Origin: Magnetococcales bacterium
Lineage (GTDB): Bacteria; Pseudomonadota; Magnetococcia; Magnetococcales; UBA8363
Reading direction: 5' to 3'
Assembly (NCBI GenBank): GCA_015228815.1
Contig: JADGCV010000039.1
Span: 1-34,807 of the forward strand
Length of the DNA stretch: 34,807 nucleotides
Part shown: positions 1 through 34,807 of the stretch, one piece after another
How positions within the stretch are numbered: the first letter of the stretch is position 1
Layout: each line of letters begins with the position of its first letter
The notes under the pieces: model-generated
Databases searched by the model: none
What the model saw: only the letters and a program-made list of their open reading frames with translations
What the model was told of the DNA's origin: nothing
Made by a program: the position numbers and the translations under genes

Positions 1-3000
1 TTCAAGGTGGAACTGGTGGTGACATCGGCGGCGCTGACGATGGTGATGGCGCCCAGTGATTTGGTCGAGCCGACCGCTCCGGTGAAAAGGATGTTGCCTG
101 TGCCTGCGGTCAATCCCAGGGTTTCGCTGCCCGAGGTGCCATCGAGGGTGGTGCCGAAGGTGATGGTACCCGCGCCGCTTCCCGTGGAAAGCAGGGTGTT
201 TGCTGTCAGGGTGATCGCCTTGGCGAAAGAGATGGTATCGTTGGTGGTGGTGATGTTGCCGCCGATGGAGAGGGACCCGGCGCCGTTTTGGGTGAACGAA
301 CCGTCCAGATCGATGGTCTTGTTGGCGGCGATGCTCGATACGCCGGAGTTGGTCAGGGTCATCGGTCCATTGGCCGCAGCCGTTCGCGTATCTACATTGC
401 CGTTGATGACAAAGTTGGTTCCGGTCAGGGAAAGACCGCTGGTTCCATGGACGGTGACGGTATCCGAGAATGTGGTCGTCCCCGAGCCGGCTAATTGTGT
501 CAATGTGTCCAGGGTCATGGTGCCATTGACCGACGTATTTTTTGCGCTGTTGATGGTCAGGGTACCGAGTCGGGTATTGCCCCCGACCGCTGCGGCAAAG
601 GTGATGTTTCCGTTCGAACCGGCGGTCAGGGTGAGGTTTTTATTGCCATCGATGGTGCTGTTGAATTGAATGTCACCCCCGCTTCCTGTTTCGTTGGTGA
701 CCAGGGTGAAATGGTTGTTCATGGTCAGTGCCGAACCGAAGGTGATTCCTCCGTTGGCGGTCACCGACAGGGTGGTGCTGGAATCGATGACGCCGTTGAA
801 TGTCACCGTTCCGGATCCGTGGCTTTGCGTGATTGATTTGGCCTTGATTCCCGATGTTTGCACGGTGCCGGCGGTTTCGATGGTGACATCGCCGAGACGG
901 GTCGTATTCCCGATGGCGCCGTTGATGGTCAGGTTTCCCGTGCCGGCAGTCAGAGTGAGGTTCTGGGTGCTGTCGTTGGCGCCGTTGATGGTTCCATTGA
1001 ACACCATGTTGCCGTTACCGCCGTCGGTTTTCAACGCACTGTTTCCGCCAATTTTCAGGGTGGAGCCGAGCGTGAGTCCACCATTGGACGTGATGTTGAC
1101 CGTGTTGCTGGCGTCAACGGCGCCACTGATCTGGGTGGTTCCGGTTCCGGAGGTATGTGTGATTCCGCCGACGGTCAAACCGGCTGCGGTCACATTTCGG
1201 GCATTGCCGATGGTCAGGTACCCGGTGCGCACAGTGGTGCCGACATTGCCGGAAAGGGTGATGTCACCGGTTCCGGCGTTGAGTGTCAGACTTTGACCTT
1301 CACTGGTGGTTGCGTCGATCGTGCCGCCAAAGGTAATGTTTCCGCCACCGCTTGTTACAGTGACGCCGTTGGTCAACGTGGTTGCCGCGGTCAATTCAAG
1401 ATGGGTGTTGTTCAGCGTGAAGTCGGATCCAAGATTGATGCCGGTACTTGGATCCATCTTGAGACCGAAGGTCTGGCTGCCAAGGCTGAGATTGGCGTCG
1501 GTGGTGATGGTGTGACTTTGAATGGAACTGGACGATGTGCCACTGCCATCGGTTCCCCGGGTTGTTGCCTTCCCGACCGTTACCGTACCGGTAGAGGTGA
1601 TTTTTTGCAGTTCCGCCAGCGACAGGGCGCCACTGCCGATGGTAAGGTTTCCATTTGTTCCGCTGCGTGACGGGCCGATGGAAATAGTGCCGCTGCCGGA
1701 GGAAATGGCGCCACTGATGGAAAAGTCGGCCCCGATCAGGGTGACGGACCCGCCATTGGTGGTCAGGGAACCGGGCGTGGCGGCGATGGTCAAGGTTCCC
1801 GTACCATCCGCCGCCCCGGAGGTTGAATGGGGAGAATCGGCTTCAAGATGGATGGCGGCATTGGTGGTGGTCAGGCCGTTATTGACGGTGATGTGCCTGC
1901 CCGCCTGGGCGGTCAGGGAGTAACCGGAATTGAGGGTGACGGCATCATTGAAGATGATGTCGTTCGACGCCTGAAGGATGATATTGGCGTTTGCGCCGCT
2001 GAGCGTGGCCGGGGCGATGATCGATGCGCCACCGACATCGGCATCGCCAAACTGATCGACCTCGGAGGTGTTTGCATTGGCCCCAGCGGTGGCCACGGTG
2101 ATGTCGGTCGGGTCGAGCGATAATGGCCCCGTTGTCCCTTTGGGAGCGCGGGTATCCACCGTTCCGGTGAAATCAAGATGCTTCCGGCTGGAGGTTTCGA
2201 CGGAACCGCCGTTGCCTGAGGTCTTGCCGCCGCGTGCGGAAATATCCCCGCGAAAGGCGGTCCTTTGTTCCGACCATACGGTCACGCGACCACCGTTTCC
2301 CGATTGACGGGCGTCGGCGCTGATCTTCGCTCCCTTGTCGATGATGGTCTGGCTGGCATTGACAATGGCTGGGTTGTTTCCACCCCGGTCACCGCCGATG
2401 CGAACCTGACCACCGCCGGTGTTGCCCGAGGCCATCAGATGGGTGGAGTCCCTGAGCCGGACCTTGTCGCCAACAACGTCGATGCTTCCACCCTTCTCTC
2501 CATCGTTTTCCCCGGAGACGTCAACCGTACCGTTGACATCCGCCATTCCCCCACCGGCATGAAAAATGACTTTCCCTTCCTTGAACTGGACCATGCGCGC
2601 TTCGATGTGTCCCCCCATGCTCACCACCGAATCGACGACCGAGCTGGCGGCATCGGCGGTCAACAATACACTGCCGCCGTCGGCCTGAATGGTGCCATTG
2701 TTGAGTACCTTCACGGCCTTTCCCACCTTCGACGAGGGATCCGGGGCAAAACGGACCAGTGGATCTCCGGCGAAATTCAGGGTGAAGGCTTCTCCCGCCG
2801 CCAGGGCGACGCGCCCCAACCTGGCCTGGATCAGACCGGAATTTTCCACATGGGATGCGGCAAGGACTGCCGAACCGCCGGGGGAAATGGAAATGACGCC
2901 ACGATTGACGACTTTGCCCGTGTCTTCGTTGGACAGGGCATTGAACGACCAGTTTCCCGAATGAAAATTATCATCGCTCAGCCAGCGTGTGGTCGCGGTC

Positions 3001-3440
3001 AAGCCACCGACATTGACGGTGGCTCCCTCATGAAAAAGAATTCCATGAGGATTGATCAGGACCAGATGGCCGTTGGAACTCAATAAACCGCTGATGGAGG
3101 AAAAATCGGAACCAAGGACTCGGTTGACCAGGATGGAACCGGTCGATGGTTGGGTGACGATGACCTTTTCATTGGTGCCGATGTCGAATGATTTCCAATC
3201 GACAAGGGCGCGCTCGCTGGCCTGGTCAATATTCATTGTCGATGGGGACTGCTGAATGTTCACGTTGCCCGAGACGGTTTCTCCTCCCGTAGGTAGGGCA
3301 TGGCAGGTTGCCATGATCCCGTAACCAAGTCCGAGTCCAGAAAGAAAGACCAGGTTCCGCAAGACGCTTTTTTTCGATCCTGCGGACAATCGATCCGGTC
3401 TTTGTCCAGGATTCTTCATGCGGCATGGCAATGTGAACAT
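1..3440 (-). CDS. TpsA-type filamentous haemagglutinin exoprotein (partial)
   Basis: This is a large secreted exoprotein of a two-partner secretion system. The frame is open from ATG at 3440 to the left edge, giving about 1,146 residues without a stop; the C-terminus lies outside the window. AAGGA sits 7 nt before this ATG; a second in-frame ATG at 3419 is possible. A basic stretch and hydrophobic segment (about residues 24-48) look like an extended signal peptide. The TPS secretion domain follows, with the hallmark LVLINPHGILFHEGATVNVG near residue 130, where the usual NPNGI is NPHGI. From about residue 400 onward the chain is Thr/Asn/Gly/Ser-rich with recurring strand units of the type LTAGTGNITF, as expected for a right-handed beta-helix adhesin. 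It starts 22 nt after the TpsB-like gene, so the pair is probably one operon. Family assignment is firm; the ligand or function (adhesion, biofilm or contact toxin) cannot be read because the C-terminus is missing. Confidence 0.9.
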   Translation of the reverse strand, partial: MFTLPCRMKNPGQRPDRLSAGSKKSVLRNLVFLSGLGLGYGIMATCHALPTGGETVSGNVNIQQSPSTMNIDQASERALVDWKSFDIGTNEKVIVTQPSTGSILVNRVLGSDFSSISGLLSSNGHLVLINPHGILFHEGATVNVGGLTATTRWLSDDNFHSGNWSFNALSNEDTGKVVNRGVISISPGGSAVLAASHVENSGLIQARLGRVALAAGEAFTLNFAGDPLVRFAPDPSSKVGKAVKVLNNGTIQADGGSVLLTADAASSVVDSVVSMGGHIEARMVQFKEGKVIFHAGGGMADVNGTVDVSGENDGEKGGSIDVVGDKVRLRDSTHLMASGNTGGGQVRIGGDRGGNNPAIVNASQTIIDKGAKISADARQSGNGGRVTVWSEQRTAFRGDISARGGKTSGNGGSVETSSRKHLDFTGTVDTRAPKGTTGPLSLDPTDITVATAGANANTSEVDQFGDADVGGASIIAPATLSGANANIILQASNDIIFNDAVTLNSGYSLTAQAGRHITVNNGLTTTNAAIHLEADSPHSTSGAADGTGTLTIAATPGSLTTNGGSVTLIGADFSISGAISSGSGTISIGPSRSGTNGNLTIGSGALSLAELQKITSTGTVTVGKATTRGTDGSGTSSSSIQSHTITTDANLSLGSQTFGLKMDPSTGINLGSDFTLNNTHLELTAATTLTNGVTVTSGGGNITFGGTIDATTSEGQSLTLNAGTGDITLSGNVGTTVRTGYLTIGNARNVTAAGLTVGGITHTSGTGTTQISGAVDASNTVNITSNGGLTLGSTLKIGGNSALKTDGGNGNMVFNGTINGANDSTQNLTLTAGTGNLTINGAIGNTTRLGDVTIETAGTVQTSGIKAKSITQSHGSGTVTFNGVIDSSTTLSVTANGGITFGSALTMNNHFTLVTNETGSGGDIQFNSTIDGNKNLTLTAGSNGNITFAAAVGGNTRLGTLTINSAKNTSVNGTMTLDTLTQLAGSGTTTFSDTVTVHGTSGLSLTGTNFVINGNVDTRTAAANGPMTLTNSGVSSIAANKTIDLDGSFTQNGAGSLSIGGNITTTNDTISFAKAITLTANTLLSTGSGAGTITFGTTLDGTSGSETLGLTAGTGNILFTGAVGSTKSLGAITIVSAADVTTSSTL

Positions 3441-3462
3441 GTTTATGTCCTTTTTTCGGAAA

Positions 3463-6288
3463 TCAAAAATCCGGGACAAAAAACTGGAGCGCAAAACTCC
3501 ATCGAAACTCGGGCCTGTCCGAGTCCGGATCGGCCATGGAATCGTTCAATGGCCACGCCAGGGACAGTTGCGATGAAATTTGTTCAATAGGCAGAATGGG
3601 GGAGCAATCTTTATCTCTTTCCTTACATTTTTCGTATCTTGGTTTTTGATCGGGTTGCCAGGACACACCCAATCCGCTACCGCCCGAAAGAAGATATTCG
3701 TTTTCGGTTCCAAGCCGTTGGCTTTCCAGGTCTCTGTTCCAGGTTTGCGCGTATTCGGTGAAGGCAAATGGTTCGAGCTGGAAACGATGCATCAGATGAG
3801 ATGCGAACTCTGGGTCATTTTCTGCATTGCATTGCATCAGTAACGGATTGCACATTGTGTATGGGGATCGGTTCTCCAATGCGAGAAGAACTTTCCATCC
3901 GAATTTTCCCCTCAGGGCGATGCCACTGTCTCCTGATATTTTTCCTGTCTCATAGGCCGATGCAAACATTCGTCCGCCATAAGCCACTTCTTCAGATGAT
4001 AGAAGTGGCTGTGTTGCGTATTGTGCAATGGAATCTGCGGCAATATAAAATCTGTTGGTACTTTTTTGGGTAAGAAAATTTACTATCGATGGCCAAAGTT
4101 TTCTTGTATTTTTATCACTAAAGCTTTTGCTAAACTCGCGCAACAAGTTTACTTCAAAGTTGATCTTTGTAAAATCAGGTCCGGCTTCAGGCCTCGATGT
4201 CATGGCGGACCTGTCCTCACTGTACATTCCATGCAATCTGAGGCCATGAGAAATTTCCGTTCGGATTCCAAGATTATAGGTTCCGGGAAGAGCATTGTCT
4301 TCATCCTGGAGTTCAATGATATTTCGTTGACGATCGAAGGATCCACCGAGGAATGCCCTTGCTACTTCATCATGAGCAAAAATGCGTCCGCCAAGCATTG
4401 AATCCACATTTGTAAAATGCAATCCCGTTTCAATTTTCATTTGACTGTATCGATCGCGTGGTATGTTCAATCCAAACGCAATTTCTTCCTGGTGATCATC
4501 GACGATGACATCCAATGGGCGGAATGTTCCTCCAAGATTTGCATTATCCGTGGATACCCCGATCCGACTGTAATAGCCGGCATGTCCGATCGGAAACAAG
4601 TAGCCGAGTTTGTTGTATGAAAGCTCTTCATCAGGGATCCCGGCAAACATCCAGGAGAGTTGATCTCCTGGAGTTGCAACATAATTGACATCAAGGCGAT
4701 TCCATCCGATGACAGGCCCCATCGCCTCACTGCCGGAATTATCCGCGCCGGTGGTCCATTCAATTCGTCTCAGTTTCCAATTGACGGTCATTTCGGTGGT
4801 GTTTCCAGTGTTTGGCTTGCCATCTTTCAGAGGAGGTGTAAGGACAGCCTCTACATCGATTCCTGGCAGTTTGTTGGCCATCGATAATGTGCGATCCAGG
4901 GTCAGACGTGATAGTGGATTTTCTTCTCTCAATGGTCGCAGTACTTCACATATTTTTTCTTCAATCTTTCTATTATTTGATGCAGTATAGCATTTATATG
5001 GTTCATTTCTTTTATTTTGTTTATTATTCGCAATCATTTCAAGATGACTGTTAGCTCGAATTACATCGTCACCAACTTGGATATTATTCTTTTTCATTGA
5101 CTCCAGGATTCTTTTTATTGCCGCATGATTATCTTTAGTAACGAGTCTATTGATTAATTCGATAAAGTGTGCTTGCCTTATCGTATCACTATTAAATCTA
5201 TTTTCCTCATACATATTAATAAGTTCTTTAAAATTGTCATTGCCTGGCTCCATGTTCATGACGTTTTCAAAAATAATTTTAACGAATTGATCGGTTCGTT
5301 CATTTTCCGTTAAGAATTTGATGATCAATTGGATCGCGAGCCTTGTTACTATTTCCGGGTTATCTATAGATATGTCTGAAGTTGAAACTTGGTTGAATGA
5401 ATCAATAACTGTCTTGACAAGAGATGCCCTTTCTTCTTTATTTGAACTACTGCTGCTTATTTCTATATCTCCTACTTTTCCGATAACAAGATGTACCTTA
5501 ACAGGCTTGGCATTGTTATCTGCAAATTTTTGTGTACCATTGTCGTTCGTATCTATTATGTCCAGACTATTGGGAAGAAAAGACATTCTTGATAGAAAGT
5601 AATTGTTTGCATCTTTATTTGAGAAAAAAAAGTCAAAAAATATTGACTTTTTATCTTCATTGTGGACTTGATCGTCGTTTCGGCTACCAGATGAATGACC
5701 ATGACCGCCTAGGTGCGTATCTGATTGGGATGATTCAGAATTTTTTTTGGCTTCCCGACTGGTTTGGTCGCTTTGGCCGGAACGATGATCGAGGGCTTCA
5801 TTGTTAAAAACACATTTATCCTTCTTTGGATCTTGTTCGTTTCGAAGTATCATTGTTATACATTTTACAAAATCGATAACAGATGATAGTTGCACCGATC
5901 GCACATTTCCATCATCTGAAATAAGGTTTAGTGTTTCTTTATTATTTTGTGTCGCCAGGCATTTTTTTTCAGGTTGTAATTTTGAGGAATCATTGAAATG
6001 TTTACCAAACAACATTTCAAGATTTTTCTTTGGCAATCTTTTGACAGCCGTTCCAGTGTAACCACTAATTTCTATCCCACAAAATTTTATATTTACCTCA
6101 CGAAGCCTGCTATCGTCGGCAAACAATTCAGCTTCTTCTGGTATTTCTCTAGTGGTACTCGTCGTTTTAGATGAGCTGGCAAAGCGCCCGCCATCGTTTG
6201 CATGCGCACTATTGAATAGTCCAGGATGAACAAGAAGAAAAATATGAACGATAATAAGCAGGGTTGATATTCTTAAGCCAATTAACAT
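3463..6288 (-). CDS. TpsB/ShlB-family outer-membrane transporter with long N-terminal extension
   Basis: This is the outer-membrane pore predicted to export the adjacent TpsA protein. The start at 6288 has AAGGA 7 nt upstream and gives 941 residues, much longer than typical TpsB proteins (about 550-600). Residues 1-30 form a signal peptide ending in SAHA. A POTRA2-like stretch (about 457-485, LTLDRTLSMANKLPGIDVEA) is followed by a line resembling the conserved barrel entry, with a DNSGSEAMGP core. A 16-stranded barrel would follow, ending in FFVPDF with the terminal aromatic residue of outer-membrane proteins. The L6 signature region is GGRMFASAYETGKISGD (about residue 771), where the usual VRGY/GRGY arginine is absent. 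Residues 30-450 are unusual: they are Ser/Asn/Lys-rich, contain a His/Ser patch near 195, hold several cysteines and are encoded by visibly AT-rich DNA. The family call is good; the role of the extension is unknown. Confidence 0.82.
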   Translation of the reverse strand: MLIGLRISTLLIIVHIFLLVHPGLFNSAHANDGGRFASSSKTTSTTREIPEEAELFADDSRLREVNIKFCGIEISGYTGTAVKRLPKKNLEMLFGKHFNDSSKLQPEKKCLATQNNKETLNLISDDGNVRSVQLSSVIDFVKCITMILRNEQDPKKDKCVFNNEALDHRSGQSDQTSREAKKNSESSQSDTHLGGHGHSSGSRNDDQVHNEDKKSIFFDFFFSNKDANNYFLSRMSFLPNSLDIIDTNDNGTQKFADNNAKPVKVHLVIGKVGDIEISSSSSNKEERASLVKTVIDSFNQVSTSDISIDNPEIVTRLAIQLIIKFLTENERTDQFVKIIFENVMNMEPGNDNFKELINMYEENRFNSDTIRQAHFIELINRLVTKDNHAAIKRILESMKKNNIQVGDDVIRANSHLEMIANNKQNKRNEPYKCYTASNNRKIEEKICEVLRPLREENPLSRLTLDRTLSMANKLPGIDVEAVLTPPLKDGKPNTGNTTEMTVNWKLRRIEWTTGADNSGSEAMGPVIGWNRLDVNYVATPGDQLSWMFAGIPDEELSYNKLGYLFPIGHAGYYSRIGVSTDNANLGGTFRPLDVIVDDHQEEIAFGLNIPRDRYSQMKIETGLHFTNVDSMLGGRIFAHDEVARAFLGGSFDRQRNIIELQDEDNALPGTYNLGIRTEISHGLRLHGMYSEDRSAMTSRPEAGPDFTKINFEVNLLREFSKSFSDKNTRKLWPSIVNFLTQKSTNRFYIAADSIAQYATQPLLSSEEVAYGGRMFASAYETGKISGDSGIALRGKFGWKVLLALENRSPYTMCNPLLMQCNAENDPEFASHLMHRFQLEPFAFTEYAQTWNRDLESQRLGTENEYLLSGGSGLGVSWQPDQKPRYEKCKERDKDCSPILPIEQISSQLSLAWPLNDSMADPDSDRPEFRWSFALQFFVPDF

Positions 6289-6778
6289 GGTTGTTTCCTT
6301 GAGAAAAATTGAATGATATTGATAAATGATGGATCAATCATGTACAACGATATTGGTCAACATGATTATGAAAGTATTTCCAATAATCATTAAAAATATA
6401 CTAGCATCGCAATCATAATGTCAAAGGAAAATTTTATTGACATGGTTCATTATTATTGAAACTTGATATATTCATGTTTCCGTTGCATTTCCATAAAGAA
6501 ATTATTAGTAAATTCAATAACATGACTGAAATGTTCTTGGCGATTGATTGACAGATATGCCACATGCTGTTCAGGGAAGAGCAGGATTTGGGACGGGCGA
6601 TGACTGTTTGATCACGGTGGAGGAAATGCCGTTCGGGTGGGTTGATGCCTTCGATTCTGTTTGATGCATGTCCCGTGGATTTCGACTTTTCCTGATGATG
6701 GGGGTATCATGGCCACGGAAATTCGACGCCAGGAGGATGGTCGCTCCTGGTCACTTCTGCCCTGTCTGGAGTTGCAGC
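6289..6778. other. Divergent intergenic region, AT-rich
   Basis: About 490 bases separate the divergently transcribed TpsB-like and NUDIX genes. The left two thirds is markedly AT-rich compared with the rest of the window. It should hold the promoters of both genes, but I could not find a -35/-10 pair good enough to report. An isolated TTGACA at 6548-6553 lacks a matching -10. The open frame extends upstream of the chosen NUDIX start to 6668, but that stretch shows no conserved domain and no ribosome-binding site. No tRNA or repeat was seen. Confidence 0.5.
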
Positions 6779-7318
6779 ATGCGCTATTGTCCGCAATGTG
6801 GAAGGGAAACGATCATGCGCACCGTGGATCGGCGTGAGCGACGGGTGTGTCCCGATGGGGCGTGTGGGTTTGTGTTCTGGAACAATCCGGTGCCGGTGGT
6901 GGCAGTCATCGTCGAGACGACGGAGGGGGTGGTGCTGGCCCATCATGTCTCCTGGGCGCCCGGGAAATTTTCCATCATCACCGGGTTTCTCGAAGCGGGG
7001 GAAGATCCGGCTGCGACCGCCTGTCGCGAAACCCGGGAAGAATTGGGTTTGACGCCGCGACAACCCACCTTGATCGGGGTCTATCCCTTTGCCCGTTCAA
7101 ACCAGGTGTTGCTCGCCTATCATCTTGTCGCCGAGGGAGACATCATCCTCAATGAGGAGCTTGACGCCTTCAAGATCATTCCCAGGAATAAAATGAAGGC
7201 CTGGCCGTTTGGAACCGGCCTTGCCGTTGCCGATTGGCTGAAGATGATCGGGTTGACCCCGGGAAGGGACGGCGCCCTTCCCGGTCGCACTCTGGAGGAA
7301 AAACCTTCGAAGATTTGA
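6779..7318 (+). CDS. NUDIX hydrolase with N-terminal zinc ribbon
   Basis: The enzyme should hydrolyse a nucleoside diphosphate linked to another moiety, with a divalent metal. I chose ATG 6779 because GGAG lies 7 nt upstream and the protein then begins directly with MRYCPQCGRE, the zinc ribbon (Cys 4, 7, 24, 29). An in-frame start at 6668 would add 37 unconserved residues. The NUDIX box is complete at residues 69-91 (GFLEAGED, then RETREELGL), matching G-x5-E-x7-REUXEE-x-GU. A later AWPFGTGLA segment loosely recalls the SQPWPF motif of NADH pyrophosphatases, so an NAD(H)-like substrate is possible. At 179 residues it is shorter than NudC, which lacks nothing here except its extra N-terminal domain. 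It is a monocistronic gene convergent with the adhesin gene. Exact substrate unknown. Confidence 0.85.
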   Translation: MRYCPQCGRETIMRTVDRRERRVCPDGACGFVFWNNPVPVVAVIVETTEGVVLAHHVSWAPGKFSIITGFLEAGEDPAATACRETREELGLTPRQPTLIGVYPFARSNQVLLAYHLVAEGDIILNEELDAFKIIPRNKMKAWPFGTGLAVADWLKMIGLTPGRDGALPGRTLEEKPSKI

Positions 7319-7348
7319 ATCTGGTGTCGGCTGGGGATTGATCCGTCC

Positions 7349-10300
7349 CTACCAGCGAATCTGATCGATGTCGGTAAAATCGATCTGACTGCCGTCGAAC
7401 AGTTGTATGGTTCCCGATGCGTCGTCCTGGGTGAAATCGATGGTATGGTTGTCCATGTCGATGGTATAGGCGGCATCGGTATCCAGGGTCCAGTCACCGA
7501 TGTCGGCCAGATTGCCCGACGGTCCATCCTGGAATCCCTGCAATTCAATGCTGTCGATCCACCCTTCTTCAAGGCCCCCGGAGACGGTATCGTGTCCCGA
7601 ACCGGTACCGAAGATGAACAGGTCGTTTCCTTCGCCACCGTCCATCACGTCATTCCCGGCCCCGCCATCCAGCGTGTCGTTTCCTTCGCCGCCCGAGACG
7701 GTATCGTCTCCGGCTCCCGCATTCAGAAGATCGTCACCACCCAATCCCGAAAGCACATCATCGCCGGATCCCCCCTCGATTTCATTGTCGCCCTCGTGTC
7801 CGGTGAGGCGGTCGTCATAGTTGGTACCGGAAAAATCGATCTCCGGCGTGACATTGACCGTGGTGGTTGTTCCCAGGGCGTTGCCATCGGCATCGGTGAC
7901 GGTCAGTTGCAGCGAGTCGGCGGCGTGACTTTCGTTGAGGGCGGCATCCAGTTCCACGGTCCAGGTATGCAGGCCGTCGCCAGTGGCGCTGTGATCGACG
8001 ACCTGGGCATAGCCGTACTCATCGCCTTCGATGTTGAGCTGAATGTTGCCGACCGCCTCCTGAATTCCCGCCCGTACCGCCTCGACCAGGTTGTCGGAGG
8101 TCAGGCTTAATTCGACCGTCGCGCCACGCCCCAGTTGCGAGACAATGTCATCGTAGAATCCCAATTCATCCAGGTCGGCCCAACCATCGGCGACGAGAAA
8201 GATGGGGATGATGTTGGCAGCCTCCAGATTGGCAGCGCATTGGGCGATTTCCGCGGCGGTCGTATCGGAGGGGGCGTCGGTCGCCACGATCACCACTTTG
8301 GGCACCCCCGCTCGAAAACCATATTGGTTGTTGATCGCGGCGATGGCAACATCGTTCAGGGCAGTGATCTGGTCTTCGTTGGGGTTGCCACCCTGGCCGC
8401 CATTCGCCGAATAGCTGTCATAACCATGGCCGGAGGTGGTCCCGTCCAGATAGGACCCGGTCGAATCCGCCTGTAGATTAAGGTCATGAATCAGTCCGTC
8501 CTGTCCCGAACTGTCGGCGCCTTTGACAGGATCCTTGAAGTAGCCGAGACCAAATTTGGTGTCGGGTACCAGATCGTTGACCCCCTGGACCAGGTTGTCG
8601 AGAATGCCGAGGTCACTGGCGTCATTGCTCGAACCTTGAGTGCCACGGATCGTCGCGATGTCATCCTTGTAGGACCCGGTCAGATCCTGGAGCAGGTAGA
8701 CATCCAGGGCATCGGGGAGACTCCCTGCCGGCGCCTGGGCGGTGATGGTCAGGGTGATGGTCCCTCCCTGGGGATAAAGATCGGCATTGACCGTGTCGGC
8801 GACGCCATCGCTGGTGCTGATCGTGGTTTTATCGGCGGTCGAAGTGGCTCCGGGCCAGGTGTTTCCACCTTCGAGAACTTCCTGAACGTTGATCGTCGTT
8901 CCGACGCTGATGACCACAGATCCGGTATCGGTATTGCCATTCGGGTCGGTGACCGTATAGGTCAAGTTTTCCACGCCGGTGAACCCTTCCTCGGGGGTAT
9001 AGACCACCTGACCGTTCACGATGGCCACGGTTCCGTGCTGCGCCCCGGAAACGTTCTGAATGGACAGCGCTTCTCCCGTGGGACTCGTGTCGTTGGCCAG
9101 GACGTTAATCGTGACCGGGGTTCCGGATTGCGTCGAACCGGTATCGTCCTGGGCATTGGGATCGAAATCATCGGTGAAATCGACGGCCACGGCTGCTTGA
9201 ACCGATTCGCTGTCACCATCGTTTTCGGTCGTTGTGGCCGTGACGGTGAGGTCGAAGGTCGGATCTCCCGTATCCTTGGGGACGGTGACGGTCAGACCGT
9301 TCAGATCGGCGGTTGTCAGACTCCAGGATCCATCCGCATTGCGTGTCCCCGCTGAAAGTTCCGCCTCCGCCGGCAGTCCCTGAAGGGTCAGGGAAAGGCT
9401 TTCCGAACCATCCAGGTCCGTGAGCGCTGATTCGATGGTCAGCGGCGCCCGGTATACTTCCTGGTCGGCCCCTTGCGCGTCCGCTTCGACGACGATGGAG
9501 GCCAGTCCGATGGATGCGGTCAGTTCGGGGGCATCGGCAACGCCGGTGACATTGACCTGGAAGCTCCCTTCGGTGGTGACCAGTTCGCCATTTTCCGTGG
9601 TGGAAACACGAATGCCCACGGAAAAATCGGCATTGGAATCGGCGGGTGGCGTGATCGTCAAGCCGGGAATCGACCAGGCGATGGGAGTTCCCGCAGCGTT
9701 GGTGGCGGTTGCTGCAAGGGCCGACTGCGGAATTTCCCACGTACCCGCCTCGGCTCCGGCGCTGCCGATATTCAAAATGGCTCCGTCGGGAATCTGGGTC
9801 AGGATGATGTTGCCGGAGAGGGACTCCGATCCATCGGTATCGTTGAGGGCCAGATCGATGTCCAGGGCAATGGGGGTATCTTCGGATCCCGTCGCATCGT
9901 CGAGTGTCAGAACGGCCTCATCGACCGAGCTGTTGACGGTGACATCCAGGGCATCGGTGAAGAGACGTGAATCCTGGTTACCGTCGATGGTGCCAACCTG
10001 GATTCCCAGGGAGAAGTCGGTCGCATCGTTGGCGGGTGGCGTGACCGTCAATCCGGGAATGGACCAGGAAATCGGGTCTCCCGTTGCATTGGTGGCCGTG
10101 ACGCTCAGGTGTTCCTGGGAAATGATCCAGGTATTGCCTGCCCCCGCAACTCCGATGTTCAGGCTGGCACCATCGGGGACACCGGTAATGATGATGTTTC
10201 CCGACAGGCTTTCGGAGCCATCGATATCATTCAGGCCGATCTGAATATCCAGGGGAATGGCGGTATCTTCACTGCCGGAAGCATTGGCGGCGGTCAGATC

Positions 10301-12094
10301 GATGTCGTCGGCGACGGCATCGACGGTAACATGAAGGGTGCCGCTGACCGAGGCCGTGTCACCATTGCTTCCTTCGGTGGCGATGGCGGTGATGGACAGA
10401 TCGAAATCGGTATCCGAATCGGCTGCCGGGGTCAAGGTCAGTCCGTCAAGATCCTGGGCGCTCAGGGTCCAGGTGCCGTCTCCGTTGTCGATGCCGGCCG
10501 AAAGGTTGGCTCCATTCGGAATTCCGGACAGGGTGATGGCCAGGGTCTCCGAGCCATCCAGATCACCCAGGGTTGCCGAAAGATCAAGGGCAATGGGCTG
10601 GTCCTCATTGCCGGTGGCGGGATTCAGGACCAGGACCGGGGCATCGGCATCGGCTGCGACCTGGACCTGGAGTGTCCCCAGGGTTGTGCTGGTATCGGCG
10701 CCATCGGTACTGGTGGCGGTGACGGTCAGAGTGAAATCGGCATCCGAACCCGGAGCCGGGGTCAGGGTGAGATGTTCGAGGTCGGAGACACTCAAGGACC
10801 AGGATCCATCACCATTGTCGATGCCGGCGGAAAGTTCGACACCGTCGGGAATGCCCGAAATGGTGATGGCAAGAGATTCGGAACCGTCGGTATCGGTCAA
10901 TGCGGCACTGAGATCCAGGGCGATGGGTTGATCCTCGGTGCCCGAGGCATCATTCAGGACCAGGGTCGGGGCGTCGGCATCGGGATCGACCGAGACAAGG
11001 ATGGTTCCGGAGGTTGTCGCCGTATCGCTGCCATCGGTGCTGGTGGCGGTGACGTTCAAGGTGAAATCGACGTCGGAATCATCGGGCGGGGTGATGGTGA
11101 GCCCCTCCAATTGATCGGGCGTCAGGCTCCAGGAACCATTGCCCAGATCAGTCCCGGCGGAAAGAACCGCGCCGTCGGGAATTCCCGAAACAGTGATGGC
11201 GAGGGATTCGGAACCGTCGGCATCCACAATCGCCGCAGAAAGATCAAGCGCTATGGCCTGGTCTTCGATGCCCGCAGAATCCGCAGTTTGCAACGTCGGC
11301 GCCACCAGAGGTTCCACGGGGGGTTCCGGGGTCGCTTCCTGAACCACGGGGGCTTCCTGAACCACGGGGATTTCTTCTACCGGGGCAGCAATGATGGGCT
11401 GGGGTGGTTCATTTCCATCCAATCCTGGTTTCGCTTCTTCCACCGGAGCGGCTTCGGTTGCCGCAGGTTGGCTTTCCGTCTCGCCGGTGATGACCGGGGG
11501 TGCCTCGGGGGTGGGGGCGCTTGCGGTATTCGGAAGTCCACTCCCTTGAAAATCGATTGGATCTCCTTCCGGTTCCGTTGATTCGGATTGAGTCGCCGTT
11601 TCCGTTTCTTCCGGTTGCCGGGGTTCGGGATCTCCAGGTGCGGTTGTGGCCTCTCCAGTGATCGTGGTCACTGGAGTCCCTTCCCCTTCGAACAGCGGTG
11701 CTTCCCCGGTTCGGGCATCCGCAGCGGATCCTGCTTCCGGATTTGGAACCGGTTGCGCACTTTCGGCGTTGGTTTCAAGACGTTCCTCGGAAGGACCCGA
11801 TGTGCGCGTCACCAGGTTTTCGCGGAGACGTTCATCGCCCATGGCGCCCAGATGAACCGAGATGGCATCGGTGAAATCTTCATCCACTGTTCCCTGATTT
11901 CCGCCCGCCTGGGACATGGAGGCATTGTTGGGTTCCCTTCCCGGGCTTTGCGAGGACAGGTTTCCCTCTTCGGCATTCAGATCCTGACTCTGGACATTCT
12001 GGAGGACGGTCATGTCGTCCAGATTTTGCCGATCTTCGTTGAAATCAGGAGTCTCCAGGTTTTCCTGGCCCGTGGTGATTGGTTCCTCAGCCAT
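7349..12094 (-). CDS. Giant RTX adhesin with cadherin-like repeats and integrin-like VWA domain
   Basis: This is a predicted surface or secreted calcium-binding adhesin of 1,581 residues. The start at 12094 (MAEEPITT) has GGAG 7 nt upstream; an in-frame TTG at 12130 is a poorer choice. No signal peptide is visible, as expected for type I secretion. Order of domains: an acidic Glu/Pro/Thr-rich head (1-262); six tandem repeats (about 263-973) sharing a D(x)DGSESL core and a GIPDGA turn; a cadherin-like domain with VNVLANDT-type sequence (about 977-1060); a VWA domain (about 1130-1330) with MIDAS DLTGS at 1137-1141 and TDA near 1273; a linker; and RTX nonapeptides GGxGxDxx (about 1430-1505). The tail ends in FTDIDQIRW, plausible for an uncleaved type I secretion signal. 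The protein is very acidic and almost cysteine-free. No type I transporter genes lie in the window. Family call is strong; the binding target is unknown. Confidence 0.88.
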   Translation of the reverse strand: MAEEPITTGQENLETPDFNEDRQNLDDMTVLQNVQSQDLNAEEGNLSSQSPGREPNNASMSQAGGNQGTVDEDFTDAISVHLGAMGDERLRENLVTRTSGPSEERLETNAESAQPVPNPEAGSAADARTGEAPLFEGEGTPVTTITGEATTAPGDPEPRQPEETETATQSESTEPEGDPIDFQGSGLPNTASAPTPEAPPVITGETESQPAATEAAPVEEAKPGLDGNEPPQPIIAAPVEEIPVVQEAPVVQEATPEPPVEPLVAPTLQTADSAGIEDQAIALDLSAAIVDADGSESLAITVSGIPDGAVLSAGTDLGNGSWSLTPDQLEGLTITPPDDSDVDFTLNVTATSTDGSDTATTSGTILVSVDPDADAPTLVLNDASGTEDQPIALDLSAALTDTDGSESLAITISGIPDGVELSAGIDNGDGSWSLSVSDLEHLTLTPAPGSDADFTLTVTATSTDGADTSTTLGTLQVQVAADADAPVLVLNPATGNEDQPIALDLSATLGDLDGSETLAITLSGIPNGANLSAGIDNGDGTWTLSAQDLDGLTLTPAADSDTDFDLSITAIATEGSNGDTASVSGTLHVTVDAVADDIDLTAANASGSEDTAIPLDIQIGLNDIDGSESLSGNIIITGVPDGASLNIGVAGAGNTWIISQEHLSVTATNATGDPISWSIPGLTVTPPANDATDFSLGIQVGTIDGNQDSRLFTDALDVTVNSSVDEAVLTLDDATGSEDTPIALDIDLALNDTDGSESLSGNIILTQIPDGAILNIGSAGAEAGTWEIPQSALAATATNAAGTPIAWSIPGLTITPPADSNADFSVGIRVSTTENGELVTTEGSFQVNVTGVADAPELTASIGLASIVVEADAQGADQEVYRAPLTIESALTDLDGSESLSLTLQGLPAEAELSAGTRNADGSWSLTTADLNGLTVTVPKDTGDPTFDLTVTATTTENDGDSESVQAAVAVDFTDDFDPNAQDDTGSTQSGTPVTINVLANDTSPTGEALSIQNVSGAQHGTVAIVNGQVVYTPEEGFTGVENLTYTVTDPNGNTDTGSVVISVGTTINVQEVLEGGNTWPGATSTADKTTISTSDGVADTVNADLYPQGGTITLTITAQAPAGSLPDALDVYLLQDLTGSYKDDIATIRGTQGSSNDASDLGILDNLVQGVNDLVPDTKFGLGYFKDPVKGADSSGQDGLIHDLNLQADSTGSYLDGTTSGHGYDSYSANGGQGGNPNEDQITALNDVAIAAINNQYGFRAGVPKVVIVATDAPSDTTAAEIAQCAANLEAANIIPIFLVADGWADLDELGFYDDIVSQLGRGATVELSLTSDNLVEAVRAGIQEAVGNIQLNIEGDEYGYAQVVDHSATGDGLHTWTVELDAALNESHAADSLQLTVTDADGNALGTTTTVNVTPEIDFSGTNYDDRLTGHEGDNEIEGGSGDDVLSGLGGDDLLNAGAGDDTVSGGEGNDTLDGGAGNDVMDGGEGNDLFIFGTGSGHDTVSGGLEEGWIDSIELQGFQDGPSGNLADIGDWTLDTDAAYTIDMDNHTIDFTQDDASGTIQLFDGSQIDFTDIDQIRW
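7590..7805 (-). repeat. RTX nonapeptide repeat block
   Basis: This in-frame stretch of the adhesin gene encodes a run of GGxGxDxLx nonapeptides (for example GGSGDDVLS, GAGDDTVSG, GGAGNDVMD, GGEGNDLFI). In known RTX proteins such repeats form a calcium-binding parallel beta-roll that folds only after export into a calcium-rich exterior. Confidence 0.85.
9160..11310 (-). repeat. Six tandem cadherin-like repeats within the RTX adhesin gene
   Basis: Six consecutive units of roughly 100-130 codons occupy this stretch. Units 1-3 are the shorter form, each with DxDGSESL, GIPDG and a LxxLTLTP or similar strand. Units 4 and 5 are longer and share an inserted ATNAxGxPIxWSIPGLT segment. Unit 6 is the most diverged. 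The repeats are similar enough at DNA level that slipped-strand or recombinational changes in copy number are plausible. Confidence 0.8.
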
Positions 12095-12350
12095 CGATTT
12101 TCTCCATGACACAGTGGGCGGGTCGTGCAAACTTCCGTTCGGATTCCGGTAAACTTCAATCGGACCCTACTGTCACTATACATCCGCATAAACGAGAATT
12201 CATCATAAAAGAGCGATCACCCCGAAAATGAAGGATTCGTGGATATGTCCAATAAATAAGGGAAATATATATGAGTTGTTATCGAAGGTAAGGGCGCGCC
12301 TTCTATTTTTCAGGACAGGCGACCGACAAAGTTGGAATGATGTGTCAATC
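12095..12350. other. Intergenic region upstream of the RTX adhesin gene
   Basis: This non-coding stretch lies between the adhesin start and the suc operon terminator. On the minus strand a TATAGT hexamer (plus coordinates 12175-12180), preceded by TG, could be the -10 of the adhesin promoter, leaving an untranslated leader of roughly 75 nt. The matching -35 is poor, so the promoter is only a suggestion. No other structure was recognised. Confidence 0.3.
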
Positions 12351-12380
12351 GAAAAAATGTCCGACCCCATGGGGCCGGAC
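12351..12380 (-). terminator. Rho-independent terminator of the sucA-sucB-lpd operon
   Basis: Read on the minus strand, a 10-bp GC-rich stem (arms 12371-12380 and 12359-12368, one G-T wobble) is followed at once by A and six T residues. It lies about 70 nt past the lpd stop codon and points the right way to end the three-gene operon. Confidence 0.85.
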
Positions 12381-12452
12381 GTGGCAAAGTTGAATCGACC
12401 AGGAGGGAATCGATCGTGTTGTCAGGAAGGGGGAAGCGGAAAAACCCTAATG

Positions 12453-13856
12453 TTACATGTGCAGGGCCCGGCCATCGACCGCCAGCGCCGCTTCCCGGAC
12501 CGTCTCGGACAGGGATGGATGGGAATGGCAGGTGCGGGCGAGGTCTTCGGCGGCCAGGTCGCTTTCCATCGCCAGAACCGCCTCGGCGATCAGATCGCCT
12601 GCCTGAGGACCGATGATGTGGGCCGCCAGAATGCGATCGGACACGGGGTCGGCCAGGATCTTGACAAAGCCATCGGTCTGGTCCATTGATCGGGCCCGGG
12701 AGTTGGCAGAGAAAGGAAACCGGCCTACCCGATAATCCACCCCAGTGTGTTTCAGGGATTCTTCGGTCGGGCCGACCGTCGCGATTTCGGGATTGGTATA
12801 GACCACTCCGGGAATCCGTTCCCGATGAACCTGTCCTCCCTGTCCCGTCAGACGTTCGACGGCAACGATTCCCTCTTCCTCTGCCTTGTGTGCCAGCATT
12901 GGCCCACCGATGACATCGCCGATGGCGAGAATTCCGGGAATGTTGGTCCGGTAGTGGTTATCGACGCGGATGAACCCCCGAGGATCCATGGCGATCCCAA
13001 GATGATCCAATCCCAGGGATCCGGTGGACGGAACACGCCCGACCGCGACCAGGACCTTGTCGATGGTAAGGGTATCCGTTGGACCTTCGCCTGATTTCAA
13101 GGTCAGGGTGACGGCATGGTCGGTCACGGCCATTTCCGTGGCAAGGGTGGAGGGGCGCAGATGCAGTCCCTGTTTTTTGAAAATGCGCGAGGCCATGCGC
13201 CGCAGTTCCCCATCCATTCCCGGGAGGATGTTGTCGGTCGCTTCGATGATGGTGACCGAACTCCCAAGCCGCCGCCATACCGTCCCCAGTTCCAGACCGA
13301 TGACCCCGCCACCGATGATCGCGAGCCGTTCCGGAACCCCGGAAAGGGAAAGGGCGTTGGTGGAATCGATAACATGGTGTCCATCGAAGGAAAAGCCGGG
13401 AATCGAGGCCGGAACAGATCCCGTGGCGATCAGAATATTTTTTCCCTTCAGGGTTTGAGTGATTCCGGCATCGTCGGCAACCGTCACGGTGTCGGGGGCG
13501 GTGAGGGTGGCGGTGCCACGAATCCGGGTGATCTTGTTTTTCTTGAAAAGAAAGTCGATGCCCCCGGTCAGATGGGTGATGATGCGGTTTTTGCGTTGCA
13601 TCATGGCATCGATGTCCACTCCGACCCCGGAACAGCGAATTCCATGAGACGCCATCTCCGTTTGCGCCATCTCCAGGAGGTGGGTCGAATGGAGCAGGGC
13701 CTTGGAAGGGATGCATCCCACGTTGAGACAGGTGCCGCCCAGGGACGGTTCTTTTTCGACACAGACGGTTTTCAGGCCGAGTTGCGCGGCGCGAATGGCG
13801 GCGACATATCCGCCCGGTCCCGCACCGATGACGATCAGATCAAGGGGTTCCGACAT
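12453..13856 (-). CDS. lpd: Dihydrolipoyl dehydrogenase (E3)
   Basis: This flavoprotein reoxidises the dihydrolipoyl group of the E2 subunit and passes electrons to NAD+. Start ATG 13856 has GGGAGG 5-6 nt upstream and yields 467 residues, the normal size. The N-terminal FAD-binding GAGPGGYVAAIRAAQ is followed by the redox-active disulfide in GGTCLNVGCIPSKAL (first Cys near residue 42). A NAD-binding GGGVIGLELG motif follows mid-protein. The C-terminal dimer-interface catalytic pair appears as HSHPSLSETV, with His and Glu in the expected places. It is the last gene of sucA-sucB-lpd, 23 nt after sucB, so it is probably the E3 of 2-oxoglutarate dehydrogenase. It may also serve pyruvate dehydrogenase or glycine cleavage complexes encoded elsewhere. 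Confidence 0.97.
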   Translation of the reverse strand: MSEPLDLIVIGAGPGGYVAAIRAAQLGLKTVCVEKEPSLGGTCLNVGCIPSKALLHSTHLLEMAQTEMASHGIRCSGVGVDIDAMMQRKNRIITHLTGGIDFLFKKNKITRIRGTATLTAPDTVTVADDAGITQTLKGKNILIATGSVPASIPGFSFDGHHVIDSTNALSLSGVPERLAIIGGGVIGLELGTVWRRLGSSVTIIEATDNILPGMDGELRRMASRIFKKQGLHLRPSTLATEMAVTDHAVTLTLKSGEGPTDTLTIDKVLVAVGRVPSTGSLGLDHLGIAMDPRGFIRVDNHYRTNIPGILAIGDVIGGPMLAHKAEEEGIVAVERLTGQGGQVHRERIPGVVYTNPEIATVGPTEESLKHTGVDYRVGRFPFSANSRARSMDQTDGFVKILADPVSDRILAAHIIGPQAGDLIAEAVLAMESDLAAEDLARTCHSHPSLSETVREAALAVDGRALHM

Positions 13857-13879
13857 GAATACCTCCCATGGAAAGAAAA

Positions 13880-15109
13880 TCAGGCCCCGAGCAGGATTCG
13901 GCTCGGATCCTCGACGCATTCCTTGATGCGGACCAGAAACGATACCGCCTCGCGGCCATCGACGACGCGATGGTCATAAGTCAGCGCCAGGTACATCATG
14001 GGACGTGCCGCGATCGAGCCGTCGGGCAGGACTACGGGGCGTTGCTGCACCTTGTGCATGCCGAGGATGCCGACCTGGGGGGTGTTGAGGATGGGGGTCG
14101 AAAGCAGCGAACCGAAGATGCCGCCATTGGTGATGGTGAAGGTTCCTCCCTGAAGTTCTTCCAGGGTCAGTCGTCCTTCCTGGGCCCGACGGCCAAATTC
14201 GGTGATCTGTTGTTCGATTTCGGCCATGGAGCGCAGATTGGCGTCGCGGAGGACCGGCACGACCAGTCCGTTGCTGCCGCCGACGGCGATGCCGATGTCA
14301 TAGTGGTTGCGATAGACCATCTCGTCGCCCTGGATTTCGGCGTTGACGGCGGGAAACTCCTGCAACGCCACGATCGCCCCCTTGACGAAGAAGGACATGA
14401 AACCGAGGCGGGCACCATGTTTTTTCTCGAAGCTGTCGCGGTAGGACTGCCGCAAGGTCATGATGGCGGTCATATCGACTTCGTTGAAGGTGGTCAGCAT
14501 GGCGGCGGTATTTTGCGCCTCTTTCAATCGCTGGGCGATGCGCTGGCGCAGGCGTGACATGCGGACCCGCTGTTCGCGCGGACCGGCAACCGGAGGGGAA
14601 CTCTGTTCTTGGGCTGGTTGTGTCACGGGTGTTTCCCGTGAACCTGTCGGTTGTTGTTGACCTCCCTGACCAATGAAGGTCAGAAGATCCCCTTTGGTCA
14701 GACGATTTCCGGCGCCGGTAGCGGAGATTTGCGCCAGGTTGAGGTCGTTTTCCTCCAGGATCTTGCGTACCGAGGGGGAGGTCCTTGGCGGTTTTTGGAG
14801 CGGAGCCTGGGGGATCGCGGTGGCATCCAGGTCGATGACGGTGGCACTTTTTCGGATTGTCCCTGGTTTTGCCTCGGTATCCAGATGACCCAGGAGTCCG
14901 CCGACGGCGATGTCGGTGTCAACGGGGGCGACGATCCGGATCAGGACTCCGCCATCGGGCGCCGGGACCTCCATGGTCACTTTGTCGGTTTCGAGTTCAC
15001 ACAGAATTTCCCCTGCCGTCACAGTGTCGCCTTCCGACTTGTGCCATTTGACCACGGTTGCTTCCATGATGGATTCCCCAAGGGGGGGGACTTTGATGTC
15101 GATCGCCAT
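13880..15109 (-). CDS. sucB: Dihydrolipoamide succinyltransferase (E2 of 2-oxoglutarate dehydrogenase)
   Basis: This is the core E2 of the 2-oxoglutarate dehydrogenase complex, transferring the succinyl group from lipoamide to CoA in the TCA cycle. Start ATG 15109 is preceded by AGGTGG at 4 nt spacing; an in-frame TTG at 15124 is less likely. The protein is 409 residues, typical for SucB with a single lipoyl domain. The lipoyl lysine sits in [13 protein letters not shown] (about residue 42). The peripheral subunit-binding domain follows ([12 protein letters not shown], near 115). The catalytic domain ends with the [10 protein letters not shown] active-site motif (His near 380). The linker between the subunit-binding and catalytic domains is Gln/Pro-rich. 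It lies 52 nt after sucA. Confidence 0.97.
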
Positions 15110-15161
15110 GTTACCACCTGTCAATGAAGGTCTCGGAGAGGGAAATGGTTGGAAAGGAAAG

Positions 15162-18113
15162 TCATGTTCCCGGATCTTCAGGGCGGCGCGTCATGGACCA
15201 CAGACCCGTGATCCGGCGAAAGGGTACCGGAAGGGCATCGATGGTCCAAGTCAGGGCCTGTTCCACAAGGAGTGATTGTTCCGCGACATGTTTTTTGTGC
15301 AAACCAGTCGCCGGCGAGGCTGCGGCGGGGCGTCCGGCATAACCGGGTTGTGCTTGTCCGTGCTTGAGATCCTGGAGCAGAAAGGTGAGTCGGGGCAGAA
15401 CGAACATCCAGGCCCCCATGTTGGCCGGTTCCTCCTGGCACCAGACCACCTGGGCGTTGGGGAAGCGCTTCAGCGTTTCCAACAGGGTATCCCGTGGCCA
15501 GGGGTAGAGTTGTTCGATCCGGATCAGCGCCACATCCTTGATGGATCGCTGGTTGCGTGCTTCCAGAAGGTCATAATGGACCTTGCCGGTACAAAGAATG
15601 ACCCGCGTGACTTGTGAATCCAGGACAGTCGGATCGGGGTCCGGCAGTACCCTCATGAAGCGCGCCCCGTTGGTGAACTCTTCGAGTCCGGAGACGCATT
15701 CCGGATGTCGCAGCAATGATTTCGGGGTGAAGAGTACCAGGGGCTTGCGAAAATTGCGGCGAATCTGACGCCTTAGTACATGGAAATAATTGGCCGGAGT
15801 GGTCACGTTGCATACCTGGAGATTGTCCTCGGCGCACAGTTGCAGGAACCGTTCGGGGCGGCCCGAGGAGTGTTCCGGTCCCTGCCCCTCGTAGCCGTGG
15901 GGGAGGAGCAGCGTGACACCGTTGAGCCTGAGCCATTTGGATTCCCCGGCGCTCAGGAATTGATCGATGATCATCTGGGCGCCGTTGGCGAAGTCGCCAA
16001 ACTGCGCCTCCCAGAGGACCAGGGTCGAGGGATCGTCGGAGGCGTAGCCGTATTCGTAACCCAGAACCGAGGCCTCGGCCAGAGGGGAATCATGGACCGT
16101 ATAGAGGGCCTGTCCCGGACGAATGTGGTTGAGGGGAAGGTAGCGGGCTTCGGTTTCCTGATCCACCAGGACCGACTGCCGCTGGGAAAAGGTTCCCCGA
16201 CCGCAATCCTGACCCGACAACCGTACCGCGACCCCTTCGAGGAGGAGGGAACCGAAGGCCAGTGCCTCGGCGGTGGCCCAGTCGATCCCTCGTCCTGTTT
16301 CCATCATTTCCTTTTTGCCGCGCAATTGCCGGGCGATCTTGGAGTTGATGGCGAATCCTTCGGGATGGGCGGCGAGGGCATGGCCGATTTCCTTGAGGGT
16401 ATCGATGGGAACATCGGTCAGATATTCTTCGTATTCTTCCTCGGAACGCAGGGCGGACAATCCTTTCCATCCCCCTTCGAGCCAGTCGGCCCTGTTGGGT
16501 TTGTAGTTCTGGGACAGGGCGAATTCTTCTTCCAGGAGGGCATTGAATTCGGTGGTGATGGCGGCGGCCATGTTCGAGCCGTCTTGTCCTTCGAGATCGA
16601 GTTGCCGGGCGTAGAGTTCGGGGGTGGAACGATGTTTGGCGATGGTGCGGTACATGATCGGCTGGGTGAACATGGGTTCGTCACTTTCGTTGTGACCGTG
16701 CCGGCGGTAGCAGAACATGTCGATGATCACGTCCCAACCGAACTCCTGGCGAAATTCGACCGCCAGGCGGACGGCGTGGACAACCGCTTCCGGGTCATCG
16801 CCATTGACATGGAAAATGGGTGCCTGGATCATTTTGCCCACGTCGGAGGGATAGGGGGAGGAGCGTGATGCCGAGGGGTGGGTGGTGAATCCGATCTGGT
16901 TGTTGATGATGAGATGGATCGTGCCGCCGGTCGCGTATCCTTCGAGTCCCGAGAGGGCGAGGCTTTCGGCGACGAGTCCCTGGCCTGCGAAGGCGGCGTC
17001 GCCATGGAGCAGAACTGCCATGACCTCGCGGCGTCCCTGGGGCCCACGACGGTTTTGTTTGGAGCGAACCTTGCCGAGAACGACGGGATTGACGAGTTCC
17101 AGATGGGACGGATTGGGATTGAGGGTCAGGTGGACGGGGTGACCGTCGAAGATCCGGTCCGCCGACGAGCCCAGATGATAACGAACGTCACCCGAACCCT
17201 GGACATCCTCGGGATTGGCCGATCCCCCCTGAAATTCATGGAAAATCACGCGGTAAGGCTTTTGCATGATGTTGGCCAGGACATTGAGGCGGCCACGATG
17301 GGCCATTCCGAGGACCACTTCGCGGATGCCCAGTTTGGCGCCGCGTTCGAGGAGTTGATCCAGGGCGGGAATGAGGGATTCGCCCCCTTCAAGGCCGAAG
17401 CGTTTGGTGCCGGTGAATTTCTTTTGCAGGAATTTTTCGAACTGTTCGGCATGGATCAGCCGTTCCAGGATCGCTTTTTTTCCCTTGGGGGAAAAGCGTG
17501 TGCGGTTGCCGTTGTTTTCGATGTGACGTTGAATCCAGGCTTTCTGGTCGGCGTCCTGGATGTGCATGAACTCCACACCGACCGAACTGCAATAGGTTTT
17601 TTCGAGGATGTGGAGGATTTCCCGCATGGTGGCCGATTCGCGTCCCAGGACCCAATCGATGAAGATGGGCCGATCCATGTCCTGGGCGGTGAACCCGTAG
17701 GTTTCCGGCTTGAGTTCGGGAAACTCTTCTTTGCCTTCCAGCCCCAGGGGATCGAAACTGGCATGAAGGTGGCCGCGGACGCGGTAGGAGCGGATCAGCA
17801 TCAACGCGCGAACCGAATCGAGGGTTGCCTTGCGGATTTCCTCGGGATCGTGGGCCGATCGGGCATCGGAGGTGGCGGGGGTCGGCTTTCTGGCGTCCGG
17901 ACCGGGGTGACCGAGAATTCGCGACTGCCGTCGATTCCAGTCTGCCCCGTGCAACTCTCGCAGGATGTCCTCGGGTCCATCTCCGTCCCATCGGGCGAAC
18001 AGGCGGGCGCTGGCGGGATCCACCGATTGTGGGTCCTGGAGGAACCGGGCATACAGTTCAAGGACGTAGTGGGCGTTGGCGCCGGTGAGGAAGGACTCGA
18101 TCACATCGGACAT
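15162..18113 (-). CDS. sucA: 2-oxoglutarate dehydrogenase E1 component
   Basis: This thiamine-diphosphate-dependent E1 decarboxylates 2-oxoglutarate and succinylates the E2 lipoyl group. I placed the start at ATG 18113 ([17 protein letters not shown]), which has AGGTGA 6 nt upstream and matches the usual SucA N-terminus. The upstream open frame to 18218 is not supported. The product has 983 residues, slightly longer than the 930-940 of many homologues. Visible landmarks are the [12 protein letters not shown] block (about 270), [12 protein letters not shown], the ThDP-binding GDAAFAGQG with downstream NNQIGFTT (about 370-400), and [13 protein letters not shown]. The extreme C-terminus has a short [11 protein letters not shown] linker followed by the conserved end. 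It is the first gene of sucA-sucB-lpd; succinyl-CoA synthetase and sdh genes are not in the window. Confidence 0.97.
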
Positions 18114-18177
18114 CGGTATCACCTGAAACACAAAACTTGTTGTTTTTTCACGCCCTTTTTCTGATGACATCGGGAGT

Positions 18178-18234
18178 TCGAGACGGGTGGGGAGGCCAAT
18201 GTTTTCCCATGGCGTCATGCGTCACCCGTCTCGA
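18178..18234 (-). promoter_or_regulatory. Inverted repeat in the sucA leader
   Basis: A perfect 12-bp inverted repeat has arms TCGAGACGGGTG (18178-18189) and CACCCGTCTCGA (18223-18234) around 33 nt. On the minus-strand RNA the loop can form an inner stem (GCCA with UGGC plus two more pairs), giving a two-tier hairpin. It lies between the 331-residue protein gene and sucA, about 65 nt upstream of the sucA start. No U-tract follows on either strand, so it is not a classic terminator. A TATAAG hexamer on the minus strand just upstream (18248-18253) could place it at the 5' end of the suc mRNA. Regulatory role is inferred. Confidence 0.5.
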
Positions 18235-18312
18235 TACGCCGGTCTTGCTTATATCATCGTGTTTCGCCAGCATCGATATTCAAGGTTTTCGTCATCGATG
18301 TTGGGAAGGCGA

Positions 18313-19308
18313 TCACTGTTTTTTTTGCAGCATGTCCAACAGGCGGTCGCCATATTTTTCGACCAGTTTCATCTCCTCTTCGGGCAGAAACCCGGTATTT
18401 GAGGGATTTTGCTGCATTTGAAGTTCCATGTTGCGGACGTATTGATCCAATTGTCGTTTCATAACCGAACGTTGTTGTGGCGGGATGTAGGGGTTGTTGG
18501 CGACCATTGCCTGTTGCCGGGCGATCCACTCCTTCTGTTGCCGCAACATTTGGTCTCGTTGCGACCGGGCATCGGGTGACGCAGCGGAGGCGGTCTGATC
18601 GCTCTTGGCCTGTTGGCCCTGAAATTGTTGCAGCAGCCATTGTTTTTGCATGGGCGGGATGAAGGGGTTGTCGCGGATTGCCTTTTTGCGGGATTGATCG
18701 ATTTGTTCCCTCGTGGGGGTTGCCGTTGCGGCAGAGGATTGGGCGAGTTGGCGGCGCTGTTGTTGCAACATGCCCAGGGCTTGGGCTTTCTGGAACGGCG
18801 GAATGTTGGAATTGTCGCGGATGCGTCGTTCTTCCTGGTCGAGTTGCCCGGCCATCCAGGATTGCCGCTGACGGGCCGCTTCAGCCATTTCCTTGCGAGC
18901 CGCTTCGTTGCGTGAACGGGACTGTTCGGCAAGTTTTTGCATTTCGTCTTGCATTTTCTTTTCGGCCAGGGCCCGCTCCTGATCGGTTTTCCGGATCATG
19001 AGTCCCTGGTTGACGTGATTGAAGATGTAGAAAAACCGGTCGGGCTTCCATCCTTTGGCGGTCAGTTGCGCGACGAACCCTTTGTCGTAGCGCATGCCGG
19101 AGATGGTCCAGGGGTGGTAGGGCATGGATTGATTTCCCTGTCGTTTCCGGGCTTCCTGGATCATGGCGCCGTAATCGACCATGAACCGGTTGATTTCATC
19201 ATCGGAAAAAGGTTTTTCCGCCTCCTGGGCGTACCCGCCGCTGCTCAAGGATACCGACAGCCCCAATAAAATTGCAAAGACCCCTCTTTTGGCCATTTTC
19301 CCCAGCAT
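18313..19308 (-). CDS. Exported Gln-rich protein with three NP-x-IPP repeats, unknown function
   Basis: I do not recognise this family. Start ATG 19308 has AAGGAG 7 nt upstream and gives 331 residues. Residues 1-28 form a signal peptide (KMAKRGVFAILLGLSVSLSSG, then YAQ-E cleavage), so it is probably periplasmic. An ordered N-terminal part contains a YHPWTISGMRYDKGF segment and a FFYIFNHVNQGL segment. Residues 110-160 are a charged Gln/Glu/Arg helix, probably coiled coil. Three spaced copies of a motif follow: IRDNSNIPPFQKAQAL, IRDNPFIPPMQKQWLL and VANNPYIPPQQRSVMK. Each is trailed by Gln-rich helix, which suggests a repeated helical binding unit. It lies about 200 nt upstream of sucA on the same strand, with the leader inverted repeat between, so it may not be co-transcribed. 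Confidence 0.8.
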   Translation of the reverse strand: MLGKMAKRGVFAILLGLSVSLSSGGYAQEAEKPFSDDEINRFMVDYGAMIQEARKRQGNQSMPYHPWTISGMRYDKGFVAQLTAKGWKPDRFFYIFNHVNQGLMIRKTDQERALAEKKMQDEMQKLAEQSRSRNEAARKEMAEAARQRQSWMAGQLDQEERRIRDNSNIPPFQKAQALGMLQQQRRQLAQSSAATATPTREQIDQSRKKAIRDNPFIPPMQKQWLLQQFQGQQAKSDQTASAASPDARSQRDQMLRQQKEWIARQQAMVANNPYIPPQQRSVMKRQLDQYVRNMELQMQQNPSNTGFLPEEEMKLVEKYGDRLLDMLQKKQ

Positions 19309-19690
19309 GTGAGCGCTCCTTACTTGAATACACACGACCATTTTGGATATGGATTCCCGCCAACGATTTCCGGCATGGCGAAGCCGTCATGACGCACCTT
19401 GGAAGTCACGGAATCAAGAATTACACGTTTTTCCATGGGAATCAATGAAATCCTGATTGGGGTGCGAACCATGCGTCGATTCGGGAAATCAAGATCGGGG
19501 ACATCATATTTTATTTTGATTCAGCCTGTGTCCATGATCCTCGCGCGATATTGGCGTACAATCATTCGGACCGCCGGCAAACAATCAACCAGGCATGCCG
19601 AACCATGATGTCTGATCATTTTGAAATGACAACAAGATGCAATGGGTTAAAGCATCGTGATGCGCTACCGAATCGTGGGAGAATGAAAGA
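19309..19690. other. Divergent intergenic region
   Basis: About 380 bases lie between the exported NP-x-IPP protein gene (minus) and the ABC permease gene (plus). They should hold both promoters. A TACAAT hexamer at 19557-19562 is a possible plus-strand -10, but the -35 position (ATGATC) is weak. I saw no RNA gene, repeat or convincing open reading frame. Confidence 0.4.
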
Positions 19691-20482
19691 ATGAGGGGTG
19701 GGAATGAAATACACTGGGCTTCCGTGATGGCCATCGCCTGGGTGACGGTGCTGGAGGGGATTCGGACGCGGATGGTGGGGCTCATGGTGGTGGTCTTTCT
19801 GATGGGGATGGGTCTTGCCTTCTTCGCGGGGGCGTTGGCGGTCATGGAGACACGCGAGGTCGAAGCGGCGGTGGCGGGTTTCTTTCTCAGGTTGGGTGCG
19901 GTGGTCACCTTGGCCTTGTTCGTCCTGAGCGCCCAGGTTCGGGAGTTTCACGACAAAGGGATCGATCTGGTCTTGTCCCTGCCCATTCCCCGTGCCGGAT
20001 ATTTGTTGGGGCGTCTGGCGGGATTCGCACTGATCGCGTTGGTGGTGGCGGCGGTGTTTTCTTCGGGAACCCTGCTGTTTGCGCCGGTCTGGCAGTCCGT
20101 CCTGTGGGGGGGGTCGCTGTTTGTCGAATTGTTGCTGGTCATCGCCCTGGCGGTCTTCTCCCTCCTGACCTTTCAACAGGTTCCACCCGCGTTCGCCCTG
20201 GTGATGGCGGTGTATTTCCTGGCCCGTTCGGTGGTGGTCTTGCAATGGGTGGGCCAGGGTCCCATCATGCCCCAGGGGGTGTGGACGGTGTGGTTGATGA
20301 ATCGATTCATCGATGTCCTGGCCTTTTTTCTCCCGGCGCTCGATCGCATGACGCAAAGCGATTGGCTGGTGCATGGCGATGGCGGTTGGGATGATCTGGT
20401 GTTCGTCCTCTTCCAGGGGGGGATTTATCTTGCCCTTCTGGTGACGGCGGCTTTGATCGATCTGTATCGGAAAAATTTCTGA
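19691..20482 (+). CDS. ABC-2-type transporter permease
   Basis: This is an inner-membrane permease-like protein of 263 residues with about six hydrophobic segments (near residues 28-50, 65-85, 108-130, 140-160, 172-192 and 238-256). The VREFHDKGIDLVLSLPIPRAGYLLGR stretch, here spread over positions 92-118, is characteristic of ABC-2 permeases, in which a cytoplasmic loop with LSLPIPR-type sequence contacts the ATPase. Start ATG 19691 has GGGAG 9 nt upstream; an in-frame ATG at 19727 lacks a site. The stop overlaps the next start (TGATG), so the two are translationally coupled. No ATPase gene is adjacent: the only ABC ATPase in the window is at 28058-28780, at the other end of the same-strand gene run, and is the likely partner by inference. 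Substrate unknown. Confidence 0.8.
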   Translation: MRGGNEIHWASVMAIAWVTVLEGIRTRMVGLMVVVFLMGMGLAFFAGALAVMETREVEAAVAGFFLRLGAVVTLALFVLSAQVREFHDKGIDLVLSLPIPRAGYLLGRLAGFALIALVVAAVFSSGTLLFAPVWQSVLWGGSLFVELLLVIALAVFSLLTFQQVPPAFALVMAVYFLARSVVVLQWVGQGPIMPQGVWTVWLMNRFIDVLAFFLPALDRMTQSDWLVHGDGGWDDLVFVLFQGGIYLALLVTAALIDLYRKNF

Positions 20483-21222
20483 TGGCGCGATGGTTCCAAA
20501 CAATGGCCCGGCGCGATCGCCCCTGGGAAGATGTACCCCCGGTCATCGGATGGCTGGCGTTACTGTTTCTTGCGTTGCAATGTCTTTTCCATGCCCAACT
20601 TGTCCCCCCTTCCCCTCGGGCGGTTTCGCTTCCGGCGCCTCTGGCCCCGGGATTGTTTCGTCTGTCGGCGTTGGGCGATCCGATGGCCATGAACCGCATG
20701 GCAATGCTGTGGCTTCAGGGGTTCGACTATCAATCGGGGATCAGCCTTTCCTTCAAATCGCTCGATCCCGTTCGTCTGCGGGACTGGTTGTCCGCGATTC
20801 TCGACCTCGATCCACGGGGGCAATACCCACTGATGGCGGCCAGTCGTATCTATGCCGACATTCCGCGCGAGGAATCCCAGAGAATTCTGTCCCGGTTCGT
20901 TTTCGAACGGTTCTTCGAGGATCCCGACGTTCGCTGGCCCTGGTTGGGACATGTCGCCATCATCGCCAAACACCGCCTTCACGATCTTCCGCTTGCCTTG
21001 AGTTATGCTCGGGCGATTCGTTTGCATGCTTCCCCAACTTCCGTTCCTTCCTGGGCGCGGCAGATGGAAATGACCATCCTCGAGGACATGGGGGAACTCG
21101 ATCAGGCGCGCCTGTTCATCGGTGGCCTTCTGTCCAGCGGCCAGGTCACCGACCCCAGGGAAATCCATTTCCTCGATGACCGTTTGCGGGCGCTTGAACT
21201 TCGGACAGGTGTTTCGAAGTGA
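20482..21222 (+). CDS. Membrane-anchored helical (TPR-like) protein, unknown function
   Basis: I do not recognise a named family. The 246-residue product has one transmembrane segment (about 22-40, VIGWLALLFLALQCLFH) after a short basic N-terminus, then a long soluble domain predicted to lie in the periplasm. The soluble part is helical, with TPR-like spacing (for example DWLSAILDLDPRGQYPLMAASRIYAD is split across 97-123, and a second pair near 165-215 around LPLALSYARAIR and LDQARLFIGG). The start overlaps the ABC permease stop by one base, strongly suggesting one operon and a joint role. It may be an accessory subunit of that transporter. It has no catalytic motif that I can see. Confidence 0.75.
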   Translation: MARWFQTMARRDRPWEDVPPVIGWLALLFLALQCLFHAQLVPPSPRAVSLPAPLAPGLFRLSALGDPMAMNRMAMLWLQGFDYQSGISLSFKSLDPVRLRDWLSAILDLDPRGQYPLMAASRIYADIPREESQRILSRFVFERFFEDPDVRWPWLGHVAIIAKHRLHDLPLALSYARAIRLHASPTSVPSWARQMEMTILEDMGELDQARLFIGGLLSSGQVTDPREIHFLDDRLRALELRTGVSK

Positions 21223-21250
21223 GGACGGTCAGGTGATTGTCAAAGAGTGC

Positions 21251-21279
21251 TTTCCATTGGTTTGCTTCAGGGTTATGAT
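21251..21279 (+). promoter_or_regulatory. Candidate sigma-70 promoter of the chaperone genes
   Basis: TTTCCA (21251-21256) and TATGAT (21274-21279) are separated by exactly 17 nt, with 4/6 and 5/6 matches to consensus. Transcription would start near 21286, about 37 nt before the TPR gene start. If real, the chaperone genes can be expressed apart from the ABC permease pair. The call rests only on sequence match. Confidence 0.4.
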
Positions 21280-21322
21280 GGCCTCCGCTCTAGTGGGGAA
21301 AACTTTGTTCCAGGTGGTGGCG

Positions 21323-23791
21323 ATGAAGAAAAAAAAGGGGGGCGGGAAGGGAAAAAGTCCGACTGCGAACCTGTCCAACGAGGCCATGGGGCTGACGCAT
21401 TTGCACGCGCTTCAGTTCAAGCAGGCGCTCGAACGCTTCAAACTGGCCCTCAAGGAGGATCCCCGCTCCGAACGACTCAAGGAACTGCTGGTCGAGGCCT
21501 ATGTCGGCAGGGCCAGGGAGTTGGCCGGGAAGGGGATGGCCAGGGAGGCGGCCATCATGCTGGAAAAATCGTCTTCCCTGACGGGAAGACCCGCCGACCC
21601 GATGATGTTGTTTTCCCTGTTTCTCAATGGGGGAGACATGGAGCGGGCGGTTTCCTCCCTGGTGGGGCTGACGGAAAAACCCGAGATGAGGGCGCTTTTT
21701 TGTTCCGGGCCCTTTGCGGAAGGGTTGGCGGTTCTGTCCCTTGTCGGTCCGGGGCGGGGGGTCGCGGTACTCATGGAACCGGTGGTTTCCTCGTTTGTCG
21801 ATCATCGGGATACCGCGCTTGAATTTCTTGATGCCTGGGACCGGGGTCTGGATGACCAGGCGATTGCTTTGTTGAAAAAATTGCCGATCGGGTCGCCGTT
21901 CAAAAGTTTTCGCGTGTTCATGCATGCCTTGATTCTTTGCCGCGCTCAGCCAGGGACGGCGCTTGAATGGTTGGGCAGAATTCACGAACGGGAATTGTTT
22001 CATCCCCTGGCCCAGGGGATCCGGGAGATCCTGTCGGAACGGGGGGGTACGCTTAAATCCATGATTTCCTGGAGTCCACCCGTGCGGGAACTGGCCTTTC
22101 GTCTCCTGGAGGTCAAACCCGATGCGGTCCGGATTCTCGGGCGACTTCAATCCCTGGCAGAGAAACCCGATCAATGTGCCAAGGCATTGTTGGACCCCTC
22201 CCTGGAAGCGTATTTTCCGGCGACATCACTCAGGAATCTTTGTCATTCGCTGCTTCCATGCGATCCTGACCTGGCGAGGCCGTTCCAACAACGATTTGGT
22301 TCGCTTCCCCCCTGGGAAAATCATCGAATCCGGGCACTGGCATGGGAACGTCGCGGACAATGGCAAGAGGCCCGCCACGAGTGGGTCCGTGCCATCGAAT
22401 TCATTGATGACCCCTTGATGAAGGCGCAAATCTATCGCCATCTGGTGGAGATTCTGGAAGAAGAGGTTCCAAGGCAGGTCTCCTGGGGGTTCAAGGGATA
22501 CCGAAAAGAAACGGAATCTTTTAAAGTTCAGTATCTGGAAGCCAGTCTAAAGCACGATCCCGATGATCGGGAGACCCACCTTGCCCTGATCCGTCTTCAT
22601 GGCCAGGAACGCAATGCCAAGGAGGTCCGGGCCGCCGTGGACCGGGCGATCGCCCTGTTTCCGGAAGACCGGGAAATCCTCGAAGCGGCGATGGATGCCG
22701 CTTTCGCGGCCAAAACGTTCAAGAAGGCGGTGTCCTTTGCGCAAAAAATTCTTTCGTTCAATTCCATCCATGTTCGCGCCAGGGACGTTCTGATCGAGGC
22801 CCATTTGTCGCACGCCCGGAAGAAGGTTTTCGAAAAACGGTTCGATCTGGCGGAGAAGGAATTGTTGCTGGCCGAATCCATCGAACGGGAACATTCCCGT
22901 TCCGGAAGGGTTCAAGCCTGTCAGGCCATCCTGGCCATGTTTCGCGGGGAAGAGCGGCTGGCCGGGGAATTGCTGCGCAGTCTTCGAAATCAAAAAGGAT
23001 TTTCCCTGCCCCGGGAACTGATGATTCAGGTGGAGGCGCATCGACTCAAGGCGCCCCAGGAAATGGTGCGAAAAATGGGGCATTCGTTGCGGCAACGGAT
23101 TGAGGATACCGTTCCCGAAAAGGGAGGCCTGCTGCAATCGATACAGGATTTGGAGCAGTACCAACGCGAGAAAATCCCCCTGGTCAAACAGTGGTTGCAA
23201 GCGTTGTCGCCATGGTTGGTCCGGGCGGCGGAGGTAAACCTTGCCTTGGAGGAACGGCGCCTGGTCTGCAATTTTCTTCTGGAAAATCAACTGTTCGAAC
23301 CTTTGGAGTCGTTTGCCCGTGTCGGCCTGAACCAATGGGAACAGGATCCTTCCTTTCTTTTCTTCCACATCTTCTCCCAGGCCAAGGGAGATTATCGACA
23401 TGTCGCGAACAAGAATCGGACCGTCCTTGATGAAATCGTCCGGAAGGTGAAGGAATCGCATCTGGACACCCGCACCATGAAAAATATTCATGAATTTATT
23501 TCTCCATTACCTTTATTCACTCATTCTTCGAGTCCTTTCGCGGATGAGTTTGATGAGGATGATGAGGCGGTGTCCGACGACGATCAGGACCAGATCGACA
23601 GTGTCCTTTCCATGTTTGAATTGGTCATCCGGCAGAAAATCGAAGAGGATGCCGCCGGTCGTCGGAAACTTGGAGATAAAAAATATGCCGCGAAGTTGGC
23701 ACGGGATATTGCGAGGAGCGTGGGTGCGGGACCGGAGTTTATCAAAGACGTTCGTGAAATGATCGAAGATATTCTCCTTTCGCGGGAATAA
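21323..23791 (+). CDS. Large TPR-repeat protein of a chaperone gene cluster
   Basis: The 822-residue cytoplasmic protein begins MKKKKGGGKGK at ATG 21323, with AGGTGG 5 nt upstream. An in-frame extension to 21122 overlaps the previous gene and is unlikely. No signal peptide or membrane span is visible. TPR-type helix pairs are clear at the N-terminus (LHALQFKQALERFKLALKED, about 27-46) and again near 420-520 (for example AVDRAIALFPEDREILEAAM). Much of the middle is helical and TPR/HEAT-like but not regular. An acidic Asp/Glu tract (about 735-755, EFDEDDEAVSDDDQDQ) precedes a conserved-looking helical end. It lies just upstream of J-domain-like, GrpE-like and Hsp70 genes. TPR proteins often act as Hsp70 co-chaperones, so I infer a client- or chaperone-binding scaffold. 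Not assigned to a named family. Confidence 0.8.
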   Translation: MKKKKGGGKGKSPTANLSNEAMGLTHLHALQFKQALERFKLALKEDPRSERLKELLVEAYVGRARELAGKGMAREAAIMLEKSSSLTGRPADPMMLFSLFLNGGDMERAVSSLVGLTEKPEMRALFCSGPFAEGLAVLSLVGPGRGVAVLMEPVVSSFVDHRDTALEFLDAWDRGLDDQAIALLKKLPIGSPFKSFRVFMHALILCRAQPGTALEWLGRIHERELFHPLAQGIREILSERGGTLKSMISWSPPVRELAFRLLEVKPDAVRILGRLQSLAEKPDQCAKALLDPSLEAYFPATSLRNLCHSLLPCDPDLARPFQQRFGSLPPWENHRIRALAWERRGQWQEARHEWVRAIEFIDDPLMKAQIYRHLVEILEEEVPRQVSWGFKGYRKETESFKVQYLEASLKHDPDDRETHLALIRLHGQERNAKEVRAAVDRAIALFPEDREILEAAMDAAFAAKTFKKAVSFAQKILSFNSIHVRARDVLIEAHLSHARKKVFEKRFDLAEKELLLAESIEREHSRSGRVQACQAILAMFRGEERLAGELLRSLRNQKGFSLPRELMIQVEAHRLKAPQEMVRKMGHSLRQRIEDTVPEKGGLLQSIQDLEQYQREKIPLVKQWLQALSPWLVRAAEVNLALEERRLVCNFLLENQLFEPLESFARVGLNQWEQDPSFLFFHIFSQAKGDYRHVANKNRTVLDEIVRKVKESHLDTRTMKNIHEFISPLPLFTHSSSPFADEFDEDDEAVSDDDQDQIDSVLSMFELVIRQKIEEDAAGRRKLGDKKYAAKLARDIARSVGAGPEFIKDVREMIEDILLSRE

Positions 23792-23803
23792 TGCTGCTCC
23801 CTT

Positions 23804-23830
23804 GCCCTGTCCGAGTCGGGGCGTTTGTTT
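23804..23830 (+). terminator. Weak terminator-like hairpin between TPR and J-like genes
   Basis: A six-pair stem (23804-23809 with 23817-23822, one T-G pair, 7-nt loop) is followed by GTTTGTTT. It lies between the TPR gene stop and the J-like start. It could act as a partial terminator lowering expression of the downstream chaperone genes, or be chance. Confidence 0.3.
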
Positions 23831-23844
23831 CACTTTGAGGATGA

Positions 23845-24177
23845 ATGGTGACCATGGATCCCTATTTTGTTCTGGGTGTGACGCGAGAGGTGGATGATGA
23901 CGAGGTCATTCGCCGGGCCTATCTGGAGAGAATTCGACAATGGCCCCCGGAGCGCCATCCCGAACGGTTTCGCAAGGTTTCCGAGGCCTACACCCTGATT
24001 CAGACAAGAAAGAAACGGTTGAATTTTAATTTATTTCACCATGTCGAGACGCCTGATCTTTCGGAACTGGAATCACGGGTGATGTCGTCGGAGGTGAAAG
24101 GAAGGCCATCCCGGGAGGAACTGGTGGGATGGATGAGGGCTTTGTTGGCTTCGTATCATTTTGGCGACAGGAGATAG
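23845..24177 (+). CDS. J-domain-like protein with degenerate HPD motif
   Basis: This 110-residue protein reads as a J-domain from its start: MDPYFVLGVTREVDDDEVIRRAYLERIRQW aligns (in pieces) with the YEILGV...EIRKAYR helices I-II of DnaJ, and FRKVSEAYTLI matches helix III. The HPD loop that stimulates Hsp70 ATPase is replaced: where DnaJ has YHPDR this protein has WPPER. The rest (residues 60-110) is a short C-terminal helix region without zinc fingers. Start ATG 23845 has GAGG 4 nt upstream; GTG 23848 with 7-nt spacing is equally possible. It is followed 3 nt later by the GrpE-like gene. Whether it can still activate its Hsp70 cannot be read; it may be a J-like regulator that binds without stimulating. 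Confidence 0.75.
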   Translation: MVTMDPYFVLGVTREVDDDEVIRRAYLERIRQWPPERHPERFRKVSEAYTLIQTRKKRLNFNLFHHVETPDLSELESRVMSSEVKGRPSREELVGWMRALLASYHFGDRR

Positions 24178-24180
24178 GAT

Positions 24181-24858
24181 GTGGATGAAGGAATCAGGGA
24201 ATCCCTGGTGACCCAGTTTCGGGCGTTCCTTGAGGAATCCCAGGAGCGGAAGGAGGGGATTCCGGTGGGGGCGCGGGCAGGGGATGTGGCGGACGATCTG
24301 ATGCATTTGTATCAGGCGTTGACGGGATTGAAGAATGAAGTTCGTATCGAATCACGCCAGTTCAAGGAGGCGTTGGATCGTTTTCGTGCATTGTTCGCGG
24401 TGGTGGAAGAACAGAAGGTGTTGTTGACCCGGGAAACGGAGCGCCACAGGGAAGTCTGGGAGGATCGGGCGGAACGGTCGAAGGGGACTTTCTTGTTGGA
24501 GTTGGTCGGATTGCGGGACCGTCTGGAGCGCAGTGTGATGGCGATGGAGGCGCATCGTCCGTCGGTCGTTGCGGCCATGTCCCGAAGCGAGACTGCCTGG
24601 AGGGCGGGAATGGTGGAGGGGTTGCGCATGGTGCTGCGAAGGTTGGAACAGACGCTCCTTGGCCAGGGGATTTCGATGGTGGAAACCCTGGGCAGACCGT
24701 TGGACCCTGAAACGATGCGGGTGATCGGCGTGGAACATCATGCCGACCGGGACTCCGATGTTGTCGTGGCGGAAGATTTGAAGGGATACGTGTGGAACGG
24801 GCAGGTGTTGCGTCCCGCGGAAGTGCGGATCAATAAAAAAGAGGGGAACAAGGAATGA
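24181..24858 (+). CDS. GrpE-like nucleotide exchange factor
   Basis: GrpE proteins release ADP from Hsp70. The 225-residue product has a helical, coiled-coil N-terminal half and a C-terminal segment matching the GrpE beta-wing: LGRPLDPETMRVIGVEHHAD, then VVAEDLKGYVWNGQVLRPAEV, comparable to the GrpE GYxxxGRVLRPA signature. Its start is GTG 24181, with AGGAG 7 nt upstream; an ATG at 24179 is in another frame. The N-terminal half is more diverged than in the housekeeping GrpE, and a loop with EAHRPSVVAAM is unusual. It is 3 nt after the J-like gene and overlaps the Hsp70 start by 4 nt (ATGA). It is likely a dedicated exchange factor for the adjacent Hsp70 rather than the cell's main GrpE. Confidence 0.85.
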   Translation: MDEGIRESLVTQFRAFLEESQERKEGIPVGARAGDVADDLMHLYQALTGLKNEVRIESRQFKEALDRFRALFAVVEEQKVLLTRETERHREVWEDRAERSKGTFLLELVGLRDRLERSVMAMEAHRPSVVAAMSRSETAWRAGMVEGLRMVLRRLEQTLLGQGISMVETLGRPLDPETMRVIGVEHHADRDSDVVVAEDLKGYVWNGQVLRPAEVRINKKEGNKE

Positions 24859-26618
24859 GTGAGCCCATCATCGGCATCGATCTGGGAACGACCAATTCGG
24901 AGGTGGCCATTTTCGAGAATGGCCGGGCGCGTCTGATTCGCGATGCCGCGGGACGGGCCATCATCCCTTCAGTGGTCGGAATCGATGGCCAGGGAAAGCT
25001 GTTGGTGGGCGAGACGGCCCTGAATCAATACGTTGGCCGACCGGAGGCGACCATCCGCTCCATCAAACGAAAGATGGGTGGCACCGAAAAGGTGTCCCTG
25101 GGGGGGACCGAATATTCCCCGCAGGAGATTTCGGCCTTTATTCTCAGACATCTGAAGGAAATGGCCCAGGCCGATCTGAAACGGGAGGTGACCCGGGCGG
25201 TGATCACGGTTCCGGCCTATTTTTCCGATGCCCAGCGTCAGGCGACCCGCGAAGCGGGGGAGATCGCCGGTCTGGAAGTGGTGCGCATGATCAATGAACC
25301 CACCGCGGCGGCACTGGCCTACGAGGCAGGAAACCGTGGACGGCGTCATATTTTGGTATTTGACCTCGGGGGCGGTACGTTCGATGTTTCCATTGTTCGC
25401 ATGGAGGATGAGATCATCGAGGTGGTTTCCAGTACGGGAAACAATCATCTGGGGGGCGATGATTTCGATGAACGGATCGGGGAACATATTCTCAAACATC
25501 TGGCCGGGGAACGGCAGTTCGAGGTTGTCCCGGGGACACCGGTCCATGCCCGTATCGTGAGAAGGGCCGAGTCCTCCAAAAGGTTTCTTTCGGATCACCC
25601 CTTTGCCCGGGTCGAAGAGGAGTTCCTGGGGACCCGGGAGGGCGTGCCCCTGCATCTGGACATGGAATTGCCACGTTCGACCTATGAGGAGATGATCCTG
25701 CCGCATGTCGATGAAACTCTGGAACTGGTCCATCGGGCCCTTGACGATGCCCATCTGGACACCGGGGATATTCAGGAGGTCCTCCTGGTGGGCGGGGCGA
25801 CCCGGACACCGGTGATCCGGGAACGGTTGGAAGAGGTTTTTGGTTATGTTCCGCGGGGGGAGGTGGATCCGGATGTTTGCGTGGCGTTGGGGGCGGCCAT
25901 TCAGGGGGCGATCATCGCCGGGGTGAAGGGGACGGCGGTATTGGTGGATGTCACTCCGTATAGTTTTGGCACGAGTGCCCTGGGGGAATTGGATGGAACA
26001 TGGAGTTCGTCTCTTTATGTTCCTTTGATTCATCGCAATACCCCCATACCGACGAGCAAGAGCGAAGTTTTTTTTACCGTCCACGACAATCAGGAAAAGG
26101 TGGATGTCCGCATTTACCAGGGAGAGCATCGGGATGCTTCCTTCAATATCGAGATTGGCCGGTTCATGATCGAAGGGTTGGGGCCGTCCAGGGAGGGGAG
26201 TCCGATCGTCCTTAAACTGGATCTTGACGTGAACGGGGTCTTGCAGGTGACCGCCACGGAGAAGACGACGGGACTCAATAAAAAGATCACGATCGACAAT
26301 GCCTTGACGCGAAGGGGAGAAAACAGCCTGGAACATGCCCGGGACAGGGTATCGGCCTTGTTGGAGGGCGATGGAGAAGCGACCCGTTTTTCGGGAGGCG
26401 GTTCCGAGGGATCCGGGGAGGGGCATGCCGAAACGGTGACGTCTCGGGCGGTGATCGAGAAGGCCCGCGGTCTGCTGGACAAGGCTGCCGACGAGGATCG
26501 GGACGATATGGTCAATCTGATCGAATCGATCGAAGAGGCGTTGCAACGGAAGGATTTCGAAGAAGCCCAGTCTCTGAGGGAACGGTTGGCCGATCTGTTG
26601 TTCTATCTGGAAACATGA
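24855..26618 (+). CDS. Hsp70-family chaperone with shortened C-terminal lid (DnaK-like)
   Basis: The 587-residue protein is a clear Hsp70. The ATPase domain shows IGIDLGTTNSEVAIF (phosphate 1), INEPTAAALAYEAG, VFDLGGGTFDVSIV (phosphate 2) and LLVGGATRTPVIRERL (adenosine). The substrate-binding beta-domain follows (DVTPYSFGTSALGELDG, then QGEHRDASFNIEIGRF and LDLDVNGVLQVTATEKTTG). The helical lid is short and the EEVD-like DnaK tail is absent, so the protein is about 50 residues shorter than typical DnaK; a Gly/Ser linker lies near residue 515. In the substrate domain GTSALG replaces the more usual GIETxGG. It overlaps the GrpE-like stop by ATGA, with GAGGGG upstream. It is a paralogue dedicated to this locus rather than the heat-shock DnaK, by inference. 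Confidence 0.93.
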   Translation: MSEPIIGIDLGTTNSEVAIFENGRARLIRDAAGRAIIPSVVGIDGQGKLLVGETALNQYVGRPEATIRSIKRKMGGTEKVSLGGTEYSPQEISAFILRHLKEMAQADLKREVTRAVITVPAYFSDAQRQATREAGEIAGLEVVRMINEPTAAALAYEAGNRGRRHILVFDLGGGTFDVSIVRMEDEIIEVVSSTGNNHLGGDDFDERIGEHILKHLAGERQFEVVPGTPVHARIVRRAESSKRFLSDHPFARVEEEFLGTREGVPLHLDMELPRSTYEEMILPHVDETLELVHRALDDAHLDTGDIQEVLLVGGATRTPVIRERLEEVFGYVPRGEVDPDVCVALGAAIQGAIIAGVKGTAVLVDVTPYSFGTSALGELDGTWSSSLYVPLIHRNTPIPTSKSEVFFTVHDNQEKVDVRIYQGEHRDASFNIEIGRFMIEGLGPSREGSPIVLKLDLDVNGVLQVTATEKTTGLNKKITIDNALTRRGENSLEHARDRVSALLEGDGEATRFSGGGSEGSGEGHAETVTSRAVIEKARGLLDKAADEDRDDMVNLIESIEEALQRKDFEEAQSLRERLADLLFYLET

Positions 26619-26672
26619 TCGTTTGATGGTGGTTATGGATTCGGTCGTTTTCTATCACGTTGGGGATGGGAC

Positions 26673-26975
26673 ATGGAAATAGAGGAGGGTGTTTCCAGGG
26701 CTTCGAAGGTCGTTCGTGGGGGTGATCAATGTCCCATCTGCCGTGCCGCCAGGACGGCGGGGAACGTCTCCTGCCGGCGGTGTGGTTCCGATCTGACCTG
26801 GATCCTTAAGACCGAGAAACTGGGAAAAGAATTGATTTTCAGTGCCCTGGACCATTGTTCCATGGGTGATTGGGAAGAGGCGGCTCGCCGGGCGCGGCGG
26901 GCGCGGTTGGTTCACGGCACGGTTTTTTCCAGGGTTCTGGAACAATTTTTTGAGCGGGGACGTTCCATAAGATGA
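26673..26975 (+). CDS. Small zinc-ribbon protein of the chaperone cluster
   Basis: This 100-residue protein has two CxxC pairs (CPIC at 20-23 and CRRC at 34-37), giving a compact zinc ribbon. A helical tail has repeat-like charge (SALDHCSMGDWEEAARRARRARL is split over 58-80), resembling one TPR unit. ATG 26673 follows a purine-rich GGGATGGGAC region that may serve as ribosome-binding site. It lies 55 nt after the Hsp70 gene on the same strand and reads as the last gene of the chaperone set. The combination of zinc ribbon and TPR-like helix suggests a protein-binding adaptor. Function unknown; small size lowers certainty. Confidence 0.7.
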   Translation: MEIEEGVSRASKVVRGGDQCPICRAARTAGNVSCRRCGSDLTWILKTEKLGKELIFSALDHCSMGDWEEAARRARRARLVHGTVFSRVLEQFFERGRSIR

Positions 26976-27174
26976 AAAATACCGATCTTTTATCGTCGAT
27001 TCGCTCCTTTCTTGTTGCCCGTGGTCCATGAAACGGGTGGAACCTGTTCCTGGAGAGGCAACTGTGATAGGTTCATGGGATCCTGTGCGGGAGAATTTGT
27101 CCGCGAACCTGAATGAACGATGGTTCGATTCATGATGTCATCCCGCAAAACCCGGTTTGAAAGGAGCCTGTGTC

Positions 27175-27978
27175 ATGCCTCAGGTGCGCGTGGAGCGAAC
27201 GAATGCGGCGGGATTTACCCTGATCGAGATCGCCATCGTCGTCGTGATCATTGGATTGTTGTTGGGCGGGGTCCTCAAGGGACAGGAGATGATCCGCAAT
27301 GCCCGGGCGCACAATGTGGCGGACCAGGGCAATGCCGTCAAGGCGGCCATTCTCGGCTTTTCCGATCGCTATCGGGCGCTTCCGGGTGATTATGCCGCAG
27401 CCTTGAACAACATTCCGGGCCTTTCCGGGGTTGAACAGAACGGTGATGGCAACAGTCGCATCGGATTCGACGACCGTGCCGTCCAGGGAACCCCGGATGA
27501 GCCGAACCGGTTGCGTGAACTGGGGTTGACCTGGCTTCATCTGGCCCGCTCCGGATTCATTTCTGGCAATTATCTGGGAACCGCTTTTGGCGCGACCGAT
27601 GAAGCCAACTGGGCCTGCCCCACCGATACCTGTCTGACCAATGCCTTCAACGGCGCCATGATCATCGCCTATGACAATGAACAAACGGGGCTGAGCGACC
27701 TTGCCAATCAATCCCGGTCCAATCAATTGTGGTCGGGTCGTGGTATTCCAATTGAAATCATCTCCGAACTGGACCGGAAGGTCGATGACGGCCATCCTGG
27801 GACGGGAAGCTTTCGTGTTGGGGACGGCTTTGTCGGCGGGACAACCGGTGCCGTCGGGCACCAGTGTGTTGACGATGGTGCTGAAACCCCGGCGGCTCCG
27901 AACATGACAAGTACCTGGCCGCAACGGTGGACCATCGTTACCCAGGTGTCCGATTGTGGTGGGGTCTATCAATTCTGA
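27175..27978 (+). CDS. Type II secretion/type IV pilus-like pseudopilin
   Basis: The 267-residue product is a prepilin. After the leader MPQVRVERTNAAG comes FTLIEIAIVVVIIGLLLGGV, with the prepilin peptidase site G13|F14 and the conserved Glu at mature position 5. The globular part (about 40-267) is long for a minor pilin and has Cys residues in NWACPTDTC, GHQC and SDCGG that could form disulfides, as in many pseudopilins. ATG 27175 has AAGGAG 8 nt upstream. It is separated by about 200 nt from the zinc-ribbon gene and followed by a strong hairpin before the ABC ATPase. It is probably a subunit of the machine encoded from 28857 onward. Which pilus type is not decidable. Confidence 0.9.
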   Translation: MPQVRVERTNAAGFTLIEIAIVVVIIGLLLGGVLKGQEMIRNARAHNVADQGNAVKAAILGFSDRYRALPGDYAAALNNIPGLSGVEQNGDGNSRIGFDDRAVQGTPDEPNRLRELGLTWLHLARSGFISGNYLGTAFGATDEANWACPTDTCLTNAFNGAMIIAYDNEQTGLSDLANQSRSNQLWSGRGIPIEIISELDRKVDDGHPGTGSFRVGDGFVGGTTGAVGHQCVDDGAETPAAPNMTSTWPQRWTIVTQVSDCGGVYQF

Positions 27979-28010
27979 GAATTGGTCGTCTCACTCCGTT
28001 TGATTTGTTT

Positions 28011-28040
28011 GCCAAAGCCCGCCTTGACGCGGGCTTTGGC
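28011..28040 (+). terminator. Perfect 12-bp hairpin after the pseudopilin gene
   Basis: GCCAAAGCCCGC (28011-28022) pairs perfectly with GCGGGCTTTGGC (28029-28040) around a 6-nt loop, 33 nt after the pseudopilin stop. No U-tract follows on either strand, so it may be a processing or attenuation structure, or a terminator lacking a tail. It could separate pseudopilin expression from that of the ABC ATPase just downstream. Confidence 0.5.
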
Positions 28041-28057
28041 GTGATATGGAGATGGGG

Positions 28058-28780
28058 ATGGACATGGAGGTGCTCCGTTTTTTGGGGGTGTGGAAACGGT
28101 TCGCGGGCAACGAGGTTTTGCGGGGGCTTGATTTTTCCGTCCATCAGGGGGAATTTTTTGCGCTCGTCGGGGCCAATGGCCAGGGAAAGACGACATTGAT
28201 CAAAGGGTTGCTCGATTTTATCCGCATCGATGCTGGAAGTATTTTCATTCATGGGCAGGATCATCGTCAAACCAGGGCCCGGGCGGGGCTTGCGTATCTT
28301 CCGGAACGATTCGTTCCCCCCTGGTTTCTGACGGGGGGTGAATTTTTGCGGTATGTCACCCGTCTTCACCGGCAATTCTTCGACAAAGACCGTGTCAACC
28401 AGATCCTGACCGACCTTGATTTGGATTCTGCGGTCCTCGATCTTCAGGTCCGGGCGTGTTCCAAGGGGATGACGCAGAAATTGGGCTTGGCGGGGGCATT
28501 CCTGAGTGGACGCAAACTGTTGATCCTCGATGAACCGATGAGCGGTCTGGATCCCAAGGCCCGGGTATTGCTCAAACGGCGCCTGTTCCAGTTTCGGGAG
28601 GGGGGGGGAACGTTGTTTTTCTCGACCCATCTGTTGGCGGATGTGGCGGAGTTATGTGATCGCATGGCCATTTTGCACCATGGATCCCTTCGTTTCCAAG
28701 GATCGCCCACTGTCTGCCGTGCCGACTATCCGGGGAATACTTTGGAAGAATCGTTTATTCGATGCATTGATGCTCCTTGA
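28058..28780 (+). CDS. ABC transporter ATP-binding protein
   Basis: This cytoplasmic ATPase of about 240 residues shows Walker A GANGQGKTTLIKG, a signature of SKGMTQKLGLA (in place of LSGGQ), Walker B LLILDEPMSGLDP and the switch histidine in STHLLADV. The SKGMxQ variant is common in ATPases paired with ABC-2 permeases. Several in-frame ATGs crowd the start (28046, 28052, 28058, 28064); I chose 28058 because GGAG lies 6 nt upstream, but 28046 or 28064 is possible. The likely partner is the ABC-2 permease at 19691-20482, since no permease is adjacent; that pairing is inference. Substrate unknown. Confidence 0.9.
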   Translation: MDMEVLRFLGVWKRFAGNEVLRGLDFSVHQGEFFALVGANGQGKTTLIKGLLDFIRIDAGSIFIHGQDHRQTRARAGLAYLPERFVPPWFLTGGEFLRYVTRLHRQFFDKDRVNQILTDLDLDSAVLDLQVRACSKGMTQKLGLAGAFLSGRKLLILDEPMSGLDPKARVLLKRRLFQFREGGGTLFFSTHLLADVAELCDRMAILHHGSLRFQGSPTVCRADYPGNTLEESFIRCIDAP

Positions 28781-28856
28781 TGTCACGGAAAATAGACTAT
28801 AGAAATATAAAATAAGTTATCGTCTTCTCTTTGGCCTGTTTCTTTATTTAAATAGT

Positions 28857-29936
28857 TTATTTTGCATCGTGGTTGTCCTGTTGGACGAATTGGGGTTTTG
28901 GGGAGACGGTCCGGGGTGGGACGATTGGCAGCGGAGGAATTGGGAATCGCTCGTCCATCGTCGGCGGTTCCCGTGGCGTTGGCCCGGGGATGGCGACGAA
29001 GGAGGTCGTGGGGCGGGCCGTGACCGGGTATCGCGTGGCCAGATGAAAACCGGCCCATCCGGCGACCGGGATGGCCGTCAGGTAAAGAAGGGTGGCAAGA
29101 GCGGTGGTCCGTCGTGGGGTTGCGGTGGCGATGAAGCTGCTTTCGCGGGCCGCCTGTCGAACATGCTTCGGAGTGACACGGTCTTTTCTTTCGATGTAGG
29201 CCCCGAGAAGGGCCTTGTCGGCCAACAGGTTGATGCGTCGCGTCAATCCTTCCGACAGTTTCCAGATGCGGCGGCTGACTGCCGGCGGGAACAGGGTCGG
29301 TCCCCGATAACCGGCGGACCGCAGACGTAGAAGAAGATAGGCTTCGCAATCACTGCGACTGAAACGGGGGAGGTAGAACTGGTAGGAGATGCGTTCCTTC
29401 AATTGGCGGATCGAGGGGTGGGCCAGATTGACATCCAGTTCCGGCTGGCCGAACAATACCAGTTGCAACAGTTTGGATCGGGTGGTCTCCAGGTTGCTGA
29501 GGAGACGAATTTCTTCGAGGGTCGCCAGGGGCATTCCTTGTGCCTCCTCCACCAGCACGACAATCTGGCGTCCGGCGGCATGTTTTTGCAGCAGGCATTG
29601 TTGCAGGGCCTGGTGAACCTGGAAACGGTCATTCCGTTCGGCGATGGTCAGATGGAGTTCGAAGGCGATGGCATGAAATATATTGTCCGGGGTCAGGCCA
29701 GGATTGGCGATGAACACGGTCTCGACCTTCCCGGCCAACCGCTGTTCCAGCATGCGACACAGCATGGTCTTGCCGCTGCCCACCTCGCCGACAACCTTGA
29801 TGATTCCTTCACCCTGAAGAACGGCATATTCCAGCGCTTCGAGAATGGCACCACGTTTGCCGCCGGGAAAAAAGACCCGGGTATCGGGAGTGTTGCGGAA
29901 CGGAGCGTCATCGAGGCCAAAATTTTCATGATACAT
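28857..29936 (-). CDS. ExeA/MshM-family AAA ATPase with C-terminal membrane anchor
   Basis: This 359-residue protein belongs to the ExeA/GspA/MshM group that couples type II secretion or MSHA-type pilus assembly to the cell wall. It starts MYHENFGLDDAPFRNTPDTR at 29936; in-frame sequence upstream to 30011 is possible but looks less conserved. Walker A is GEVGSGKT (50-57), the Walker B region is VVLVEEAQ (about 126-133, VEEAQ instead of the usual IDEAQ), and the winged-helix-like LTRRINLLADKALLGAY block is family-typical. A membrane span near 283-303 (ALATLLYLTAIPVAGWAGF) precedes a Pro/Thr-rich tail that would be periplasmic but lacks a visible peptidoglycan-binding domain. It is divergent from the GspE fusion gene. 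Confidence 0.88.
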   Translation of the reverse strand: MYHENFGLDDAPFRNTPDTRVFFPGGKRGAILEALEYAVLQGEGIIKVVGEVGSGKTMLCRMLEQRLAGKVETVFIANPGLTPDNIFHAIAFELHLTIAERNDRFQVHQALQQCLLQKHAAGRQIVVLVEEAQGMPLATLEEIRLLSNLETTRSKLLQLVLFGQPELDVNLAHPSIRQLKERISYQFYLPRFSRSDCEAYLLLRLRSAGYRGPTLFPPAVSRRIWKLSEGLTRRINLLADKALLGAYIERKDRVTPKHVRQAARESSFIATATPRRTTALATLLYLTAIPVAGWAGFHLATRYPVTARPTTSFVAIPGPTPREPPTMDERFPIPPLPIVPPRTVSPKPQFVQQDNHDAK

Positions 29937-30244
29937 GGCATGAAACCCTGCCTTACACAGAATAAAAACCTTAACGTAACATGAAAATCGGTTCACCGGC
30001 AGGGATTCCAAAGGACTTCGTGCGGGGATGCGATCAATCGTGTGCCATGATCAACGATTTATTTCCTGATTTGATATGATATGGAGATGTTCTCGATTGC
30101 GCCATCGATGAATGATGGTTCATCGATGACTTGGGAAAAAATATGGGAAATCATCGATGATGAGATTGTTTTGATTGATTCGAATCGAAAAATTTGTCAT
30201 GTTCGCATGTCCAGATCGACTCACCCACCGTCGAGCATCCTTCC
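29937..30244. promoter_or_regulatory. Divergent region with three CATCGATGA sites
   Basis: This 308-nt region separates the divergent ExeA-like and GspE-fusion genes. It contains three copies of CATCGATGA at 30103-30111, 30121-30129 and 30152-30160. The second and third extend to the perfect 10-nt palindrome TCATCGATGA. They sit between the genes, 85-140 nt before the GspE-fusion start, as operators would. A TATGAT at 30075-30080 could be a -10 but lacks a good -35. Regulatory meaning is inferred. Confidence 0.45.
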
Positions 30245-32992
30245 ATGTCCTTGATGAACGCGCTGTTTGAAAATCCCTTGGCCTTTCTTCCAGAGCGAAG
30301 GGCCGAATCCAGACTGATGGTGGTTTCCCGGGAGCGGTTGGTGCTGTACCACTGGACCGACGGCACGTTTACGCGGCAGGGGGTGTTTTCCCAGGATGCC
30401 GGGGGACAGGACTGTTTCCGGACCTCCCTGAAGGGCGGAGCCGATGAACGACCGGTGTTTGTCCTGGTGGATGTCATCGAGGAGGAGATGTGGGGGGAGG
30501 TGATTCCCTGGATGCGTGGCAGGGATCGTCAGGCGGTGCTCGATCGGCGATTGGAACGATTGTTTTCCGCGACGCCGTATCGCCGGGCGGTCTCCCAGGG
30601 GCGGGGACGGGAGGGGGAACGCATTCTGTATTCGGGGCTGGTCAATCCGGGATTGATCGCTCCATGGATGGCGATCCTGGATGAACTGGATGTGCCGGTT
30701 GCGGGATTGTGGTCGCAGCAATTGTTGATGCGTTTGTTGATGCGCCGGATCGATCGCGGTTCGGAGCGGGCATTGCTGGCGGTGTTGCATTCGTTTGGTT
30801 TGCGCCAGACCTATTTTGTCCGAGGACGAACCCAGATCAGCCGCATGACGCCGATGCGTGTCGCGATGGGGGAGGCCGGGGCGGAATCGATCTTTGGGGA
30901 GTTGCTTCGGACGCAGGGGTATCTGTCCAGTTTGAAGGTGTTGGAACGGGGACAATCCTTCGATCTGTTCTTCCTGGCCCCCCCGGCATTGTCTCGCGAT
31001 ATTTCCGCGCTTGCCGGGACATTGGACGGGGCGCGGTTCGTGGCGGTGGATGTGGACGCCCTGACCCGGAACCTGGGAATCACCGGGGGGGGGGACAACG
31101 GCGGGCTGGAACTCCTGACGGCCCAGCTTTTGTTGAAAAGACCACCGCGAAGCCATTATGGTTTTGCTGGAAAATCGGGTCGGTACACGTCCTGGATGCG
31201 CCATTTGATCCAGGTCTGGCAGCCTGCTCCGGCAATCCGCACGGATGCGGCAACGCCGGGAGGGGCCGAAAAAATGGCGCCGCGGCGCCGTTTGGGGGAT
31301 CTGCTGCTCGAACGGGGATTGATTTCCCAGGATCATCTCCAGACTGCCCTGGCGGAGCAGAAACGTTCGTCGGAATCGTTGGGACGGATCGTGGTCCGTC
31401 TGGGTCTGGTGGCCGAGGTGGCTCTGAGGAGCGTTCTGGCCGAGGCGCTCAATCATGAGTCGATCGACCTGGTCGAAGTCTCGCCCCATCCCGAGGCGTT
31501 GGCGATGGTTCCCAAACGCTTCGCCAAGCGCCATGGCATCCTGCCGATCCTGTATGACCGCGACAGGAAACAGATGGTCGTGGCCATGGCCAATCCGACC
31601 AATGTTTCGGTCCTTGACCTGTTGCAGGCCCGCTTGGAACCGGGGGCGACGGTTTTGCCACGCCTGGCGGGAGAGGCGGAGATCGCCGGGGCCATCGATC
31701 AGCATTATGGCCATGAACTGTCGGTGGAGGGGATTCTGCGGGAATTGGAAACGGGGGAGGTGGATCTGGAGTCGCTGGTCGATCCGATGGCGGAGTTCAG
31801 CCATCCCATGGTTCGCCTTGTCAATGCCCTGTTGACCGATGCGGTCAAACGCGAGGCCTCCGACATCCATATCGGTCCGACCTCGGGATTCGTCCGGGTC
31901 CGTTATCGCATTGACGGGGTATTGCGTCATATCCACAGTTTTCACCGTCACCTGCTTCCCAGCCTGATGGTACGTCTCAAGGTGATGGGGGGGATGAACA
32001 TTGCCGAAACCAGGATTCCCCAGGATGGCCATGTCAGCCTTGAGATGGCGGGGCAGAAGGTGAGTTTTCGCATTTCCATCCAGCCGACGATCAACGGAGA
32101 AAATGCCGTATTCCGGATCCTCGATTTGCGACGGGAGGTCCGTTCCCTGGACGAACTGGGGGTGACACCCCATAATCTTGGGGAACTTCATCGCGCCCTG
32201 CGGCGCAACATGGGATTGATCCTGGTCACCGGACCCACCGGCAGTGGCAAGACCACGACCCTTTATTCGATGATCAACCATCTCAATAATGTCGGCATCA
32301 ATGTCATGACCCTGGAGGACCCGGTGGAATATCCCATGTCCACCGTCTTGCAAACCAATGTCAACAAGGCCGTTGGGCTTGATTATGCTGCCGGGATCCG
32401 TTCTCTTCTCTGGCAGGATCCCGACGTGATCCTGGTCGGGGAGATTCATGACAGCGAAACCGCCAACATGGCCCTTCAGGCGGCCATGACCGGACATCAG
32501 GTTCTGACGACGCTTCATGCCAATTCCACTCTTGGGTCCTTGCCCCGTTTGATGAACCTGGGGACGCACAAGGATTTTCTCATCGGCAACATCAACTGCA
32601 TCGTTGCCCAACGCCTGGTGCGCCGTTTGTGCCTTGCCTGCCGCAAACCCGTGCTTGCAACCGACAGGGAACGCCGTATCCTGAAATTTTCCGCGACGGA
32701 GGAAGGGGCAATCTTTCAGGCGGTCGGTTGTCCGGAATGTCATGGTTCGGGGTATCGTGGCCGGTTGCCGGTCATGGAGGTGTTACGGGTGGATGACACT
32801 TTCGATGAACTGATCTATACGGGGGCGCCGCGCCGGGAATTCATGGCCCACGGACGCGCCCTCGGATTGCGCACCATGGCGATGGATGGGATCGATCGGG
32901 TCAAGAACGGCATGACCACTTTGGAGGAACTGGCCCGGTCGGTCGATCTGATGGAATTGGGCGATTTCGGCCTGGAGTCCAATCATGCCTGA
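30245..32992 (+). CDS. GspE/PilB-type secretion ATPase with N-terminal domain fusion
   Basis: The 915-residue protein is a type II secretion/type IV pilus assembly ATPase carrying about 340 extra N-terminal residues. From about residue 345 an MshEN/GspE N-terminal domain is clear (LGDLLLERGLISQDHLQTAL), followed by the ATPase with Walker A GPTGSGKT at 663-670, an Asp box (TLEDPVEYP), Walker B DPDVILVGE (about 725) and the His box TGHQVLTTLHAN. Two CxxC pairs (CLAC, CPEC) make the tetracysteine zinc site. The N-terminal part is not GspE: it includes VDVIEEEMWGEVIPWMRGRD and LVNPGLIAPWMAILDELDVP and may be an actin-like module of the PilM/GspL type, which is only a suggestion. Start ATG 30245 lacks a strong ribosome-binding site; a TTG at 30194 is possible. 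The gspF-like gene overlaps its end by 8 nt. Confidence 0.9.
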   Translation: MSLMNALFENPLAFLPERRAESRLMVVSRERLVLYHWTDGTFTRQGVFSQDAGGQDCFRTSLKGGADERPVFVLVDVIEEEMWGEVIPWMRGRDRQAVLDRRLERLFSATPYRRAVSQGRGREGERILYSGLVNPGLIAPWMAILDELDVPVAGLWSQQLLMRLLMRRIDRGSERALLAVLHSFGLRQTYFVRGRTQISRMTPMRVAMGEAGAESIFGELLRTQGYLSSLKVLERGQSFDLFFLAPPALSRDISALAGTLDGARFVAVDVDALTRNLGITGGGDNGGLELLTAQLLLKRPPRSHYGFAGKSGRYTSWMRHLIQVWQPAPAIRTDAATPGGAEKMAPRRRLGDLLLERGLISQDHLQTALAEQKRSSESLGRIVVRLGLVAEVALRSVLAEALNHESIDLVEVSPHPEALAMVPKRFAKRHGILPILYDRDRKQMVVAMANPTNVSVLDLLQARLEPGATVLPRLAGEAEIAGAIDQHYGHELSVEGILRELETGEVDLESLVDPMAEFSHPMVRLVNALLTDAVKREASDIHIGPTSGFVRVRYRIDGVLRHIHSFHRHLLPSLMVRLKVMGGMNIAETRIPQDGHVSLEMAGQKVSFRISIQPTINGENAVFRILDLRREVRSLDELGVTPHNLGELHRALRRNMGLILVTGPTGSGKTTTLYSMINHLNNVGINVMTLEDPVEYPMSTVLQTNVNKAVGLDYAAGIRSLLWQDPDVILVGEIHDSETANMALQAAMTGHQVLTTLHANSTLGSLPRLMNLGTHKDFLIGNINCIVAQRLVRRLCLACRKPVLATDRERRILKFSATEEGAIFQAVGCPECHGSGYRGRLPVMEVLRVDDTFDELIYTGAPRREFMAHGRALGLRTMAMDGIDRVKNGMTTLEELARSVDLMELGDFGLESNHA

Positions 32993-34190
32993 ATTTTCCT
33001 ATCGCGCAGCCGATCGTCGTGGACGGATTTCTCGTGGGACGATCCAGGCATTGAATGCCAAGGACCTGGAATTCAAACTTTCACGCATGGGCATGTGGTT
33101 GATCGAACTGGACGCCACGGCACTGGATGAACCGCGGGCGCGCCGCCGTGTGGTCGGGAGGAAACTCCTGATTCTTTTTTGCATTCACATGGAGCAGATG
33201 CTCAAGGCGGGCGCGTCGATTCCCGATGCCCTGGACGAGATTCGCCGTTCCATGTCCCATCCCAGGTTTTGCGAGGTCGTGGCCGCCGTCACCGAGGACA
33301 TCCAGGGGGGAAAGGGGCTCTCGGAAGCGATGGCCTCCTATCCGGAAATCTTTCCTCCTGTTTTTTCGGGCCTGATCCGGGTGGGAGAACGGACGGGACA
33401 ATTGACGGCAATCTTCAAGTCCCTGGCCGACAACATCAAGTGGGAGGACGAGTTGGCGACCCGGGCGGCACAGGCGGTCCGTTATCCGGTGATTGTCGCT
33501 CTGGTGGTGATGGCATTATTTTTCTTTCTGATGATTTTTCTCGCGCCGCGCCTGATGGAGTTCATTCCCAAGATGGGGGGCGAGATTCCATTGTATACGT
33601 TGCTTCTGTTTTCCCTGAGCCGGTTTGTGGTTCAGTGGTGGTGGTTGATGCTTGCCGCCCCCATGGCCTTGGTGTTGGGTTTCGGGTTCTTGCGACGGGT
33701 CAATCCCAAATTCGACCTGTGGTTGGATGGTGTGTTGTTGCGTGTCTGGTTTTTCGGCCCATTGGTGCGCAAGTTCTTCCTGGTCCGGTTCGCCACCAAT
33801 TTTTCCCTCATGTACCGTTCGGGGGTTGCGGTACTCGATGCCCTGGCGATCAATGAAAACCTGACCACGAACAAGATTCTTTCCCGATCGATTCGCCGCA
33901 TTCGCGACCGGGTAGCGGAGGGGCAGACGGTCAGTGCCGCCTTGCGTGAAGAATCGCTGTTGCCGCCGCCGTTGCCGCGTTTGGTCGAGGCGGGAGAGGC
34001 GAGTGGACAATTGGACGGGGCCATGGAAAATGTCAGTTATTTTCTCGATCGGGAGGTGCGTGAAAGCATCGACGGCTTGCAATCCATGGTGGAGCCTCTT
34101 TTAACCTTGGTGATGGGGTTTTTATTGGGTTGGGTGATCCTCTCGGTTTTTGGTCCCATATATGAGACGATAAGTCATGTCCGGTTCTGA
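32985..34190 (+). CDS. GspF/PilC-family inner-membrane platform protein
   Basis: This 401-residue polytopic protein is the inner-membrane platform of type II secretion and type IV pilus machines. After a short cytoplasmic N-terminus (MPEFSYRAADRRGRI) there are two homologous GspF domains. The first (about 60-185) has FCIHMEQMLKAGASIPDALD and LIRVGERTGQL; the second (about 265-390) has RFATNFSLMYRSGVAVLDAL and LVEAGEASGQL. Membrane spans are near 168-190, 218-240 and 372-392. Start ATG 32985 overlaps the GspE-fusion stop by 8 nt, so the two are translationally coupled. It would bind the ATPase at its cytoplasmic face. Confidence 0.95.
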   Translation: MPEFSYRAADRRGRISRGTIQALNAKDLEFKLSRMGMWLIELDATALDEPRARRRVVGRKLLILFCIHMEQMLKAGASIPDALDEIRRSMSHPRFCEVVAAVTEDIQGGKGLSEAMASYPEIFPPVFSGLIRVGERTGQLTAIFKSLADNIKWEDELATRAAQAVRYPVIVALVVMALFFFLMIFLAPRLMEFIPKMGGEIPLYTLLLFSLSRFVVQWWWLMLAAPMALVLGFGFLRRVNPKFDLWLDGVLLRVWFFGPLVRKFFLVRFATNFSLMYRSGVAVLDALAINENLTTNKILSRSIRRIRDRVAEGQTVSAALREESLLPPPLPRLVEAGEASGQLDGAMENVSYFLDREVRESIDGLQSMVEPLLTLVMGFLLGWVILSVFGPIYETISHVRF

Positions 34191-34211
34191 TGGGACGGGG
34201 AGGTAGCGTGC

Positions 34212-34807
34212 ATGCAACGGCGTTGGACTTGTGACTGCGATGGCAGTGCCTTGGTGGCGTTTCTGGCGCTTCTTGTAGCGGCTCTGGGGGCGGTCGTGCT
34301 GCCTTTGGTCGATGCGGATCCGGGGCGGCTTGTGGCGAGGGAGACGACGTTGCGACGGATGGCCGATGCTGCGTTGGCGTTGCGGGCCTTTTCTGCCAGG
34401 GAACGGCGTCTTCCGTGTCCCGATGTGGATGAACCTCCGGATGGTTTGGCTGATGATCCCTGTCATGGGACGGCGGCGCGGAGCGAGGGGGTGGTGCCGT
34501 GGCGAACCTTGGGGTTGATGCCGTTGCGGGATGAATGGGGTGCGGGTTTGCGTTATGTCATTGTGGTTTCGGGGAGCGCGGGCATTGAGGAGGTGGGGTT
34601 GAGACCGATGGCGGGAGTGCGATGGGATGGCGTGGTGGTGGCCATGGTCCGGACCCGGGATAAAAGCCGCTGGCTTCCCGTGATTGGCGCGGACCACGTA
34701 CTTCCGCTCAGGACTATTGAAAGAAAAAATGGGTCTAATGGTATGGTCCGCCCCGTTCCCAACGGCCTCGAAATGGGCCAAGATGGAGTTTCAGCTAACC
34801 ATCAAAC
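34212..34807 (+). CDS. Pilin-like/minor pseudopilin protein (partial)
   Basis: The frame opens at ATG 34212 (GGGAGG 8 nt upstream) and runs off the right edge, giving about 198 residues. A short basic, Cys-containing N-terminus is followed by a hydrophobic segment (about 12-31, SALVAFLALLVAALGAVVLP). The soluble part carries RRLPCPDVDEPPDGLADD and VVPWRTLGLMPLRDEWGAGLRY, a pattern common in minor pilins and pseudopilins with NGRLPCP and WGNxxRY motifs. The canonical G|FTLIE prepilin site is not evident, so it may be processed differently or simply membrane-anchored. It follows the platform gene by 21 nt, so it is the third gene of this operon. The end is outside the window. Confidence 0.7.
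   Translation, partial: MQRRWTCDCDGSALVAFLALLVAALGAVVLPLVDADPGRLVARETTLRRMADAALALRAFSARERRLPCPDVDEPPDGLADDPCHGTAARSEGVVPWRTLGLMPLRDEWGAGLRYVIVVSGSAGIEEVGLRPMAGVRWDGVVVAMVRTRDKSRWLPVIGADHVLPLRTIERKNGSNGMVRPVPNGLEMGQDGVSANHQ

Follow-up and report, generated by a model that had tools for sequence, protein, structure and literature searches.

A predicted GspL/PilM-like actin-fold domain fused to an MSHA-type extension ATPase in Magnetococcales

The fused gene and its surroundings

The window, i.e., the whole stretch of DNA analysed here (34,807 nucleotides), comes from a genome of the Magnetococcales, kin of the magnet-sensing bacteria. It contains an unbroken reading frame of 915 aa on the plus strand (30245, ATG, to 32992), with a TTG at 30194 as a possible alternative start. 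The encoded protein consists of an N-terminal domain (residues 1 to about 306), a linker of about 40 residues and, starting at residue 349, a complete motor of the MshE/GspE type. These parts and the neighbouring genes are the following:

30245..31159, plus strand: predicted actin-like (PilM/GspL-type) domain, residues 1-305 (AlphaFold2 model, Foldseek, dN/dS, standalone paralogues)
31160..31288, plus strand: variable linker, residues 306-348 (pLDDT <50 from 307; dN/dS 0.55-0.95; start codon not conserved)
31289..31444, plus strand: MshE-type c-di-GMP-binding motif, first part of MshEN/N1, residues 349-400 (NF053729; alignment with unfused MshE)
31463..31723, plus strand: MshEN as drawn by Pfam, residues 407-493 (PF05157, E 1.1e-13)
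31799..32938, plus strand: T2SSE motor, N2 and ATPase core, residues 519-898 (PF00437, E 1e-116)
32985..34190, plus strand: platform protein (gspF/mshG), overlapping the motor gene at its end (PF00482, E 6.9e-49)
34212..34805, plus strand: pseudopilin-like protein, running off the window (BLAST matches to pseudopilin-like proteins from related loci)
28860..29936, minus strand: AAA ATPase of the ExeA/MshM type, encoded divergently to the motor gene (PF13401, E 4.5e-25)
27157..27978, plus strand: pilin-like protein with an N-methylation signal (PF07963, above cut-off)

With its T2SSE core and an MshEN N1 carrying the c-di-GMP motif, the protein is an extension ATPase of the MshE/GspE/PilB type. 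Residues 349-400 score 59.3 bits with NCBIfam NF053729 (cut-off 38), and the Walker A (GPTGSGKTT), Walker B glutamate (GEIHD), His box (TTLHAN) and tetracysteine (CxxC...CxxC) motifs are all in place. The motor motifs were also compared across 23 fused and 16 unfused proteins. The Walker B loop (window 32432-32452) reads GE[IV]HD in place of GEIRD in ten fused motors, the arginine being found in all 16 unfused MshE; the window's own branch of the motor tree also has ten members. The replacement of arginine by histidine is a derived change and may affect motor catalysis.

In the region ahead of the motor, residues 1-343 have no match in Pfam even at E<=1 and none in NCBIfam. This region is 74, 64 and 65% identical to its homologues of the same genus, which are likewise fused, and its codon-position GC tracks that of the motor. 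Values of dN/dS (rough, as dS is near saturation) are 0.18-0.19 in the N-terminal domain, as against 0.07-0.11 in the motor and 0.55-0.95 in the linker. A chance open frame is thus discarded by the fused homologues, the purifying selection and the codon-position GC. The initial annotation had pointed to some 340 extra residues before the motor, and these are indeed present as residues 1-348 of one continuous frame, in a fusion that is conserved, the c-di-GMP domain starting at 349.

The mandatory set of the MSH system is mshA, mshE, mshG, mshL and mshM (Denise et al., PMC6668835); E, G/F, M/ExeA and pilins are present in the window, a secretin is not. In the sister loci (system B, described below, and the outgroups) MshL-type secretins were detected at 236.9-252.5 bits against a cut-off of 250.2. 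The ExeA/MshM-type neighbour reappears in loci L022, L024, L025, L026, L027 and L030. A TPR, a J-domain, a GrpE-like and a DnaK-like protein are encoded in a row (21122-26618) immediately ahead of the pilin-like genes, and a homologue of the TPR gene also lies near the fused motor of L022. A haemagglutinin-like secreted protein (3-3494, minus strand) and a large acidic repetitive RTX-like protein (7349-12130, minus strand) were recognised by eye from their translations. Two further ATPases of the same genome were seen, an extension-type one of 766 aa on contig 21 with an N-terminal GAF before MshEN/T2SSE (L034:397-2694) and, on contig 3, an 841-aa T2SSE protein followed by its own gspF (L035:172-2694), in which about 440 N-terminal residues are without assignment or MshEN match.

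Fold and conserved residues of the N-terminal domain

An AlphaFold2 model built on a 16-row alignment was confident (pLDDT 84.1, pTM 0.84); it is well ordered over residues 15-306 and disordered from 307 onward. Its best Foldseek matches in the PDB were the PilM proteins from Pseudomonas, Myxococcus and Thermus, with E-values of 3e-10 to 1e-9 (5eoy at 3.4e-10, 2ych at 9.3e-10), followed by BT_3980, FtsA, the cytoplasmic domain of EpsL (1yf5, E 6.7e-8) and GspL as it occurs in the GspE-GspL complex 4pht. All 50 matches listed have an actin-like (actin/ASKHA) or related fold. The TM-scores are moderate (0.42-0.58), the best target-normalised value, 0.58, belonging to EpsL. A second model, of a membrane-anchored standalone relative, again brought PilM, EpsL and the 4pht GspL first; over both models E-values were 1e-9 to 1e-10 for PilM and 1e-6 to 1e-9 for EpsL/GspL. 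The models therefore support an actin-like fold of the PilM/GspL kind, as had been guessed from the letters, and PilM, EpsL and GspL are indeed among the top matches.

The likeness is structural. Neither PF05134 nor PF11104 matched any of 15 domain members in Pfam searches, and hhalign comparisons with purpose-built profiles of GspL and PilM gave non-significant E-values (0.08 and 0.19), so that the domain is not filed in those Pfam families. Run against the sequences of the PDB, a 15-row profile returned chance matches only (ribosomal S2, haemoglobin). The tie to PilM/GspL rests on fold, gene position and topology, with no significant sequence-profile link.

Two blocks that the initial annotation had described as conserved-looking (VIPWMRGRD and LVNPGLIAPWM) are conserved in parts, D76, P88, R95, R102, P135 and W141 being invariant across 32 sequences. 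Invariant columns common to the fused and the membrane-anchored forms number 29, or 13 in a wider set, which indicates that both forms are under common constraints. The PilM-type DxG was found at the two expected loops in just 3 and 2 of 46 sequences, and GG at the adenosine position in none of the 46. With the PilM phosphate and adenosine motifs missing at the expected loops from nearly all of these sequences, nucleotide binding by the domain appears unlikely, and this would put it nearer to GspL than to PilM.

Standalone relatives, locus types and origin of the fusion

Genome contigs were scanned with sequence patterns; since the broad alignments (A1, A2) were too diverse, a narrower one (A4) was used, and it retrieved 13 loci, all in Magnetococcales. 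In the wider survey the domain is present in 31 of 48 Magnetococcia genomes, 27 of which carry fused frames (about 770-1000 aa, motor included). No fused frame was seen in about 350 other sampled Proteobacteria, eight of which have the domain in frames of 432-609 aa only. Within the sample surveyed, the fusion is confined to Magnetococcia.

That relatives might encode the region as a separate protein had been raised beforehand, and they do, as a membrane protein gene directly after gspF/mshG. In other Proteobacteria and in many Magnetococcia this standalone form is made up of the domain, a TM helix and a periplasmic tail, and within MSHA-type operons its gene adjoins gspF/mshG. A second copy of this kind, 547 aa long (domain, TM helix, tail), is encoded on contig 48 of the window's own genome, directly after gspF and with a PilO-like gene next. 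A TM helix at about 305-350 was predicted in every Magnetococcales standalone copy tested and in none of 35 fused sequences (several loci fetched twice). The tail of the modelled standalone relative has an alpha-beta-beta-alpha-beta-beta order, at moderate confidence. Outside Magnetococcia, four of the eight genomes with the domain (loci L105-L108) have the order ExeA/MshM, MshL-type secretin (above the MshL cut-off in L106), TPR/MshN, MshE, MshG and the domain-TM-tail protein, followed, as far as detected, by PilO-like, MshK-like and pseudopilin genes. These post-mshG proteins (L105:6845-8326, L106:7828-9390, L107:7749-9293, L108:6906-8426) have no Pfam or NCBIfam match, and are probably the GspL-like component of MSHA-like operons, a family without a model in either library.

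The loci fall into three ARRANGEMENTS, designated systems A, B and C. System C (L029, L123, L124, L127) has an unfused E, F and the standalone domain protein, and in the window's genome is split between contigs 32 and 48. System B (L025, L027, L114, L116) combines an unfused E, the fused N-E, a single F and the standalone domain protein, arranged in L114 and L116 as tandem E, N-E, F, N-tail. System A comprises the window, L022, L026, L028, L115, L122, L125, L126, L128 and L132, and contains the fused N-E and F, accompanied in some loci by pseudopilin-like genes; a standalone domain protein and a secretin were not found in the stretch examined. The window locus quite probably belongs to a derived branch (motor, platform, pseudopilins) in which the gene of the membrane-anchored GspL-like partner has been lost from the locus. 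The fused form is the sole copy of the domain family in four genomes (G013, G015, G032, G034), each at least 93% complete, where the GspL of the T2SS or other proteins might act as partners; the window's genome also encodes a canonical GspL (contig 37) and PilM (contig 23). In another genome, G040, there seem to be three fused or partly fused copies (contigs 66, 117 and 121), some of them cut at contig ends.

In the motor tree the fused proteins, 23 in all, are monophyletic (bootstrap 99, SH-aLRT 98), and their sister group is made up of six unfused E from system-B genomes; the E of system C and of non-Magnetococcia lie outside both. A domain tree, rebuilt without L108 and L111 (the latter a weak outgroup, too long-branched to place), groups the fused and the system-B standalone domains together (100/99) and apart from system C and the outgroups. 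By itself it does not resolve the fused domains as one clade, and their monophyly is not rejected (p-AU 0.37). The simplest history is that the fusion arose once, in Magnetococcia, after a local duplication. Tree and gene order suggest that, in an MSHA-like E-F-L operon, the E gene was duplicated and one copy took up the cytoplasmic half of the GspL-like gene next to it. A tandem E-F-L duplication in a system-B operon, minus one F and the membrane half of one L, would give E, L(cyto)-E, F, L.

Proposed role and comparison with known systems

In the T2SS, GspL holds the GspE motor ring below the platform protein GspF. The N1 domain of GspE binds the cytoplasmic domain of GspL in a 1:1 complex, the ratio that also holds for PulE and PulL within the assembly platform (PMC6882859). 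PulL has been described as a fusion of PilM and PilN (PMC10191384), and in type IVa pili PilB docks into a socket or ring of PilM (PMC11656802). By likeness of fold and position to GspL/PilM, we propose that the window protein is an MSHA-type extension ATPase carrying its own docking domain of the GspL/PilM kind in cis, probably free of nucleotide, a reading to which we assign a probability of roughly 0.7. The domain would sit on a tether of about 40 residues just ahead of N1, the part that GspL grips in the T2SS. Every subunit of the motor hexamer would then bring its own stator or docking domain, which would fix the ratio at 1:1 and make a recruitment step unnecessary, and c-di-GMP on N1 may regulate extension as in MshE. 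Docking of the motor by the domain, its binding to its own N1, the c-di-GMP regulation and the recruitment role are all suggested here by analogy. In system B the fused motor occurs alongside both a membrane-anchored copy of the domain and an unfused E, and so need not replace either of them. More tentatively, the motors of the window's branch could be committed ones: with a stator domain on every subunit, they would assemble a pilus or pseudopilus without a separate GspL/PilM-like membrane recruiter and could not be exchanged at the base for PilT and the like. If true, the stator ring of such a type 4 filament machine would be part of its motor.

A different role is conceivable, if rather improbable: the fused protein might be a regulatory partner motor, forming mixed hexamers with unfused MshE or alternating with it on a common platform, its extra domain competing or pairing with the membrane-anchored copy. 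The presence of both motors with a single F in the four system-B loci and the sister position of fused and unfused system-B E agree with this, but in the window's branch ten fused proteins have neither an unfused E nor a standalone copy nearby, and four nearly complete genomes hold the domain in fused form only. Somewhat less probable still is that the actin-like domain was repurposed after the fusion, e.g., as a sensor or as a site for a partner other than GspL/PilM, with no docking. The absence of nucleotide-binding motifs and, in the window's branch, of a membrane-partner gene at the locus, together with the derived histidine of the Walker B loop, would suit such a change, while the invariant residues common to fused and anchored forms speak against it.

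A true start near 31275, with the upstream frame separate or spurious, had been raised at the outset, and there is an ATG there with GGGAGG some 10-15 bases upstream. Yet this methionine (Met344) occurs in the window protein only among 23 aligned fused proteins, which refutes such a start, and the upstream region is under purifying selection and folds confidently; it is very improbable. The N-terminal region could also be thought of as degenerate MshEN/GSPII repeats of the sort seen in PilF of Thermus, a protein of almost the same length (913 aa) whose structure (6f8l) heads the PDB sequence matches of the motor part. The PilF match spans residues 343-901 only, though, the model is actin-like and no MshEN appears among the 50 structural matches listed, leaving this the least credible of the alternatives.

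How GspL or PilM conveys or limits the ATP-driven motion of the motor is hard to study, in part owing to the flexible, transient nature of the GspE-GspL contact. The two partners joined in a single chain, naturally and in a conserved form, would be evolutionary evidence that their contact is productive, and the fusion offers a construct with a fixed 1:1 ratio for solving and testing a contact of the GspE-GspL type. The loci also display a probable route to fusion, local duplication followed by capture of the neighbour's cytoplasmic half, with both stages extant in living lineages, and they give the post-mshG membrane family of MSHA-like operons a probable identity as a GspL-like component.

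The modules are known ones and their covalent arrangement appears to be new; no description of an extension ATPase joined to a GspL/PilM domain was found in the open-licence literature, nor such a fusion in the family libraries. The window domain has the same predicted fold as GspL/PulL/EpsL (1yf5, 4pht), and its standalone relatives resemble GspL in their cytoplasmic domain, TM helix, periplasmic tail and a gene beside gspF. Unlike GspL, it is joined to the motor that such a domain normally recruits, is not followed by a TM helix or periplasmic ferredoxin-like domain in the 35 fused sequences, and has no significant match to Pfam T2SSL or to the GspL profile. PilM (5eoy, 2ych) gave the best Foldseek E-values and also lacks a TM helix; the fused domain differs from it in the missing phosphate and adenosine motifs, the covalent link to an extension motor and the absence of profile similarity. 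Thermus thermophilus PilF is also an extension ATPase of similar length with a long N-terminal extension. Its extra region consists of further GSPII repeats, without an actin-like domain, and is not matched by window residues 1-342. With MshE (5htl for MshEN) the window protein shares the c-di-GMP motif above cut-off, MshEN, T2SSE and the full set of motor motifs; known MshE begins with the c-di-GMP domain, whereas here that domain starts at residue 349.
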